Made by a program: the position numbers and the translations under genes
Shown here: positions 1 to 64,000 of the stretch, piece by piece
Numbering within the stretch: position 1 is the stretch's first letter
Layout of the letters: each line of letters begins with the position of its first letter
The notes under the pieces: model-generated
The model's input: the letters and a program-made list of their open reading frames with translations, nothing else
Told to the model about the DNA's origin: nothing
Database searches by the model: none
DNA from: Solidesulfovibrio sp.
GTDB lineage: Bacteria; Desulfobacterota; Desulfovibrionia; Desulfovibrionales; Desulfovibrionaceae
Length of the DNA stretch: 64,000 nucleotides
Direction of reading: 5' to 3'
NCBI RefSeq assembly: GCF_029978005.1
Contig: NZ_JARKOZ010000046.1
Location: 1 to 64,000, forward strand

Positions 1-187
1 CAACCTCGTCGGCAACTTCGGAGCACATTCGCTTCGAAAAACGTGGTGCTACCATCAACGTAAGACATTTGGTGTCAGCTGGGAAGTTCTGGCAAAACGT
101 TTAAATCACAGTAGTCCGTCGATAACAAGACGCTATCTCGGGGTGCAAGAGGAGGAAGTAGAGGAAATTCTTCTGAATACAATCTAA
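1..187 (+). CDS. Tyrosine recombinase, C-terminal part (runs off left edge)
   Basis: About 61 codons of an open frame that enters from the left edge and stops at TAA 185-187. The translation contains the HSLRKTWCYH box (the H-x-x-R active-site box), then LNHSSPSITRRYLG, matching the second His box and the nucleophile Tyr with its spacing in phage and Xer-type integrases. It is therefore the catalytic C-terminus of a site-specific recombinase. A strong terminator follows 8 bp downstream, and a second complete integrase starts 130 bp later on the same strand. No attachment-site copy is visible between the two, so both may belong to one element. Confidence 0.8.
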   Translation, partial: NLVGNFGAHSLRKTWCYHQRKTFGVSWEVLAKRLNHSSPSITRRYLGVQEEEVEEILLNTI

Positions 188-194
188 CTTTCCT

Positions 195-217
195 AAAAGG
201 GGTGTTCTGCCCCTTTT
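195..217 (+). terminator. Rho-independent terminator after the partial recombinase
   Basis: Perfect 8-bp inverted repeat AAAAGGGG / CCCCTTTT around a 7-nt loop, starting 8 bp after the recombinase stop codon and ending in a short T run. Confidence 0.8.
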
Positions 218-250
218 GCTTCAATCACTCGTTTTCAAATGGCTTTTCAA

Positions 251-280
251 AGACCTGAATAGCGTTGCTGTTCAGGGTCT
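251..280. repeat. Imperfect inverted repeat upstream of the integrase
   Basis: AGACCTGAA and TTCAGGGTCT face each other across 11 nt, about 40 bp before the integrase start. It could be a recombinase or excisionase binding site or an mRNA hairpin; nothing in the sequence decides. Confidence 0.4.
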
Positions 281-316
281 ATGTCCTTTGTCAACTGCAA
301 CAATAATGGAGTTTTT

Positions 317-1495
317 ATGGGAATTTATCAACGTGATGGACGTTATATGGTTTATTGGCATGAAAACGGCAAACGTCGTGATAAGTCTTTTGGCCGGGGC
401 GACGATGCTCGCCTTCGGGCAGAGGCTTACGACTTTGCGATTCAACAGGCGAAAGCTGTGGGCGTAATGCCTGTTGAGGTGGCACCGGTCATCGAAACGG
501 TGACTGGCACGATCCTCAATGCCCAAAACGCCGCGACAGCTGTTGAACCAGTCGTCCAGGTGACGACGCCACCAGCGGTGGCCCCGTCAGTAGCTCCTGT
601 CGTGTCTACCCCTGTGGCTGGAATTACCTTTGGCCAGCTTTCGATGATGTATCTGGACCACTTGCGAGTGTCGGGGCGGACTGAGAAGCACATTGCCAAT
701 CTTGAAAGCTTGCTCAAACACATGTTCTTCGACATCCTCGGCAAGGATGCCCCGGTAGCCGGGATGACATACCTGAAGGACATTGTCCCGTTCATCCGCC
801 AGATGCAAGGGGTCAGCCCACAGACTGGCAAGCCACGGTCCCAGACCACGGTGAATCGGTACTGTGACTACGTGGACGCGATCTTCAACTTCGGGATGGA
901 AATGGAACTCATTTCCAAGAGCCCGATGAAGGGTCGGAAGAAAGCGAAGGAGCGTCCCCGGGATGTCCAGGTGTCCGTGGATGACATCCGCCGGATTATG
1001 GACCATGCTGAACCGCATATTCGCTGGGCGATGGAGGCTTGCTTCAACCTGGGGACTCGCCCGGGACCCTCGGAACTCTTCGCGCTCAGGTGGGAGCACG
1101 TTGACTTTGACGCTGGGACAGTGCGGATTTACGCGACCAAGACGAAAACCTTTCGGACGGTCCCGGTGACGGCGGCTTTCCTGGAACGCTTGCGGGCGAT
1201 GCGGGAAATATCTAAATCTGGATATCTCGTTGAGTATGCGGGCAAACCGGTGAAGACGATTCGAGGTGGATTCAATAAGGCATGCGCCAAAGCCGGAATT
1301 ACGGTTGATGTGCGGATGTACGACCTGCGGCATCTTTTCGCCACGACCATGCTCGCCAATGGCGCAGATTTGGCGGCGGTTTCGAAGCTGATGGGGCACT
1401 CGACGGTGAAGATGACCGCTGATGTTTACTACCACTACCTGGAAGGCGAGAAGGAAAAGGCGGTGGGGAAGTTGCCCAGCCTTGTTGGAGTTTGA
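317..1495 (+). CDS. Tyrosine-type site-specific integrase
   Basis: 392-aa integrase, full length for phage/island integrases. The first 25 residues (GIYQRDGRYMVYWHENGK) look like the small arm-binding beta domain, followed by an Ala/Pro/Val-rich linker. A SAM-like core-binding domain starts near residue 95 (FGQLSMMYLDHLR). The catalytic domain shows Arg I in GTRPGPSELFALRW (about residue 247), a Lys in TKTKTFRTVPV, DLRHLFATTM (box II, about 336), GHSTVKMTADVYYHYL with the second His and the Tyr (about 371). The ATG at 317 was chosen over an in-frame ATG at 281 because GGAG lies 5 nt before it and the domain begins there. It probably inserts the island at a tmRNA 3' end, copies of which lie at 11.26 and 11.69 kb. 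Confidence 0.93.
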   Translation: MGIYQRDGRYMVYWHENGKRRDKSFGRGDDARLRAEAYDFAIQQAKAVGVMPVEVAPVIETVTGTILNAQNAATAVEPVVQVTTPPAVAPSVAPVVSTPVAGITFGQLSMMYLDHLRVSGRTEKHIANLESLLKHMFFDILGKDAPVAGMTYLKDIVPFIRQMQGVSPQTGKPRSQTTVNRYCDYVDAIFNFGMEMELISKSPMKGRKKAKERPRDVQVSVDDIRRIMDHAEPHIRWAMEACFNLGTRPGPSELFALRWEHVDFDAGTVRIYATKTKTFRTVPVTAAFLERLRAMREISKSGYLVEYAGKPVKTIRGGFNKACAKAGITVDVRMYDLRHLFATTMLANGADLAAVSKLMGHSTVKMTADVYYHYLEGEKEKAVGKLPSLVGV

Positions 1496-1507
1496 TGCGA
1501 TTACTTG

Positions 1508-1538
1508 CGAGAGGTTCTTCGGAGCCTCTCGTTTTTTT
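1508..1538 (+). terminator. Terminator after the integrase
   Basis: CGAGAGGTTC-TTCG-GAGCCTCTCG stem (one G-T pair) capped by a UUCG tetraloop and followed by seven Ts. It isolates the integrase from the defence genes downstream. Confidence 0.93.
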
Positions 1539-1583
1539 GCTAATCATTAATATCCCGTTGCAAAGCTCATTTATTGTTAAACT

Positions 1584-1622
1584 CGACCGAATGGTTTCTG
1601 ATAGTGACAATGGAATCGGTCG
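1584..1622. promoter_or_regulatory. Inverted repeat in the DruH upstream region
   Basis: CGACCGA and TCGGTCG face each other 25 nt apart, about 100 bp before the DruH-like start. A TATATT at 1699-1704 could be a -10 element but has no good -35. Tentative operator or promoter region. Confidence 0.3.
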
Positions 1623-1723
1623 AAAATGGCTTTCCCAACGTCAATAGCGGTTAACGAAGGCCAAGTCATATGCATCAAGCGCGCTCAGAAATATTTACTA
1701 TATTTTAACAAAAGGCAAACGTC

Positions 1724-4700
1724 ATGGGATCTGGTAATGAGACCTTCATGCCGAGTATGTTCCATGCTTGGGAAGAGGACCTCAGAGGCAAGATCGAAAC
1801 TGGGGAAGCTCCTTTTCTTGGACTCTTTGCTGATTCTTTTCGTTTGAAGACGCGCAGTTTTATTGTTAAAATTCTTGCAGATGATGGAGTCCCGGTCGAG
1901 CGAATAATCCAAGGTCTAAAAATACATCCGGCCCTCTTTGCTTCGTATCTGACTATCTTTCTCTCTGAAGGCTTCGGCAACACAGGTTACTTCGAAGTCT
2001 ACTCTCATATTGCGAGGGCATTGGGGCTATCAAGATTGCCTGAATGCAAGAAAAAAAAACTTTGGCAAGCTTTCAGGCAAGCTTGTCTAAGCCTTGGCCT
2101 CTCTGTCGCTCCCCCAAATTGCAAGCACCACCAGATGGTGACTGAGTATCTTCGGCAGGCTGGACTACCACTTCTCTACGTCGAAAGACTCACCGGCCAC
2201 ATGCTGCGCTATGCTGAGGACGTTGGCATCCCCGACGATAACGATCCAGAGTCGATACGGGTTTGGCAGCAGGGACTCCTTCAGCGTTTGAACACCTCTT
2301 TCCCCCAGGTTGCCAAGCAGGCTGTTGAGCTGGATAGGGACGGCTACTATTCCCGCCTTTTTTTGCGTCTCTTCCCCCATCCTCCCTTGCCTGAATCGTT
2401 CTCGACTGCGCTTGAGCAGAAGATGGCTGAGACGATCAGGGCAAATGGTACCAAGCAGGAAACGGTTCGGTCAGTAGCCATTCCTCGCATCATCCTACGA
2501 GATTTTGAGATCGGAGTCCTTCTCCCGCACGGTCGGGATACAATCTGGGAAATTGCGGTGGACGAGCAGGAACAGCACTACCCGGGTCATAGGGAGGAGC
2601 GGTTTGTGCCACTAGCAGGTACGCTGCCCCGGGAAGTCGTAGTCAGGGAGGTAGGCAAAAGTTTATCATGGAGATTTCAGCTCTGGGAAGACGAACGTGA
2701 CAACCGCTTCCTCCTCTTCGGCCCTGCCGATGGCCGCTACCTGAAAAGTTCGAGCCTTGCCGAGGATGAGATCTCAACGGAGCCTGGAGAGTACACGCTC
2801 CTTTGCCGGTTCGAACCGGAGCGTGTCGAAGGAGGGGTTCAGTTGCTCTCAGAAGATCCCTCACTCTATCTCTGGCAGATATCGCTTAGGCCAGGGCAAT
2901 CGTGTGAGCTTCGCAGGGGGCCGGCCGGCGTACTCCTGAGGGCCGACGACGAACCCTCGCTTGAGTGGATCGGCGATTCAGTGCGGGCTGTTCGTGGAAA
3001 CGATTTGTTTGTAAGCAGGGGGCTTAGCCTACGCATCTATATTCCTGAAGAGATCCGCCAGGCATGTGAAACAGGCTTTATTGTTTCCTTGCGAACCGCC
3101 TCTCTTGGACAAGAGGTAGTGCTCCCGATCGGGCAGATGGAGCGAGATGATATTATTTTCGAGTTAGATTCTGCCTTGGCCACCTGGAATCCGGGAGCAA
3201 CGCGACTTCTCGTTGAGATTAGGCGTGCTGACAGCCAGCGCACCCTAATCCGGGGGAGTGCCATCGTCTGGAATGGGCTGTCTTTCGTAAAAAAACGTGT
3301 GGTGTTCTCCTGCAGCAAGCTCCCGACGAACCTCCTCCAGGAGGAGAGCGATAATATCTCCCTAAATGAGTCGACGCGCACAATTACCTACCGAAATGAG
3401 TCAAATCGGTTCTTCCGCCTGTCGTTCAGCGACGGTCCGCGTAAACTTTCTTTCACCTGGGCTGTCCCAGGTGTATTCCTCTTCCTTGAGAAGCCGTTAG
3501 AAGGCAATTATGAGGAGCGCCCCTTACGGCTGGGCAGTGCGGTTGTGGTCAGCCTTGCATCGCGGGATGTAGTAAAGATTTACGCACCAGAACTAGCAGT
3601 GGTCCGTTTTGGCTCGTTTGAGAGGAAAGTGGATTTCAACCGTTGTGGAGCGACCAGGATTCCCCTAGCCCCACTCCTGGAATATCTAGGGCCCGGTGAA
3701 AACGTGCTTGAGCTCTTCATTAACAGCACGGGGGAAACCCACCGGTTGCTCAGCCTTGTTTCTCCGCACGAGGTCTTCTCATTCGGTATCAAGAGTGGAG
3801 TATTCGGCAGCACTTTCTCGGTCTCTTTTTTAGTAACTGTTCCTGTCGAGGCCCTCCGCATTGTTGCAACAGAACTACTGCATGGGGGAGAGTCATCAAC
3901 AGAGATCTGGCTTGCGGAAGATGTCCCTCAGCAAAACGGGCAATTCCCTTCAGGTGGGCAGGTAAGTTTCTTCAGAGAAGATGATGGTAAGTATATTCTT
4001 ACAATTTCTCCAGACGGATGGAGCCAAGGTATCTGGCTCATCTACTTTGATGCAAAAATTAGTGGCAGATGGGGACGACTAACGAACACGCGACATGATG
4101 TATACGCAGGTAGCCTAACCATTTTTGAGGAGGAACTCGGAAGTATCGAAACCCTGCTGGACAGTTTTCTAGAGGAAGCAGGAGAAGGAGGGGCGCTAAT
4201 GGCGTTCGAGCGGGTGCATCAGGCGCTACTCTGGTGTTACGCGCTTGAGTGTTGGGATAGCGGCCTTTCGAGACTTGAGGGAATCTGGTCGAAGCTTCTA
4301 TCGCGACTCAGGGAGTGCCGGGGGCAGGTAACGCGCGAACTCCTACGCCTGAGCGTAGCAAAACCTTCGGATGGGGCAGCAGCAAGCTGGATTCCCATGC
4401 TCCAGATTGGTGTCGCCCACCCACGCATTTTTTGCGTTGGGAGGGAAACTTATCGCGGGCTTCAGGAAGACGGAAGCACATTCCTGGCCAGTCTTTCTTG
4501 CCTGGGCGAACTTGGCGAACTTAATGACCTCACCAATAACGCTGTCTTCAACATCGCTCCCATGGTCGCATTCACGTCCTATCACCCAGTTCTGTCGGGT
4601 TTCAGCCCGTCCAAGTACCGTGATGCTCTCGCCCAGACAGATTTGTCCGACCGGTGGAGGCTACTCCTGGATGAGAGCTGGAGCCCTGGGCGGGGGGATT

Positions 4701-5188
4701 ACCTGGGAGCCATGCACTACCGTTACTCGGTCACTCAACTGAAGGACGCATATAAGGGAAGCTTGGCCGGGAACGACCATCGTCGAGGCCTCGCCCTTAA
4801 GCTTGGGAGTAGGGCTGACTCAGGAAAACTTCCGGACCCATGTCGGCTTCCAACCAAGGTGGGAGCTGCGTCGCTTGATTTGAGGCTTTTCCAGGAAGAG
4901 GCTTGCTTCCGCGAAGGTTCCGAGGAGGAGCTCATGCAGGAGCATCTCCAGGGGCTGGTTCGATTTCTCTGCCTCTTTGCCGGAGTATGCAGGCTCGAAG
5001 TCCGACAGCCGGGTGCCCTGGAGGCCTTTACTCGAGAAACACTGGCAAAGACCGATTTCACCCTCGGGGATTTCAAAAACGCATTGGGTTTCATGCTATA
5101 TATCGGAGAGGACTTGTTCGGGTTTTATTTACTTTTGTGGGAGCTCATTTATTGTGCCGACGTGGATGGGAGAAAACTTCATGCGTGA
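1724..5188 (+). CDS. DruH-like protein of a Druantia type III-like defence locus
   Basis: 1154-aa protein with no enzymatic motif I can recognise. The N-terminal 200 residues are mainly helical; the middle (about 250-800) has alternating short beta-rich stretches suggesting repeated beta-sandwich modules; the C-terminus is helical again. The start at 1724 has AAAGG 8 nt upstream. Its stop overlaps the start of the giant DUF1998 helicase by 8 bp, so the two are translationally coupled. In Druantia type III (established: DruH plus DruE) a large protein of unknown function precedes a roughly 2000-aa DUF1998 helicase, exactly this architecture. The DruH assignment rests on size, order and partner, not on a motif. 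Base composition is AT-richer than the flanking chromosome, consistent with transfer on the island. Confidence 0.7.
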
Positions 5189-8100
5189 AACCAATCCAAT
5201 AGAGCTAGTAAGGACTCTCAGGGATACAATCAGTCGTTACATTCTGACGACTCTTCCGATCAGTCGGCGCTATCCAGACCTTGAACAAGCCTTTTCTCAG
5301 CTCGTTAACGAGCAGAAGCTTGTCAAGGGGCCGTATGTTGAGGGACTGCCAGACTTTGAAAAGGGCCGCTCGCTACGGACTCTCGTCGACGGAAACGATG
5401 GTTTTCTGCATAAGGCCTTTCTAAGTCTCCCCCAGGATCTACTCGACAGGCGCCTGCATCTACACCAGGAGCAAGCATTGGTCCATGCTTGCAGAGAAGA
5501 GCAGAGCCTTATTGTGGCTACTGGAACGGGCAGCGGTAAGACCGAAACCTTTCTTTACCCCATAGCGCAGAAACTCCTGAAAGATGAGGCCCCTGAGAGA
5601 CTCGGGGTACGGTGTCTTCTCATCTACCCAATGAACGCGCTGGCGAACGACCAGCTCTACTACCGGATTGCCCCCCTCTTTGGGGTCCACCTAGCTGCAC
5701 AGGGGATTACCTTCGGCCGCTATACCTCCCAAATTAAGGCGAAGTCATTGAGGTCCGAAGAGGAGCAAAGGCTTAAGGAGAACGTAAAGCTCATGCGGGT
5801 CTTGGGCAACAAGATCCCACAAAACTGGCTCCTGACCAGGGAGGAAATGCTTCAAACCCCGCCAAAGATTTTGATCACAAATTACGCAATGCTAGAGCAC
5901 CTCCTGCTCTTGCCACGGAATGCGGCCCTCTTTGCTCAGGATGCCCTCGATTGTATCGTGCTTGATGAAATCCATACATACTCCGGTGCCCAGGCGACAG
6001 AGGTCGCTTTTCTCCTGCGAAAGCTCAAGAACAGGCTGGGCGTTAAGCGGCCTCTCCAGGTGTTCGGGACAAGTGCGAGCCTTGCTGCGGGCGAGGGAGC
6101 CGACGAGAAGCTCCTTCAGTTCGCAGGCAGCCTTTTTGGCGAGGAGGTGCATCGGGTTATCCGAGGCAAGCGGCAACCGCATGCGAGGCTTCGTGATGAA
6201 GCAATTGATATCTTCAGCCTCACGCCGGGCCAATGGATTATTGTGGGAGATGTCCTTCGCGAACTCTCCACGAGGGAAGAATCAAGTCCGAAGGACTGGA
6301 ACGACGCTCTGGATGAACTTCCTGCCGCACTGCGTCTACAGGAAGATCTGTCGTTGCCTCAGGCTCTCGAGCAAACCTTCAGGGGCAATAGCGAAGTCCG
6401 GTCGGTCGCTTTTACCCTCGATACTGACACGATCCAAGATTTCGATATCCTTTCTAAACATGTGCTTGGTGAAGAAATTCAACCGGAAATTAGACACAGG
6501 GCCCTAAGTGCTATCATGCACCTGGGTATGTTGGCGAGGCAGGCTCCAGAGTCGTTCCCACTTTTGCCAAGCCGATATCATATCGCAGTAAATAGCATAG
6601 AGGGTGTCTGTGTGCGCCTCGATGGCTCTTCATCTGAAGGCTGGAGCGATATCAAGGCCCATCGTACATATACTGCTGAAAACAAAGTGCCATACTACCC
6701 GCTTAGTGTTTGTCGTAGATGTGGTCAGCCTTTTTTTGAGGGATACCAAGTAGACGAATTCATATTCAACTCGCCAAGGACAATTGAAGAGAGTGGCTCC
6801 AGGTCAATGCGAAAAGTGTTTTGGCTGGGGAGTCCTCCTGTAGACAGAACAAAGGACGAATTGGATGAATCTGTCGATGAGGAGACCAAAGCGGAGCAGC
6901 TACTAATCGACCCGTTGACAGGGAAAATTCAGGCTAAACGAAGTGATTGTAGTGTCCTCATCCAGCGGCTCGAAACGACAGCTAACGAGATTGAAAAAAC
7001 ACATTATGTTACGAAGTGCCCAGCCTGCGGCAGCCGGGCATCGGGCAGTATCGCAGAAATCCTGACCCGAATGCATCCAGGAAATGAGGCCATGGGAGCT
7101 GTCGTTGTTCAAAAAGTAATTGAAGCCGTTCCCGAAGCCCTCGACTTGGATGAGCCGCGACCGATGCGGGGACGCAACCTACTCGCCTTTTCCGATAGCC
7201 GCCAGGACGCCGCTTATTTTGCCCCCTACTTTCAGCGGACGAGCGGTGACCTTGCCTTGCGCACCGCGATCTACCAGACACTAAGGGACAGCGGCGAACC
7301 TCTAAATCTTCTCGACCTCGCTTATAATGTACTGAAATACTGGCAAAAGCGAGGGCAGGCCGTCATCCTCGATGCAAGCGGGAGGATGGTTACCAGCAGG
7401 GAGCGCCAAGAGGATATTCTCCGTGGGCTTATTGTTGCGGAATTCTGTACCCCGGGCGGGCGCAGGAACTCCCTTGAGGCCTTGGGCTGCGTCAAAGTCA
7501 GCTACAAGCCAAAGGCTTTCAACCACCTCATTCGTAGGGTCGAGGACTTTTTGCCTGAAGGGATTCGAGGACAAGCAAGGGCGTTAGTGAGCATCCTCCT
7601 GGAAACCATTCGGAGGGAGAAGGCTATCTCGAACCCATACGACTTAGATATGCGTGACCCCGCCATCTGGGGAGAAATTTATTGCCAGCACAGATCCTTT
7701 GAACTTCTGAAGGCCAATGATAAGATTAGTCACGCTTGGGTACCTCAGGAGCGGTCGAACCGACATAACCGTAGAACATGGTATCTTGTCGAGCAGCTCA
7801 AATTGCCATGGGAGAAGGCTAGGGACTTTCTCGCCCAGATGTGGGCTGCGATGCTTGATGAACGAATCCTCGTCAGCCTCAAGCCAGGGTTTGGCATCGA
7901 TCTTCAACTTATGCAATTTAATTTCGGCGAGGCTTTCCCGCTACACTACTGCCAATCTTGTGGAATTATGCAGATCGACTGCGTTAACGGTCGCTGCGCT
8001 GCGTTTAATTGCCATGGTCAGTTGCTACAGTTATCTGATGAAGCACGAGAAGCGTTGAAGAGGCACAACCATTACATCTCAAGCTACATCCAGGGTACGG

Positions 8101-11042
8101 CTTTAACTTCCAGGGCAAGCGAACATACTGCAGCCTTGTCAACTGATCTCAGGCAAGAAATTGAGCAGGAATTTAGCGAACGTGCGATAAATCTTCTTAG
8201 TTGCACCACCACGATGGAAATGGGTGTCGACCTGGGGGAGCTTGAGGCTGTAGTTTGCCTCAATATTCCACCTGGCATCAGCAACTATCAGCAGCGCACT
8301 GGTCGAGCAGGTCGCCGTGCTCAGTCTGCCCCTTTTTGTGTCACTGTTGCTCGTAACTGTCAGTACGACCAATCCGTGTTTCGTGATTTTAAATCCTACC
8401 TATTTCAGCCAGCCCCTATCCCTAAGATTCATCTTGAAAACGCACAACTCTTCCAGCGTCATCAGTATTCAATCATCCTTTCGTATTTCCTCAAGGAGAA
8501 GATCCGAAACAAGGATATAAACGCACCGTGTCTTGGCGATTTTTTGGGTCAAGACTTCGGATCGGAGGAGTGCGGTCACTTCCTGGATGACCTCTATCAC
8601 TGGTTAGAAAGCGAAAAAGGAAAGCATGCGATAGAAGAGGCCGGAGCATTAGCCCAACTTCTGCCTGAGCAGGTGCAGGCCAGAATCGCCCTAACTGGAG
8701 GTGCGCTTGGAGGAGGTTTCACGCTCCAGATAGAGCAGTTTGTAACCGCCATCAAGGAGCGGTGGGCAATCTATACCCAGAAGCGCGAAGAATACATGAA
8801 GGCAGACGATCCCGGTCGGGCCGCTCACTGGGAGAGGTTACGCAAGAAGTACATGGGGCAATTCTTGGTCAACCAACTCTCGGCCCGGGGGATGATCCCG
8901 ACCTACAGCTTCCCTGTCCATACCTTGTCGCTGGAAGTGGTGAAGGAGATTGGGCAGCAGGGAGGCTTCGGCCAATCAAGTGATGTTGTCCTCAACCGCG
9001 ATGCCATGCTTGGTATTAGCGAGTACGCTCCAGGCTCGAAGGTCGTCGCCAACGGACGTGTCTGGACAAGTTCCGGACTCGCCTATTATCCTAAGATGTT
9101 TATGCCCATTAGGTTCTATGCCATTTGCAAAACTTGCCAACACGTCCATGTTGGTGAGGAGAAAAGCGACCTTCCGGCTTCTTGCTCATTCTGTGGTGAT
9201 GAAAAGCTGCAGTTCAGGCGACAGTTCATTGAGCCTCAGGGCTTTGTGACCTCGTACGAGTCCCGCAAGGGCAATGATCCATCGGTTCAGCGGATTTCTA
9301 GGCAGTATGCTGATGAGGCGCGATTAATATCCCTGGCCAGAGAGGACCAGTACCAGAGGTCTGATCATCCAGAAATATCAAAAGCCCTACTCAGGGGACA
9401 CGCCCTGGACGCGAAGGAGCCGATTGGCACCCTGTTTATAGTTAATCGAGGCCCTTACGGCCAAGGTTATCATCAATGCCCGCTTTGTAATTTCATGCTC
9501 CCTGCAAGGAAATTTGAGTCTAAGGTGCAACAACACACAGAGCTTCTTAGCGACAAGCGTTGCAAAAACCAGAAACTATCATGGCCTATGGATTTAGCTC
9601 ATATCTTTCATACGGACGTCACGATACTACGATTCACACGACCTCTTCCATCTCCACCAGTAAATACCGATGGAAATAGTAGTGAACATTTTGTGGAATC
9701 TTTTGCTCGAACCCTGGTTGAGGCCCTTCGTTTCAGTGCTTCGGAAATGCTGGACGTGCGATCTGGGGATCTGCGAGCTACTTACAAGCTAAACGGCGAT
9801 TTCATCGAGGCCATCCTTTATGATGCGGTTCCAGGTGGAGCCGGATATGGGGTTCGGCTCTTCAACGAAACGCCCCTTCGTCGCCTTCTCGAGTTTGCCG
9901 AGCAAAGACTTGACTGCCCTGATGGTTGCAGCGGAGGTTGTCGTAGTTGCTTATGTGACTATTCAAACCAGCGGGTGTGGGAAATATTCACTCGACTGCC
10001 AGTCCTCGATTGGGTGAGAGGTATGCTCTCACAAGAACATGACCATCCATTGGTCAATGCCGGTGCCCAACCATGGGAAAAGCCGAGTTACGCTGGCCTA
10101 TCAGCTCGTTTGAGCGGCGCACCAGAAATCCATTGTGTGGGTAAAAGACTTTTATCCGGCCAGGAAGATGACCAAGGCGAGGCCTTGTCTTGGTTGTTTG
10201 AGCGATTGAACAGCGGAACACGGATTAGTATCTACTTGACGGAGTCTCTCGAAACGGCCCCACATAAGCTTGGTTATGGCCAGCGGTCGATCCATCGTTA
10301 TCTACATCCCTACGTTATGGATGGGCGGCTCACCATTAGCTGGATTGATGGGACTGTTGATCAACTCCCGCGGATATTTACCGCTCCACGGGAGGGAGCG
10401 ATTGCCCTTTATACGGACTATCCAGTGCCCTCCATCCTTGAGCGCCTACTGCCCGAGCCCGCCTACCAACTTGTCTTGGACAAGGTGCGGGGGGATATGT
10501 TGGCGAAGCTTATTTCACAGGCCAAACCCTACCCGTCGAATTTTCTGGGAGAAGGGGGGGGGCTAGGACGTTGGGAGTTAAGGCCGGGCGAACCGAGAAA
10601 CCTTGCAAGCTACTTCAAGGCAATCGATGGCGCCTATATTTCAGAGATGGTCATCAAGGACCCCTATTGTGGAGCTGGCCAATACAACCGACGCACCCTG
10701 GCGGACTTCATCTCATTCGTCACAGGCAAGGCCGCTAGCGTAAAGAAGGTAAAAATAAACTGCCGTGAGACAGATATGCACGCTCGCAGTTATGAGATTC
10801 CTAGTAAGGTCAACACTGAGCTCAAAAGGGTCTTAGGCAGCCTTTGCTCAGATCTAGCCATCAGGGTAATACCTTTTTTGGAGGCCAGAAACTTTCATGA
10901 TAGAAGCGTTATATTTACGGTCATTGGAGCAGATGGCATGTCGACCCGCCATATATATGATCTCACCGGTGGCATTGATAACTTAATGGACCAGGGAAAG
11001 GAAACGAAGATTTTCCATTACGCGTCTACCCCTGGAAAATAA
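5181..11042 (+). CDS. DruE-like DEAD/DEAH helicase with DUF1998 domain
   Basis: 1953-aa superfamily 2 helicase. Motif [11 protein letters not shown] is at about residues 113-122, motif II is DEIH (about 261), motif III GTSASLA, motif V region [14 protein letters not shown] and motif [12 protein letters not shown] (about 1037). Several CxxC knuckles (CRRCG, CPACG, CQSCG, CKTC/CSFCG, CPLC) punctuate the middle. A Cys cluster in the DUF1998 region ([14 protein letters not shown], about 1578) is typical of MrfA/DruE-type helicases. The last 300 residues end in FHDRSVIF, reminiscent of PLD-like or effector tails. The start at 5181 (GGGAG 8 nt upstream, 8-bp overlap with the preceding gene) replaces a longer frame beginning at 4977. 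DruE is the hallmark gene of Druantia anti-phage systems; a type III system is inferred from the DruH-like partner. Confidence 0.85.
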
Positions 11043-11085
11043 CGCAATATATTCCTTGGGATCTGCTACGTCTTAACAATGTTCT

Positions 11086-11150
11086 TTGGCTATCGCGCCA
11101 CAGACGCTTTGGCTGTCCGTTGTCGGTATGTTGGCTGATGCGCCACAGAC
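11086..11150 (+). repeat. Pair of 20-bp direct repeats near the island right end
   Basis: TTGGCTATCGCGCCACAGAC (11086-11105) and TTGGCTGATGCGCCACAGAC (11131-11150), 45 bp apart start to start, 18 of 20 bases equal. They sit about 110 bp inside the attachment-site repeat, where integrase arm-type sites are often found; that role is inference. Confidence 0.6.
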
Positions 11151-11161
11151 CTACTGGTGAC

Positions 11162-11179
11162 TGTTGGCAGGAGCCAACA
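11162..11179. repeat. Hairpin TGTTGGC-AGGA-GCCAACA
   Basis: Perfect 7-bp inverted repeat with a 4-nt loop between the direct repeats and the attachment site. No T run follows, so it is not a convincing terminator. A second perfect inverted repeat (ATATTGAAA / TTTCAATAT, 11213-11232) follows. Together they fill the 220 bp after the helicase, which contain no gene. Confidence 0.5.
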
Positions 11180-11260
11180 AAAGCTCAGTGGCTTCCCCAA
11201 ATTTTATCAAAAATATTGAAAAATTTCAATATGTTACCTTCTGCTGTTGGCATGGCATTC

Positions 11261-11348
11261 AAGAGGTCGTGGGTTCGATTCCCTCCAGCTCCACCACGAA
11301 GCATGCCAAGGGGTTACCGAGAAATCGGTGACCCCTTTTTCCTTTGAA
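11261..11348 (+). repeat. Attachment-site copy 1: tmRNA-like 3' end plus terminator
   Basis: 11261-11296 reads like the T-arm/acceptor end of a tmRNA (GGGTTCGATTCCC then CAGCTCCACCA). No 5' part is present, so it is an integration footprint, not a gene. 11308-11340 is a 13-bp stem with a GAAA tetraloop and a T run, the terminator belonging to the original RNA gene. The same block recurs at 11693-11779 with only a few differences. Islands using tyrosine integrases commonly duplicate the 3' end of ssrA or a tRNA, so this is the right-hand border of the Druantia island. A tRNA with the same acceptor end cannot be excluded. Confidence 0.8.
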
Positions 11349-11413
11349 GAATGTGGCACCGCCAACACGAATCGTTGGCTGGGTGATAAAAAAATTGTCC
11401 GATAATATTGCGC

Positions 11414-11441
11414 TTGACATCTCCTTATTAATAAATTTTAT
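11414..11441 (+). promoter_or_regulatory. Probable sigma-70 promoter of the DUF1508 gene
   Basis: TTGACA (11414-11419) and TTTTAT (11436-11441) separated by 16 bp, about 40 bp before the gene start, in an AT-rich stretch. Confidence 0.6.
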
Positions 11442-11480
11442 CTGGTTTCTGTTTTTAAATTAGTGACAAGGAGGCCATGA

Positions 11481-11666
11481 ATGTCTCAGTGCACAGATTC
11501 GAAAGGTGACAAGTGGGAAGTTTATAAAGATGCAGGAGATAAGTGGAGATGGAGAAGAACCGCATCGAATGGTAAGATCGTCGGAGCTTCTGCGGAAAGC
11601 TATTCCAACAAATCTGATTGTATCGCAAATGCCAAGAGAAATGGCTGTACATGCAATTTAGCGTAA
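11481..11666 (+). CDS. DUF1508 (YegP-like) small protein
   Basis: 61-aa protein. KDAGDKWRWRRTASNGKIVG followed by YSNKSDCIANAKRNG matches the single-repeat DUF1508/YegP fold (a small beta-beta-beta-alpha unit; E. coli YegP has two such repeats). AAGGAGG lies 6 nt before the ATG. Its molecular function is unknown in the family. It is the only gene between the two attachment-site copies, so it is the sole cargo of a 432-bp unit. A short Cys-containing tail (GCTCNLA) follows the domain. Confidence 0.8.
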   Translation: MSQCTDSKGDKWEVYKDAGDKWRWRRTASNGKIVGASAESYSNKSDCIANAKRNGCTCNLA

Positions 11667-11692
11667 TGTATTTTATTGTTTAACTATGGTGC

Positions 11693-11779
11693 AAGAGGTT
11701 GTGGGTTCGATTCCCTCCAGCTCCACCAAGAGGATGCCAAGGGGTTACCGAGAAATCGGTGACCCCTTTTTCTTTTGAA
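11693..11779 (+). repeat. Attachment-site copy 2: tmRNA-like 3' end plus terminator
   Basis: Second copy of the block at 11261-11348, with the tmRNA-like 3' end at 11693-11728 and the terminator stem at 11739-11768 (GAAA tetraloop, T run). The similarity continues weakly beyond the terminator (GCACC...GCCAACAC). This copy faces normal high-GC chromosome and is therefore probably the outermost right border of the island array. Confidence 0.8.
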
Positions 11780-11920
11780 AAAAAGCACCAGCGCCAACAC
11801 TTTTTGACATTTCAGACGCATCCGCTGAAGAAATCCTGGACCGAGGTGAAAACTACCGCTCGAAATCACCACCGCCGGCATCGAAGACTGACCCAGCCTC
11901 GCCGCAGTTTGCATAATAAA

Positions 11921-11943
11921 GGGCACCCCTTGCGAGGGTGCCC
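11921..11943 (-). terminator. Terminator of porin 1
   Basis: GGGCACCC / GGGTGCCC 8-bp stem with a 7-nt loop, followed on the minus strand by TTTATTAT, about 50 bp after the porin stop codon. Confidence 0.85.
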
Positions 11944-11995
11944 AACGCAGGGCCCGAAGGCCCCGATTCCGTGCGTCGAGTACCGTTTTAGCCGT

Positions 11996-13468
11996 CTAGA
12001 ACTTATATGTCAGACCGAAAGCGACTTTCCAGGAGTTGTTGTCGTTTTTATCGGCCTGGTGGGTCAGGCGGTGCCCCCAAACGCTTTGCTGGAAATCGCC
12101 GTGCGCCCAGCCGGTCTCAAGGACGGCGGCCAGGTTCTCGTAGATCATGTACTTCGTATCGAAGTTGAACCCCATCACGTAATCATTCTCACCCAGGTCG
12201 TGGCCCATGGTGAAGTAAGAGTTATTGAGCCAAGTGCGGGCGTAACGGATGGCTCTGTTCGAGTTGTTGCCATGCACATACACGAAGGTCAGGCGATGGG
12301 TCAGCTTCTCGATGAACGATATGTTGTTCAGCGATGCGCCGAAACCGTAGTTGCCCACGGGATTGGTGTACATGTTGGAACCCTTGCCGAGTTCCTGGCT
12401 GTTATCGAACAGGAAGCTGTTGCCCGGTCCCCAGTAAGAACGCATGTAGGGCATGCGCTCGGAACCGTTGAGGGTCGACTTATCCTCGCCGGAGGACCAG
12501 AAGGCGAACACCTGCGGGGTGACGATGTCAAGGCCCGTGTACTCAACGCCGAAGTCGACCATCCAGCCTTCGCGCTTGGCCGCCTTGTGGTCGTTCGTAG
12601 CCCCACCGCCATAGATCACGTCACCATAGAACTTGATCGGATCCAAGGCGGTGACTTCAAAAGCGCCGCCAGCCCAGATGTAGGCGTTCTGGTTGTTCTT
12701 CCAGTAGCCCATGGTCCCGGGGGTAGCCATGTTGGATGAACTGGCAGCCGACACCAAGGTGTTGGCGAAGTTGTTGCCCCATTCGGCCACGTCCGTGGTG
12801 TCCTTGAAGGTGTAGTCGGCATTGCGGCCGGCCACGGCGACCATGGCCCACGGCGTGGCCTTGAAGCCTTCGATGGTAACAGGCAGGGCCAGGAAGTAGG
12901 CATCGAGTTCATCGGACTTTTGCGTGGTGCTGGTGTCGTAGGTCCGGTTGGAGTCGATCAGTCTGCCGAAGCCAGTCATGACCGACAGGGTCTTGTCGAT
13001 CAGGGGGGCACTGATGGTCAGGGCGGCCATTTTGTCGCTCCAGACCGGGCTCTGGTAGAAAAGGCTGCTCTGGGGCAGGTTCACGTCCTGCAAGCCGGCC
13101 GTGACCTGTATACCTTCACAACCGGGGACCATAAACTGCAGGTAAGCCAGGTCAACCTGGACAGCCACATCCGGGTTCGCGGCAGTAAAGGTGCCGTGGC
13201 CCCAGGTATCCTCCACTTTGATTCCCAGTCTGAACTTCACGGCCTCGTTGGCGATGAAGTCCGTGCGCAGACGAAAGCGCTCCCATATCTCGAAGTTTTC
13301 CTCGGTCTTGGTACCGATCTTGTTCCAGCCGGTATAGTTGCGGTTTTCAAAGAAGTTGCCGTAAATACGCGCATCACCTGTCATCTTGACCTCGGTGGCC
13401 GCAAAGGCGCTGGCGAAAGCGCAAAGGACAATGAGGCCAGCCAGGACAAGGCTGTTCAATCGTTTCAT
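11996..13468 (-). CDS. Outer-membrane homotrimeric porin (copy 1)
   Basis: 490-aa outer-membrane beta-barrel protein. Residues 1-23 are a classic Sec signal peptide (LVLAGLIVLCAFASAFAA). The mature part has alternating amphipathic strands, aromatic girdle residues and ends in KVAFGLTYKF, with the C-terminal Phe recognised by the BAM complex. It belongs to the Desulfovibrio-type homotrimeric porins and should let small solutes diffuse across the outer membrane. A paralogue at 41184-42650 shares long stretches (NYTGWNK, GSERMPYMRS, MGHDLGENDY versus MGHDLAQNDY), so the two arose by duplication. It is transcribed alone, with a terminator downstream. Confidence 0.93.
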   Translation of the reverse strand: MKRLNSLVLAGLIVLCAFASAFAATEVKMTGDARIYGNFFENRNYTGWNKIGTKTEENFEIWERFRLRTDFIANEAVKFRLGIKVEDTWGHGTFTAANPDVAVQVDLAYLQFMVPGCEGIQVTAGLQDVNLPQSSLFYQSPVWSDKMAALTISAPLIDKTLSVMTGFGRLIDSNRTYDTSTTQKSDELDAYFLALPVTIEGFKATPWAMVAVAGRNADYTFKDTTDVAEWGNNFANTLVSAASSSNMATPGTMGYWKNNQNAYIWAGGAFEVTALDPIKFYGDVIYGGGATNDHKAAKREGWMVDFGVEYTGLDIVTPQVFAFWSSGEDKSTLNGSERMPYMRSYWGPGNSFLFDNSQELGKGSNMYTNPVGNYGFGASLNNISFIEKLTHRLTFVYVHGNNSNRAIRYARTWLNNSYFTMGHDLGENDYVMGFNFDTKYMIYENLAAVLETGWAHGDFQQSVWGHRLTHQADKNDNNSWKVAFGLTYKF

Positions 13469-13513
13469 ACTTCCCTTCCTCTTGAGAAGGCCCTTTGCGA
13501 TGATAGCCCACTC

Positions 13514-13891
13514 ATGAAAATGCTCCTCGACGAAATGGCGCGCTCGGCACCCGAGGGAGGGGGGTCGCTAGCGGCCTTCCTCTTCGAAATGTTCGCGGAA
13601 GCCTCGCGGAGCGCAGGGATGGCGTCGATACTTCAGGGGCACAGCCAAAAAGTGCGCGCACTCTTGGCGGACGTTCTTCGGGGGGGCCAGGCACGTGGCG
13701 AAATCGATGTCCGTTTGGACCCGGAGACGGTAGCGGCGGTGCTGATTGGGGTGACGGACGGTTTGAGGGGGCTGTGGCTGCGCTACCCCAAGACCGACAG
13801 CGCCAAGGCGGTTTCGCTGTTTGCCCTTCTGCTGCAGCGTTTCCTCTCGCCGGCCGTGAGGGATTCGAACCTGCGCCCCATAGATTCTTAG
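13514..13891 (+). pseudogene. TetR-family regulator remnant (C-terminal domain only)
   Basis: The frame encodes MKMLLDEMARSAPEGGGSLAAF..., then VRALLADVLRGGQARGEIDV and VAAVLIGVTDGLRGLW, the ligand-binding domain of a TetR regulator. No helix-turn-helix precedes it: the upstream sequence is the start of the oppositely oriented porin. The last codons run into a tRNA-like sequence. About half the gene is missing, so it is read as a relic. A functional TetR gene of a different subfamily lies 340 bp downstream. The exact left limit of the relic is uncertain (perhaps 13480). Confidence 0.65.
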
Positions 13892-13927
13892 CCTAACTCT
13901 CTATTCGGCTGCGTGAGCTACGGATGC
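13855..13927 (-). other. Degenerate tRNA-like sequence
   Basis: On the minus strand it reads GCATCCGTAGCTCA..., then ..GGCTAAGAATC.., then GCAGGTTCGAATCCC, resembling the acceptor, D-arm and T-arm of an Arg-type tRNA. The T stem (GCAGG/CCCTC), the D stem and the acceptor do not pair correctly and there is no matching 3' strand, so a functional tRNA is unlikely. It abuts the TetR remnant and may mark an old integration or excision point. Confidence 0.45.
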
Positions 13928-14155
13928 ATTTGAAAAAAACACAGAGCCGCCTCTAGCCTAACCCCGTCAAGACTGTTTTGTCCGGTCGACGCTTTCTAGA
14001 CCGATTTGCCGCTCCCCCCGCTTGGACTGAGGCCGGCCGGAAAACGCGCGGATATCTTGCCTCCGCGCATCCGTGATGCCTACCCACATGGCCGGGGCGG
14101 ACGCGTCCCCGCCCGGCGGACGCGCGACCGGTTGTCTGCCATTTGGATTATTCTC

Positions 14156-14189
14156 TTGACTTAACCAAATGGATGAATATACCATCCAT
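14156..14189 (+). promoter_or_regulatory. Promoter with TetR-type operator upstream of the exporter operon
   Basis: TTGACT (14156-14161) is followed 16 bp later by TATACC (14178-14183). The palindrome ATGGATG-N7-CATCCAT (14169-14175 / 14183-14189) sits across the spacer and -10 region. An operator placed here would block RNA polymerase, suggesting autorepression by the TetR protein encoded immediately downstream and induction of the whole exporter operon by its ligand. Confidence 0.75.
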
Positions 14190-14228
14190 CAATGGTATCA
14201 GCAGAAAATCACAGGAAGGAAGGCACTC

Positions 14229-14894
14229 ATGACCCAGGAATCCGAGGGCAAGGCGGTGCGCGGCGACGCGACCCGCAAGCGTCTGATCGAAGCAGGATTG
14301 CGGCTTTTTGCCACGTTTGGCTACCACGCCGTGTCCACCCGCGACATTGCCCGGGCGGCGCAAGTTAACCATGCCGCCATCGGTTTCCATTTCAAGGGGA
14401 AGCAGGGGCTCTACGAGGCCGTTATCACCGCCATGGTGAAAAAGCTCCGGGAAATCTGCGTGCCGCTTGTCGCAACCATTGACCGCAATGTTGAAAGCTG
14501 TGCTGGAGACAGACCGCGCTTGCGGGAGCTTGTCCGGGAGGCCGTCGAACAGTTCCTGGCGGCTTCCGTGCGCACGGAGCGCTCGCGTTGGCTGGGGGTT
14601 CTGCTTCAACGGGAATATGTTGATCCGACACAAGCCTTTGAGACGATTTACCAGGAAGTGGTGGAGCCGGTTATCGGTGCAATAGAACGGCTCGTCCAGG
14701 CTGTTTCCGGCCCGGAAGAGACGCTGCAGCGCAATAGAATCAGAGTGTATTGCATCATTCTGCAACTGACCAACATAGGACGGGACCGGGCCATCTTGCA
14801 GCGTCGCTTCGGCTCCGAAATCTATGAGCCGGAACTGTTCTCTTCTCTGGTGTCGATCGTAGCCGAAGGCGTGTGCGGTATCCTTGGACTTTGA
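14229..14894 (+). CDS. TetR/AcrR-family repressor (CecR-like)
   Basis: 221-aa regulator. The N-terminal HTH is clear: TRKRLIEAGLRLFATFGYHAVSTRDIARAAQVNHAAIGFHFKGKQGLYEAV. The C-terminal domain resembles the DUF1956-type ligand domain of CecR/YbiH. The start at 14229 was chosen because AGGAAGGAAGG precedes it by 5 nt; an in-frame ATG at 14169 lies inside the operator. It heads an operon with a membrane-fusion protein and two ABC-2 permeases, matching the E. coli cecR-ybhGFSR arrangement except that the ATPase is missing. It most likely represses this exporter in response to a drug or other toxic compound. Confidence 0.88.
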   Translation: MTQESEGKAVRGDATRKRLIEAGLRLFATFGYHAVSTRDIARAAQVNHAAIGFHFKGKQGLYEAVITAMVKKLREICVPLVATIDRNVESCAGDRPRLRELVREAVEQFLAASVRTERSRWLGVLLQREYVDPTQAFETIYQEVVEPVIGAIERLVQAVSGPEETLQRNRIRVYCIILQLTNIGRDRAILQRRFGSEIYEPELFSSLVSIVAEGVCGILGL

Positions 14895-14912
14895 CCCTGC
14901 GGAGGCTTTGCT

Positions 14913-15905
14913 GTGCGCATTACGCGATCCACTATTGTTATCTTGGCCGTTTTTCTGGTGGTTTTGGCCACGGGTATTGGTGCAGGTTTTTTGCTGGTAC
15001 CGCCTTCCCCGCGCTACATCCAGGGGGAGATTGAAGCCACTCAGATCGATATTTCCCCCAAAATTACCGCCCGGATCACCTCCATTCTGGTCGCAGACGG
15101 CGCCACGGTTAAAAAAGGCCAGTCGCTGGTGACGCTGGAAAGCCCCGAGACGACCGCCAGATTGCATCAGGCCGAGGCGGCCCGGCAGGCGGCCCTGGCC
15201 GTCAAGAAGAAAACCGATGTGGGCAGCCGGGAGGAGGAGATCCGGGCGGCCAGCGATCGGCTGGCCGAAGCGAAGGCCCAGACCATCGTCCTTGAAAAAA
15301 CCTACCGGCGCACCAAAACCCTAGAGGAGCGCGGAGCCGTTTCGACCCAGCAACTCGATGAGGCCGAGGCCAACTGGAAGATGGCCCTGGAAAAGGAACG
15401 GGCGGCCAAGGCTGCTTACGACATGGCCGTTACCGGCAACCGGGTCGAGGACCGGGAGAATTCCGCCGCGCTGGCGGTGCAGGCAGCCCGGGCCGTGGAT
15501 GAGGCGCGTTCCCTGACCGATGAGTTGCAGCTGTCCTCCCCCATCAACGGCGAGGTCAAAGAAGCCGTGGCCAAGCGCGGGGAGCTCGTCTCCCCGGGCT
15601 ATCCGGTCATGACCATCATTGATCTGTCCGATGTCTGGGTCACGGTCAATTTGCGGGAAGATCGGCTGGCGGCCGTACGCATGGGGCAGGAAGTTCTCGG
15701 CAAGGTGCCGGCCTTGGGTGGAGCGCCGATGCCGTTTGTGGTCAATTACATCTCCCCGCTCGGGGAGTTCGCGACTTGGCGGGCCACCAGCGACAGCGGT
15801 GATTTCGATCTCAAAACCTTCGAAGTGCGGGCCGTGCCGAAGCATCCGATTGTGGGGCTGCGGCCGGGCATGAGCGTGATATTCTCTGTGGGGAGGGCTT
15901 CATGA
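14913..15905 (+). CDS. HlyD-family periplasmic membrane-fusion protein
   Basis: 330-aa membrane-fusion protein (YbhG/EmrA type) from a GTG start with GGAGG 7 nt upstream. Residues 6-30 form an N-terminal anchor (STIVILAVFLVVLATGIGAGFLLV). A biotinyl-lipoyl half-motif (ISPKITARITSILVADGATVKKGQSLV) follows, then a long alpha-helical hairpin (about 75-190) rich in Ala, Glu and Lys. The second lipoyl half (LSSPINGEVKEAVAKRGELV) and a beta-barrel domain (VWVTVNLREDRLAAVRMGQEV) complete it. It links an inner-membrane exporter to an outer-membrane channel. It overlaps the next gene by 4 bp; no TolC-type gene is nearby. Confidence 0.9.
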   Translation: MRITRSTIVILAVFLVVLATGIGAGFLLVPPSPRYIQGEIEATQIDISPKITARITSILVADGATVKKGQSLVTLESPETTARLHQAEAARQAALAVKKKTDVGSREEEIRAASDRLAEAKAQTIVLEKTYRRTKTLEERGAVSTQQLDEAEANWKMALEKERAAKAAYDMAVTGNRVEDRENSAALAVQAARAVDEARSLTDELQLSSPINGEVKEAVAKRGELVSPGYPVMTIIDLSDVWVTVNLREDRLAAVRMGQEVLGKVPALGGAPMPFVVNYISPLGEFATWRATSDSGDFDLKTFEVRAVPKHPIVGLRPGMSVIFSVGRAS

Positions 15906-17107
15906 AGCTGCGGAGGGAGCCGCGGCCGCCGGTCCATCCGCGGGGATTCGCCTTCACGGTGCGCCGCGAACTCAAACGGATTCTGTCATGCCGCTTCCAC
16001 ATGGTCTTTCTGGTCCTGTTGCCATGTCTCGGCTTCGCGGCGATGTTGCTGATCTTTCACCGGGAGTTGGTGCGCGGACTGCCGGTGGCCGTGTGCGACA
16101 TGGACGGCACCGCCGCCTCCCGGTTGGTGATCCGGGAAGTGGGGGCCGCGCCGAGCATGCGGATCGTGCAGCAGGTGGACTCCCCGCAGGAGGGCATGCG
16201 GCTCATGCGTCGAGGGGAAATCTATGCGTACCTATTTATCCCCAAAAACTTCGAATCCGATGCCAAGCGAGGACACAGGGGTGCAGCCGTGGCCTATTAC
16301 AACTCGCAATGGGTACTGCCCGGCAACATGATCAACAAGGATCTGAGTAATGTTTCGTCCGCACTTTCCACCGCCTTCGAGGCCAAGTTGCGTCGTCATG
16401 CAGGGGCGCCCCGGGCGGCCGTCGCGGCGCTGGCCCAACCCGTGGCCATCGACGGCCATGCGCTTTTCAATCCCTATCTGGATTACCGCTATTTCCTGAC
16501 CACGGCCCTGCTGCCGTCCATCCTGCAAATCTGCATCCTGCTGGCCACGATCCACGCCTTCGGCATGGAGCTAAAAAACGGCACCGCCGACATTTTCCTG
16601 GCCGGGGCCAAGGACAACGTCGTCGTGGCCGTGGCTGGCAAGCTGCTGCCGTTTTCGGTTTTTTATGTCCTGCTCGGTCTGGGGATGGTGAGCTTCCTTT
16701 TCCGCTATCTGGGCATGCCGCTGCGTGGCGGTTTCGGCACGGTTTGCCTGGCGACGGTCCTGTTCGTGTTGGCCTACCAGGCGGTAGGGCTGCTTTTCAT
16801 CGCGGTACTGGGCAATTTCCGGCTCTCCGTCAGCCTTGCGGCCGTGTATGCCGCCCCGGCCTTCGCCTTTACCGGCATTACCTTCCCGATTCTGGGTATG
16901 CCACTTTTCGCCAAAATCTGGGGAGGCTTGTTGCCGCTAACCTGGTATTTGAAATTTCTGGTGCGCTACGGTTTCCACGGGGCGTCGCTCGCCATGGCGA
17001 TGCCGGATCTCGCCGCCATGCTGGTGTTTGTCCTCGTCTGCCCGGCCATTGCCGTGCCCATCCTGGCCCACCGGTTGGGCACTCCCGCGGAATGGGGGGA
17101 ATTATGA
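15902..17107 (+). CDS. ABC-2 type transporter permease (first of two)
   Basis: 401-aa membrane protein of the ABC2_membrane_3 architecture. One N-terminal TM helix (about residues 35-55) precedes a large periplasmic domain beginning LPVAVCDMDGTAASRLV, and five or six TM helices fill about 200-395. The 4-bp overlap on each side shows coupled translation with the HlyD gene and the second permease. In E. coli the equivalents YbhS/YbhR pair with the double ATPase YbhF, but no ATPase gene is present here. The substrate is unknown; drugs, cations or lipids are usual for this family. Confidence 0.88.
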   Translation: MKLRREPRPPVHPRGFAFTVRRELKRILSCRFHMVFLVLLPCLGFAAMLLIFHRELVRGLPVAVCDMDGTAASRLVIREVGAAPSMRIVQQVDSPQEGMRLMRRGEIYAYLFIPKNFESDAKRGHRGAAVAYYNSQWVLPGNMINKDLSNVSSALSTAFEAKLRRHAGAPRAAVAALAQPVAIDGHALFNPYLDYRYFLTTALLPSILQICILLATIHAFGMELKNGTADIFLAGAKDNVVVAVAGKLLPFSVFYVLLGLGMVSFLFRYLGMPLRGGFGTVCLATVLFVLAYQAVGLLFIAVLGNFRLSVSLAAVYAAPAFAFTGITFPILGMPLFAKIWGGLLPLTWYLKFLVRYGFHGASLAMAMPDLAAMLVFVLVCPAIAVPILAHRLGTPAEWGEL

Positions 17108-18246
17108 GCGTGTTTTTCGGGGCGTGCCGCGACGAGTTGAAAGGCATCCTCACCAACAGCGGGGCCAGGCTCATTTTGGTCGGCGCGGCGGTGGTGTATT
17201 CGCTGTTTTACCCGACGCCGTACCTCAACGAGGTGCCGCGCGAGGTGCCGCTGGTCGTGGTGGACAAGGACGGTTCCGATACGAGCCGCAAGCTCGTCCG
17301 GCTGGTGGACGCCGGCGAGGGCGCAGCCGTGGTCGCGCATATGCCGACCGAGGCCGCAGCCAAGCGCGCCCTGCTCGTGGGCAAGGTCGGGGCCGTCCTC
17401 ACCATCCCCTACGATTTCGAAAAAAAACTGCGGCGCGGCGACCAGATCACCCTTGGCCTGTATGCCGATGCCAGCTATTTCCTCATCTACCGCCAGACAT
17501 CCCTGAGTGTGAAGCAGGCCGTGGCCGCCTTATCGGCGGCCGCCAAGGAAACTCGTTTCCGAGCTGCCGGCGTCCCCCGGGAGCAGGCCGGCATTCGACA
17601 AAACCCGGCCACGCTGGAGCAGCGGCCGCTTTTCAACCCGTGGGTCGGGTACGCCCACTATACCGTACCGCCAGTTCTTTTGTTGGTGCTCGAACAGACG
17701 TTGCTCATGGGCGTGGGGTTTCTGGGTGTCGCCAATCGGCCGCGCCATCCCACCGATGAACCGGCGGGCCGCCTGTTTTCGCGCATGCTCGGTAAGACGC
17801 TGGCCTATCTCGCGGTCTACATGGTGCATGCCGTCTATTATTTTTTTCTTGTTCCCCGGATCTATTCCCTCTCCCAGCGGGGGAACCCCGCGGACATGCT
17901 GCTTTTTATCCTGCCGTTTTTCCTGGCCACCATCTTTCTCGGTCTGGCCCTGGTGCCGGTCTACCGGTACCGCGAAATGCCGGTAGAACTGTTGTTGCCG
18001 CTTTCACTCCCCTTTCTTTTCCTGTCGGGTTTTGCCTGGCCGCCGGAGTGCATGCCGCTGCCCATCCGCTGGCTGGCCCAGTTCGTGCCCACAACGCCGG
18101 CCATCGCCGGGTTTTTACGCATCAGCAAAATGGGGGCGGCACTGACGGACGTTCTGCGGGAATGGAGCACCTTGTGGCTGCTGACAGGCGCTTACGGGTG
18201 TTGTGCCTGGCTTTCCTTTACCAGGGAGGCGACCATGCGGCGGTAG
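17104..18246 (+). CDS. ABC-2 type transporter permease (second of two)
   Basis: 380-aa permease with the same topology as the preceding one: TM near residue 20, a periplasmic domain starting VPLVVVDKDGSDTSRKLV, then a cluster of TM helices to the C-terminus. The two permeases align in the VDKDG/CDMDG region and in FNP(W/Y) before the TM block, so they are ancient duplicates probably forming a heterodimer. The start at 17104 (ATGA overlap with the previous stop) is preferred over a longer frame starting at 16744. It is the last gene of the operon; no ATP-binding protein follows. Confidence 0.87.
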   Translation: MSVFFGACRDELKGILTNSGARLILVGAAVVYSLFYPTPYLNEVPREVPLVVVDKDGSDTSRKLVRLVDAGEGAAVVAHMPTEAAAKRALLVGKVGAVLTIPYDFEKKLRRGDQITLGLYADASYFLIYRQTSLSVKQAVAALSAAAKETRFRAAGVPREQAGIRQNPATLEQRPLFNPWVGYAHYTVPPVLLLVLEQTLLMGVGFLGVANRPRHPTDEPAGRLFSRMLGKTLAYLAVYMVHAVYYFFLVPRIYSLSQRGNPADMLLFILPFFLATIFLGLALVPVYRYREMPVELLLPLSLPFLFLSGFAWPPECMPLPIRWLAQFVPTTPAIAGFLRISKMGAALTDVLREWSTLWLLTGAYGCCAWLSFTREATMRR

Positions 18247-18987
18247 GTCCTTCAACAGAACTGCACGCAGGTTGCGTATCCTCCTGGCGATTCAAGCGGA
18301 AGGGCAAAACAGTCTCGCCTTCCAAGCGGGCATGCGGACCGCTCCAGCAGACGAGGCCGCCAGCCGCTGCCTGGCCTGCATCTGGTTCCCGCCAGGCGCC
18401 GGAAGGATAAGAGGCCGGAGACTGGTTGCGGTCGAACCAACTGCCGTCCGAGAGAGCGGCCGGAATCCGTGCCGAATCACTTCGGATTGGAATCGCTCGC
18501 GAGATGTTCATGCGACTGACGAGACGCATCCCCTTTGTTGCGGTAGCTCCCGGCACGGCGGTCCCGTGAAATGTATCGGGTCGGCATGGGGCGGATAAGC
18601 CGCCCCGAAGCAAGGAGTGGCGAAGACCTCCACCATACGCGAAAGGCCAAGCGTCCATGATGGCGTTGCGGGGACCCGTATCCTCGTTTTTTTGGGCAGC
18701 CGTGTGCCGATTCTCGCCGTTCGAGCCTGCTTTCCGACAGGCCATGGCGTGGAAATTTCCGTTTCCCAGAAAAACTTGCGGCTTCTTTCTTCTCCTGATA
18801 GGTCCTGAAATGGGCGTTGCCTCCAACAAAGGCCGCTCATTTCTCTTTTTTGCAGACAATTGAGTTGCGACTGATCATCGTGTCCTGCGGCAACCGTCCC
18901 CAAACCTGGACTGGTCTGGAGAACTTCGCCTGGACGTCTCCTAGACGGAGTGCATCCGGATTTCATGTCAACCCCCACGAGCAAAAT
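18247..18987. other. Intergenic region without a recognisable gene
   Basis: 741 bp. The open frames on either strand have no recognisable domain, codon pattern or ribosome binding site. No RNA gene was recognised and no strong terminator was found behind the exporter operon. It may hold decayed sequence. Confidence 0.5.
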
Positions 18988-19587
18988 ATGCGGCAATTCT
19001 TGTGCACGATCTTCCTTGCGGCGATAGCGTTGAGCGCTATGGGCCATATGCGCTTGGCCCATTCCAAAACCATGACCACGGGTGGTTCCGCCTACTTGTT
19101 TTTTGACGAAGTCACTCCTGCGTCCATAGGGAAGACGTTGGAAGATATTGTCGTCAACAAAAGAAATGTTATAATTTTAAATAGCGATGGAGGAATGGTT
19201 GAGTCGGCCATGGCGTTTTATGACGTTGTTCGGCATGGAATGAAAAGGGAGATAACCGTTGTCGGTGTCGGTCAGATATCGTCTGCGGCCGTGATTCTTT
19301 TTTGCTCCGGAAACAAGAGATTGATTGGTCGCAATGCGTATATGTTGTTTCACAATATATCAATGCAATATAAAAATACGAAGCCGACGGAACGAAACAA
19401 GCAGGAAGACAAGGATAGAATCCTTATTTTGGAAAATTTATATGCTAAGATTGTTTCGGAAACGACGCGTGGAAAAATTTCTCCGGAGCAGGTGCATCAA
19501 ATGATGGATAAAAGTACCCTGCTGACAGCGTCGGAAGCGCTCAACATGGGGATTGCTACCGGTTATTTGGAGGGGCCAATATTTTAA
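18988..19587 (+). CDS. Exported ClpP-fold serine protease-like protein
   Basis: 199-aa protein with an N-terminal signal sequence (FLCTIFLAAIALSAMG). The mature part has the ClpP/crotonase fold: ILNSDGGMVESAMAFYDVV (the turn after the first core strands), GVGQISSAAVILF with Ser99 at the ClpP nucleophile position, and AYMLFHNIS with His122 at the catalytic His. The C-terminal TLLTASEALNMGIATGYL matches the ClpP 'TAxEAxxxGLID' signature. An exported, single-domain ClpP-like enzyme is unusual because canonical ClpP is cytoplasmic and works with AAA+ partners. The start at 18988 is chosen for the signal peptide. The gene is much AT-richer than its neighbours, suggesting acquisition. Confidence 0.75.
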   Translation: MRQFLCTIFLAAIALSAMGHMRLAHSKTMTTGGSAYLFFDEVTPASIGKTLEDIVVNKRNVIILNSDGGMVESAMAFYDVVRHGMKREITVVGVGQISSAAVILFCSGNKRLIGRNAYMLFHNISMQYKNTKPTERNKQEDKDRILILENLYAKIVSETTRGKISPEQVHQMMDKSTLLTASEALNMGIATGYLEGPIF

Positions 19588-19953
19588 TGCAGGGATGTCG
19601 TCGCATCCAGCCGGAATCTTCCCTTCGAATGGAACGAGGAGCTGTCCCGATGCTCCTGGATGGATACTTCCGTGTCCCTTGGGGTTGTGTTTTTAATTAT
19701 GGTCTGGAATTGTTAATATTTTACTGTATTGTCTGTCCGGTGCATTTGAGTTGCGGTTTTCCGGGTGAAATTTTCAAGCGGTCGTTGGCTGGCTCCCCTC
19801 TTTTCCTGGGTGGGCTTTGATTCTGGCTTATGGACATTCGACGCAGCTTCGGCAAAGTTGGAGGCCAGGGCGATGCCCCTTGACCCGTTGCGCGCCGAGG
19901 ACGCGAAAGGCTGACCCCCGATAGTGCATTTCCACCGAACCAAGGAGAATCAC
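19588..19953. other. Intergenic region before the MBL-fold gene
   Basis: 366 bp. An AT-rich segment at about 19690-19740 could carry a promoter for the downstream gene, but no clear -35/-10 pair stands out and no gene is supported. Confidence 0.4.
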
Positions 19954-21237
19954 ATGCATTCCCGCAAAGGTTTTGGGTCGAAAATGCTGCGGCGAACATT
20001 GCTCAAGGGGATGGGGGCATTGGCGTTGGCGCCGCTCGTGACAGGGCTCGGCGTGAAAAATGCGCTGGCATCCCAGCCAAGCGACAAGCCCAGGATCGGC
20101 AGGGGACGCCACAATACCCGGCTGGTGCTCCTCGGCACGACGGGCGGCATGACCTGGTGGCCGGGTTCGAATCGGGCCAGCAATTCCCAGGCCCTGCTCG
20201 TCGGCGACGCCATGTATCTCATCGACCTGGGCTTCGGCGCTTGCGCCCGTCTGGCGGAAGCCTTCAACTTCGGACATTTCGTCACCATCGGCGGCCAGCG
20301 GACGCAACTGGAACTGTCCACGTTCCTCTCCGACATGCGCGCGGTCTTTTTCACCCATCTGCACATGGACCATCTGGGCGACTATCCCACCTTCCTCGAA
20401 ATCGGCGCCAGAGCCGGCTATGCCGAGAAGCGGCCGCTGGCGATCATCGGACCCGGCGACCGGGGCAGGCTTGAAGAAAACATGTCCGGCTACAAGGGGA
20501 CCGTCATCACTGCGGAGAGTCGCAATCCGCCCTTCGCCACCCCGACTCCCGGCACAAAGTCGATGACGGACCACATCCTTCAGGCCTTTGCGCAGACCTT
20601 CAACAATTGCGCCCAGGACGAAGGCTACCCGGACATCCCCAAGATCATCGACGTCAGGGAAATCGGCGATCCCAAGACAATACCCTGGCCGTCCGGCTTC
20701 GTCGTTCCCGATCCGAACAAACCCTGGACAGCGGACATCACCTGCCCGTCCATGAAGCCCTTCGAGATCTACAAGGACGACCGGCTGCGCGTCACAGCCA
20801 CCCTCGTCGACCACTATGAAGTCTACCCCGCCTTTGCCTTCCGGTTCGACACCGAAGACGGATCGCTGGTCATTTCGGGCGATACCGGCCCCGACACCCG
20901 GGGCAATCTCCAGACCCTGGCCAATGGGGCCGATGTCCTCGTCCACGAGGTCATCGACGACTTCTGGATCAAGACCAGCTTCAAGGGCGTCAAGGAGGGA
21001 GACCCCGCTTGGCCGTTGTACCATCACGTCATGACCGCGCACACCAGCACCGCGGATGTCGGGAGAGTCGCGCAGCAATGCAGGGTCAAGACGCTGGTTT
21101 TAAGCCATATCGCGCCGGCCAACGCGCCGGTGGCGCGCCTGAGGCTGGCGCAACAGAACTTTCCCGGAGAATTGATAGTCGGCGAGGACCTCATGGAGAT
21201 CGGCGTCGGCAATCCCCGGGGCCGGTCCAAAGCGTGA
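19954..21237 (+). CDS. Exported metallo-beta-lactamase-fold hydrolase
   Basis: 427-aa protein. The N-terminus LRRTLLKGMGALALAPLVTG looks like a Tat-type signal (twin Arg followed by a hydrophobic stretch), with cleavage near NALA-SQ. The zinc motif THLHMDHLGD (HxHxDH, about residue 132) and a later ISGDTG (metal-ligand Asp), VHEV and LSHIAPAN (final His) give a complete two-metal site. The best resemblance is to the ribonuclease Z / AtsA-like periplasmic hydrolases of the MBL superfamily; the substrate is unknown. AAGGAG lies 7 nt before the chosen ATG. It appears monocistronic. Confidence 0.82.
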   Translation: MHSRKGFGSKMLRRTLLKGMGALALAPLVTGLGVKNALASQPSDKPRIGRGRHNTRLVLLGTTGGMTWWPGSNRASNSQALLVGDAMYLIDLGFGACARLAEAFNFGHFVTIGGQRTQLELSTFLSDMRAVFFTHLHMDHLGDYPTFLEIGARAGYAEKRPLAIIGPGDRGRLEENMSGYKGTVITAESRNPPFATPTPGTKSMTDHILQAFAQTFNNCAQDEGYPDIPKIIDVREIGDPKTIPWPSGFVVPDPNKPWTADITCPSMKPFEIYKDDRLRVTATLVDHYEVYPAFAFRFDTEDGSLVISGDTGPDTRGNLQTLANGADVLVHEVIDDFWIKTSFKGVKEGDPAWPLYHHVMTAHTSTADVGRVAQQCRVKTLVLSHIAPANAPVARLRLAQQNFPGELIVGEDLMEIGVGNPRGRSKA

Positions 21238-22015
21238 ATGGCCCAGCCTGCGGATTCGCTGCGACAGTTTTCATGCCCGAGGGTGTTGAAAGGCAACCGG
21301 CCGACAAGAAGCATGTGCTCCACAAGGACCGGCGCCGACTGTAAACCTTTGCGCCGGGCGTTGGTTGCGTGTTGCCGTGGGCGTGAGGAAGACGCGAGAA
21401 GGAAGGCCGTTGTCGCGTCGGCAGATGCGCAACCAGCGTCAAGACCGGCGCGGCACCAGGCCCCGCCGGAGCATTCCCCTCCAGGGTTCCCCGCGATTTG
21501 AGCGAGAAGCTCTCCCGCTGCTTCTGGCAGGCGCCTCGAGTGTCCAGGCGGGTGAGATCTTCAGTCCCGCTGTGAAATGTTGACGAAATCTTGACCCCCT
21601 TGCGCGTCATGCCGGGCCGGGCTGGTTCCCCTGGGCGAATTTCCAGGCGGCCCGCGCATCTCAGGGCCTTCGGCCGGCCTGTCCCGTTTCCCGTGATCGG
21701 CGCACGTTCCTCTTGAGGGCCGGGCGCCTGCCTGCCGTCTGGCCGGCGAAACGCCGGGGCGGCCGCCGGGTCGGGAGGGCGGCCGGGAGCAGGCCTTTTC
21801 TCCTTTGATTTCCCTGAAGATTCCACGCGCCGGCCGCGGCGGGCGGGCAAAGCGAAGCCTGCCCGCGCCCGAGGACCCGAGGGACGTGCGCGCCATTGGG
21901 CGGCGGCCCAGGGCGTTTACCGGCGGCATGCCCAATAGTGGGCGCAATCCGGGGCGTTCGGCCGGATTGAAATTATTTTATCATGGTATTTCAGCTTGTT
22001 AAAAAACAAACTAGC
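21238..22015. other. Long upstream region of the TTT operon
   Basis: About 780 bp with no convincing gene; the open frames here are GC-rich and lack family features. Its end carries the activator-site palindrome, annotated separately. Confidence 0.5.
21930..21943. promoter_or_regulatory. Probable enhancer site for the sigma-54 activator
   Basis: GCCCAATAGTGGGC, a 5-bp-arm palindrome centred about 80 bp upstream of the -24 element of the perfect sigma-54 promoter. Related sites occur at 28265-28278, 28246-28259 and 31446-31459, all next to genes of the same block. Confidence 0.65.
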
Positions 22016-22031
22016 TGGCACATGTCTTGCT
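22016..22031 (+). promoter_or_regulatory. Sigma-54 promoter of the TTT transporter operon
   Basis: TGGCAC-ATGTC-TTGCT matches the -24/-12 consensus (TGGCAC-N5-TTGCW) at every fixed position. It lies 160 bp before the TctC start and 73 bp after the activator palindrome, a normal enhancer geometry. Confidence 0.9.
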
Positions 22032-22190
22032 TCGAGAAGAGGGCATACGTGGGTGAACATTCTGTGGCCGTTACTCGGGATGCCCTGCATTCCGGAAACC
22101 TGCTCTGACAAGGAGAAGCCGTCGTTTTCTGTCGTTGAGAATTGGCGAATGATTTTAGTCTTTATCAAGCAACAAGGGTTGGAGGTCATG

Positions 22191-23141
22191 ATGAAGCGTA
22201 TTTTGATGCTCCTCGTCGTTTTTGTTGCCCTGACTAATTCTGGTGCCTCTTTCGCAGCCGACTCCTTTCCCTCGAAACAACTAACCTATATCGTCACTTT
22301 CGATCCGGGCGGACAGTCGGACCGTGAGGCCCGCCGGCAGCAGGGGCCGCTGTCGAAGATCCTCGGTCAACAGGTCATCGTCGACTACAAGGTCGGCGGC
22401 GGCGGCGCCCTCGGCTGGAAGGAGCTGGTGCGCACCAAGCCCGACGGCTACACCTTCGTCACCATCAACACGCCCCACATCATCCTCCAGCCCTTGCAGC
22501 AGCAGGTCGGCTACAAGACCGACCAGATCAACCCCGTGGTCATGTTCCAGCGCACCCCGCTGGCCCTGGCGGTGTTGAAGGAAAGTCCCTACCGCGACCT
22601 CAAGGAGTTCGTGGAAGCGGCCAAGAAGGCCCCGGGAACCATCAGCGTCGGCGGCTCCGCCGTGTTCTCCGGCCACCACTTCGCCACGCTGCGCCTCCAG
22701 AAGCTGGCCGGCATCCAGCTGACCTACGTCCCCTTCACCGGCTCCGCCCCCCAGATGACCGCGTTCCTCGGCGGACACACCGCCGCCGTCATGGCCAACT
22801 CCGACGATCTGGTGCGCTTCGCGGACAAGCTCCGGGTGCTGGCCTTCTCCTCGGACGAGCGTTTTCCCGACTTTCCGGACGTGCCCACCTTCAAGGAGCA
22901 GGGCTACAACATGACCGACTCCATCGACCGCGGCGTGGCCGTGCCCATGGGGACCCCGCCCGAAGTGGTCGCCGTGCTCGAAAAGGCCTTCCTGCAGGTG
23001 GTCTCGGACCCGGCCATCCAGCAGGCCATGAAGGCCGACGGCTTCGTCCCCCTGGCCATGGGCCACGAGGAAAGCAAGGCCTACATCGCCAAGCTGACCG
23101 AACTCTACACCAACCTCGCCAAGGACCTGAAGGCCAACTAG
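22191..23141 (+). CDS. tctC: TTT transporter periplasmic binding protein (TctC/Bug family)
   Basis: 316-aa solute-binding protein. Signal peptide: MKRILMLLVVFVALTNSGASFAA. Bug-family hallmarks follow: PSKQLTYIVTFDPGGQSD (ligand loop), GQQVIVDYKVGGGGALGW, KPDGYTFVTINTP and the C-terminal PDVPTFKEQGY / AVPMGTPPEVV. It captures a carboxylate and delivers it to TctAB. GGAGG lies 5 nt before 22191; the ATG three bases earlier is too close to it. It is the first gene after a sigma-54 promoter. The ligand is unknown; co-regulated UxaA-type and enolase-superfamily enzymes suggest a hydroxy- or sugar acid, possibly sulfonated. Confidence 0.93.
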   Translation: MKRILMLLVVFVALTNSGASFAADSFPSKQLTYIVTFDPGGQSDREARRQQGPLSKILGQQVIVDYKVGGGGALGWKELVRTKPDGYTFVTINTPHIILQPLQQQVGYKTDQINPVVMFQRTPLALAVLKESPYRDLKEFVEAAKKAPGTISVGGSAVFSGHHFATLRLQKLAGIQLTYVPFTGSAPQMTAFLGGHTAAVMANSDDLVRFADKLRVLAFSSDERFPDFPDVPTFKEQGYNMTDSIDRGVAVPMGTPPEVVAVLEKAFLQVVSDPAIQQAMKADGFVPLAMGHEESKAYIAKLTELYTNLAKDLKAN

Positions 23142-23146
23142 CGTAG

Positions 23147-23182
23147 CGGCCGTTGAAGGATACGCAGTATTTTCAACGGCCG
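23147..23182 (+). promoter_or_regulatory. Intercistronic hairpin between tctC and tctB
   Basis: Perfect 11-bp inverted repeat CGGCCGTTGAA / TTCAACGGCCG with a 14-nt loop, extended by GCGT/ACGC outside. No T run. Such hairpins often stabilise upstream mRNA so that the binding protein is made in excess of the membrane subunits. Confidence 0.7.
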
Positions 23183-23294
23183 ACGCACGTGAGGCCTGTC
23201 GCCCGCGAAGTCCGCCCGGAGAATTTCGCGACCGCGACGCCGGGGACGGCCCCAAGGACCAGCTTGGACGCAAGATCCAAGGGAGGAGTGCTTC

Positions 23295-23756
23295 GTGAGA
23301 TCGTTACGCCAGCTCGACATCCTAAGCGGCTTTCTCATCGCAGGGATCGGCCTTCTGTTCTTCATCAGTTCCCTGAGCATCACGGACATGCTGGGCGAGC
23401 GCCTCCCCCCCTGGATGCTCCCCATGGGCCTGAGCGTCTGCACCATCGTCGCCGGCCTGGGCTTGTCCTTCAAATCCTGGAAAAGCCACGGCGCGGACAT
23501 GGAAGTGGAATGGCCCGACCGCGCCGGCGGCCTCCACCTGCTGGTCTTCTTCGGGCTCACCGTGGCCTATCTGCTCGGCATCGAGCTGCTCGGCATGCCC
23601 CTGGCCACGGCCTGCTACATCACGGCGACCGTGTGGCAGCTCAACCGCCGCCTGGTCCAGGCCGTGGTCTGCGCCGTGATCACCGCCCTCGTCGTGCACT
23701 ACGTCTTCAGCGTCGGACTGGAAATGAACTTTCCGGCCGGCCTTTTCGACAGGTAG
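23295..23756 (+). CDS. tctB: TTT transporter small membrane subunit (TctB)
   Basis: 153-aa protein with four predicted TM helices: LDILSGFLIAGIGLLFFIS, a helix around LPPWMLPMGLSVCTIVAGLG, LHLLVFFGLTVAYLLGIELLG and VVCAVITALVVHYVFSV. Size and topology are those of TctB. It starts with GTG preceded by GGGAGGAG. It lies between tctC and tctA, the canonical order of tripartite tricarboxylate transporters, and probably helps TctA use the ion gradient. Confidence 0.88.
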   Translation: MRSLRQLDILSGFLIAGIGLLFFISSLSITDMLGERLPPWMLPMGLSVCTIVAGLGLSFKSWKSHGADMEVEWPDRAGGLHLLVFFGLTVAYLLGIELLGMPLATACYITATVWQLNRRLVQAVVCAVITALVVHYVFSVGLEMNFPAGLFDR

Positions 23757-23768
23757 GAGGCCGCTTTT

Positions 23769-25274
23769 ATGTTTTCCATGAACCTCTTGTTCCAAGGATT
23801 CGCCTCGGCCATCTCGCCGGTCAACCTGCTGTGGGCCCTGGTCGGCTCGACGCTCGGCACCCTGGTCGGCGTGCTGCCCGGCATCGGCCCCTCCTCGGCC
23901 ATCGCCATCCTCCTGCCCCTGACCACGTTCCTCGCGCCCACCCCGGCCATCATCATGATGGCCGCCATCTACTACGGGGCCATGTACGGCGGCTCCACCA
24001 CGGCCATCGTGGTGAACATCCCCGGCGAGGCCTCGTCCGTGCCCACGGCCCTGGACGGCTACGAAATGGCCAAGCAGGGCCGGGCCGGGCCGGCCCTGGC
24101 CATCTCCGCCATCTCCTCCTGGGTGGCCGGCACCATAGGCATCGTGGGCCTCACCTTCTTCGCCCCCATCCTGGCCAGCTTCGCCCTGTCCTTCGGCCCG
24201 CCCGAGTACTTCGCCCTGATGTTCATGGGCTTGTCGCTGATCATCAGCCTGTCGGGCAAGGCGCTGTTCAAGGGCATCATCGGCGCGGCCTTCGGCCTGC
24301 TGATCTCGCTGGTCGGCCAGAACCCCCTCACCGGGGCGGCCCGGCTGACCTTCGGCTCGGACGACCTGCTGGCCGGGGTGAACTTCATCAGCATCATCAT
24401 CGGCCTGTTCGCCCTGGGCGAGGTCTTCACCAACGTGGAGCAGCGCGTGGCCCTGGTCTACAACAGCGGCAAGATCGACTGGCTGCCCAAGTGGGCCGAC
24501 ATCTGGATGTGCCGCTGGACCATGGTGCGCTCGAGCCTCATCGGCTTCTTCATGGGGCTCCTGCCCGGCTGCGCCCCGGCCGTGACCACCTTCGTGGCCT
24601 ACGACATCGAGAAACGCTGCTCCAAGACGCCGGAACGCTTTGGCAAGGGGGCCATCGAGGGCGTGGCCGCGCCGGAGGGGGCCAACAACGCCACCTCGAG
24701 CGCCGGGTTCGTGCCCCTGTTCGCCTTCGGCCTGCCCACGGGCCCGGCCCTGGCCGTGCTGCTCGGCGGCTTCATGATGTACGGCCTGCAGCCCGGCCCC
24801 CTGCTCTTCCAGAACAACGCGCCCTTCGTCTGGGCGGTCATCGCCAGCATGTACCTGGGCAACATCATCTGCCTGATCCTCAACCTGCCGCTGATCCCCT
24901 TGTGGGCGCGCATCGCCCGCATCCCCTTTCCGGTCCTCGGGCCGCTGATCGTGCTGTTCTCCGTGATCGGGGCCTACAGCATCCGCTTCCTGATGTTCGA
25001 CGTGTGGGTGGCCCTGCTCTTCGGCGTGATCGGCTACTTCATGCGCAAGCTCCGCTTCCCGGTGGCCCCCCTGGTGTTGTCCACGGTGCTGGCCTCGATG
25101 CTGGAGACGTCCCTGTCCCAGTCCCTGATGCTCTCCGGCGGCTCTCTCGGCATCTTCTTCACCCGGCCCATCTCCCTGTGCTTCATCGCCCTGGCCCTGG
25201 CCTCCATCGCCAGGGGCCTGTGGATGCAGGTGAAAAGCGGCGGGGTCGAGGCGCTTTCCGACGCCGACGATTGA
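23769..25274 (+). CDS. tctA: TTT transporter large permease subunit (TctA)
   Basis: 501-aa protein with 11-12 TM helices. TctA signatures: LVGSTLGTLVGVLPGIGPSSAIA near the N-terminus, AAIYYGAMYGGSTTAIVVNIPGE (about 65-90), and the second repeat FFMGLLPGCAPAVTTFVAYDIEK and APEGANNATSSAGFVPLFAFGLPTGPALA. It is the translocating subunit for the carboxylate captured by TctC. It starts 12 bp after tctB with an AGGAGG-like site. Confidence 0.95.
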   Translation: MFSMNLLFQGFASAISPVNLLWALVGSTLGTLVGVLPGIGPSSAIAILLPLTTFLAPTPAIIMMAAIYYGAMYGGSTTAIVVNIPGEASSVPTALDGYEMAKQGRAGPALAISAISSWVAGTIGIVGLTFFAPILASFALSFGPPEYFALMFMGLSLIISLSGKALFKGIIGAAFGLLISLVGQNPLTGAARLTFGSDDLLAGVNFISIIIGLFALGEVFTNVEQRVALVYNSGKIDWLPKWADIWMCRWTMVRSSLIGFFMGLLPGCAPAVTTFVAYDIEKRCSKTPERFGKGAIEGVAAPEGANNATSSAGFVPLFAFGLPTGPALAVLLGGFMMYGLQPGPLLFQNNAPFVWAVIASMYLGNIICLILNLPLIPLWARIARIPFPVLGPLIVLFSVIGAYSIRFLMFDVWVALLFGVIGYFMRKLRFPVAPLVLSTVLASMLETSLSQSLMLSGGSLGIFFTRPISLCFIALALASIARGLWMQVKSGGVEALSDADD

Positions 25275-25301
25275 GGCGATCCCGGAATACACATACACTG
25301 C

Positions 25302-25339
25302 CCGCCTCCCCGCCCCGGCCGCCGGGCGCGGGGAGGCGG
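25302..25339. promoter_or_regulatory. GC-rich intercistronic hairpin
   Basis: 12-bp perfect stem CCGCCTCCCCGC / GCGGGGAGGCGG between tctA and the TerC gene, with a self-complementary loop and no T run. It may attenuate or partly terminate readthrough into the last gene. Confidence 0.6.
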
Positions 25340-25391
25340 CGGCCACCGGCCCCGGCCGGGGCCGGCCGCGAACACGACAAGGAACACCGTC

Positions 25392-26078
25392 ATGCCGCAT
25401 TTCGATTTGCAGTTCATCGGCAGCCTGCTGAGCATCATCTGCATCGACCTCGTCCTGGCCGGCGACAACGCCGTGGTCATCGCCATGGCGGCCAACGGCC
25501 TGCCCAAGAAGCAACGCCTGCTGAGCATCGGCATCGGCGCGGGCGCGGCCGTGATCCTGCGCGTCGTCCTGACCGTCTTCGCGGCCAAGCTCATGGGCCT
25601 GCCCTTCATCAAGCTGGTGGGCGGCGTGCTGATCGCCTGGATCGGCGTGAAGCTCCTGGTCCAGGGCAGCCCCGACGAGGAGGGGCGCAAGCAGTGCACC
25701 ACCCTGCTCCAGGCCGTCTTCACCGTGCTCGTGGCCGACCTCGTCATGTCCACGGACAACATCCTGGCCGTGGCCGGGGCGTCCAAGGGGGACCTGGCGC
25801 TGCTGCTCATCGGCCTGGGCCTGTCCATCCCCTTCGTCGTCTTCACCTCGTCGCTGCTGGCCAACCTCATGGACCGCTTCCCCTGGATCCTCCTGCTGGG
25901 CTCGGCGATCCTGGGCAAGGTGGCCGTGGAGATGATCCTGACCGACCAGTTCACCCTGGGCTTTTTCCAGGTGTCGCACGCGCAGGGCATCGTCGCCGAG
26001 ATCGTGGGCGCCGTGGGCGTGGTCCTGGTCGGCAAGCTCTGCCTCAGGATGCAGGGGCAGGAGGCCAAGCGCTGTTGA
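25392..26078 (+). CDS. TerC-family integral membrane protein
   Basis: 228-aa protein with seven predicted TM helices. TerC hallmarks are present: IICIDLVLAGDNAVVIAMA (acidic Asp and Asn in the first helix) and the inverted repeat VLVADLVMSTDNILAVAGA in the second half. TerC/Alx/YjbE proteins export manganese or help metal loading of exported enzymes; some are tied to tellurite resistance. It is the last gene before a strong terminator and shares the direction of the TTT genes, so it is probably cotranscribed, although a hairpin-containing 117-bp gap separates it. The functional link to the transporter is unclear. Confidence 0.88.
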   Translation: MPHFDLQFIGSLLSIICIDLVLAGDNAVVIAMAANGLPKKQRLLSIGIGAGAAVILRVVLTVFAAKLMGLPFIKLVGGVLIAWIGVKLLVQGSPDEEGRKQCTTLLQAVFTVLVADLVMSTDNILAVAGASKGDLALLLIGLGLSIPFVVFTSSLLANLMDRFPWILLLGSAILGKVAVEMILTDQFTLGFFQVSHAQGIVAEIVGAVGVVLVGKLCLRMQGQEAKRC

Positions 26079-26088
26079 CGATCGAGGC

Positions 26089-26109
26089 CCGGGCCTTCGG
26101 CCCGGTTTT
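26089..26109 (+). terminator. Terminator of the TTT-TerC operon
   Basis: CCGGGCC-TTC-GGCCCGG stem followed by TTTT, 10 bp after the TerC stop. Confidence 0.9.
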
Positions 26110-26380
26110 CCGCCGCCGTTTTTCCCGGCCATCCTCCACCCTCGGCCAGCCGTCGTCCCTGCCCTGACAGGAGCGGCGGCTGGCTTTTTTCGCCTGCCCG
26201 CGCGACGACCAGAGAGCCGGCCTGGCCTGGCTTTCGGCATGGAGGGGACAGCGGTCGCGGCCGTTCCCGGGGGGAGGCGCGCCCTGGCATCCCCCGGGGA
26301 ACGGAGTTCCCGCCAGCCCTCAGGGGCGTGAAGCCGCTTTCCTCCTCTGCCGCCTGCGAGGAGTCGGTCCCAACCGGTGA

Positions 26381-26405
26381 AAAAAAAAGCCGGCGAACAG
26401 CCGGC
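26381..26405 (-). terminator. Terminator of the UxaA-type lyase operon
   Basis: Read on the minus strand: GCCGGC-TGTTC-GCCGGC followed by eight Ts, about 60 bp after the lyase stop. Confidence 0.9.
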
Positions 26406-26463
26406 CGGGAGAGGCCGATCCCGGCCGGGAGGGGCCGGCCGGGATCGGAGGAGGCGGGGCGCG

Positions 26464-27624
26464 CTAGGCGCTTTCGTACAGGCGGGTGAAGACGAATTCG
26501 CGGTGTCCCAGGGCCTCGGCCGAGGTGTTGCGGCCGTTGGCCGTGCGCACCATCATGTCGAGCAGCATGTCGCCGGCCTGGTCCAGGTTGATCTCGCGGC
26601 GCAGGATGCCGGACACGTCCACGTCGACGTGCTCGCTCATGGTGCGCACGGTCCTCGGGTTGGAGCTCAGCTTGATCACCGGCAAAATGGGGTTGCCGAT
26701 GATGTTGCCCTGACCCGTGGGGAAGAAGTGCACCACGAAGCCGGCGGCCGCCACCAGGGTCACCATCTCGGCCGCGGCCGAGGAGGAGTCCATGAACCAC
26801 AGGCCCGGGCCCGTGGGCGCGTCGGCCTTGTCCAGCACGCCGTCCACGATGCACTTCTTGCCGATCTTCTGGATGTTGCCCAGGGCCTTTTCCTCGATGG
26901 TGGTGAGCCCGCCCTCGATGTTGCCCTTGGTGGGCTGGGAGTCGCACAGGTCGTCGACCTTGTGGGCCTCGACCAAGGCGGCGTAGCGGTCGAACATGGC
27001 CATGAACTGGTCGCGGATCTCCGGAGTGCGGCAGCGGGCGGCCACGAGGTGCTCGCCGCCGGTGAGCTCGGTGGTCTCGCCGAAGAGCAGGGTGTTGCCG
27101 TTGGCGTAGAGCTTGTCGAAGGCGTCGCCCACGGTGGGGTTGGTGGCCAAGCCCGAGGTCGTGTCGGACTCGCCGCACTTGGTGGACACCCACAGTTCCT
27201 TGACGTCGCATTCGACGCGCTGCAACTCGGTGGCGAACTGGACGAATTCCTTGGCCTTGCGGGAAGCGGCGCAGATGGTCTCCAGGTCGCCGTGCTGCTC
27301 GATGGAGAAGCCGGCCACGGGCTTTCCGGTCTTGGCGATGCCGTCCACCACCCGGGCGGTCCAGACCGGCTCGATGCCGATGACCACCACGGCGGCCACG
27401 TTGGGATTGCTGCCCGTGCCGATGAGCGTCTTGAAGTGCAGGTCCAGGTCGGCGCCGAATTGCAGGCGTCCGTAGGGGTGGGGCAGGGCCAGGGTGCCCT
27501 TGATGTTGTTGGCCACGGCCTCGCAGGCGGCGTTGGACAGGTCGTCCAGGGGGAGGATGACCACGTGGTTGCGCACGCCGACCCGTCCGTTCTCGCGCCG
27601 ATACCCCATGAATTTGGTCTTCAT
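26464..27624 (-). CDS. UxaA-family lyase, large subunit (SuyB / altronate-dehydratase-like)
   Basis: 386-aa catalytic subunit of the UxaA (altronate dehydratase / D-galactarate dehydratase C-domain) superfamily. Features: [19 protein letters not shown] at the N-terminus, [24 protein letters not shown] (the conserved CGGSD-type loop, here CGESD) and [19 protein letters not shown] near the C-terminus. The small SAF-domain subunit is a separate gene 2 bp upstream. This split form at 94 + 386 aa is like (2R)-sulfolactate sulfo-lyase SuyAB; classical altronate dehydratase is one chain. Sulfo-lyase would release sulfite, an electron acceptor for a sulfate reducer, but a sugar-acid dehydratase is equally compatible. 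The ATG at 27624 is preferred to an upstream GTG overlapping the small subunit. Confidence 0.85.
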
Positions 27625-27626
27625 GC

Positions 27627-27911
27627 CTACCACCTTTTCGTCTTGACGTTGTGCACGTGGAGATGTTCGCCGGCCTGGATGGGAGCCACGACCTTGCCGA
27701 TGTCCACGCCGTACTTGATGACCGTGTCGCCCACGGCCAGGTCCTTGAGGGCCAGCTTGTGGCCGATGGGGATGTCGTTCTTCACCGCGACCTCGAGGGT
27801 CTTGTCGCCCTCCATGACCCAGCCGGTGAGCTTTTGCCCGGCCTTGACGCCCTCGACGACGACGACGCCGACCATGTCGCCCGGTTCATGGACAATGAAT
27901 TGCACGGACAT
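27627..27911 (-). CDS. UxaA-family lyase, small subunit (SAF domain, SuyA-like)
   Basis: 94-aa protein with the SAF/UxaA N-terminal domain: [21 protein letters not shown], then [22 protein letters not shown] and a terminal [14 protein letters not shown]. In UxaA-type enzymes the IPxGHKxAL and HVHN segments form the substrate/metal-binding module that pairs with the large subunit. AGGAGGAAGGT precedes the ATG. It is the first gene after a sigma-54 type promoter about 240 bp upstream. Confidence 0.88.
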
Positions 27912-28155
27912 ACCTTCCTCCTGCATTGGATGTTTCTGCCTTGCTTGCCGGCAGCGGCATCGGGTTTCGCCCGGCCTGCCGGTCGTGCGACCCTGCCTGC
28001 CCGCAATCCCGCAAGGAACGTGGTCCGGCCAACGGCCCGGCCTGGGATGCGGGGCCGGGCATCCCGGCCCGGCCCGCGTCGCAACTCCTTGCCGCGCGTT
28101 TCTTGCGATCCGCTGCGGATCGAGGATTGCGGCCTCTCCAACATGCCGAGGACTA

Positions 28156-28171
28156 AGCAAGGGGCATGCCC
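28156..28171 (-). promoter_or_regulatory. Probable sigma-54 promoter of the lyase operon
   Basis: Minus strand GGGCAT-GCCCC-TTGCT: invariant GG at -24 and GC at -12 at the right spacing, four bases of the -24 hexamer matching. It has two activator-type sites about 75-120 bp upstream and a leader of about 230 nt. Confidence 0.7.
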
Positions 28172-28245
28172 GAGATCGCCGCATCGTAATGCAGCGAAAT
28201 AATGTTCTTTGATGGTCGCGATGACGGACGGGGCGGCGAGGTCGC

Positions 28246-28278
28246 GCCGGATATTGGACGTGACGCCCAGTATTGGTC
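28246..28278. promoter_or_regulatory. Tandem activator-type sites upstream of the lyase operon
   Basis: GCCGGATATTGGAC (28246-28259) and GCCCAGTATTGGTC (28265-28278), 19 bp apart start to start. On the other strand the second reads GACCAATACTGGGC, matching the palindrome at 21930. They lie between the divergent-function activator gene and the lyase promoter. Confidence 0.6.
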
Positions 28279-28308
28279 GTGAACGCGCGTTGGGCTTTCC
28301 GGGCCGGG

Positions 28309-29853
<1,545 letters not shown>

Positions 29854-30144
29854 GCCAAGCGACCCCTGCGACGCTGCGGATGCGGCGCGAAGGACGCCCC
29901 CCGCGGTCGCCGGGAAGCGCGCTCCGTGCGCCGGTCCTCAGTGTAGAGGATATCGCCCTGCCTGCAAAGCCGTCGTTCTCCTTCGCCTTTTGGGATCGTC
30001 TCCGGCCGCGCTCCTCCCGGCGGCGAGGAGGGGCGCGGCGACGCCTCGTGTCGCGTCCGCGAGGGGCAAGCCTGTGCCTTTCGCGGACAACAGTCGTGAA
30101 TGGTTCAGTTTTTAATGCCGTTGCATCCTGTGGGGAACGCCAGC

Positions 30145-31236
30145 CTAGCGGTCCAGCCGATGGTGGGCGATGACGTCCTCGTCGAGTTCGATGCCGAGCC
30201 CCGGCTTGTCGCTCACGGCCAGCCGGCCGGCCACGGGACGCAGGGCCGGGACCATGAAGTCGTGGGCCAGGGGCGTGGCGTTGATCTCCATCTCGTCGCT
30301 TAAGGGGTTGGCCATGACGAAATGGGCCGTGGCCGCGACGCCCGGGCCGTAGTAGAAGGAATGGGGGATGACCTGGAGGTTGGCCGCCTCGGCCATGGCC
30401 AGGATCTTGCGGCAGCACAGCAGCCCGCCGGACTTGATGATGTCCGGCTGGAGCAGGTCGGCCGCCTGCTTCTCGATCAGGGCCTTGAAGCCGTAGTGGG
30501 CGTATTCGTTTTCCCCGGCCGCGACGAGCAGGTTGCACCGTTCGCGCACGAAGCGCAGGCCGTCGTAGTCGTCCATGGGATTGATGGGTTCCTCGAGCCA
30601 GCGCACGTCCCACTCCTCCAGGCGTCTGGCCATGGCCAGGGCCTCCTTGGGCGTCCAGCAGCCGTTGACGTCCAGGGTGATCTGCGTGGCCTCGCCCACG
30701 GCCCGGCGCGTCTGGCGCACGGATTCGAGGTCGCGCTGGTGCAGCTTGACCATGTGGTAGCCCTGGCCGGCCAGCTCGGCGGCGTCGGCGGCCGCGTCCG
30801 CGGGATTCTCGTAGGGCGGCAGGCTGGCGTAGGCGCGGATGCCCTCCCAGCAGGCCCCGCCGAGGAGCTTGTACACGGGCAGGCCGCAGGATTTCCCCAG
30901 GATGTCCCACAGGGCGATCTCCACGCCGCTGATGGCGTTGAGCACCATGCCCTTGCGGCCGTAGCGGAAGGTCGCCTGGTACATCTTGCGCCACAGGGCC
31001 TCGATGCGGGTGGGGTCCGCGCCGAGGAGGCGGGGCTTGAGGGCCTCGACGATGAAGGCGGCCACGGCCCGGGGGGTGAGCCGCCAGGCCTCGCCCAGGC
31101 CGACGATGCCCTCGTCGGTCAGGACCTTGACCAGCACGTGGCCGTCGCTTTCCGTGTCGAAGCCCTTGCTCGGGCCGGCGAACTTGCGGTCCTGGGGAAT
31201 GCTCACGGCGATGGCCTGCACGTCGACGATCTTCAT
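30145..31236 (-). CDS. Enolase-superfamily (mandelate racemase/MLE) dehydratase or racemase
   Basis: 363-aa member of the mandelate racemase / muconate-lactonizing group. The N-terminal capping domain (MKIVDVQAIAVSIP...) closes a TIM barrel. Visible catalytic elements: HMVKLHQRD (KxH-type base at the end of strand 2), LDVNGCW (metal Asp), WLEEPINP (metal Glu), AAGENE (metal Glu) and VIPHSFYYG (catalytic His). This pattern fits acid-sugar dehydratases of the galactonate/rhamnonate type or a related racemase. AAGGAGGG precedes the start. It shares the block with the UxaA-type lyase and the TTT transporter and probably acts on the same imported acid or its product. Confidence 0.88.
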   Translation of the reverse strand: MKIVDVQAIAVSIPQDRKFAGPSKGFDTESDGHVLVKVLTDEGIVGLGEAWRLTPRAVAAFIVEALKPRLLGADPTRIEALWRKMYQATFRYGRKGMVLNAISGVEIALWDILGKSCGLPVYKLLGGACWEGIRAYASLPPYENPADAAADAAELAGQGYHMVKLHQRDLESVRQTRRAVGEATQITLDVNGCWTPKEALAMARRLEEWDVRWLEEPINPMDDYDGLRFVRERCNLLVAAGENEYAHYGFKALIEKQAADLLQPDIIKSGGLLCCRKILAMAEAANLQVIPHSFYYGPGVAATAHFVMANPLSDEMEINATPLAHDFMVPALRPVAGRLAVSDKPGLGIELDEDVIAHHRLDR

Positions 31237-31445
31237 GGACGACACCCTCCTTGGCGGGGAAATTGGTTCGGGTCCGGCCTCGGCGACGACGGCGGGGCAC
31301 TTCCCCAGGCCGCGGCCGCAGGCAAAGCGACCCGGGGCTGACCGGACAGCCCCCATCAAAAAGCATGCACGGCAAAGATTCAAGGCAACATACCAATATT
31401 ACGAGATTTATTTTCCGGAATCAAAGCCCGGGGGCCGCAAGGATC

Positions 31446-31459
31446 GCCCAATAGTCGGC
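31446..31459. promoter_or_regulatory. Activator-type palindrome upstream of the enolase-superfamily gene
   Basis: GCCCAATAGTCGGC differs from the site at 21930 by one base. It lies about 210 bp upstream of the enolase-superfamily start. I could not find a well-spaced -24/-12 between it and the gene. The rest of the 451-bp gap (31237-31687) holds no gene. Confidence 0.5.
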
Positions 31460-31687
31460 GGGAAGCCCGGGATCGGGCAAGGGAGGCGCTTGCCGGGGCG
31501 CGGTGCGCGGGGGCTGCTGACGCAAAGACCTGACGAGCGCGGGTTCGCCGGAGGTGGCCCCCCAAGCCGGCCGCCACGGCCACGGCGACGGCTGCGGATA
31601 GGGGCGGGACGAGGATGGCGTCGGCCGTCAAGCCGCCCCGGACGGCGGCGGCATCCGCGGCATTGGCGCCGCGCCGGCGGGTCCTGT

Positions 31688-32380
31688 TCAGGAACCGCCG
31701 GACGAGGGATCGATGTCGCAGGCGAGGCGCACGCCGGCCCGGGACACCCCCTTGGCGTGCTGCACGGCGAACCGGATCAATTCCGCCGAGCTCTTGAGCC
31801 CCAGCGATTCGATCATCGTGTACTTGTGGAATTCCACGGTCCGGGAGGAAATCCCTAGAATGGCGGCGGATTCCTTGACGGAAAACCCTTCGGCGATGAG
31901 TTGCAGCACTTCGCGCTGCCGGGCGGTCAGCTGGGAAAAGGCGTCCGCGGACACGGCGGGCTTTTCGCGCTGGTACTGCAGCAATTCGCCGGCCAGAAGC
32001 GGCGTGATGTAGGTCTTGCCCTTGAGGCCGCAACGGATCGCCGTCAGAAGCTCCGACGGGGCGGAGTGCTTGAGCACGTAGCCCAGGGCCCCGGCCTCGA
32101 AGGCGCTGGCGGCGTAATCCACGTCCACATGCATGGTGAGGAAGATGACGGCCACGGACTTGTGGCGCTTCTTGATCTGGCGCACGGCGTCGATGCCGTT
32201 GAGCAGCGGCATGGAGATGTCCGCCACCACGGCGTCCGGGCGCAACCGGTCCACGGCCTCGAGCAGGGCCCGGCCGTCCTCGACGATCCCGACCAGTTCG
32301 TAGTCGGGTTCGAGCAGGCCGCGCACGCCCTCGGCCACCATGCGATGGTCATCGGCCAGCAGGATTCTCGGCTTGATCAT
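31688..32380 (-). CDS. NarL/FixJ-family response regulator
   Basis: 230-aa regulator. Receiver domain: acidic pair ADDH at the start, phospho-acceptor Asp54 in VVADISMPLLNG, Thr in FLTMHVD and Lys in GYVLKHSAPSE. The C-terminal LuxR-type HTH is LTARQREVLQLIAEGFSVKESAAILGISSRTVEFHKYTM. Its start overlaps the end of the histidine kinase gene by 32 bp, so they form a two-component pair. Likely targets are the adjacent MFS, arylsulfotransferase and thioredoxin genes or the second porin. Confidence 0.94.
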   Translation of the reverse strand: MIKPRILLADDHRMVAEGVRGLLEPDYELVGIVEDGRALLEAVDRLRPDAVVADISMPLLNGIDAVRQIKKRHKSVAVIFLTMHVDVDYAASAFEAGALGYVLKHSAPSELLTAIRCGLKGKTYITPLLAGELLQYQREKPAVSADAFSQLTARQREVLQLIAEGFSVKESAAILGISSRTVEFHKYTMIESLGLKSSAELIRFAVQHAKGVSRAGVRLACDIDPSSGGS

Positions 32381-34256
32381 GCCGCTTCTCCTCCAAGGGA
32401 ACCGTCACGTGGATCACGGCCCCCTGGCCCGGTTCCGAATGGATGGCGAATTCCCCTTTGGCGTACTGGACCCGCTCCCGCATACTGGCCAGGCCGATGC
32501 CGGGAGTCAGCTTGGCGCAGTGGGGCTTGAATCCGGCGCCGTCGTCCTTGATGGTCAGGACGAGTTTATCTTCCGTGCCCTGCAGGGAAATGTCAACGCG
32601 GCGGGCACGGGCGTGCTTGGCGATGTTGCGCAGGCCCTCCTGGACGACCCGGTAGAGGCACAGGGCCGTATCGAGCGGAATTTCCGTGAATTCGCCCTCG
32701 AAACTGCAATCCGCGGCCAGGCCTTCCCGGTCGGAGAAATTGAGGCACATGGCCTTGACCGCCCGGACGAGGCCGAAATCCCGCAGCTTCGAGGGGTGCA
32801 ATTCCCGGGACAGCGCATGCATATCTTCGGAAAGGCTTATGATCTTCTTTTTCGCATCGATGATTTCGTCCAGAATCCGGCCTCCCGGCTGCCGGATGTG
32901 CAGCTCGACCGTGCCGATCTCGATGGCGATGGCGGCCAGGCGCTGGACGAAGTCGTCGTGGAATTCCCGCGACAGCCGGCTGAGTTCCTCTTCCTGGGAG
33001 AAAATCAGGCGTCTGGCCAGGGTCTGCAGCTCGTGCTGGCTGCAGCGCAGGGCGACTTCCGCCTTTTTCCGTTGCCGCAGGTTGAAGAGCAGGCCGACGA
33101 CCAGCAGGGACTGCAAGGCGAAAAGAATCGCCGTGCCGACGATGTACTGCTTGTAGCGATCCCAGGTCGTGGATTCCCGGTACAAGACGGTTGCGTCCCG
33201 GGGCAGCAGGTCCTCGTCGAGGCGGAAACGGCTGAGTTGCCGCCAGTCGTAGAGCGTGACTTTCGTGTTCATGCCGTCGTTGAAAGGGATTTCGCCCGCC
33301 GGTTGCCCGGACAGAATGCGCAGGGCGATCCTGCCCGCCTCGAGCCCTTGCAGCCGCATGCCGACCATTGGTCCGCCGACGATCCCGCTGCCGAAATAGG
33401 AGTCGTAGATGCCCCAGATGGGGCAGCCGGCGTAATTCGACAGGGAAGGGATCACTTCCCTGGGCACGAAGAAGCGCCCCTTGGCATCGACGAAGAGCGT
33501 GGAGAAAAAAACCAGGGAATCCGGCGGAAGGCTCTGACAGCGGTCAAGGATCTCGCCAAGGGCGAGGCCGCCGAGGTCGATGAGTTCGACGCGCGGCTGC
33601 AAGGCCGTGAGGGCCTGGCGCAAAAGCATGGCCCTGATGATGTCGTTTTCGAACGCCCCGGAAATGAGCACGGCATGCTTGGTTTCGGGCTTGAAGCGTA
33701 GCGCCGAGGCCACGAGCCGGCGGGCCAATTCCGAGGGTTCCAGGACGCCGCTGACGCGTTTGCCGAAGGAGGAGGCGAGAATGTTGCCCTTGTACGGTTC
33801 GGGAATGTCGCAGACCACCACCGGAACCCCGGGGAAGACCTCCTCCGCCCGTTCGATGAGGAAATGCGTCGCCGGCACGTCCACGGAAATGACGAGATCG
33901 ATGGGAATGGCCCCATACCGCTGCCGCAGCAGGTCGGACAGCGCCTGGCGCTGGTTCTCGTGGCGAAATCGCGACAAGTCCAGATACTCGGAAAAAATCT
34001 GCACGCTGAAAGGGGTTTTCTCGGACAGCGCCTCCCGCAGGCCGTTCTCCGCCAGTTGCGTGGCGGGAAAATCCAGGGGCATGGAGTAGAGGATCACCAC
34101 CCGTTTTTCGACGCGGACCGAAGCGGAGGCCTCGGCGGCCAAGGCGACTGCGCCGTGCGACGAGAAAAGCGGAGTCCACGGGCTTCCCAGACAGGCAAAC
34201 CACAAGAGGCACACGCACAGGCGTCTTGAAAAAAAACGGGCGGATGGCGTCCGCAT
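32349..34256 (-). CDS. Histidine kinase with periplasmic ABC-binding-protein-like sensor
   Basis: 635-aa sensor kinase. A signal-anchor (RRLCVCLLWFACLGSPW) is followed by an extracytoplasmic domain (about 50-350) resembling ABC_sub_bind (VVILYSMPLDFPATQ, FPGVPVVVCDIPEPYKGN, GGPMVGMRLQGLEAG). One TM helix lies near residue 365 (YIVGTAILFALQSLLVVGLLF). A HisKA_3 domain has the phospho-His in SREFHDDFVQRL (about 430), and the HATPase shows YRVVQEGLRNIAKHA (N box), DDGAGF and GIGLASMRERV. Such kinases sense a small molecule in the periplasm. The start at 34256 has only a weak ribosome site. Confidence 0.9.
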   Translation of the reverse strand: MRTPSARFFSRRLCVCLLWFACLGSPWTPLFSSHGAVALAAEASASVRVEKRVVILYSMPLDFPATQLAENGLREALSEKTPFSVQIFSEYLDLSRFRHENQRQALSDLLRQRYGAIPIDLVISVDVPATHFLIERAEEVFPGVPVVVCDIPEPYKGNILASSFGKRVSGVLEPSELARRLVASALRFKPETKHAVLISGAFENDIIRAMLLRQALTALQPRVELIDLGGLALGEILDRCQSLPPDSLVFFSTLFVDAKGRFFVPREVIPSLSNYAGCPIWGIYDSYFGSGIVGGPMVGMRLQGLEAGRIALRILSGQPAGEIPFNDGMNTKVTLYDWRQLSRFRLDEDLLPRDATVLYRESTTWDRYKQYIVGTAILFALQSLLVVGLLFNLRQRKKAEVALRCSQHELQTLARRLIFSQEEELSRLSREFHDDFVQRLAAIAIEIGTVELHIRQPGGRILDEIIDAKKKIISLSEDMHALSRELHPSKLRDFGLVRAVKAMCLNFSDREGLAADCSFEGEFTEIPLDTALCLYRVVQEGLRNIAKHARARRVDISLQGTEDKLVLTIKDDGAGFKPHCAKLTPGIGLASMRERVQYAKGEFAIHSEPGQGAVIHVTVPLEEKRHDQAENPAGR

Positions 34257-34378
34257 AGGCGTTTCCAGGCGTTTTCCCAGCAACGAGACCTCCCGTCCCG
34301 GACGGCGCTTCCATCGTCTCCGACAAGCGGCGGCAAGGTCAAGGGACCCTGCCGCCGCCTGGGCGGCCGCGTCGCGGC

Positions 34379-35812
34379 CTATTCGATCTCCTCCAGGCTC
34401 TTGCCGCCGGTCCGCTTGCCCCACAGCAGCAGGGGCACCACCGGCACCAGGTACAGGAAGCCCACGGCGCCGAAGACGCCGGCGAAGCCGTAAGCCTGGT
34501 GGATGAGCGGAATGAGCGGCTGGGAGGCGGAAACGGACAGCCGGGCCAGTCCGTTGTGGAATCCGGTGGCGGTGTTGCGCATCTTGGTCGGGTAGGATTC
34601 GGCCGTGTAGGAGAACAGGATGAAGTTCACGGCCATGTTGACGACGGTCACGGTGAAGCCGGCGCAGATGAGCCCGGTCAGGCCGTCCATGAAGGCGAAG
34701 GCGATGGCGCTTAGGCCCGTGGCCACGCTCAGAAGCCCCAGGGGGATCTTGCGGCCGCCCCGGTCCGACACGAGGGAGGCCAGGAAGCAGCCGATGGGCA
34801 CGCCGATGCTGATGATGGTGGCCGCGGTGAGGCTCTCGGTGACCGTGAAGCCCTTCATCTTGATCAGCTGCGTGGTCCAGGTGGTCAGCAGGAATCCGGC
34901 CGGGGTGATGGTGACGAACAGCAGGATCAAAAGCGACGTGCGCAGCAGGTAGCGCCTGGTGAACATGCCCGTGAGCACGCTCGTGAACCGGACCTTGGCT
35001 TCGACTTTCCGGCTCGCCGCGGACAGGTCGATGTCGCGGTGGGTCATGAAGGCGACCACGGCCTCGGCCTCGGCGACGCGGCCCCGGGAGACGAGCCAGC
35101 GGGGCGATTCCTTGAGGTATTTGAGGCCGAAGACGAAGGCGACCAGGCCGACGCCGCCGGCGTAAAAGATGATGCGCCAGGCCTCGGGCCCCATGGGGAT
35201 GATCAGGCGGCAGAGAAAGGCGACCACGGGCACGGCGCAAAACCCCACGGCCGCCACCTTGCCCTGCCATTTCCCCCGGCTTTCGCACGGCGACATCTCG
35301 GCGATGTAGGTCTGGGAAGTCACCATCATGCAGAAGACGCCGAACCCGGTCAGGGCCCGGAACACGGTGAAGACCGCGAAGCTGTCCGTGAAGCCGGTGA
35401 CGATGGAGGAGATGGAAAAGACCAGGATGGAACACAGGAACGTCTTGCGCCTGCCGATCAGGTCGGAAATGACCCCGCCGAGGAAGCCCCCCGAGGTCAT
35501 GCCGATGAAATACCAGAAGACGATGGTGGCGATGTCGGTCATGGCCAGGTTCCAGGACTGGGACAGGGCCGGAGCCACGAAGCCGAAGTTCCAGTTGTCG
35601 AGCTGCTCGAAGAAGTAGGCGGCCATGATGATGAAGAACAGGAACTTGTGCACGCCGCTGACGGGGACGCCGTCGAAGTAGTTGTTGGCGAAACGCCCCG
35701 TGGGCAGTGCCCCGCCGGCGCTGTCCGACGCCGGCGCGCAGGCTTCGCCCTGCCCCATGGACGCCGCGTTTCCGGCGTTTTCGAGGACTTTGTCCATGCT
35801 GTATTCGGCCAT
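34379..35812 (-). CDS. MFS transporter (aromatic acid / sugar-type symporter)
   Basis: 477-aa major facilitator with 12 TM helices after an unusually long, polar N-terminal tail of about 55 residues. MFS signature GGVISDLIGRRKTFL lies between TM2 and TM3, a second copy LVSDRGGRKIPLG between TM8 and TM9, and the sugar-porter-like LKESPRWLVSRGR after TM6. It is probably a proton symporter for an organic anion. It sits between the two-component system and the arylsulfotransferase, all on one strand, so an aryl sulfate or phenolic acid substrate is plausible but unproven. Confidence 0.88.
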   Translation of the reverse strand: MAEYSMDKVLENAGNAASMGQGEACAPASDSAGGALPTGRFANNYFDGVPVSGVHKFLFFIIMAAYFFEQLDNWNFGFVAPALSQSWNLAMTDIATIVFWYFIGMTSGGFLGGVISDLIGRRKTFLCSILVFSISSIVTGFTDSFAVFTVFRALTGFGVFCMMVTSQTYIAEMSPCESRGKWQGKVAAVGFCAVPVVAFLCRLIIPMGPEAWRIIFYAGGVGLVAFVFGLKYLKESPRWLVSRGRVAEAEAVVAFMTHRDIDLSAASRKVEAKVRFTSVLTGMFTRRYLLRTSLLILLFVTITPAGFLLTTWTTQLIKMKGFTVTESLTAATIISIGVPIGCFLASLVSDRGGRKIPLGLLSVATGLSAIAFAFMDGLTGLICAGFTVTVVNMAVNFILFSYTAESYPTKMRNTATGFHNGLARLSVSASQPLIPLIHQAYGFAGVFGAVGFLYLVPVVPLLLWGKRTGGKSLEEIE

Positions 35813-36077
35813 GATGCTTTTCTCTCCTTTGCGGATAACAGGCTGTCGTTGGCCCGCCGTCGCGCGTCGCCTGCCTGGCGCGGCCCGGGGAATCCCCTCC
35901 TCCCGGGCTCGGGCCGCCTCCCCTTGGCGTGCGCCCCGGCGCTTGCGGCGGGCGCGGGCGAAATCCGGGACGCTGGCCGGGTTTCGCTGTCAATGATCGA
36001 AGGATCGCCGCGTCAGCGGCGCGCGGCGCGCCTCGTCTCCCCCGAATCCGCGGCCGAGGATTCGGGGGAGGCCTTTG

Positions 36078-37460
36078 TCAGTTCTTGCCCGCGGCGGCGG
36101 TCTTGTAGACGTCGAGGAACTGCGGGCAACCGGGGGCCAGCGGCGTCTTGCGCCCCAGGTCGCGCCCCTTGAGGCCGGGATAGTCCGGGCCGTAGCGGTA
36201 GGCCCGGTGGATGGCGTTGCTCATCATCTTGTGATGGCCGGGCAGGGAATCGTGGTCCTCGTCGAGCAGGCACTTGGGCTGGGCCATGGCGATGGGGCTC
36301 ACGAAGTCCCAGACGATCTGCTTGTCCGGCGTCACCTCGAACAGGTGGCCGTGGTGGGTCGAGGTCACGAGCACGTTGCCGTTGGGCAGCTTCTGCACCC
36401 CGCCCTGGCGGTAGCTGAAGAAGCTGTTGATGTCCCTGGTGGCGTATTCCCAGACCACCTTGCCGGTCTTGGGGTCCATCTCCACCACCCGGGAGCGGTT
36501 GCCCTGGGGGCGTTCGGAGCCGTTGTCGAACATGAGGACGTGGCCGTTTTCCAGGGGCGTGACGCAGTGCTCGCCGAAGACCTGCTGGTCGCCGTCGTCG
36601 TACCAGGAGGGGGACTTGCCCGCGCCGTAGGCCGCCGGGTTGCCCCAGCGGTACTCGATGGCCCCGGTCTTGTGGTTGATGAGGTAGAATTCGCTGAAGT
36701 TGCGGGAATTGAGCAGGATCTGGTCCGTTTGCGGCAGGTAGGTCACCGTGTTGAAATGGGTCCAGTCGAAGTTGGGGTAGACGTCGCCCGTGGGCTGGGG
36801 CAGGTGGAAATTGATGTCGAGCTTGTCCGGGCCCTTGCCGACGTGGTCCCAGGCGTGCCATTCCCAGACGGTCTTGCCGTCCTTGTCCACCTCGCGCACG
36901 AAATCCACCCAGAAGTCGTTGTGCTCCACGCCGTCGCTGACGACCGGCCTCTCCGGGATGGTCTTGGGGTCGCGGCCCTTGGCCAGGGCCTCCTGCTTGG
37001 ACTTGCGCTCCCAGGCCAGGATGAGGGTGTTGCCGTTCGGCATGCGGTGGAAGGTGTGGTGCTGGTAGTGGTCCTGGTCGGCGAGCTTGTATTCCCAGAC
37101 CACCTTGCCGTCCCAGTCGATCTCCTGGACGACGCCGCCGATGCCGCCGAAGCCGTTGTCCTTCTGCTCCAGGTGGCCGCCGCGCAGCAGGTTGCCGTTG
37201 GGCAAAAGCTCGGCGTAGAGCCCGGCCGGGTACTGGCACTGCCATTCGTGGACGACGTCGCCGTCCATGTCGATCAGGTAGGTGGTCTTGCTTTTGACCG
37301 TGGGCGAAACCAGGGTGTAGCCCTGGTAGGCCTTGGCCTTGTCGTGCAGGAGCACACCGGTCGGCCCGACCATGGCCTCGTAGGCGAAGGCCGAGCCGGC
37401 CGCCAGGAGCAGTCCGGCCAGGACCAGCGCCGTCGCCGTCGTCTTGATCGCCGTTTTCAT
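36078..37460 (-). CDS. Periplasmic arylsulfate sulfotransferase (ASST family)
   Basis: 460-aa protein with a Sec signal peptide (TALVLAGLLLAAGSAFA). The body is a six-bladed propeller of repeats such as DWDGKVVWEYKL, DKDGKTVWEWHA, KTGKVVWEYATR and PDKQIVWDFVSP, typical of the ASST family. Conserved His-rich loops (HHTFHRMPNG, VTSTHHGHLFEV) line the centre and include the likely catalytic His. ASST moves sulfate from an aryl sulfate to a phenol acceptor in the periplasm without PAPS. GAGGA precedes the start. Neighbouring redox genes are notable because E. coli-type AssT needs a disulfide machinery. Confidence 0.88.
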   Translation of the reverse strand: MKTAIKTTATALVLAGLLLAAGSAFAYEAMVGPTGVLLHDKAKAYQGYTLVSPTVKSKTTYLIDMDGDVVHEWQCQYPAGLYAELLPNGNLLRGGHLEQKDNGFGGIGGVVQEIDWDGKVVWEYKLADQDHYQHHTFHRMPNGNTLILAWERKSKQEALAKGRDPKTIPERPVVSDGVEHNDFWVDFVREVDKDGKTVWEWHAWDHVGKGPDKLDINFHLPQPTGDVYPNFDWTHFNTVTYLPQTDQILLNSRNFSEFYLINHKTGAIEYRWGNPAAYGAGKSPSWYDDGDQQVFGEHCVTPLENGHVLMFDNGSERPQGNRSRVVEMDPKTGKVVWEYATRDINSFFSYRQGGVQKLPNGNVLVTSTHHGHLFEVTPDKQIVWDFVSPIAMAQPKCLLDEDHDSLPGHHKMMSNAIHRAYRYGPDYPGLKGRDLGRKTPLAPGCPQFLDVYKTAAAGKN

Positions 37461-37533
37461 CTCGCAGTCCTCTTCGTTCGTTGCGGGTTGAGGATGCAAA
37501 CGCCCCTGCCGCCCCTTTCGCGCCAAGCGCCCG

Positions 37534-38454
37534 CTACCGGCAGCGCAGGAACCGTTCCGCCGACAAGGCGGCCACGGTGCCGTCGGCCACGGCCGTGGTG
37601 ATCTGGCGGAAGGGCTTGTCCACGATGTCGCCGGCCGCGAACACGCCCGGCAGGCTGGTGGACGCATCCGGCGCGGCCGGGATGTAGCCGGCCTTGGTCA
37701 GTTCGATCTGATTTTTGAACAGCGCGTTGTTGGGGAGTTGGCCCAGGAAGACGAACACGCCGTCCACGGGCTCGCGCCAGGTCCTGCCCGAGGCGACGTC
37801 TTGCAGCACGGCCGCCGTCAGCCGGCAGTCCGTCGTCTCCAGGTCCACCACCCGGGTTTCGGTGTGGCCCTCGGCCTTGCCCGAGGCGAACAGCGCCTCC
37901 TGGGCGGCGGCCGCGGCGAAGAACCTGGGCATGATCTCGACGAGGGTGACGTGGGCCACGCCGAGGGACAGGAGGTAGAGGCTCTCGTCGAAGGCGCTGT
38001 TGCCGCCGCCGGTCACCAGGACCCGCTTGCCGGCGTAGGGCGCGCCGTCGCAGATGGCGCAGTGGTGGACCTGGTCGCACTCGGTGGGGACGTCGAGCGC
38101 CACGGGCTTGCGCCCGGTGGCCAGGATCACGGCCGGGGCGCGGTACACGGCCTCGTCGGTCTCGGCCGTCTTGACCTCGCCGGCCAGCTCCAGGCGCTCG
38201 ATCTCGCAGACTTCCTCCACCGGCACGCCCAGGCCGTCCACGTGCTCCCGCATGCGGCCCATGAGCTCCATGCCGTGGATGGACGGGTAGGAGGGGAAGT
38301 TCTCCACGACGTAGGTGGAATTGACCAGGCCGCCCGTGATGTTGGATTCGAGGACGATGGCCTTGAGCTTGGCCCGGGCGGCGTAGACGGCGGCGGTCAT
38401 GCCGGCCGGCCCGCCGCCGATGATGAGGCAGTCGTAGCGGTGTTCCGGTTTCAT
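37534..38454 (-). CDS. Thioredoxin reductase-like flavoprotein
   Basis: 306-aa FAD/NAD(P)H oxidoreductase of thioredoxin reductase size. FAD motif IIGGGPAGMTAAVYAARAK at the N-terminus, redox pair in HHCAICDGAPYAGKR (CxxC), nucleotide motif VTGGGNSAFDESLYL, and ATGRKP / VFAAGDIVDKP-type FAD motif near the end. It lies 6 bp downstream of a thioredoxin-like gene, so the pair probably works together to supply reducing power in the cytoplasm. It is unlikely to be the sole housekeeping enzyme given its placement in a specialised cluster. Confidence 0.92.
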   Translation of the reverse strand: MKPEHRYDCLIIGGGPAGMTAAVYAARAKLKAIVLESNITGGLVNSTYVVENFPSYPSIHGMELMGRMREHVDGLGVPVEEVCEIERLELAGEVKTAETDEAVYRAPAVILATGRKPVALDVPTECDQVHHCAICDGAPYAGKRVLVTGGGNSAFDESLYLLSLGVAHVTLVEIMPRFFAAAAAQEALFASGKAEGHTETRVVDLETTDCRLTAAVLQDVASGRTWREPVDGVFVFLGQLPNNALFKNQIELTKAGYIPAAPDASTSLPGVFAAGDIVDKPFRQITTAVADGTVAALSAERFLRCR

Positions 38455-38460
38455 GGCGCG

Positions 38461-38769
38461 CTACCCCGCCTGGTACAGGGCCAGGAGTTCCTTGGGATTC
38501 ATGAGCCCGGTCTTGGTCCGGCGCACCGCCCCGTCCTTGATGACGCACACGGTGGGGGCCCGCTCGGCGCCAAGCGCCCTGGCCGCGTCGGGATTCTTCT
38601 GGATGTCGAGCCCCAGCAGGACCGCGGCGGGTTGGAGCTGGCCGAACTTTTCCAGGACCTTCTCCATGTTCTTGCAGTGGGGGCACAGTTCCTTGAACAC
38701 GATGCACACGCCGGCCGGCGTGGCCGCGATGGCTTCCTGGTAGTCGGCCTGGGTGATTTCCTTGATCAT
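38461..38769 (-). CDS. Thioredoxin-fold protein with CPHC active site
   Basis: 102-aa single-domain thioredoxin fold. The active site is CPHC (residues 29-32), the DsbA-like dipeptide rather than CGPC of standard thioredoxin, which normally raises the redox potential. The cis-Pro loop is RAPTVCVI. There is no signal peptide, so it should be cytoplasmic. It is paired with the reductase 6 bp downstream. Confidence 0.88.
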   Translation of the reverse strand: MIKEITQADYQEAIAATPAGVCIVFKELCPHCKNMEKVLEKFGQLQPAAVLLGLDIQKNPDAARALGAERAPTVCVIKDGAVRRTKTGLMNPKELLALYQAG

Positions 38770-38890
38770 CGCATCTCCCTGAGCGGGGCCGGGCCTGCCG
38801 AGGCGCGGCCCCGCTCGTCGTCCCTGTGTCGTGCCCGCGAAATATCTGCAACGTATTCCTTGGACAGCACGCTTTGGTAGTTATGTTTCT

Positions 38891-38918
38891 CTAGAAAAAT
38901 GCCATCGTATTTTTCTAG
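38891..38918. promoter_or_regulatory. 10-bp inverted repeat between sulfatase-like and thioredoxin genes
   Basis: CTAGAAAAAT-N8-ATTTTTCTAG, perfect arms, 10 bp after the sulfatase-like stop codon. It could be a weak terminator for that gene or an operator for the thioredoxin operon downstream on the minus strand. Confidence 0.55.
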
Positions 38919-38928
38919 GGGCGCTGCG

Positions 38929-40455
38929 CTAGAGGGTCTTGAGCTCGCCGATGTACAACTTGATCTTTTGCAGCAGGTCGGCGGCCAGATCCTTGTTGTC
39001 GGCGATGATGTTCTTGAGCTGGAAGGGGTCCTTGCGGCGGTCGTAGAGCTCGTCGCTGTCGGGCACTTCCTGCTTGGCCCCGGCGGTGCAGGACCACATG
39101 GCCTCGTCCTTCATGATTTCCTTGCCCGGGCTGTCGGCGTTGGCGTAATCGCGCTGGCTGCAGTTTTTGAGCAGCCAGTGGATGTAGGTATGGTCTTCGG
39201 TGATGATGGACCAGGACATGCCGAAGTAGCCGGCGATGGCGAAGTCGCGGACCTTGTCGATTTCGCCGCGCATCATGGGGAGCAGGTCCTTGCCCTGCAT
39301 GTCGATGCAGCCGTAGACCGGGAAGCCGTGGCCGCCGTCCAGGTCGTTGACGTCCTGGTACAGGCCCAGGGCGCTCATGATGGTCGGCGCGACGTCCACG
39401 TTCTGGACGAAGCCCTCGATCCGCTTGCCGCCCTCGAGGCCGGGGACGTGCATCAAAAGCGGCACGTGCACGAGCTCTTCGTAGGGCCAGGGCCGGCACT
39501 TGCGCATGATGCCGTGGCCGTGTTCCCCCTTGCCCATGGGCTGGCCGTGGTCGCTGGTGATGATGACCATGGTCTCGTCCCACAGGCCCTGGTCGCGGAT
39601 GGAGTCGAGGAGCTTGCCGATCTGCTTGTCCACGAGCTCGATGTTCTCGGCATACAGGGCGCGGATGTGGGCGCACTCCTCGTCGGTGATGCGGCCCTCG
39701 ACGGGCGTCCAGGGCGCGAGCAGCAGCGGGTTGCCCGGCCACTCGGGGTCGTAGGGGCAGGGCTCCTTGGTCCAGACCGACGGCGGATCCCAGGGCTCGT
39801 GGGGATCGAAGGAATCGATCCAGAGCATGAAGGGGCGGCTCTTGATGCGGATGTCGCGCAGCCAGCGGTCGGCCTCGCGGGCCACGACGCTCACGTAGTT
39901 GTCGTCCTCGCTGCGCCACTGCTGCCGGAACTTGAGAAAGCACTCGATTTCCTCGAGCAGGGCCTTGCTCGCGTCGTCGATCAGCTCGCCCTTTGCGTCG
40001 TAGACCATGGTCGTCGAGGTGTAGTCGATGGGGCGCATGCCCGGATCGAGGGGCTCGTCGGCGTAGGTGGTGTGGTCCAGCTCGTGGCCGGGGCAGAACT
40101 TCACGTAGTCGAAGCCCCGGGAGTAGCCGTACTTGGGCAGGCGCATGGGCGGGGTGTCGTAGACCAGGGCGGTCTGCACCTTGCGGCCCCACAGGATGTC
40201 GGTGAGCGTCGTGTCCTCGTGGGACAGGGGCTGCCAGCCGCCGAAGGGCAGGGTGAAGCGGCCGGTCATCAGGGCCCGGCGCACGGGAACGGTGGGCAGG
40301 CCTTCGCTGTAGGCGTTCTCGAAGAGAAAGCCGTTGCGCGCGAAACGGTCGAAGTTCGGCGTCTTCACCGTCTTGTTGCCGTAGCAGCCCAAATAGTTGT
40401 GCTGCAACGTATCGAGCATGATGAAGACGACGTTTTTGATTTTCTTGTCCGCCAT
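38929..40455 (-). CDS. Sulfatase-superfamily hydrolase with Thr at the formylglycine position
   Basis: 508-aa enzyme of the alkaline phosphatase/sulfatase superfamily. N-terminal metal site: FIMLDTLQHNYLGCYG, then KTPNFDRFARNGFLFENAYS. The motif that is C/S-x-P-x-R in sulfatases reads T55-V-P-V-R here, followed by RALMTGR. Other ligands are intact: SFDPHEPW, TSDHGQPMGKGEHG and the C-terminal substrate region. With Thr instead of Cys/Ser, formylglycine cannot form; Thr is the nucleophile in related phosphodiesterases of the superfamily. It may be a phosphodiesterase, phosphatase or altered sulfatase. No signal peptide is visible, so it acts in the cytoplasm. AAAGGAGA precedes the ATG at 40455; a longer frame upstream is rejected. 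Confidence 0.85.
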   Translation of the reverse strand: MADKKIKNVVFIMLDTLQHNYLGCYGNKTVKTPNFDRFARNGFLFENAYSEGLPTVPVRRALMTGRFTLPFGGWQPLSHEDTTLTDILWGRKVQTALVYDTPPMRLPKYGYSRGFDYVKFCPGHELDHTTYADEPLDPGMRPIDYTSTTMVYDAKGELIDDASKALLEEIECFLKFRQQWRSEDDNYVSVVAREADRWLRDIRIKSRPFMLWIDSFDPHEPWDPPSVWTKEPCPYDPEWPGNPLLLAPWTPVEGRITDEECAHIRALYAENIELVDKQIGKLLDSIRDQGLWDETMVIITSDHGQPMGKGEHGHGIMRKCRPWPYEELVHVPLLMHVPGLEGGKRIEGFVQNVDVAPTIMSALGLYQDVNDLDGGHGFPVYGCIDMQGKDLLPMMRGEIDKVRDFAIAGYFGMSWSIITEDHTYIHWLLKNCSQRDYANADSPGKEIMKDEAMWSCTAGAKQEVPDSDELYDRRKDPFQLKNIIADNKDLAADLLQKIKLYIGELKTL

Positions 40456-40599
40456 GCCAATCTCCTTTGCAGCCGCCCCTTGATGCGGGACCAGGCGGCC
40501 GCCAGGCTGTAGGGGCGCCATGGGCAGACGGCGTTTCGCCTGCGGCCCGACGCCCGTTTTCGTTTGTGCCAGCTAATAAGAAAGGCCTTGACGCAACAA

Positions 40600-40615
40600 C
40601 TCGTAAAACTACGAG
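40600..40615. promoter_or_regulatory. Palindromic operator, sulfatase-like side
   Basis: CTCGTA-AAAC-TACGAG, 145 bp upstream of the sulfatase-like start. The identical arms recur at 40939-40954. One regulator probably binds both. Confidence 0.7.
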
Positions 40616-40938
40616 GTTTGCGGTCTTTGTTTTCGGGGCCGGTTTCCCGGGAAAGCAGGGTGGACAGGAGATTCCTGGCCTTCGGGGAAGCGGAGAGGCT
40701 TCGGCCGGCCCCCGCTTCCCCAGGCGGCGTCCGGGGGGCCACTTCCTTCGGCCATGGCCCTGGAAAGCGTCCGCCGCTTCACCGCCTCGCCGCAGCCAGG
40801 CGCGATTCCTGCGCCAGGATGTCGCCGCGCGACCACGCCTTGACCGCATGGCAAAGCGGCGCGGCTCCGCTTGCCGGCGGCCCCCTGGCCTCGCCAGAGG
40901 CGCGACGCCGATGCGACTCGAAAAAATAGCCGGGCAAC

Positions 40939-40954
40939 CTCGTATTTTTACGAG
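40939..40954. promoter_or_regulatory. Palindromic operator, porin side
   Basis: CTCGTA-TTTT-TACGAG, 230 bp upstream of porin 2. Same 6-bp arms and 4-nt spacer as the site at 40600. The remaining 728-bp intergenic sequence (40456-41183) has no supported gene. Confidence 0.7.
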
Positions 40955-41183
40955 TTGTCCTCGCCGGTCGTTTCTCCGTAACTCCTTCAAAAAATTGCCA
41001 GGAACGTTCCTTCCCCACGGCGGGCCAGCGGCGCCGCGCCACGGCGTCGCACCGGCGCTTCGGGGGGTGGGGGGGACGTTGGGACGCCATGACGGCGGAG
41101 AGCGCCGGAGAGCGTCAAGGAGACGTCGGCTGTTGCGGCTTCGTATCTACATGGACCAGCAAACGAGTCGGAGGGAGTAGCGA

Positions 41184-42650
41184 ATGAAAAGGCGTTTGTG
41201 TTGCATCATGGCTTTCATGCTGTCTCTGGGATTCGCCCTGCATGCCCGGGCGGAGACCTTGGTGAAGATGCGCGGCGACTCTTTCATCATGGGCAATTTT
41301 TATGTAAACCATAACTACACGGGCTGGAACAAGACGGGGACGAAGACCGAAGACACCTTCGAGGTCTGGGAACGTTTCCGTTTGCGGGCGGATTTCGAAG
41401 CGAGCAAGGCGGTGTACTTCCGCCTCGGGCTGCGCGTCATCAACACCTGGGGCCAGGGCACCTACACGGCCGCCAACCCGGCGGCGGAAGTCCTGGTCGA
41501 CCTCGCCTACCTCCAGTTCCGGGTGCCGGACACCAAGGTGGAAGTGACCGCGGGCCTGCAGGTGCTGGACCTGCCCCAGGCGGCCATCTTCAACGGCAGC
41601 GTGCTCTACTCCGACACGGTGGCCGCCTTGACGGTCAACGCGCCGATCATCCCGGACGCCTTTTCGGTGCTGGCCGGCTTCGGCCGCCTCTTCGACACCA
41701 ACAGGACCTTCGACACCACCACCACCCAGCAAGGCGACGAGCTCGACGCCTATTTCCTGGCCCTGCCCATCACCGTGGAAGGCATGAAGGCCACGCCCTG
41801 GGGCGTGGTCGCCGTGGCCGGCCGCAGCGCCAACTACACGTTCAAGAACACCGCCGACGTCTCGGAAATAGGCAACTCCTTCGACAACGCCCTGTTCTCG
41901 GCGGCGAGCGTGGCCAACATGAACGCCTCCAGCGGCCTGGGGCGGTGGAAGAACGCCCAGAATCCCTATGTCTGGGCCGGAGGCAGCTTCGACGTCTCCG
42001 CCCTCGACCCCATCCGCTTCTACGCCGACGTCATCTACGGCGAAGGGGCCATGAACGATTCCAGCGCGGCCAAGCGGCACGGCTGGATGGTGGATTTCGC
42101 CATGAAATACACGGGATGGAGCGTGGCGACTCCGGAGTTGTACGCCTTCTGGTCCACCGGCGAGGACAATTCCACCCGCAACGGCTCCGAGCGCATGCCG
42201 TACATGCGCTCCCAGTGGGGACCCGGCAGAAGCTTCCTGTTTGAAAGCGGACAGGACCTCCCCCGCGACACGACGACCTACACCACGCCGGTCGGCATCT
42301 ATGGCATGGCCTTCTCCCTGGCCAACATTTCCTTCGTCGAGAAGCTGTCCAACCGCCTGACCTTCGCCTACGTCCACGGCAACAACAGCCCCCGGGCCAT
42401 CCGCGCGGCCCGGCTGCTGAACGCGTCCTACATGACCATGGGCCACGACCTGGCCCAGAACGATTACCTCACGGGCCTCAACCTCGACACGAAGTACGAC
42501 CTTTACGAAAACCTCGCCTTGATCCTGCAGACAGGCTGGGCCCACGGCCAATTCCAGGAGAGCGTCTGGGGCCACCGTCTGGTCAGCCAGGCGGAAGCCA
42601 ACGGCAACAACACCTGGTTGCTGGCCCTTGGTCTGAGCTACAAGTTCTGA
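41184..42650 (+). CDS. Outer-membrane homotrimeric porin (copy 2)
   Basis: 488-aa beta-barrel porin, paralogue of the one at 11996-13468. Signal peptide CCIMAFMLSLGFALHARA; mature start ETLVKMRGDSFIMGNF aligns with ATEVKMTGDARIYGNF of copy 1. C-terminal strand ends LLALGLSYKF. GGAGGGAG lies just upstream of the ATG. It is divergent from the sulfatase-like gene and shares its operator palindromes, so it may admit the substrate of the aryl-sulfate/organic-acid cluster. A strong terminator lies 235 bp downstream. Confidence 0.93.
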   Translation: MKRRLCCIMAFMLSLGFALHARAETLVKMRGDSFIMGNFYVNHNYTGWNKTGTKTEDTFEVWERFRLRADFEASKAVYFRLGLRVINTWGQGTYTAANPAAEVLVDLAYLQFRVPDTKVEVTAGLQVLDLPQAAIFNGSVLYSDTVAALTVNAPIIPDAFSVLAGFGRLFDTNRTFDTTTTQQGDELDAYFLALPITVEGMKATPWGVVAVAGRSANYTFKNTADVSEIGNSFDNALFSAASVANMNASSGLGRWKNAQNPYVWAGGSFDVSALDPIRFYADVIYGEGAMNDSSAAKRHGWMVDFAMKYTGWSVATPELYAFWSTGEDNSTRNGSERMPYMRSQWGPGRSFLFESGQDLPRDTTTYTTPVGIYGMAFSLANISFVEKLSNRLTFAYVHGNNSPRAIRAARLLNASYMTMGHDLAQNDYLTGLNLDTKYDLYENLALILQTGWAHGQFQESVWGHRLVSQAEANGNNTWLLALGLSYKF

Positions 42651-42884
42651 GTCTGGCCGTGCCAGGAGCAAAGGAAACTCAAGGCGCTTGTCGCGACCAC
42701 GGGCACGGGCGGGCGTGCCGCCGTCGGCAGGCCTGCCGCAGGCCGTCGTCGTACAGCGTCCGTCGACCGGAGCCTTCCGGCGTCCGCTGACGCAAGACGA
42801 CAAGGGATGCGTCTTTGATGAACATGCCGCCTGGGTGACATTCGAGAGGCCTGGACTACCCGCAACGCCGTCGCCAGGGATGCC

Positions 42885-42916
42885 AGGGGTCGCCGAGAGA
42901 TCGGCGGCCCCTTTTT
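42885..42916 (+). terminator. Terminator after porin 2
   Basis: 12-bp stem AGGGGTCGCCGA / TCGGCGGCCCCT closed by a GAGA tetraloop, then TTTTT. The flanking GATGCCAGGGG and stem-loop design closely resemble the terminators inside the two attachment-site repeats at 11.3 and 11.7 kb. The remaining 42651-43045 sequence carries no gene. Confidence 0.92.
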
Positions 42917-43045
42917 CCGTAACGCGGCCGGCGGCTATGGCTTGCCAAGCCGGGCGCGGATGGGTTGCGTCAAATCATCGATGGGGGCGGATCGCCGGGA
43001 GGTCATACCCTTGTCCGAGTCGAAAGCCGCCTGCCTGCTCCGGCG

Positions 43046-43741
43046 TCAGCTCAACGGGCCGACATACCCCGTTTCCGAGATGGCTTGCGCTTGCTTGATC
43101 ATGCCGTCGAGGCGCTTTTCCTCGTTTTCCAGGCCGGCGAGGGTTTGCTGGTATGCTTCTTTCTGTTCGGGAATGAGGGTCTCGGCGAGCTTGCGCCGTT
43201 CGGCGATGGCCAGTTGCAGTTGCTCTTCCTGGGTTTTGAGTTCCTGCAGCTTGGTCTTGGCGATGGTCTGGCGCTCGGTTTTCTTGTGTTTTTCAAGCCC
43301 CTCCAGCTCTTGCGCGAAGGCCGCGTTTTGTTGTTCGACCTTGCCGTTGTATTCCTGCGCGGTTTCCAACAGCTTTTCGAGTTGCTTGTTTTGCAGCTTG
43401 ATATTCCGATAGGTCTCGATCTGCTTTTTCGCGATCGCGGCCGCCGTGGCCACGCCGATGAACGTGCCGACGAGGCCTCCGATTCCCGCGCCGAGCCCCG
43501 GGTTGTCGCGGCTGAGCAACGCGCCTGCGCCTGCCCCGACGCCGCCGCCGATCAACGCGCCGGCCACGATGGCCTGCGTGAAGATCTTCCGTTCCGCCGC
43601 GTTCTGGGGTTCCTGTTGCGGCGGGGCGGCCTGTTCCTCTTGCGGTTCGAAGTTCTGCGTCGTGCGGCGGGCCGGCGTGCAGGAAGCCGAGAGCAAGGCG
43701 AGAATCAACACAAGGACGAGAGGGCGTTTTCCGCACGACAT
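43046..43741 (-). CDS. Glycine-zipper coiled-coil lipoprotein
   Basis: 231-aa lipoprotein: signal LVLVLILALLSASC with lipobox Cys at about residue 21. A Pro/Gln-rich linker follows, then a glycine-zipper stretch (AGALIGGGVGAGAGALL...GAGIGGLVGTFIGVATAAAIA) that would insert in or pack on membranes. The rest (about 110-220) is a long coiled coil rich in Gln, Glu and Lys. GAGGAG lies before the ATG. It is the last gene of the ten-gene tubulin-like operon. The zipper-plus-coil plan recalls Pal/Lpp-like envelope spacers. Function unknown. Confidence 0.75.
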   Translation of the reverse strand: MSCGKRPLVLVLILALLSASCTPARRTTQNFEPQEEQAAPPQQEPQNAAERKIFTQAIVAGALIGGGVGAGAGALLSRDNPGLGAGIGGLVGTFIGVATAAAIAKKQIETYRNIKLQNKQLEKLLETAQEYNGKVEQQNAAFAQELEGLEKHKKTERQTIAKTKLQELKTQEEQLQLAIAERRKLAETLIPEQKEAYQQTLAGLENEEKRLDGMIKQAQAISETGYVGPLS

Positions 43742-43841
43742 GGTTTTTCTCCTCGGTTCGCGCATTCGGCGACGGGAACGCCGGAAGCTCTCCCGGACAT
43801 TGCCGCCTGCCGTGCCGCATGATTCCGAAACAGTCGAACGA

Positions 43842-44261
43842 CTACATATTCTGATCGATAAGTCTGTCGAGACGTTGTTTTTTTTCTGTAACGACGGATT
43901 GTTTGTCCTTGATGGCCTTTTTGATCTGTTGCAACCGCAGCTCGTCTTTTTGCTGTTTCGCAAGAGCACTTTGATTACGCTTGTTCTGTTGTTGCAGCGC
44001 GGCGATGGAGGCGGTCGTGGCGGCGTATTCTTTATTAAGTAAGTCTATATCATGTTCCATGGCTTTGATTTGACTCTCAAGTTCTTGCCTTTTCAGGAGA
44101 AGATCTTGTCTGCGCTGTTCTTCTTCGGCATTTTTGCGTGTATTTTCAGCGAACTTCCCTTGCTCGATTCGCATATACTCATTATAGACACACCCTGTCA
44201 ACGAAAAAAGGATAACAAATAAAAGTAGCCCGGCGCGACGCCGCAGATTCTGGCGGTGCAT
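43842..44261 (-). CDS. Small coiled-coil lipoprotein
   Basis: 139-aa lipoprotein with signal and lipobox LLLFVILFSLTGC (Cys about 24). The remainder is almost entirely coiled coil (EEQRRQDLLLKRQELESQIK, KDELRLQQIKKAIKDKQSVV). It is AT-richer than its neighbours. It begins 15 bp after the FGE-fold gene and belongs to the same operon; it likely reaches across the periplasm as a tether or adaptor. Not matched to a named family. Confidence 0.72.
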   Translation of the reverse strand: MHRQNLRRRAGLLLFVILFSLTGCVYNEYMRIEQGKFAENTRKNAEEEQRRQDLLLKRQELESQIKAMEHDIDLLNKEYAATTASIAALQQQNKRNQSALAKQQKDELRLQQIKKAIKDKQSVVTEKKQRLDRLIDQNM

Positions 44262-44276
44262 GGCAGTCTCCTTGGC

Positions 44277-46262
44277 CTATTGGATTTGAAATTCCGGTTC
44301 GGAAGTGAAAACCGCGATGAGCGCGTCCGGTTGCCGGTAAAGGCCAGCCCGGGCGTCGTGCACGTACCGTTCGATGAGGTCGAGGGAATGGCGTTGCAGG
44401 CCCGCGTCCCCGGCCTTTTCGCGGTCTTGCAGCCACTGCCACAATTCCCGTTTGACTTCCGGGAAAAGCGTGTCCTGGGTATGCGAGACGATCTGCCGGA
44501 CGAGGTCGCACAGGTCGCGGACCATCAAGGCCGCTTCGTTGTATCGGCTGCCGTAAGCGGCATCCGCCTTGGACAGGCGCTTGACCTGGACGGCGAGTTC
44601 CAGATTCTTGAGATTCCTGTATCCGAACAATGCGTTCGCGCTGGCCTGGCGCAGCAAGGCCTCGAGATACAGTTTTTCCACGGCCCGGACACGGCCCGCG
44701 TTCTTTTCGATTTCATGATCGAACATGGCGGCGCGCCGCTTGAGGTCGGCGATCTCGCCGTCCCGTTCCTTGAGCCTTTCCGCGAACGCGTTGTTGGCCT
44801 GGCTGCTGACGAAGTTCCGGGAAGCCTCGCTCTGGGCTCTCGTTACGAGTTCGCTATTGTCCGCGGAGAGTTGCCTGTTGAGCGCCTCGAGTTGTTCGAT
44901 TCTTTCCTGCGTTGCGGCGCTGTGTGCCGTGCCTGCAAAAGCGTGTCGCGACTGGCCGGCTTCCTGCAACGCCTGCGTTTTCTGCTCGAGTTGGCCTTGC
45001 AGCGTCCGGTTCGTCTGCTCCAGTTGGAACAGCGTCGCCTTTTGCGCGGCAAGCTCCTGCTCCAGCGTGCTGATCTGTCCGGCCTGGAGGGTCATGGCCG
45101 CCCGATCCCGCTCCTGCCGCTCCTTCAGGAAACGCTCCTTGTCCTGCTCCGCCTGGGCCGCCGGGCTGCTGGACGCGCTCGGGCCGGGCTGCGTCAGCCC
45201 GAGGGTCTTGCGGTATTCGGCGAACGCGCCGTCCATCTCATCGGCAGTGACCTGCATGGCCGAGATGCGCGTGCCGAGAACCAGCCGAAAACCCAGGCGC
45301 GGCGCGCGGTATGGCGCGCCGTCCTTGTCGTGGGCGAGATGCTCGTTGCGCAGCGACGCCGACGGCTCGGCATGGGTGTAATCCGTGCCGCGGATCACGA
45401 AATCGCCGAAGCGGCCCTGCTGGTAGTCGGGGGAAAAAAGATTGAGGGTCAATTCCTGGGCATTGCCCAGCATGTCGCGAATGCCGAGGGGGTTGGGCTG
45501 GATATCCGGGCTGCCGCAGGCATGGAGCTTTCTCCCGGCATTGTTTTGCAGCCATTCGTGCCGCATGGGATCGTCGCCATAGGGATGGGGCGCGTCGTAC
45601 AGGGAACGATCGGCGTCGAGCGTCGCGACTCCGCCACGGGCGGCGAACTCCCACTCGGCTTCCGTGGGCAGGCGGCAAAACGCCGGCGCGCCCCGAAAGC
45701 GGGGCAGGCTTGCCTGCTCGTGCGAAAGCAGCCACTGGTTGAGGGCTTCCAGAAAGGCATAGATTTCCGACACGGTCACGGCGGTGACCGGCAATTTCGG
45801 ATCCCCGCCCGCCTGTTGGGCGGGCACGTTCTCCTTGTGCGCATGGCGCAGGACGGCGGCCCATTGGCCCTGTTGGACCTCCGTTTCTCCGACGTAGTAG
45901 AGCCAGTCCGGCCGGCTGTTTCGCGTTCCCACGAAGCTGCCGGAAAGCAGGGTCTCCGTGAGCTGCGCCTTGTAGCCGTGCTTTCCCTCCCGGGAGCCGA
46001 GCTGCACCTGCCGGGCGGCGAAGAGCTTGTCGGAACCGACCCCGAGATAGACGGCGCGAAAGGCCAGCTCCCCCCCATCGGGCAGGCGGACGACCAGTCG
46101 GTCCGGCAGGTCGGGCGGCGGGGCGGCCCACGCGGAACCCGCCAGAAGCGAGACCCAGGCAGCGAGCAGCAGCCAGGCGGCACGACGCCGCAAGGGCGAC
46201 GTTTCGCCCACACGCCGCGCCAGGGCTTTGCGGACAGCGGCGAATCGCAAGCGGTCATTCAC
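44277..46262 (-). CDS. Exported formylglycine-enzyme-fold (SUMF1-like) protein with coiled coil
   Basis: 661-aa protein from a GTG start overlapping the permease stop by 8 bp. Signal peptide AAWLLLAAWVSLLAGSAWA. Residues about 45-330 have the FGE-sulfatase (SUMF1) fold: YYVGETEVQQGQW near the start, CRLPTEAEWEFAARGG, IRDMLGNAQELTL and PRLGFRLVL at the end. A long coiled coil (about 360-510) and a helical tail follow. The reactive Cys pair of true formylglycine-generating enzyme is not evident, so it is probably a binding or scaffold version. It is the only FGE-fold protein in the window and is far from the sulfatase-like gene. Confidence 0.82.
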   Translation of the reverse strand: MNDRLRFAAVRKALARRVGETSPLRRRAAWLLLAAWVSLLAGSAWAAPPPDLPDRLVVRLPDGGELAFRAVYLGVGSDKLFAARQVQLGSREGKHGYKAQLTETLLSGSFVGTRNSRPDWLYYVGETEVQQGQWAAVLRHAHKENVPAQQAGGDPKLPVTAVTVSEIYAFLEALNQWLLSHEQASLPRFRGAPAFCRLPTEAEWEFAARGGVATLDADRSLYDAPHPYGDDPMRHEWLQNNAGRKLHACGSPDIQPNPLGIRDMLGNAQELTLNLFSPDYQQGRFGDFVIRGTDYTHAEPSASLRNEHLAHDKDGAPYRAPRLGFRLVLGTRISAMQVTADEMDGAFAEYRKTLGLTQPGPSASSSPAAQAEQDKERFLKERQERDRAAMTLQAGQISTLEQELAAQKATLFQLEQTNRTLQGQLEQKTQALQEAGQSRHAFAGTAHSAATQERIEQLEALNRQLSADNSELVTRAQSEASRNFVSSQANNAFAERLKERDGEIADLKRRAAMFDHEIEKNAGRVRAVEKLYLEALLRQASANALFGYRNLKNLELAVQVKRLSKADAAYGSRYNEAALMVRDLCDLVRQIVSHTQDTLFPEVKRELWQWLQDREKAGDAGLQRHSLDLIERYVHDARAGLYRQPDALIAVFTSEPEFQIQ

Positions 46263-48084
46263 GGATGTATTCCCCCGGGTCGATGCGCAGGACGGAAAGG
46301 GCGGCCAGCAGCGAAGCGACGGACGTCGTCGCCAGGATGCCGCCGACAAGGGCCGAGGCGGGCAAAACGCCAAGCCGCGTCAGGGAGGCGTCGCGCAGGT
46401 CCACAACATGCGCCGCGACGTGGCCGAAGACCGCATAGGCGGCCAGGGAAAGCAGGATTCCCCCAAGCACGAGGACCAGGCTTTTGAGAAAGGGAAAAAG
46501 GAAAAGCGCGCCGGTATGCAGCCCCAGCAACTGCAGCATGGCCATGTCGCGCCGCTTGCGTCGGATGCCGGCATGGACGTCGGCGGTCACGGCGAAAAAG
46601 CAGGAAATGCCCGAGACGACCACGATCAGGCCGTAGAGTTGCTCCATGTAGCGGGAGAGCAGCAGGATTTTACGCACGGCGGCCACGTTCGAGACGGGGT
46701 TTTCCAGGGCGGGCATCGCCAGGCGTCGCCCGGCGGCGCGCACGAAGTCCACCAGCCCTTCCACCTCGGCCAGGGACGCCGCATAGGCCCGGAAATAGCG
46801 GATGGCCTCGTCCGTCACGTCGAAGGCGCCCGTTTCCGGATGGTAGGTGGCCTCTTCCCGGCGGGCGGCGTGCATGCGGCCGGCGAGATCCCGGGGGACG
46901 GCGACATGGCCCGGCCCCACCTCGGCCGCCGGGCAGGCCGTGACGGGAATGGCGACGATCTTCTCCTTGTCGCCGGAAGGAAATTGCAGACGCCCCGCGA
47001 CGCAGCCGCCGAAATCGCCCAGGGTCTCGGGATTGAGCCAGGCGACGGGCCGGCCCGGGGCGGCCGCCAGCGGGGGAGGCGCGAGGCTTTGGGGCAGCAC
47101 CGTGAGTAGAAGCGGCCGCTTGCCCGCGGCGCTCTCCAGCATCACCGGGAAGTTGTCCAGAAAAGGCACGGCCTCGACCTCGTAGCCCAGGTTGTCGTGC
47201 TGGTTGACCATGGCCTCGATGTCCGCGTCGAAGACCCGGCTTCCCACGGGTTTCCACAACATGACGCGCATCCCGGGCGGCAGGGCCCAGCCCGCGGCGT
47301 CGACCGGCGCGGGCGGCTGGCTGAAGCCCGATCTGCCGGCGACCATGCGACGGTATTGCTCCTGGGTCGGGAAGCGCCGGGCCAGGGTCAGGATGCCGTC
47401 GTATTCCGGAGTGAGCGAGGTGGCGGCTCCCGGCAGTCCGAAGAGGGCGAAAGCCTGTCCGCCGCGCCACCGGTACAGCCCGTCGAAGACCCGGCCGGAC
47501 ATCCATATCTTGTTCACGTCGGGCTGGGGCAGGATGCCTGCCAGGCGAAACGTCAGGACATACCGTTCCTCGCGGCCGGAATCCCGCACGAGGAGCACCT
47601 TGAAGGGGTCGCCGATCCGGCTGCCGGCGCGTGCCGCCAGGCGCTCCGACACGACGACGGCGGACGGATCGTCGCCCAGGGAAATGTGGTTTTCCACCAG
47701 CAACGGGTCGCCGTCTTCCGTGGGGAAGGCGTTGACTTGTTCCCCGAGCCCGGGAACGTCCAGCATCAGGTAGGCCGTGGGCGAGGCCGCGACGAAGGCC
47801 GACCGGCGGCGCAGCGCCTCCAGCCAGGCCGGGCCGAGGGGCGTGGTCAGGGGGGCGCTCGGCGTCACCAGGCGGCTGTCCGGATCGTGTTGCAGCCTGT
47901 CGCGCATGGCCCCGATCACGCCGTCCTTGAGGCCGAGCAGGATGAACAAGGGGGTGAAGATGGCCCCCAGGGCCAGGACCAGGCAGACGGACAGGACCCA
48001 CTCGTAACGCAGGTCGGCGGCGACGAGCCTGGCGACGTGGAGGCTGTCGCCCAGCCAGCCCTGGTTTCGGGGGACGGCGCTCAT
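46255..48084 (-). CDS. FtsX/MacB-type ABC transporter permease
   Basis: 609-aa permease. One N-terminal TM helix (YEWVLSVCLVLALGAIFTPLFIL) precedes a very large periplasmic domain (about 60-445), and three TM helices close the protein (YGLIVVVSGISCFFAVT; FLFPFLKSLVLVLGGILLSLAAYAVF; ALVGGILATTSVASLLAALSVL). This is the MacB/LolC-type mechanotransmission topology, in which ATP hydrolysis moves the periplasmic domain without transporting a substrate through the membrane. It overlaps its ATPase gene by 4 bp and the next gene by 8 bp. Partners are probably the envelope proteins of the operon. Confidence 0.88.
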   Translation of the reverse strand: MSAVPRNQGWLGDSLHVARLVAADLRYEWVLSVCLVLALGAIFTPLFILLGLKDGVIGAMRDRLQHDPDSRLVTPSAPLTTPLGPAWLEALRRRSAFVAASPTAYLMLDVPGLGEQVNAFPTEDGDPLLVENHISLGDDPSAVVVSERLAARAGSRIGDPFKVLLVRDSGREERYVLTFRLAGILPQPDVNKIWMSGRVFDGLYRWRGGQAFALFGLPGAATSLTPEYDGILTLARRFPTQEQYRRMVAGRSGFSQPPAPVDAAGWALPPGMRVMLWKPVGSRVFDADIEAMVNQHDNLGYEVEAVPFLDNFPVMLESAAGKRPLLLTVLPQSLAPPPLAAAPGRPVAWLNPETLGDFGGCVAGRLQFPSGDKEKIVAIPVTACPAAEVGPGHVAVPRDLAGRMHAARREEATYHPETGAFDVTDEAIRYFRAYAASLAEVEGLVDFVRAAGRRLAMPALENPVSNVAAVRKILLLSRYMEQLYGLIVVVSGISCFFAVTADVHAGIRRKRRDMAMLQLLGLHTGALFLFPFLKSLVLVLGGILLSLAAYAVFGHVAAHVVDLRDASLTRLGVLPASALVGGILATTSVASLLAALSVLRIDPGEYIRE

Positions 48085-48806
48085 GGAAGGCGGCACGGCG
48101 CAAGCGCCGACTCGAGTCCCCGGCCGGAGTCCTGCGCGATCTGGAAGCGGAAGGCGGCGTCGGCGCTTCCCCGGACCATTTCGGGGGCGTGGGTGACGAG
48201 GATGAGGCTGATGCCGTTTTCGCGCGTGAGCTGGCGAAACGTCTCCAGGATCGTCCTGGCGCTCGGGGGGTCCAGGGCGGCGCTCGGCTCGTCGGCGAGG
48301 ATGATCCGCGGCCGCCGGGCCAGGGCGCAGGCCAGGGAGGCCTTTTGCCGCTGCCCGCCGGAGAGCCTGGCCGGATAGGCGTCCAGGACCCCGTCGAGGC
48401 CGAGGAGCTCCGCCAGGTGGCCGGCCTGGCCGGCGGCGGGTTGCCCCAGCCGGGCGGCGAAGCGGATGTTGCCCCGGACCGTGAGGCATTCGAGCAGTCC
48501 GCCGCCCTGCAGGGCGTAGGCGAAAAAGTTCCGTCGCACCTGGCGCTTGTCCCGCCGGGACAAGGCGTCCAGATTCGTGGTCGCGCCGCCGGTGAGAACG
48601 AACTCGTCCGCGTGGTCGGGCGTGAGCAGCAGCCCGAGCATGTCGAGCAGGGTGCTCTTGCCGCAGCCGTTGGGGCCGAGCACCGCCACGAACGCGCCCG
48701 GCGGGACGTCGAACTCCGGCACCGTGATCCGGATGCGCCGCCGTTTGTCCCCGCGCGTTTTCCACATGTTCCTGATCCGCAGCCCCACGGCCGCTTCTTC
48801 CGGCAT
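48081..48806 (-). CDS. ABC transporter ATP-binding protein (LolD/MacB-like)
   Basis: 241-aa ATPase. Walker A GPNGCGKST (about 44-52), Q-loop FAYALQGGGLLE, signature LSGGQRQKASLACALARRP, Walker B IILADEPSAALD, H-loop LVTHAPE. Complete and of normal size. It precedes its permease with a 4-bp overlap and follows the vWA gene by 13 bp. Size and signature fit the LolD/MacB/FtsE group. Confidence 0.93.
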   Translation of the reverse strand: MPEEAAVGLRIRNMWKTRGDKRRRIRITVPEFDVPPGAFVAVLGPNGCGKSTLLDMLGLLLTPDHADEFVLTGGATTNLDALSRRDKRQVRRNFFAYALQGGGLLECLTVRGNIRFAARLGQPAAGQAGHLAELLGLDGVLDAYPARLSGGQRQKASLACALARRPRIILADEPSAALDPPSARTILETFRQLTRENGISLILVTHAPEMVRGSADAAFRFQIAQDSGRGLESALAPCRLP

Positions 48807-48819
48807 GCCCGGCCTCCGT

Positions 48820-51066
48820 TCAGGGGAGCTGGTCGAGGTCCAGGGCCACGACCCGGTCGCTTTCCCGCGCGCCCTGGTTGAGCTTCTTCCAGATGCGCGG
48901 GTTGGCCTGCTGCCGCAGCAGGTCCTCGTAGTGCCGCAGCTTGTCGGCCATGGCGCGCACGAAATCCCGGACGATGTCCTGGTTGCGGAAATCGTCGCGG
49001 GTCTTCATCATGATTTCGCTGTGGTAGGGCAGCTTGTTGATGCCGAGCGGCATGCTGAACACGTCCCTGAAGTTGACGGCGGCCGGGTCCACCATGGTGA
49101 AGCGCGTGTTCCTGGACACCAGATCGAAGAAATCGAGGGCGGTGCTCTCCTCGCCGCGCAGCGCCGCATCACCGAGGCCCTTGAGTTCCCGCACCCGGCT
49201 TTCGAGCTCCTCCAGTTCCGCCCGCGTGAGCAGCACCATGGGGGCCAGAGCCTCGCGGGCCGGCTTTTCCAGCACCTTGTCGCACACCCAGCCCCGTACT
49301 TCCCTGTCGGGCAGGGAGTTGTCGGCCCGCAGCAGCACGGCCTGCTGGAAAATCAGTTCCGTCAGCGATCCAGGTTCGGCAGGCGGCAAGGGAGTGCCCG
49401 AGGCGCTTGCCTTGGCGTAGATCTCGGCCGCCTGCATCGCCTCCTTGAAATGCGCGAACATGAGGCCGCACAACTGCGAGGAGCCGGCGTCCACGGGAAA
49501 GAAGTGCGTCGTCTCCGGGCTGGTGCCGTAGGCGCCGGCAAAGGTCGCGGACAACTCTTTGAATTGCCGGATGCCCTGTCGTTCGTAGTCCTTGGATTTG
49601 GTGTTGCGCAGATAGAAGGAATTGATGGCGATGCTGCGGATGTGCGCCTTGTCGCGCAGGACCCTGGCGGTGTACCCGTCCTCGTCGCGCCCGGGGGCGT
49701 CGCCCACCAGGAACACGAGCCGCACGGCGTCCTTGCGCCATTGCAGGCTCTCCAGCGCCTTGTCCAGGCCCTGGAAGACGCATTCGGGAAAGTCGTCCCC
49801 CTTGACCACCGGATACTGCGCTTTCACGTCGGCCAGGACGGAGACGAACTCCCGGCCCGGCAGGGTCCGCGACGTGTACTCCTTGACGACGTAGCCGAAG
49901 GCGGGATCCTTGTCCCGGTAGCCGACGAAGCCGAAACGCAGGTCGTCGTCGGCCGACGCGCCGATGAAGTCCCGCATCGCCCGCAGCACGTCGTCCAGGT
50001 GGGGCTGCATGGACTCGGTCGTGTCCATGACGAACACGATGTCGATGGCGAGTTTTTGTGCGGCCCGGGGGGCTTCCCGCGAACGCGTCCTGGCCGCGAC
50101 GTCGAGCAGCCGCGCCGCCATGCCGTCGAGGGGCAGCGTCTCTTCGGCGGCGGCGGGGAACGTGTCCAGGAGCGGATAGAAGATGGCGGAATCCTGCGCG
50201 ACCCCCACGGTCGGCTCCTGGGCGATGATCCCGGTTCCTGCGGCCTTGCCGTCTTTCAGGCGCTCTCGCAGGTCCTTGAGCCGCTGGGCCCGCTGGGCCG
50301 GGGCGAGCCGCGCCAGGGCGAGCAGGGCTTCCTTGTCCTTGAAAAACAGGGAAGGGTCCCGGTTGAGGGGGTTGGTGAAGCGCATCGCCAGGGCCTGCTT
50401 CCAGGGGATCGCGTCCTTTTGGGCCAGCCAGCCGGCGGCCTGCGGCGACCACTGGGGCGGCTTGATCCTGGGCACGTAGGCGTCGGTGACGCGGTACCAT
50501 GTCTCGCCGGCCGGATCCTGCTTCTGGTCGATCACGCCGAAGGCCTCGTACTGCTGGAGATTGTCCCTGACGACAGGGCTCGAGGCGTCGGGCGCGGCAT
50601 GGATCCGGGCCTGGCGCAGGGTCAGGACGCGCGACACCAGCCAGGGCGGGGGCGGCACGCCGTCCCACCAGGCTGTTTCCGAAGGGGAAAGCCGCACCTC
50701 CCGCTGCACGCCCTGGCGATACCGGTCCTGGTTGCGCCGGGCGCGCTCCCGGCCCACCTGTTCGGGGGCGAGGCCGAGGTCGGCGGCCATGAGGGCGTTG
50801 AGGGCCCTGCGGTCGTTGTTTTCGGCTTCGGCCGTTTTTCTGGCTTCGGCGCTGCAGGGGCCGTTTATTTCGAGCATGCCGTCGAGGCGCTCGCCGAGGC
50901 AGCGCGCGGGCCCCAGGAGCAGGTCGTCCAGCGCGCCGCGGCGGGCCTGCATGGAGGCGAAAAGCGTATCGTAAGCGTCCTCGCCGAAGGCGCGCGCCGG
51001 CAGCAGGGCGAGGACGCAAAGGACGAGGAGGGCCAACGGCGCGGGCGTGCGGGGATGCGTGGTCAT
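48820..51066 (-). CDS. Exported von Willebrand factor A (vWA) domain protein
   Basis: 748-aa protein with signal peptide LALLVLCVLALLPARAFG. An SH3-like segment lies near 145-205 (LRQARIHAAPDASSPVVRDN...WYRVTDAY). The vWA domain (about 340-530) starts DIVFVMDTTESMQPHLDDVL, a MIDAS variant DxTxS, with RFGFVGYRDKDP and LVFLVGDAPGRDEDG. A helical C-terminus completes it. vWA domains bind protein partners in a metal-dependent way. It is the periplasmic component encoded between the tubulin-like/zinc-ribbon genes and the ABC pair. Confidence 0.87.
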   Translation of the reverse strand: MTTHPRTPAPLALLVLCVLALLPARAFGEDAYDTLFASMQARRGALDDLLLGPARCLGERLDGMLEINGPCSAEARKTAEAENNDRRALNALMAADLGLAPEQVGRERARRNQDRYRQGVQREVRLSPSETAWWDGVPPPPWLVSRVLTLRQARIHAAPDASSPVVRDNLQQYEAFGVIDQKQDPAGETWYRVTDAYVPRIKPPQWSPQAAGWLAQKDAIPWKQALAMRFTNPLNRDPSLFFKDKEALLALARLAPAQRAQRLKDLRERLKDGKAAGTGIIAQEPTVGVAQDSAIFYPLLDTFPAAAEETLPLDGMAARLLDVAARTRSREAPRAAQKLAIDIVFVMDTTESMQPHLDDVLRAMRDFIGASADDDLRFGFVGYRDKDPAFGYVVKEYTSRTLPGREFVSVLADVKAQYPVVKGDDFPECVFQGLDKALESLQWRKDAVRLVFLVGDAPGRDEDGYTARVLRDKAHIRSIAINSFYLRNTKSKDYERQGIRQFKELSATFAGAYGTSPETTHFFPVDAGSSQLCGLMFAHFKEAMQAAEIYAKASASGTPLPPAEPGSLTELIFQQAVLLRADNSLPDREVRGWVCDKVLEKPAREALAPMVLLTRAELEELESRVRELKGLGDAALRGEESTALDFFDLVSRNTRFTMVDPAAVNFRDVFSMPLGINKLPYHSEIMMKTRDDFRNQDIVRDFVRAMADKLRHYEDLLRQQANPRIWKKLNQGARESDRVVALDLDQLP

Positions 51067-51070
51067 GGGG

Positions 51071-51718
51071 TCACTGTTCCTTCGTCAGCGTGCTGGAGCC
51101 GGCCTCGACCTTGCCGTAGACCCACCAGGGATCGAGGTTCGCGACCAGTTGGACGGGCGGGGCCGGGTCCTGGGCGTTGCTGCGCAACAAAAGCGTCCCT
51201 TCCCGCATGGCCGGGGAGGCGGACTGGAAGCGGACGGTCAGGCTGGCCTGCTCTCCGGGCTCCACGACCAGCGGCTGCCCGGGCACGGAGAATTCGGCCG
51301 GCCGCGCCTCGCAGTCGGCGATGACGAGCCTGCCGTCGCCGACGTTTCGCACCGTGAGGGTCGCGGTCGCCACACCCCCCTTGGCGGGAGGAAAGGCCAG
51401 CGTGGTTCGGGCAAGTTGCAGCCGGGGCGTTCCCCCGGTCCCGGCGAGGAGAAAGGAAACAAGGACGGCCAGCAGCGCTGCGCCGACGCCGGCGAGGAGC
51501 CAGCGCCGTGGAGGAAGCAATCCTCCCGGCGTCTCGATGACCACCAGTTTCTGGCCGCAGGGCTTTCCGGAAACGGTCTGGCCGGGACATTTGGGATTGC
51601 CGCCGTCCATGGACGCAACGACGTCTTCTTCCGGGATCTTGCGGTTGTCGCGGGCGAGAAGGCAGGGGTCGTCGCCGAACTCGTTTTCGCAGCGGTAAAA
51701 GCGGTTGCGTCTGGCCAT
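51071..51718 (-). CDS. Zinc-ribbon membrane protein with periplasmic Ig-like domain
   Basis: 215-aa protein. The N-terminal cytoplasmic part has paired Cys residues (FYRCENEFGDDPC and PKCPGQTVSGKPCGQK), a probable zinc-binding module. One TM helix (WLLAGVGAALLAVLVSFLLAG, about 75-95) leads to a beta-sandwich domain with TLTVRNVGDGRLVI and VVEPGEQASLTVRF, like ASH/DUF1573-type Ig folds. Its ATG shares one base with the stop of the tubulin-like gene. It could connect the cytoplasmic tubulin-like protein to the periplasmic partners. Confidence 0.75.
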   Translation of the reverse strand: MARRNRFYRCENEFGDDPCLLARDNRKIPEEDVVASMDGGNPKCPGQTVSGKPCGQKLVVIETPGGLLPPRRWLLAGVGAALLAVLVSFLLAGTGGTPRLQLARTTLAFPPAKGGVATATLTVRNVGDGRLVIADCEARPAEFSVPGQPLVVEPGEQASLTVRFQSASPAMREGTLLLRSNAQDPAPPVQLVANLDPWWVYGKVEAGSSTLTKEQ

Positions 51719-54700
51719 CACAACCTCGTCCGGTCGGCGAGCTGGCTCGCCAGAGTGGAGGCCGCCCGGGCCTTGGCGTCAAACAGCCGATACTTCGCGT
51801 CGCTTTCCTTTTTGCCGCTCAGCAGGAAGCAGCACCCGCTCATGTCCTTAAGGGCCTTGTGCAGCGCATCGAGGTCCGGCGCATCGGACGCGGCCATGCC
51901 GTCCCGAATCAGTTTCTGCAGGTCGATCAGGCAGTTCTCGTTGAACTGGTCGGTATAGAAGGAGTAGATCTGGATGGTTTCGACGGGAATGCGCAGGCCG
52001 AAGCGGCTTTGGCTCTCGGCGGCGACCTCGCGCGACAGCCGTTCAAGCGTCATGCCGCTTTCGACCTTGTCCGTGACGCGGCCGTAGGCGTCGAGCCGGC
52101 CGAAGAGGATCGGCTCGCCGTCCGTGTCGGGAACGCGCATGAGCCCGAGGGCCGTGGCCAGCATCACCTCGGGAAGATGTTCCGCCAGGACCGTCTTGCG
52201 GTCCGGCTTCATCAGGTCGGGCAACGGGGGGTTGTGGCTTTCCGTATGGACCTCGAAGGAGGTTCGCGCCGCATCCCGCGCGGTGCCCTGTTCCAGGCGG
52301 TCCCGGTATTTGGAGTGCAGGGCGTGGGTGACGCGCGCATGGCGGGCCGGAAAGAAGAAGGCCACGGAAAGGATGGCGATTTCGGTCGGATTGCGTTCCT
52401 CCGGCACGTCCTGGCAGGCGGTGTCGATGGTCTTCCAGTTGCCCTGGTCGCCGATGATGCTTTCGATCATCGCGTGCATCTGCTGCTCGAACGTCGCGAC
52501 CTTGGCGCATTTGGGCAAAAAGACGCAGCGGCGCAGCACCGGCCCTTGGGTCGGCAGCTCCATGGGCTCGGAATTGGGATGGAAGGCGACCATGGGCATG
52601 GCCTTGCCGAGCAGTTCGCGCAGCCAGTGCGCGAGCTTGCCCTCCACCTGACCGCCGTAGTCGTTGTAGAGCTTGCGCACGATGTTCTGGCCGAGGATGC
52701 CTTCGAAATCCTTGACGTTCTCGCGCACCTCCCGATGGGCTTCCATGGCGTGCTGCTCGGAGAGCATCCGCAGCCGCTCGACGAGGAGGCCGCCGACCAG
52801 GTTGGTCTTCTCGTCCACGGCCATGTGGTCGTTGTAGGCGGCGAAGGTGGCATGGTCGCCGCGCAGCTTCTTGAGGGCCTCCATGGTCAGGTTGCCGTAG
52901 CGGTCCTGGACCTCCTTGTTGGCTTCGAACCGCTCGCGGATGGAGTCGTTCACGTACTGGGCGTCGACGAGGTAGACGACGTCCTTGCGGTCTTGCGGGG
53001 ATTTCCTGTCGGAGATCCTGACTTTGATTTCCGCGGCGAAGCGCTCGGCGAGAAGTTTGAGGTTCGTGTTGAAGGTCGCCACCTGGTCGTGCAGGTAGAC
53101 CAGTTCACGCAGCAGCTCGGTGCAGAATTCATGGCCGTATTGCATGGCATGCTGCATGGTCTGCCAATAGTGGTATTGCGTCGTGGCGATGCGGTATTCG
53201 TTGAAGAGCCGTTCCTGCTTGCCCTTGGCCCACCGGCCGCATTTGTCGTACTGGGTGCGGATCTCGTCGCGTTTGCGGTCGGCGTTGCGCACCTCGTCCA
53301 CGGCCTTGCGCTCCTGCTCGTCGTAGTACGTCCTGTCTTCCTCGATGCGCCGGGACAGATGCTCGACGACGTCGGGAAGATGGTTCAGGGCGTATTCCGG
53401 GTCCAGGCGTTCGATGCCGAAGATCAGGTCCCTTTCGACGTAGGCGCGGATGGAGCCCGCGCGGGCGCTGATCTCGTTGGGTTCCCGCCGGGCCTTGAAG
53501 TAGTCGAGCACGCCGCCGGCGTCGCCCCGGGCACGGAAGCCCCTTTGCCAGACCTTGTCCGCGCGCCGGTCGAAGTCCGTGAGCCATTGCCGCCGCTCCT
53601 TGTCCGCGCCAAGCTGCTCCCGGACTCTTTTCTCCTGTTGCTCCAGCGTGTTGCGCCATTCCACCTCGTAGAGCTCGAATTCCGGCTGCCCGGTGACGTC
53701 CTCCACGAGGTCCAGGCACAGGTGCGCCCGGGTCGCCTTCCAGATGGAACGGCGCTTGCCGACGAAGCTGTCGGTGGAGAAGTCGCGAGGGCTTTCCAGG
53801 TAGCGCTTGTCCCACTTGTTGAAGATGGCCCGCAGCAGGTACTGCCGCCCGAAGGAGTAGGAGAGCTTCTCCCGTATCTCCCGTTCGGGGATGGCCACGC
53901 GCTGCACGCCGTAGCTGATGAAGGCGGTGGAGCGCGCGCCGCCGTTGGCGTCGGCGGGGAACTGGTTGCGGTCTTCCATGGTCAGGGCGTCGCGCAGGGA
54001 CTTGGGCAGGTCGCCCATCTGGCGCACGGCGACCTGGAAGAGGAATTCCGCCGCGTTTTCGATCTGCTGGGCCAGGGGGACGTCCACGTCGCTTTCGGTC
54101 GTGTCCGTGAGCAGGGCGACGGCCTTGTAGGTGTCGCGCAGGTCCTTGGTGGGCAGGCCGTTGCCGGCCTTGGGCACGGCCAGCCTGGCCGGGCTCGCCG
54201 CCCGGATGTCCCAGGGCTCGTAGATGCCCAGGCGGAAGGCGTTGAGCTCCAGCAGGGCGGCGTACTGGTTGGCGTAGAAGTTGCCCGTGTTGGTGCTGCC
54301 CACGTCCTTGGCCGTGACGAAGCCGTGGATGAACAGCTGGTAGCTGCCGGGCTCGTCCTTCAGGTGGCGCTGGATCTGGGCGACCACGTCGAGGAGCGCG
54401 CCGCTGCCCGTTCCGGCGGCCAGGGTGCAGGCGACGTGGATTTCCGCGCCGACCTGGCCGTTTTTGCACAGCTCCTTGATCCGGTCCGCCACGGCCTGGA
54501 TCACGTTGGCGATGTTGTCGCCGTTGGCCAGGGCGAGCCGCCCCATGCGCCGGATCTGGTTGCAGCCGTTGGGGGTCCTGGTGCCTCGGGTGATGTCGCG
54601 CACGAAGTCCATGTCCCGCCGCACCCAGGGCTCGATGCCGGGATAGCGCTCGATGCTGCCCAGGATGGCTTCCAGGCCCTCCGGGTTCAGGAGGACCTTC

Positions 54701-54981
54701 TCCTTGTCCTTGAGGTGCAGGGTCTTGCCGAAGACGCGCCAGCCCTGGAGGCGTTCCCCCTGGCCCTCCAGGTCCGCCCGGTTGGAATCGACGCTGAGCG
54801 TGGCGATGCGGGATTCCACCGGCTGGCCGCCGTATTCGTCGTGAAAGGCGTAGACGTCCGGATACGATTCCCCGGTGTTGCCGCGGGAGCGCCATTCCAC
54901 GTAGAGTTTCTTCTTCAGCTCCCGGACCACGGCGCAGCCCGTGCCGCCAAGCCCGATCAACAGGAAATTGTGCTGTGCCAT
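51718..54981 (-). CDS. Tubulin-like GTPase-domain protein (Tubulin_2 type)
   Basis: 1087-aa cytoplasmic protein. The N-terminal 250 residues have tubulin/FtsZ hallmarks: FLLIGLGGTGCAVVRELK (residues 6-23), TLSVDSNRADL (61-71, like the FtsZ 'NTDAQAL' strand) and the phosphate-binding CTLAAGTGSGALLDV (185-199; tubulin signature GGTGSG with Ala for the first Gly). The remaining 800 residues are mostly helical with several coiled-coil stretches (DEQERKAVDEVRNADRKRDE). This fits the 'tubulin-like' family Pfam calls Tubulin_2, with no signal or TM segment. The start at 54981 is 1 bp after the preceding stop. It is the largest and central gene of the operon; whether it polymerises is unknown. Confidence 0.82.
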   Translation of the reverse strand: MAQHNFLLIGLGGTGCAVVRELKKKLYVEWRSRGNTGESYPDVYAFHDEYGGQPVESRIATLSVDSNRADLEGQGERLQGWRVFGKTLHLKDKEKVLLNPEGLEAILGSIERYPGIEPWVRRDMDFVRDITRGTRTPNGCNQIRRMGRLALANGDNIANVIQAVADRIKELCKNGQVGAEIHVACTLAAGTGSGALLDVVAQIQRHLKDEPGSYQLFIHGFVTAKDVGSTNTGNFYANQYAALLELNAFRLGIYEPWDIRAASPARLAVPKAGNGLPTKDLRDTYKAVALLTDTTESDVDVPLAQQIENAAEFLFQVAVRQMGDLPKSLRDALTMEDRNQFPADANGGARSTAFISYGVQRVAIPEREIREKLSYSFGRQYLLRAIFNKWDKRYLESPRDFSTDSFVGKRRSIWKATRAHLCLDLVEDVTGQPEFELYEVEWRNTLEQQEKRVREQLGADKERRQWLTDFDRRADKVWQRGFRARGDAGGVLDYFKARREPNEISARAGSIRAYVERDLIFGIERLDPEYALNHLPDVVEHLSRRIEEDRTYYDEQERKAVDEVRNADRKRDEIRTQYDKCGRWAKGKQERLFNEYRIATTQYHYWQTMQHAMQYGHEFCTELLRELVYLHDQVATFNTNLKLLAERFAAEIKVRISDRKSPQDRKDVVYLVDAQYVNDSIRERFEANKEVQDRYGNLTMEALKKLRGDHATFAAYNDHMAVDEKTNLVGGLLVERLRMLSEQHAMEAHREVRENVKDFEGILGQNIVRKLYNDYGGQVEGKLAHWLRELLGKAMPMVAFHPNSEPMELPTQGPVLRRCVFLPKCAKVATFEQQMHAMIESIIGDQGNWKTIDTACQDVPEERNPTEIAILSVAFFFPARHARVTHALHSKYRDRLEQGTARDAARTSFEVHTESHNPPLPDLMKPDRKTVLAEHLPEVMLATALGLMRVPDTDGEPILFGRLDAYGRVTDKVESGMTLERLSREVAAESQSRFGLRIPVETIQIYSFYTDQFNENCLIDLQKLIRDGMAASDAPDLDALHKALKDMSGCCFLLSGKKESDAKYRLFDAKARAASTLASQLADRTRL

Positions 54982-54982
54982 G

Positions 54983-55798
54983 CTAGCCTCCGATGTAGCG
55001 CGGGGATGCGCGGTGTTCCGGGATGTCGGCCAGGGCCGCGCGGATGAGCAGCCCGATCGTGATCGCCTGGACCAGGAGAAAGACCGCGACCAGGACGGCG
55101 CGGGAGATGACGACGATGCGCGAGGCTTTCGCCTTGAGCTCCACGAGGATGTTCTCGCTGGCGATCTGGATGGCGTCCTGGGCGTGGTAGGTGTTCGTGC
55201 CCGACGCGAACACCTGTTCCATGTCCTTGGTGATGGCCTGCTTGGCCGCGTCGGGATGCGGCCAGAGGATCGTGCTGAGGAAGGGATGGTTGGCGCGGAA
55301 ATGTTCCACCGCGCCGCTTGCATGGACTTGCGCCGCCGTCTGCTGCGCCTGCCTGGTGACCGTGGGGATGGTCGTGCTGGCGCTCGTGTCCGGGCGGGGA
55401 TGCTTGGCGAAATTTTCCAGTTGCTTGCCTGCGGCGTCTCGCAGGGCGTACACGGCGTCGTAAGCTTGGCGGAACGTATCGTTGCTCCAGGAATCGTCCT
55501 GCAGGATGGCCCGCTTCCATTGTTCCACCATGAGCACGGCCACGGGGCCGGTATAGCGGCAGGTCACGAAGAGCAGGGTGCAGACCAGGGTGGTGGCCGC
55601 CGTGATGGCGCAAAACAGGCGGTGCTGCCAGTGGAGGGAGAACTGGCGGTTGAAATTGGCGGCCACCCAGCTGGCGAACCACCAGGACAGGCCGCCCAGC
55701 GCGAGGCCCGCGCCGCAGGTGGCCAGGAACATGCCGCGACTGTCCTGCCAGAGCTGGGCGATCAGCGCGAAGACGAGATGCAGGAAGTCCAGGATCAT
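54983..55798 (-). CDS. Multi-TM membrane protein of unknown function
   Basis: 271-aa protein with about four TM helices: one near residues 5-35 (FLATCGAGLALGGLSWWFA), one at 60-80 (LFCAITAATTLVCTLLFVTC), and one near the C-terminus (VVISRAVLVAVFLLVQAITIGLLI). A periplasmic or cytoplasmic loop of about 130 polar residues lies between. It is immediately upstream of the tubulin-like gene, so it may anchor it at the inner membrane. I recognise no family. Confidence 0.7.
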   Translation of the reverse strand: MILDFLHLVFALIAQLWQDSRGMFLATCGAGLALGGLSWWFASWVAANFNRQFSLHWQHRLFCAITAATTLVCTLLFVTCRYTGPVAVLMVEQWKRAILQDDSWSNDTFRQAYDAVYALRDAAGKQLENFAKHPRPDTSASTTIPTVTRQAQQTAAQVHASGAVEHFRANHPFLSTILWPHPDAAKQAITKDMEQVFASGTNTYHAQDAIQIASENILVELKAKASRIVVISRAVLVAVFLLVQAITIGLLIRAALADIPEHRASPRYIGG

Positions 55799-55910
55799 GG
55801 GATTGCGCCTCGTTGGTTGATGCGTTGCTGCCGATTATTGCGCCCTGCGTTTCATGCGCATGCGTTCGGGCGTCCGTGCCGCCATCTCTGGCGTCGCACA
55901 TTTCGCCGGC

Positions 55911-56564
55911 CTACTTGCCGCACCCGGACAGGGGGGTGTAGTCGTATTGCGATTGTGCGGCCTGGTCCGCCTCGTGCATCCTTTCCATGACGACGACGAT
56001 TCTTTTGTCCGGCGTGTTGTTGAGAATTTGCACGGCGGCCTTCCGGTTGAGGGCTTTGGAATTCAGTTTCTTTTTCCAGTCGAGGAGTTCGGCGTAGAGC
56101 TTTTCTTTTTCCTTGGAGATCGCCCGCAGTTCGGCCTTGACGTCGTTGTCCCGGATGTCGTTTTCCCCCAGGTATTTCACGAGAGCGTCCCAATCCGCCT
56201 GCATGCACTCCAGGGCCTTCCCCTGCTTGTCCAGGGCGAGCCCCGCCATATCCACGGTCTTTCCGTATTCCTTGCCCAGTTTTTCTCCGGCGTACCCGCC
56301 GGCAAGGGGCGCGAGAAGCATCGTGGCCATATTGTCGCTGCGCATCCCCATATAAGTTCCCGCAGCGAAGCCTCCGACAGCGCCGATCGCACCGGCGAAC
56401 GTCTCATTGGCATGCTGCGGCTCGCTGGTGATTTTGGCGGAAGCCTCCAAAAGGGCGACTGCCTGAGGGTACCAATCGGCGAGGTAATGGGCGTTGCCGA
56501 GCGTATGGGTAGTGCTCAGAAGCAGAAGCACGGCTGGTATTGTGTAAGCTGACAGTCTTCTCAT
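55911..56564 (-). CDS. Exported glycine-zipper protein
   Basis: 217-aa protein with signal peptide AYTIPAVLLLLSTTHTLG. A glycine-zipper segment (FAGAIGAVGGFAAGTYMGM...LLAPLAGGYAGEKLG) and a helical region rich in Lys and Glu follow. It resembles the lipoprotein at the other end of the operon in plan (zipper then coil) but lacks a lipobox. First gene of the operon, with an AT-rich promoter region upstream. Function unknown. Confidence 0.72.
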   Translation of the reverse strand: MRRLSAYTIPAVLLLLSTTHTLGNAHYLADWYPQAVALLEASAKITSEPQHANETFAGAIGAVGGFAAGTYMGMRSDNMATMLLAPLAGGYAGEKLGKEYGKTVDMAGLALDKQGKALECMQADWDALVKYLGENDIRDNDVKAELRAISKEKEKLYAELLDWKKKLNSKALNRKAAVQILNNTPDKRIVVVMERMHEADQAAQSQYDYTPLSGCGK

Positions 56565-56813
56565 TGTTTTTTTCGAAGATAATAGTGTTTTTCCGCCAAG
56601 CCATGTTGTGTTGTGCGAAACATGGTCGGTGTTCCGTATTTGCGCCCGTAATTCCCGGGAAGCAGGCCTTGCCGCAAGGCAATAAGAAAACCTGTTGCCG
56701 CCGCCGTTGCACATTGCCGCCGGCTTCAGGCAAGCTCGCGCCAGAGCGCCCTGGACGCGCGCCGTGTGGCGCGGTCGGAATTTATATACAAATTATTTAT
56801 AAATTCGCTCATG

Positions 56814-56842
56814 AAAATATTTAATTTACCTATTCACGTCAA
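56814..56842 (-). promoter_or_regulatory. Candidate promoter of the tubulin-like operon
   Basis: Minus strand TTGACG (56842-56837), 17-bp spacer, TATTTT (56819-56814), inside the most AT-rich stretch of the region (56780-56840). The leader would be about 240 nt. The rest of 56565-57254 has no supported gene. Confidence 0.55.
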
Positions 56843-57254
56843 CCGTATTTTGCTCCTCCCGAATGTGCCTGGCCGTTTGACCCGATCCGGCCTGCCGCCC
56901 CTTGGGGAAACCGGCCGAAACGCGGACAGCCCGCGGCCGCCGTGGAAGCTGCCGCCGCTGCCTTTCACATGAAAGGGGGTGCGAAAATCCTTTCCCCGGC
57001 GCATGGCGCGCCGGCCGGCACCGGGGGGAACGTCGCGCCTGACCCGATGCGCCAGGCCCGGGAGCGATTCTTCCGATATCTGGACAATCTCCTGCCCGTT
57101 TGCCAGGATGGGATCGCATGCGGCGCGGCCGGCCGGAGACCGGGGCCGCCGAATGGAAACGCCGCAGCCGCGAGCGCTCCCGAAGCTGTCCTTCGCGCCT
57201 TGCCCCACGGCGCCATGACCGCGGCGACAAGCGCCCGTCCCTACGGAGCCCGAC

Positions 57255-57908
57255 ATGCCCTCTTCGCCCTGGATCGACGTCTCGGTGCCGCTGCGGACCG
57301 GCATGGCCCATTGGCCGGGCGATCCGGCCGCGCGCATCCGCCGCGACCTCGACCTCGCCAAGGGCGACCCCTGCACGGTGACCAGCCTCGAACTGTGCGC
57401 CCATGCCGGCACGCACATGGATGCGCCGGCCCATTACCTCGCCGACGGGTGCGGCATGGACGCGATGCCCCTCGACGTGGCCGTGGGCGTCGCCAGGGTG
57501 ATCGCCCTGGAGGACGGCGACTCCGTCACGCCCGAGGCCCTGCGCGAGCACCGCATCCGGCGCGGGGAACGGCTCCTGTTCAAGACGGCCAATTCCGGGC
57601 GCTGCTGGGACAGGGACGACTTCGTGGAGGATTTCGTCGCCATCTCCCAGGCGGCGGCCGATTTCCTCGCCGCGCGCCAGGTGCGCCTCGTCGGCGTGGA
57701 CTATCTTTCCGTGGCCGGCTATCGGGCCGACGGCGCGGCCGTCCACCGCGCCCTGCTCGGGGCGGGCATCTGGATCATCGAGGGCCTGAACCTGTCCCGG
57801 GTCCCCCCCGGCCGGGTCGAGCTGGTCTGCCTTCCCTTGAGGCTGGCCGGGGCCGAGGGCGCGCCGGCCAGGGCCATCGTCCGGCCCCTGGCCGGCAGGA
57901 CCGGCTGA
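57255..57908 (+). CDS. Cyclase-family hydrolase (kynurenine formamidase-like)
   Basis: 217-aa member of the metal-dependent cyclase/KynB family. Signature HAGTHMDAPAH (HxGTHxDxPxH, about residue 50) holds the metal ligands; N-terminal WIDVSVPLRTGMAHWPGDP and VRLVGVDYLSV are also typical. It opens an amide or lactone of a small molecule; kynurenine formamidase is the best-known member but the substrate here is unclear. CGGAG lies 7 nt before the ATG. It is a single gene between the tubulin-like operon and the glycan cluster. Confidence 0.85.
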   Translation: MPSSPWIDVSVPLRTGMAHWPGDPAARIRRDLDLAKGDPCTVTSLELCAHAGTHMDAPAHYLADGCGMDAMPLDVAVGVARVIALEDGDSVTPEALREHRIRRGERLLFKTANSGRCWDRDDFVEDFVAISQAAADFLAARQVRLVGVDYLSVAGYRADGAAVHRALLGAGIWIIEGLNLSRVPPGRVELVCLPLRLAGAEGAPARAIVRPLAGRTG

Positions 57909-58275
57909 GGCCGGCCCCGCCCCTTGGCGCGTGGCGCGCCCCTGCTGCGCCCAAGCACGAAGCGGCGCCCAGGACACTGGCCTGCGTCAGGTTGACACGC
58001 TCAACCAGCCGTCGTACTTGCCTTTTTTGGCAGGATTCCGGGTGGGCGAAGCCTGCTGCCCGGTTCTCGGCGCAGGAGCCGGAAGCGACGGGCCTATTCA
58101 CCCCGGCAACGCGTTGCGGTAACGTCCTTTCCCGGCAGGCCTTGTCGCCGGGCCTGGATCCGCTCCGGCGCGCCAGCCCAAACCGGCCGGCCGGGCAGGA
58201 CGGCCCGGCCTTCGCGGCCCCGCCGGCCGCCGGGGGCGAGGCGGCCGTTGCCGCAGCATGCAAAAAGGGTTTTCC
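57909..58275. other. Upstream region of the glycan cluster
   Basis: About 365 bp without a gene. TTGACA (57992-57997) with a poor TACTTG 17 bp later could be a promoter. A TGCC-T6-GGCA inverted repeat at 58020-58034 is too short to call a terminator. Confidence 0.35.
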
Positions 58276-58980
58276 ATGCAAAACATCGAGGACTACCGCG
58301 ACAAGCACCGTGGCCAGGCCGCCTGGGTCGTCGGCAACGGCCCCAGCCTGAACCGGATGGATCTTTCCCTGCTTGCCGGGCGCGTGCATTTCTGCATGAA
58401 CCGGATCTACCTCGGCGTGGAAAAATTCGGCTTCACTCCTCTCTATTATACGGTCGAGGACGTGTTCGTGGCCGAGGACACGCCCGGGGAAATCGACCGG
58501 CTGCCCTACGTCAAGTTCCTGCCCAAGGACCTGAGCTACTGCCTGGCCGACGGCGAAAACGTCTGCTGGGTGGATTTCATCCGCCGCTACACCGGGTTTC
58601 CGCTGTTCAGCGACGACGCCAAAAAAGGTATCTATTGGGGCTCGACGGTGACCTACCTGGCCGTCCAACTGGCCTGGTACATGGGCTGCGATCCCATCCT
58701 GCTGATCGGCGTGGATTTCGACTACGCCGTCCCCGCCTATGCCGAGGGCCCGGAAATCACGTCGCGGGAAGCGGACGTCAACCATTTCCACCCGGACTAC
58801 TTCGGCCCCGGCAAGCGTTGGCACCATCCCAGGCTCGACCTCGTCGAGAAGGCCTACGTCAAGGCCAGGGAGCACGTCGAAGCCGCCGGCCGGCGCATCA
58901 TCAACGCCGGCGTGGGCGGCAAGCTCGAGATATTCGAGCGCATGCCCTATGAGGAGGCGCTGGAGAAATTCCCGCGCTAG
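58276..58980 (+). CDS. DUF115 / MAF-type flagellin glycosylation-associated protein
   Basis: 234-aa protein. VVGNGPSLNRMDLSLLAGRVHFCMNRIYLG is the hallmark of the DUF115/Maf family ('GxGPSL' nucleotide-sugar or pterin pyrophosphokinase-like fold), and LLIGVDFDYAVP is the conserved second acidic motif. Members are linked to motility-associated glycosylation or to O-linked surface sugars. The ATG at 58276 is preferred to 58258 because AAAAGGG lies 6 nt before it. It is followed, after a 572-bp gap, by sugar-nucleotide genes on the same strand. Confidence 0.83.
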   Translation: MQNIEDYRDKHRGQAAWVVGNGPSLNRMDLSLLAGRVHFCMNRIYLGVEKFGFTPLYYTVEDVFVAEDTPGEIDRLPYVKFLPKDLSYCLADGENVCWVDFIRRYTGFPLFSDDAKKGIYWGSTVTYLAVQLAWYMGCDPILLIGVDFDYAVPAYAEGPEITSREADVNHFHPDYFGPGKRWHHPRLDLVEKAYVKAREHVEAAGRRIINAGVGGKLEIFERMPYEEALEKFPR

Positions 58981-59552
58981 AATGGCCGGAGCCGGCCGGC
59001 ATCGGGCCCGGGCCGCCCGCGGGCGGGAAAGCCATCCTCCGGGGAAGCGCCCGGCGGCGTGTGTCCCAGGCCGGCGCGCGCCGGGGGCACGCCGACGTCC
59101 GCAACGGCCGCCATCCGGGCGGGGATTTTCGAAAAGGGGTTAACCTTTTACGATTGCAGCCGATAATGACTCCGCGGGCCGGTTCGGGGTCGGCAACGCT
59201 CCTGGCGTGAGCGGCGCGACGAGCACGTTCTCCCCCTGGTCCGCAAGCGCAGGGGCACGCGTTGGCCAGGTTGCCTGGCCCCTTTGGAAAGCCTCCGCGA
59301 TGTTCGCGTCGATCCGTGGCGGCGTACGGTTCCGCCCGGGCGAGGGGCATCCCGGCAACGGACCGGCCGGGGGCGGCAAGCGCCGCCTTCGTCCTGGGAA
59401 GGGCGCGGCGGCCGCGCGCGGCGGAACCCGGAGCGGCGGCAATGCCGCGTTCAGGTCGACGGCGCGTCGCTTCCTGCCCCGGCAAGGGTGGGGCAGGCCT
59501 TTCGGGCGGCAGGGCTCTGGAAAATCATCCATTACGAGAAGGACGTCGGAGC
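58981..59552. other. Intergenic region with a small palindrome
   Basis: 572 bp without a supported gene. AAAAGG-GGTTAA-CCTTTT (59132-59149) is a perfect short palindrome that may be an operator or part of a promoter for the sugar genes downstream. Confidence 0.4.
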
Positions 59553-60467
59553 ATGAACATTCTGGTCACAGGCGGAGCCGGGTACAAGGGGATCATCATC
59601 GTCCAAAAGTTGCTCGACAGGGGGCATCACGTCGTCTTGATGGATAATTTCATGTACGGCTATGATCCTGTGCTGCATCTTGTGAACAATGACAACCTCG
59701 ACATCGTCAAGCATGACATCCGCAACGAGATCGAAGGATTGCACAAGTTCGACGGCGTCATCCACCTGGCCGGCATAAGCGGATATCCGGCCTGCGAAGC
59801 CAATCCGCATTCGGCGGACCTGATCAACGTCGAGGCGACGAGAAGGCTGGTCAGGGCTCTCAGCCCGAACCAATGGCTCATCAATGCCTCGACGACCTCC
59901 TTTTACGGCAAGTCCGGGACCCGTTGCGACGAGACGACGCCCCTGGACCCCGTGAGCATGTACGGCATCACCAAATACCGGGCCGAGGAGATCGTCAACA
60001 CGCACCCGCAGTCGGTCAACCTCCGCTTCGCCACGGTGTTCGGCCCGAGCCCCAAGATGCGTATGGACCTGATGGTCAACGACTTCACCTACAAGGCGAT
60101 GAAGGAAGGCGTGGTCGTCCTCTTCGACAGCTATGCCAAGCGGACCTTCATCCATGTCGACGACGCGGCCGAAAGCTACATGTTCGCTTTGGACAACTGG
60201 GACAAGATGGTCGGCGGCACCTTCAACGCGGGCGGCGACAACCTGAACTATTCCAAAAAGGAAATCGCCGAGTTGGTCCTCAAGTATGTCAATTACAACA
60301 TCATCGACTCGGACATCAAGGATCGCGACGTCCGTCACTTCATCATCTCCTTCGACAAGATCAAAAGCCTCGGCTTCGTTCCGAAGCATACCGTCGAGGA
60401 CGGCATCAAGCAGTTGATCAAACTCTATTCGTTTTACACCTACTACTCGCATTTCAAGACCATCTAG
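59553..60467 (+). CDS. NAD-dependent sugar-nucleotide epimerase/dehydratase (extended SDR)
   Basis: 304-aa extended SDR. NAD motif VTGGAGYKG at residues 4-12, catalytic YGITKY (YxxxK), and TTSFYGKSG supplying the Ser/Thr. The C-terminal half binds the sugar nucleotide (GGTFNAGGDNLNYSKKEIAE). It converts an NDP-sugar, likely by 4-epimerisation or dehydration. The start at 59553 is preferred: CGGAG is upstream, and the preceding open frame is low-quality. It is followed by a cupin and a DegT aminotransferase, so the three probably make an amino-sugar. Confidence 0.87.
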   Translation: MNILVTGGAGYKGIIIVQKLLDRGHHVVLMDNFMYGYDPVLHLVNNDNLDIVKHDIRNEIEGLHKFDGVIHLAGISGYPACEANPHSADLINVEATRRLVRALSPNQWLINASTTSFYGKSGTRCDETTPLDPVSMYGITKYRAEEIVNTHPQSVNLRFATVFGPSPKMRMDLMVNDFTYKAMKEGVVVLFDSYAKRTFIHVDDAAESYMFALDNWDKMVGGTFNAGGDNLNYSKKEIAELVLKYVNYNIIDSDIKDRDVRHFIISFDKIKSLGFVPKHTVEDGIKQLIKLYSFYTYYSHFKTI

Positions 60468-60514
60468 GCTGGCCGCGTTTCCAACTCCAACCGCGCAATG
60501 CACATGGGCGTGTC

Positions 60515-60919
60515 ATGAAAGTTGTTTCCCAAAACGGTGTGAAGCTGGCCATGGTCCTTGGCGGCGAAGACTTCAAGGACGGCCTGTCCTTTTTCACCGA
60601 CAACGGCGATTTCATCCAGTTGGGGTCCTGGCGCTACGCCGCCGGCACGCGGCTGGCCGCCCACAACCACAACACCGTCCCGCGGCGAAGCGACCGCACC
60701 CAGGAGGCCGTGGTGGTGCTGCGCGGCCGCCTCCGGGCCTCGGTGTATTCCGAGGAGGACGTCCTTCTCGACCGGATCGAGGCCGGGCCGGGCGAAGTCA
60801 TGCTTTTCCTCGCCGGGGGGCACGGGTACGAGATCCTCGAGGACGACACGGTGGTCGTCGAGGTCAAAAACGGTCCCTACCCCGGGCCGGAGGCGGATCG
60901 GCGCCGTTTGTCCCAATGA
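60515..60919 (+). CDS. Cupin-fold protein
   Basis: 134-aa beta-barrel protein. The core RLAAHNHNTVPRRSDRTQEAVVVLRGRLRASVY matches cupin motif 1 (HxH...E), with the second motif less conserved. Located between epimerase and aminotransferase, it may be a sugar-nucleotide isomerase or a small-ligand binding partner (WbuC-like). The reaction is unknown. Confidence 0.75.
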   Translation: MKVVSQNGVKLAMVLGGEDFKDGLSFFTDNGDFIQLGSWRYAAGTRLAAHNHNTVPRRSDRTQEAVVVLRGRLRASVYSEEDVLLDRIEAGPGEVMLFLAGGHGYEILEDDTVVVEVKNGPYPGPEADRRRLSQ

Positions 60920-60935
60920 CGCCCAGGAGGGAGCC

Positions 60936-62039
60936 ATGGATTTTCTGCATCAGGTGGCGCCGGTCCTGACCGGAACGGAAGCGGCGGCGCTCAAGGAATA
61001 TCTCGATTCCGGCGGCTGGCTCACGGAATTCCGCCAGACCCAGCTGTTCGAAACCATGCTCGCCGAGTACGTCGGCGTCGGCCATTGCACGGTGGTGACG
61101 AGCGGCACGGTGGCGCTCTACTGCGCCTTGCTGGCGGCGGGCGTGGGCCCGGGCGACACGGTGCTCGTGCCCAACTACACCATGATCGCCACGCCCAACG
61201 CCGTGGCCTGGACCGGCGCGACGCCGGCGCTGGTGGACGTCGAGCCCGACACCCTGTGCCTGGACCTCGGGGCCGTCGCGCCCGACGTCAAGGCGGCGGC
61301 CATGCTCTACGTCCCCATCAACGGCCGCTGCGGCGACATGGACGCCGTGGTCCGCTTCTGCCGGGAGCGGGGCATGGTCCTGATCGAGGACGCCTGCCAG
61401 GCCCTGGGCAGCAACTGGCGGGGACGCAGGCTCGGCTCCTTCGGCCAGGCCGGCGCGTACTCGTTCACGCCCCACAAGATCATCACCACCGGCCAGGGCG
61501 GGGCCGTGGCGACCGACGACGACGCCTTTGCCGCCAGGCTGGCCAAGGTGAAGGATTTCCACCGCACCGCCCCGGCCACCGACGAGCACGACGGGCTGGG
61601 CTTCAACTTCAAGTTCACGGACCTGCAGGCCGTGGTAGGCATCGAGCAGCTCAAGGACATCGCGGCCCGGGTGGAGCGCAAGAAGGCGATCTACGGCTGG
61701 TTCAGGGAGATGCTCGACCCGGTGGCGGCCGTCGAAATGCTGCCCACGAACCTGGAGGACACGGCGCCCTGGTTCGTCGACGTGCTGCTGCCCTCCGCCC
61801 GGGATCGGGACGCCCTGCGCGGCCACCTCAAGGCCCGGGGCATCGGCAGCCGGCCGTTCTACCCGCCCGTCAACCATCAGCCCATGTACGCCGCCGCCCA
61901 TGGGGCCGGGTCGCTGCCGGTGTCCGAGGGGCTGGCGGTGCGGGGTTTGTGGCTGCCTTCTTCGCTCGATCTCACCCGGGAGCAGGCGGGCAGGGTGTGC
62001 CTGGCCATCGAGGAATTCTTCACCGGAGGCGGCCGGTGA
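60936..62039 (+). CDS. DegT/DnrJ/EryC1/StrS-family aminotransferase
   Basis: 367-aa PLP enzyme. The PLP Lys is in YSFTPHKIITTGQGGAV; the phosphate/pyridine contacts are TSGTVALYCALLAAGVGPGD and IEDACQALGS. The family transfers an amino group to keto-sugar nucleotides. AGGAGG precedes the ATG. It overlaps the methyltransferase by 4 bp. With the epimerase it likely makes an amino-deoxy sugar for a surface glycan. Confidence 0.93.
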   Translation: MDFLHQVAPVLTGTEAAALKEYLDSGGWLTEFRQTQLFETMLAEYVGVGHCTVVTSGTVALYCALLAAGVGPGDTVLVPNYTMIATPNAVAWTGATPALVDVEPDTLCLDLGAVAPDVKAAAMLYVPINGRCGDMDAVVRFCRERGMVLIEDACQALGSNWRGRRLGSFGQAGAYSFTPHKIITTGQGGAVATDDDAFAARLAKVKDFHRTAPATDEHDGLGFNFKFTDLQAVVGIEQLKDIAARVERKKAIYGWFREMLDPVAAVEMLPTNLEDTAPWFVDVLLPSARDRDALRGHLKARGIGSRPFYPPVNHQPMYAAAHGAGSLPVSEGLAVRGLWLPSSLDLTREQAGRVCLAIEEFFTGGGR

Positions 62040-62605
62040 AAAGGTTCGCCCACCTCGGCTGCGGCAAGCGCCGGCTCGAGGGCTACATCCACGTGGACAT
62101 CGCGGACTGGCCGCACATCGACTACCGCCACGACATCCGCACCCTGCCCATGTTCGAGGACGGCAGCCTGGACGGCATCTACGCCTCCCATGTGCTGGAA
62201 TACTTCGACCGGGTCGAGGTCGTGGACGTGCTGCGGGAATGGCGGCGCACGCTGCGCCCCGGCGGCCTCCTGCGGCTGGCCGTTCCCGATTTCGCCGCCC
62301 TGTGCGGGCTGTACCGGGAGACGGGGCGGCTCGACCTCGTGCTCGGGCCCTTGTACGGCCGCTGGAGTCCGGCCGCCGGGGTGGTCATCCACCACAGGAC
62401 GACCTATGATTTCGATTCTCTGGCCCAGCTCTTGCAAGAAAGTGGCTTCGAAAAGGTTCGCCGTTGGGACTGGCGCACGGTGTTCACCGGGCCGCACGCG
62501 GGGTACGACGACTATTCCCAGGCGTACTACCCGCATATGGACAAGGACAACGGCCGGTTGACGAGCCTCAACGTGGAAGCGGAGAAGGCGGGCGACAGGC
62601 CATGA
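62036..62605 (+). CDS. SAM-dependent methyltransferase (class I)
   Basis: 189-aa protein. LGCGKRRLEGYIHVDIADW is the SAM site (motif I plus acidic loop), and DGIYASHVLEYFDRVEVVDVLREWRRTLRPGGLLRLAVPD is the typical methyltransferase middle. It starts with GTG overlapping the DegT stop. A sugar O- or N-methylase is plausible. Confidence 0.88.
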   Translation: MKRFAHLGCGKRRLEGYIHVDIADWPHIDYRHDIRTLPMFEDGSLDGIYASHVLEYFDRVEVVDVLREWRRTLRPGGLLRLAVPDFAALCGLYRETGRLDLVLGPLYGRWSPAAGVVIHHRTTYDFDSLAQLLQESGFEKVRRWDWRTVFTGPHAGYDDYSQAYYPHMDKDNGRLTSLNVEAEKAGDRP

Positions 62606-62828
62606 GCATGGCCTCGGCTCCGGCCCCGTTGTCCGGCCCAGGCACAGCGGGGCGCACGGAGACATGTTTCTGACGCGGCCCGGGGGCGGGCCGGGACCGG
62701 AAGGCGTCCGCAAGGCGCGCGGCGACTTCGGGCCGCCGCCGGTCCGGACCGGCGGGGCGAGCGGCGCGTTGGGGCGCAGGGCCTTCCCGCGTCTGCCTCG
62801 GGCGTGACGCATTGCGGGAGGGCTTCGG

Positions 62829-63605
62829 ATGACGGGCATCGAACACCGGCATGTCAGCCGCGGCGCGAGGGCGATCTGCATGGCAGCGACGGAGGTCGGG
62901 GCGGACCGAAGCCCAAGCCCCAAAGAGGACGACGCCTTCGAAACGCTCGTCCTGATTCCCGCCCGCGGCGGCTCCAAGGGGATACGGGACAAGAACATCG
63001 CGGACCTCGGCGGCGTTCCCTTGTTGGCGCATACCATCCGCACGGCCCAGGCCGCCCGCAACGTCGACCGCATCGTGGTCTCCACCGAAAGCGAGGGAAT
63101 CCGGCGCGTGGCCTTGGAGTGGGGCGCGGAGGCGCCTTTTTTGCGTCCCCGCGAGCTGGCCGAGGACCACGCCGACATGGGCGACGCCATCCGGCACGCC
63201 AGACTGGAGTTGGCCAAGGACGGCTATTCCCCGGACGCCGTCGTGATCCTGCTGGCCACCAGCCCCTTCCGGTCTCCCGGACTGGTGGAGCTGGCCGTGG
63301 ACAGCCTGCGGCGGGGCTACAACCATTTCACGACCGTGAAGGAGTGCCCGATGCGGCCATGCGACCTGCTGGAGCGGGACGCCGCCGGCCGGATGCGGAT
63401 GCTGCACCCCGACGCGGACAGGCGGCTTTTCCTGCGGCCCTATGGTCTCGTGACGGGCCAGCGATTGGGGAAGGCCGGCGGCAAGGGCAATCTCATGCAC
63501 CGCATCGGCGATCCCGTCGCATGCATCGACATCGACGAGCCGGAGGATCTGGAGCTGGCCCGCAGGGTGCTCGACGCGGGGTTGTTCAGGCCGTGTCGGC
63601 CATGA
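62829..63605 (+). CDS. Acylneuraminate cytidylyltransferase-type CMP-sugar synthase
   Basis: 258-aa nucleotidyltransferase. LVLIPARGGSKGIRDKNIADLGG is the CTP-binding signature of NeuA/KdsB-type enzymes, followed by DRIVVSTESEGIRRVA and ILLATSPFRSPG; DIDEPEDLELA closes the fold. It activates a nonulosonic or Kdo-type acid with CMP. An N-terminal tail of about 35 residues precedes the domain; GGGAGG 7 nt before 62829 supports that start. Overlaps the next gene by 4 bp. Confidence 0.9.
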   Translation: MTGIEHRHVSRGARAICMAATEVGADRSPSPKEDDAFETLVLIPARGGSKGIRDKNIADLGGVPLLAHTIRTAQAARNVDRIVVSTESEGIRRVALEWGAEAPFLRPRELAEDHADMGDAIRHARLELAKDGYSPDAVVILLATSPFRSPGLVELAVDSLRRGYNHFTTVKECPMRPCDLLERDAAGRMRMLHPDADRRLFLRPYGLVTGQRLGKAGGKGNLMHRIGDPVACIDIDEPEDLELARRVLDAGLFRPCRP

Positions 63606-64000
63606 AGGCCCTGCTTTCCCTGTGCCTGGAGCCGGCCGAGCTGGAACTCGTCCTTCGAGCCGAGGGCTTGGACAACGCTTTGGCGGCGCTTCGCGGCCTC
63701 GGGGACGTGGACGTGGCGGTCCTGCACCGCGCGGCCGACGCCGAGCTGGTCAGGCGTTTCCCGGGAATCCGGTGGGTCGAGGCCTCGCCCCGGCGGGAGG
63801 GCGACGTTTGCGCGGCCGCGGTGGACGCGGCCATGGAACGCGGCCTGGTCGCGGGCGACGCCCCGCTTTTTTTTCTCGATTGCCGCAATCCCCTGCTGGA
63901 GGCCGAAGACCTGCGGCAGGCCCTGCGCCTGGCCGGCCCCGGGCTCGATCCCGTGCTGTCCGTGAGCGCCATGCGCGACCATCCATGCCAGTTCCGCACC
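63602..64000 (+). CDS. Unidentified protein, partial (right edge), nucleotidyltransferase-like
   Basis: 133 codons are present, and the frame runs off the window. It starts at an ATG overlapping the previous stop. Strands such as DVDVAVLHRAADAELV and APLFFLDCRNPLLEAEDLRQAL look like a GT-A/nucleotidyltransferase Rossmann half (DxxNPLLxxEDL). It continues the surface-glycan cluster; no firm family is possible from this fragment. Confidence 0.55.
   Translation, partial: MKALLSLCLEPAELELVLRAEGLDNALAALRGLGDVDVAVLHRAADAELVRRFPGIRWVEASPRREGDVCAAAVDAAMERGLVAGDAPLFFLDCRNPLLEAEDLRQALRLAGPGLDPVLSVSAMRDHPCQFRT

Follow-up and report, generated by a model that had tools for sequence, protein, structure and literature searches.

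An operon of Solidesulfovibrio combining a TagQRST/PpkA-like sensor cassette with an FtsZl1 tubulin-like protein: a candidate link between envelope damage and the cytoskeleton

The TagQRST-PpkA sensor is best studied as a trigger of type VI secretion (T6SS), and in Pseudomonas its component TagR is a SUMF1-fold protein. Its role, in the portions of the literature available here, is that of an outer-membrane damage sensor. In host-associated Deltaproteobacteria, ppkA and tagQRST are also described, in the accessible part of PMC3608642, in a neighbourhood with SrfB-SrfC. FtsZl1/vWA was described from sequence by Makarova and Koonin in 2010 as a predicted membrane-remodelling system (PMC2875224, available in part), and Kaur et al. 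(2020; PMC7159879, likewise in part) describe GAP1-N2 GTPase-centric conflict systems that include tubulin and vWA proteins, with the tubulin theme restricted to Firmicutes and Actinobacteria. We found no experimental test of FtsZl1 function in the literature searched. Further sources cited, also from partial text, are PMC5898192, PMC9871819, PMC10580974, PMC3224232, PMC10482370, PMC11881912 and PMC6950479.

The window analysed here is a stretch of 64,000 nucleotides from Solidesulfovibrio sp. (assembly GCF_029978005.1, contig NZ_JARKOZ010000046.1), in which ten minus-strand open reading frames at 43046–56564 form an operon. With gene starts picked by ribosome-binding site and overlap, the junctions from upstream to downstream measure 112, 1, -4, 4, 13, -4, -8, 15 and 100 bp, and seven of the nine are 15 bp or less, in agreement with the first-pass annotation of this DNA, which had listed ten mostly overlapping or closely spaced genes. 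That annotation had placed the upstream bound at 56842, while the likeliest start of the first gene (g10) is 56564 (or 56714). Because eight of the ten genes are matched near-collinearly in a second locus (L024) and seven loci beyond the window, L024 among them, share a four-gene core, grouping by chance is unlikely, and sequence comparison indicates that the operon is real. The profile searches that had been suggested for the Tubulin_2, vWA and FGE-sulfatase families each returned a match (E-values below; TM, transmembrane; L158 is a T6SS cluster used for comparison).

43046..43741, minus strand: g1, glycine-zipper exported protein, weakly TagQ-like (phmmer to L158 TagQ 8.1e-6)
43842..44261, minus strand: g2, small coiled-coil lipoprotein (lipobox LTGC)
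44277..46262, minus strand: g3, exported SUMF1/FGE-fold protein with coiled coil, TagR-like (FGE-sulfatase 9.8e-21)
46255..48084, minus strand: g4, FtsX/MacB-type ABC permease, TagS-like (FtsX 4.5e-6)
48081..48806, minus strand: g5, ABC ATPase, TagT-like (ABC_tran 1.9e-22; Walker A, LSGGQ, Walker B)
48820..51066, minus strand: g6, exported vWA protein (VWA_4 7.7e-10; DTTES MIDAS-type motif)
51071..51721, minus strand: g7, zinc-ribbon, single-TM, HYDIN-type Ig protein, proposed adapter (Ig 9.4e-8)
51718..54981, minus strand: g8, FtsZl1/Tubulin_2 tubulin-like protein, 1087 aa (PF13809 9.5e-38)
54983..55798, minus strand: g9, helical membrane protein, conserved next to many tubulin-like genes (18 relatives by phmmer in the fetched loci)
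55911..56564, minus strand: g10, exported protein, first gene (weak glycine-zipper similarity)

The tubulin-like protein g8 carries a T1 motif (GLGGTG) and a T4 motif (AAGTGSG), patterns that are each present in 65 of the 67 aligned sequences; the T7 catalytic loop was not recognised in g8. Its AlphaFold model (pLDDT 87.3, pTM 0.76) matches whole tubulin folds, as had been anticipated from the motifs, with CetZ the best hit (3zid_A; Z 26.0, rmsd 3.3, 311 residues of a 360-residue chain, model range 3–904) and tubulin also matched (7exc_B; Z 23.4 over 360 residues of a 427-residue chain, model range 4–926). The Foldseek match is modest (E 2.0e-5, TM-score by target about 0.4, rmsd near 7), and a sequence search of the PDB reached tubulin at E 0.0069 only. 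Helices occupy most of residues 438–793 of the model, followed by mixed alpha/beta structure, which suggests a whole tubulin fold with a long helical insertion that may block ordinary filaments. This resembles the FtsZl1 proteins of 2010, for which the available part of PMC2875224 gives an N-terminal tubulin/FtsZ-like domain, a long coiled coil and a helical C-terminal part, along with a vWA gene in the operon (g6 here) and membrane partners. In contrast to the C-terminal domain without similarity described there, the model points to a coiled coil inserted within a whole tubulin fold; moreover, the partners here are TagQRST-like, and the ABC pair, SUMF1 protein and zinc-ribbon/TM component are not named in that part of the paper.

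The remaining cassette was compared with L158, where FHA, TssK, TssM, TssB and TssC (and neighbours that we take to be TssL, TssA and TssJ) adjoin PpkA (Pkinase 8.6e-35 plus vWA), TagT, TagS, TagR (FGE 3.1e-26) and TagQ. In phmmer searches whose E-values refer to this set of 14 proteins, g6 matches PpkA (8e-34; BLASTP 5.6e-35), g5 TagT (1.5e-38), g4 TagS (5e-23), g3 TagR (2.4e-31) and, weakly, g1 TagQ (8.1e-6, 15.8 bits), with no significant match for g2, g7, g8, g9 or g10. The homologues of the PpkA vWA part, TagT, TagS and TagR (g6 to g3) occur in order, while the g1/g2 order is reversed relative to L158; no standard lipobox was found in g1 with the pattern used. Residues 143–748 of g6 align to PpkA 421–1039, C-terminal to the kinase domain, and the domain search found no kinase in the ten operon proteins. 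Four components (vWA, ABC ATPase, permease and SUMF1) are thereby homologous and collinear with TagQRST-PpkA and the glycine-zipper lipoprotein is weakly similar, whereas the kinase of that system has as its counterpart here a tubulin-like cytoplasmic partner with a zinc-ribbon/TM adapter. The trans-envelope partner set proposed in the first-pass annotation is borne out by these homologues, but its 'MacB-type pair' is better described as TagT/TagS-like. Sequence searches of the PDB returned nothing for g6 or g4 and only weak matches for g3 (best 2.9e-5). In its own genome, which is 96.3% complete, g6 is the only copy found, and the T6SS sheath protein TssC/VipB (PF05943), on which the T6SS search was based, has no match.

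The zinc ribbon of g7 (C11, C20, C45, C55) is followed by a TM segment from about residue 75. A protein of this kind, with TM segments called by a hydropathy threshold and not a trained predictor, follows 64 of 87 tubulin-like genes at a distance of at most three genes downstream (as the very next gene in 58 cases), against a background of 20 among 1193 other genes; the 87 include fragments or paralogues with one common adapter (L017, L061, L072), and the L047 adapter is counted at a distance of 1.7 kb. On visual inspection, roughly half of those 20 background genes resemble a second adapter of the same locus. The pattern detects no adapter at the other 23 tubulin-like genes, among them L089, which has an atypical ribbon by eye. 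Fusions tie the zinc-ribbon/TM segment to a vWA domain of the g6 family in L053, L055, L089 and L165 (the L089 and L165 ribbons judged by eye), which gives the PpkA architecture with a zinc ribbon replacing the kinase; others join it to SUMF1 (L039, L044), to PBP plus OmpA (L026, L028, L035) and, weakly, to a glycine zipper (L027, L035). In the Solidesulfovibrio window the zinc-ribbon and vWA proteins are separate. The adapter is likely to link the cytoplasmic tubulin half to the periplasmic half, as the first-pass annotation had guessed.

Genomic loci were taken as the best 80 of 173 relatives in a tubulin search, with nine loci added, and distant FtsZl1 loci are under-represented because only these best 80 were taken. 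Genes came from a simple longest-ORF caller, which called no tubulin gene in L058, L082, L086 or L090, and the phmmer comparison of loci left out L023 and also L015, which lies on the contig of L026. The core of tubulin-like protein, vWA, ABC ATPase and permease in the seven outside loci brings the tubulin-plus-cassette loci to eight across three phyla (window, L024, L048, L085, L053, L089, L055, L165). The nearest, L024 from the giant cable bacterium Ca. Electrothrix gigas, has a tubulin about 52% identical to g8 and keeps eight of the ten genes (g1 and g3–g9) in nearly the same order, with a g1 match at 3.7e-17; relatives of g1 also stand at the cassette end in L055, L158 and L165. The cassettes of L048 and L085 lie several kb away on the other strand and are cut off within the permease by the end of the locus, so that SUMF1 is not seen there. 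Most tubulin-like loci examined are without the cassette; of the 90 loci that tubulin similarity brought together, seven (six of 89 plus the window) carry it. Because most FtsZl1 loci have other partners, gene content indicates that the TagQRST-like cassette is one variant and not the core of this family.

Seen from the cassette, a vWA profile matched 61 of 395 genomes in a phylum sample, 25 of them near full length. SrfB lies within about 10 kb in 17 of the 25, tubulin in one (the own genome) and neither in seven, and the cassette may thus serve other functions as well. Every SrfB gene above the cut-off in this sample, 17 in all, lies near the cassette. The SrfB-SrfC neighbourhood, as far as PMC3608642 was available, shares the periplasmic cassette but combines it with a different large cytoplasmic pair, SrfB/SrfC, where the operon has tubulin; a two-sequence profile, a weak test, found no zinc-ribbon adapter near SrfB/SrfC, and PDB sequence searches with SrfB and SrfC gave nothing convincing. 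From these neighbourhoods the cassette outputs look exchangeable between kinase/T6SS, SrfB-SrfC and tubulin. The tubulin tree (FastTree only, with meeting long branches and L089, one of eight cassette-type members, left out) scatters the cassette-type members with five label changes, at least four of them forced, and in a vWA tree of 32 rows that does not include L144 and L162 the tubulin label changes three times, no fewer than two of these changes being forced; together these trees give a hint of repeated pairing only.

On balance we lean towards reading the operon as a TagQRST/PpkA-type sensor of envelope damage with an FtsZl1 tubulin output in place of the kinase and T6SS. The vWA protein g6 would take its state from the TagQ-like g1, the TagR-like SUMF1 protein g3 and the TagTS-like ABC pair g4/g5. 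PpkA joins its vWA part to the kinase by a TM helix; here the cytoplasmic end would be the zinc ribbon of g7, which is encoded beside the tubulin-like gene and could dock on its product. Clustering of the vWA and zinc-ribbon/TM proteins at a damaged site would then seed or release a GTP-dependent filament or patch there, anchored with the help of g9, for local repair or reinforcement. The damage stimulus itself is carried over by analogy from the Pseudomonas system. A wider scheme, which we put forward tentatively and with some doubt, is a damage-guided cytoskeleton in which outer-membrane injury acts through a TagQRST-type sensor and a zinc-ribbon/TM plug on tubulin assembly under the wound. 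The same plug would be general, tying vWA, SUMF1, glycine-zipper, PBP-OmpA, TPR, M48 peptidase and ankyrin modules to FtsZl1 tubulins.

The first-pass annotation knew of no named system with this gene set and treated a match to one as evidence against its proposal. Each half does match a described system (FtsZl1 and TagQRST-PpkA), while for the combination of sensor and tubulin none was found in open-licence papers; both halves are of known kinds, and it is their union that we did not find in print. If our reading is true, the response of some bacteria to envelope damage could be a cytoskeletal one. The recurrent adapter and its fusions offer a concrete, testable answer to how FtsZl1 proteins connect to their partners, and the TagQRST link supplies a testable stimulus in outer-membrane damage and suggests a portable sensor cassette that may partner with kinase/T6SS, SrfB-SrfC or tubulin.

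Under the membrane-remodelling proposal made for FtsZl1 by Makarova and Koonin in the available part of PMC2875224, GTP-driven assembly of the tubulin-like protein would do the work and the periplasmic vWA, SUMF1 and ABC proteins would be its load or anchor. Related loci with TM and OmpA-type partners are consistent with this, but the periplasmic half of this operon resembles TagQRST-PpkA in particular, a set known for sensing, and we regard remodelling as fairly unlikely. We give a lower probability, one that makes it distinctly unlikely, to a biological-conflict or programmed-response system in which envelope damage by phage or competitors triggers a tubulin-like effector, the kind of role that Kaur et al. 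propose, in the text available of PMC7159879, for GAP1-N2 GTPase systems that contain tubulin and vWA proteins. The likeness extends in that text to a tubulin with a C-terminal coiled coil or helical domain, an extracellular vWA and zinc ribbons, and the patchy spread, a caspase-fold neighbour in L062 and weak matches upstream in L053 to DO-GTPase2 (0.0018) and GAP1-N2 (0.007), both under Pfam cut-offs, point the same way. However, GTPase, GAP1 and toxin families are absent above cut-off from the ten proteins, the tubulin domain aside, PADLOC gave no model specific to the operon, and the left flank holds genes in common with same-genus genomes. PADLOC itself returned generic ATPase/coiled-coil similarities plus a weak g1 match to PDC-M09A (2.7e-4), which gives a defence reading no specific support.

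The intact motifs of the ABC ATPase and the FtsX-type permease would also suit MacB/Lol-like export of a lipoprotein or metabolite with the remainder accessory, yet g5 scores far below both equivalog cut-offs (MacB 97.8 against 966 bits needed, LolD 104.9 against 307.75). This explanation, which we consider very improbable, was dropped given that the T6SS cluster L158 matches five proteins in near order, the pair being TagTS-like with SUMF1, vWA and, weakly, TagQ partners. Least credible of all is that two unrelated operons lie side by side by chance: most tubulin-like loci are without the cassette and most cassettes in the phylum sample without tubulin, but the window genes overlap or nearly abut, eight are near-collinear in L024 and four loci carry the adapter-vWA fusions.

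The operon has the same GC as its left flank (0.655 versus 0.654). Two same-genus genomes conserve the gene block at 31.7–40.5 kb (G004, and G001 as far as 40.0 kb, where the fetched stretch ends), and a third, G013, conserves 40.4–42.65 kb. Flank gene order is not fully kept, since the porin gene at 41.2–42.65 kb has its match at the opposite end of the block in both G001 and G004. With this conservation and equal GC the contig is taken as genuine and assembly contamination set aside, and a tRNA-linked island was rejected as no tRNA lies within the window. No tubulin-like protein was found in 13 same-genus genomes, and among the matches listed the operon is taken as absent from that place in the genomes sharing the flank. 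Within the operon, g10 has no relative among the fetched loci. The g9 model is a well-predicted helical membrane protein (pLDDT 91.7) with no Foldseek match at E 0.001 and a best VIA Z of 8.8 (rmsd 11.8), a level that common arrangements of helices also reach. For g2 no sequence match was found in the fetched loci or the L158 set, and small lipoproteins occupy a like position, by position only, in L024, L158 and L165. A SUMF1 match in L137 is an 89-residue fragment.

The operon comprises ten minus-strand genes at 43046-56564 of the window (G000:C10:1-64000, within a 192 kb contig of a 4.82 Mb genome), with proteins numbered g1 to g10 by rising coordinate and g10 transcribed first. As the first-pass annotation had described, most of the genes are separated by less than 20 bp, the junctions from upstream to downstream measuring 112, 1, -4, 4, 13, -4, -8, 15 and 100 bp. 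A Pfam search recovered the three families it had named, Tubulin_2 (9.5e-38), VWA_4 (7.7e-10) and FGE-sulfatase (9.8e-21), together with ABC_tran, FtsX and a HYDIN-type Ig domain.

Passages of PMC3608642 describe a similar neighborhood with srfB and srfC in which genes are annotated ppkA, tagT, tagS, tagR and tagQ, a control pathway of type VI secretion. We tested this likeness against a type VI secretion cluster (L158) from one tubulin-bearing genome, which holds FHA, TssK, TssM, TssB and TssC and, among them, PpkA (kinase plus vWA), TagT, TagS, TagR (FGE), TagQ (with a weak glycine zipper) and a small lipoprotein. With E-values calculated for the 14-protein set, the vWA protein g6 matches PpkA (8e-34), the ABC ATPase g5 matches TagT (1.5e-38), the permease g4 matches TagS (5e-23), the SUMF1 protein g3 matches TagR (2.4e-31), and the glycine-zipper protein g1 weakly matches TagQ (8.1e-6), while none of g2, g7, g8, g9 and g10 matches any of the 14 significantly. 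By sequence similarity, therefore, the periplasmic half of the operon is TagQRST-PpkA-like, lacking the kinase. Neither TssC nor SrfB was found in the Solidesulfovibrio genome of the window, and our search of open-licence papers found no pairing of a tubulin with a TagQRST-like cassette.

The tubulin-like protein g8 belongs to PF13809 (Tubulin_2), a family that Makarova & Koonin (2010) named FtsZl1 and tied to vWA proteins and a membrane-remodeling role. An AlphaFold model from a 67-sequence alignment (mean pLDDT 87.3, pTM 0.76) bears out the tubulin fold proposed earlier, with VIA-align matching residues 3-904 to CetZ (3zid_A; Z 26.0, rmsd 3.3, 311 residues) and residues 3-926 to tubulins (Z ~21 to 23 over ~360 residues). 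Foldseek with the whole model also ranks tubulins first, but at an E-value of 2.0e-5 and target-normalized TM-scores of about 0.4. Because the chains matched by VIA-align are nearly whole and residues 438-793 are mostly long helices, we infer from the model that a helical insertion of ~400 residues separates the GTPase domain from a second tubulin domain; the 2010 description gives FtsZl1 a C-terminal domain without detected similarity. The T1 loop glycines are invariant and the T4 motif mostly so across the alignment, and no catalytic T7 loop was recognized in g8. Tandem tubulin-like paralogues, which could form heteropolymers, are seen in L061 and L072 as pairs (774 and 1032 aa) and in L020 as three in a row.

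The two halves may be linked by a protein with a zinc ribbon and a single TM helix (ZnR-TM), represented by g7 in the window. Of 87 tubulin-like genes, 64 have such a protein encoded among the next three genes downstream, 58 of them in the first; the background is 20 among 1193 other genes. This start is fused to a cassette-family vWA in L053, L055, L089 and L165 (zinc ribbons of the last two called by eye); Pfam detects no vWA in the L053 protein, yet its similarity to g6 reaches 6.3e-38. Other fusions are to SUMF1 (L039, L044), PBP plus OmpA (L026, L028, L035), weak glycine zippers (L027, L035), ankyrin repeats (L085), an M48 peptidase (L039) and TPRs (L013). In the window the vWA, SUMF1 and glycine-zipper modules each occupy their own protein. 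The L165 genes run g9, tubulin, ZnR-TM, ZnR-TM-vWA, TagT, TagS, TagR, TagQ and small lipoprotein, and from the vWA protein onward this is the order of the L158 cluster, with a zinc ribbon at the position of the PpkA kinase and a tubulin gene placed in front.

TagQRST and PpkA are described in the literature as sensing outer-membrane damage and guiding assembly to the site, with the PpkA C-terminal domain interacting with TagR. On grounds of homology, g6 is the expected target of g1, g3, g4 and g5. The g7 protein, or ZnR-TM-vWA at other loci, would be placed to signal the condition of the periplasmic complex to the tubulin-like protein, whose output might be reinforcement, repair or the triggering of some other response.

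Eight tubulin-plus-cassette loci were found, seven from the tubulin search (the window and six of 89 loci examined, these being the best 80 of 173 found plus nine added) and L165 from the vWA search. Two are from Desulfobacterota: the window itself and L024 of Ca. Electrothrix gigas. The L024 tubulin is ~52% identical to g8, and eight of the ten genes have matches there in almost unchanged order; L024 has one extra gene and lacks g10. Four are from Verrucomicrobiota (L048, L085, L053, L089) and two are gammaproteobacterial (L055, L165); in L048 and L085 the cassette lies on the opposite strand and is truncated where the locus ends. No tubulin was found in 98 other relatives (13 of the same genus; some genomes incomplete), and the left-flank genes of the window are common to three sibling genomes. 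The vWA tree has three label changes, at least two forced, and the tubulin tree, built by a weaker method, five, at least four forced; these would be consistent with, rather than proof of, repeated pairing or swapping. Several carriers (L034, L039, L032, L024) bear the names of sulfur bacteria that are large or filamentous: Lamprocystis, Parabeggiatoa, Thiodictyon and Electrothrix gigas.

Across 395 phylum genomes, the tubulin query matches nine, including that of the window (several partially), and the g6 vWA profile matches 61, near full length at 27 places in 25 genomes and elsewhere as vWA-domain stretches. Neighbors were fetched for 15 of the 27 places (a sixteenth region was a partial match); ABC ATPase and permease accompany the vWA in all 15 and a SUMF1 match in 14, one a fragment. 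All 17 SrfB matches over the cut-off lie within ~10 kb of a cassette-family vWA, and seven of the 25 genomes showed neither SrfB nor tubulin. The cassette thus looks like a portable sensor whose cytoplasmic partners can be exchanged. SrfABC may serve as an output of the damage response and not as a toxin acting on its own. Passages of PMC3608642 had already pointed out tag genes in the SrfB-SrfC neighborhood in 2013.

SrfB-SrfC pairs lie upstream of the vWA-ABC cassette in L131, L133, L134, L135, L139, L140, L143 and L163, all with SUMF1 except L133. TagT and TagS homologues appear to share a single open frame at L142:11901-13976, an ATPase-permease fusion. Relatives of g6 and g4 also occur on plasmids (hits H7-H46), mostly of Klebsiella, which accounts for 114 of the 126 records with a vWA match and 110 of the 118 with a permease match. 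On an Azospirillum brasilense plasmid (L145), the cassette family is represented by vWA, ABC ATPase, permease and SUMF1, with no tubulin found within the 25.8 kb fetched. In Janthinobacterium, a caspase-fold (Peptidase C14) protein (L062:7620-8975) is encoded two genes upstream of the tubulin-like gene; cluster c10 genes resembling it lie near tubulin in L045, L051, L069, L081, L094, L096 and L100, L062 being the one member scanned for domains. On the plus strand of the window, 281-11042 is likely an integrated defense island ~32 kb from the operon; its GC is lower, and it encodes an integrase of phage type, a protein of 1154 aa that matches nothing in Pfam, and a DEAD-helicase/MZB protein of 2009 aa that matches Druantia DruE (1.9e-172).
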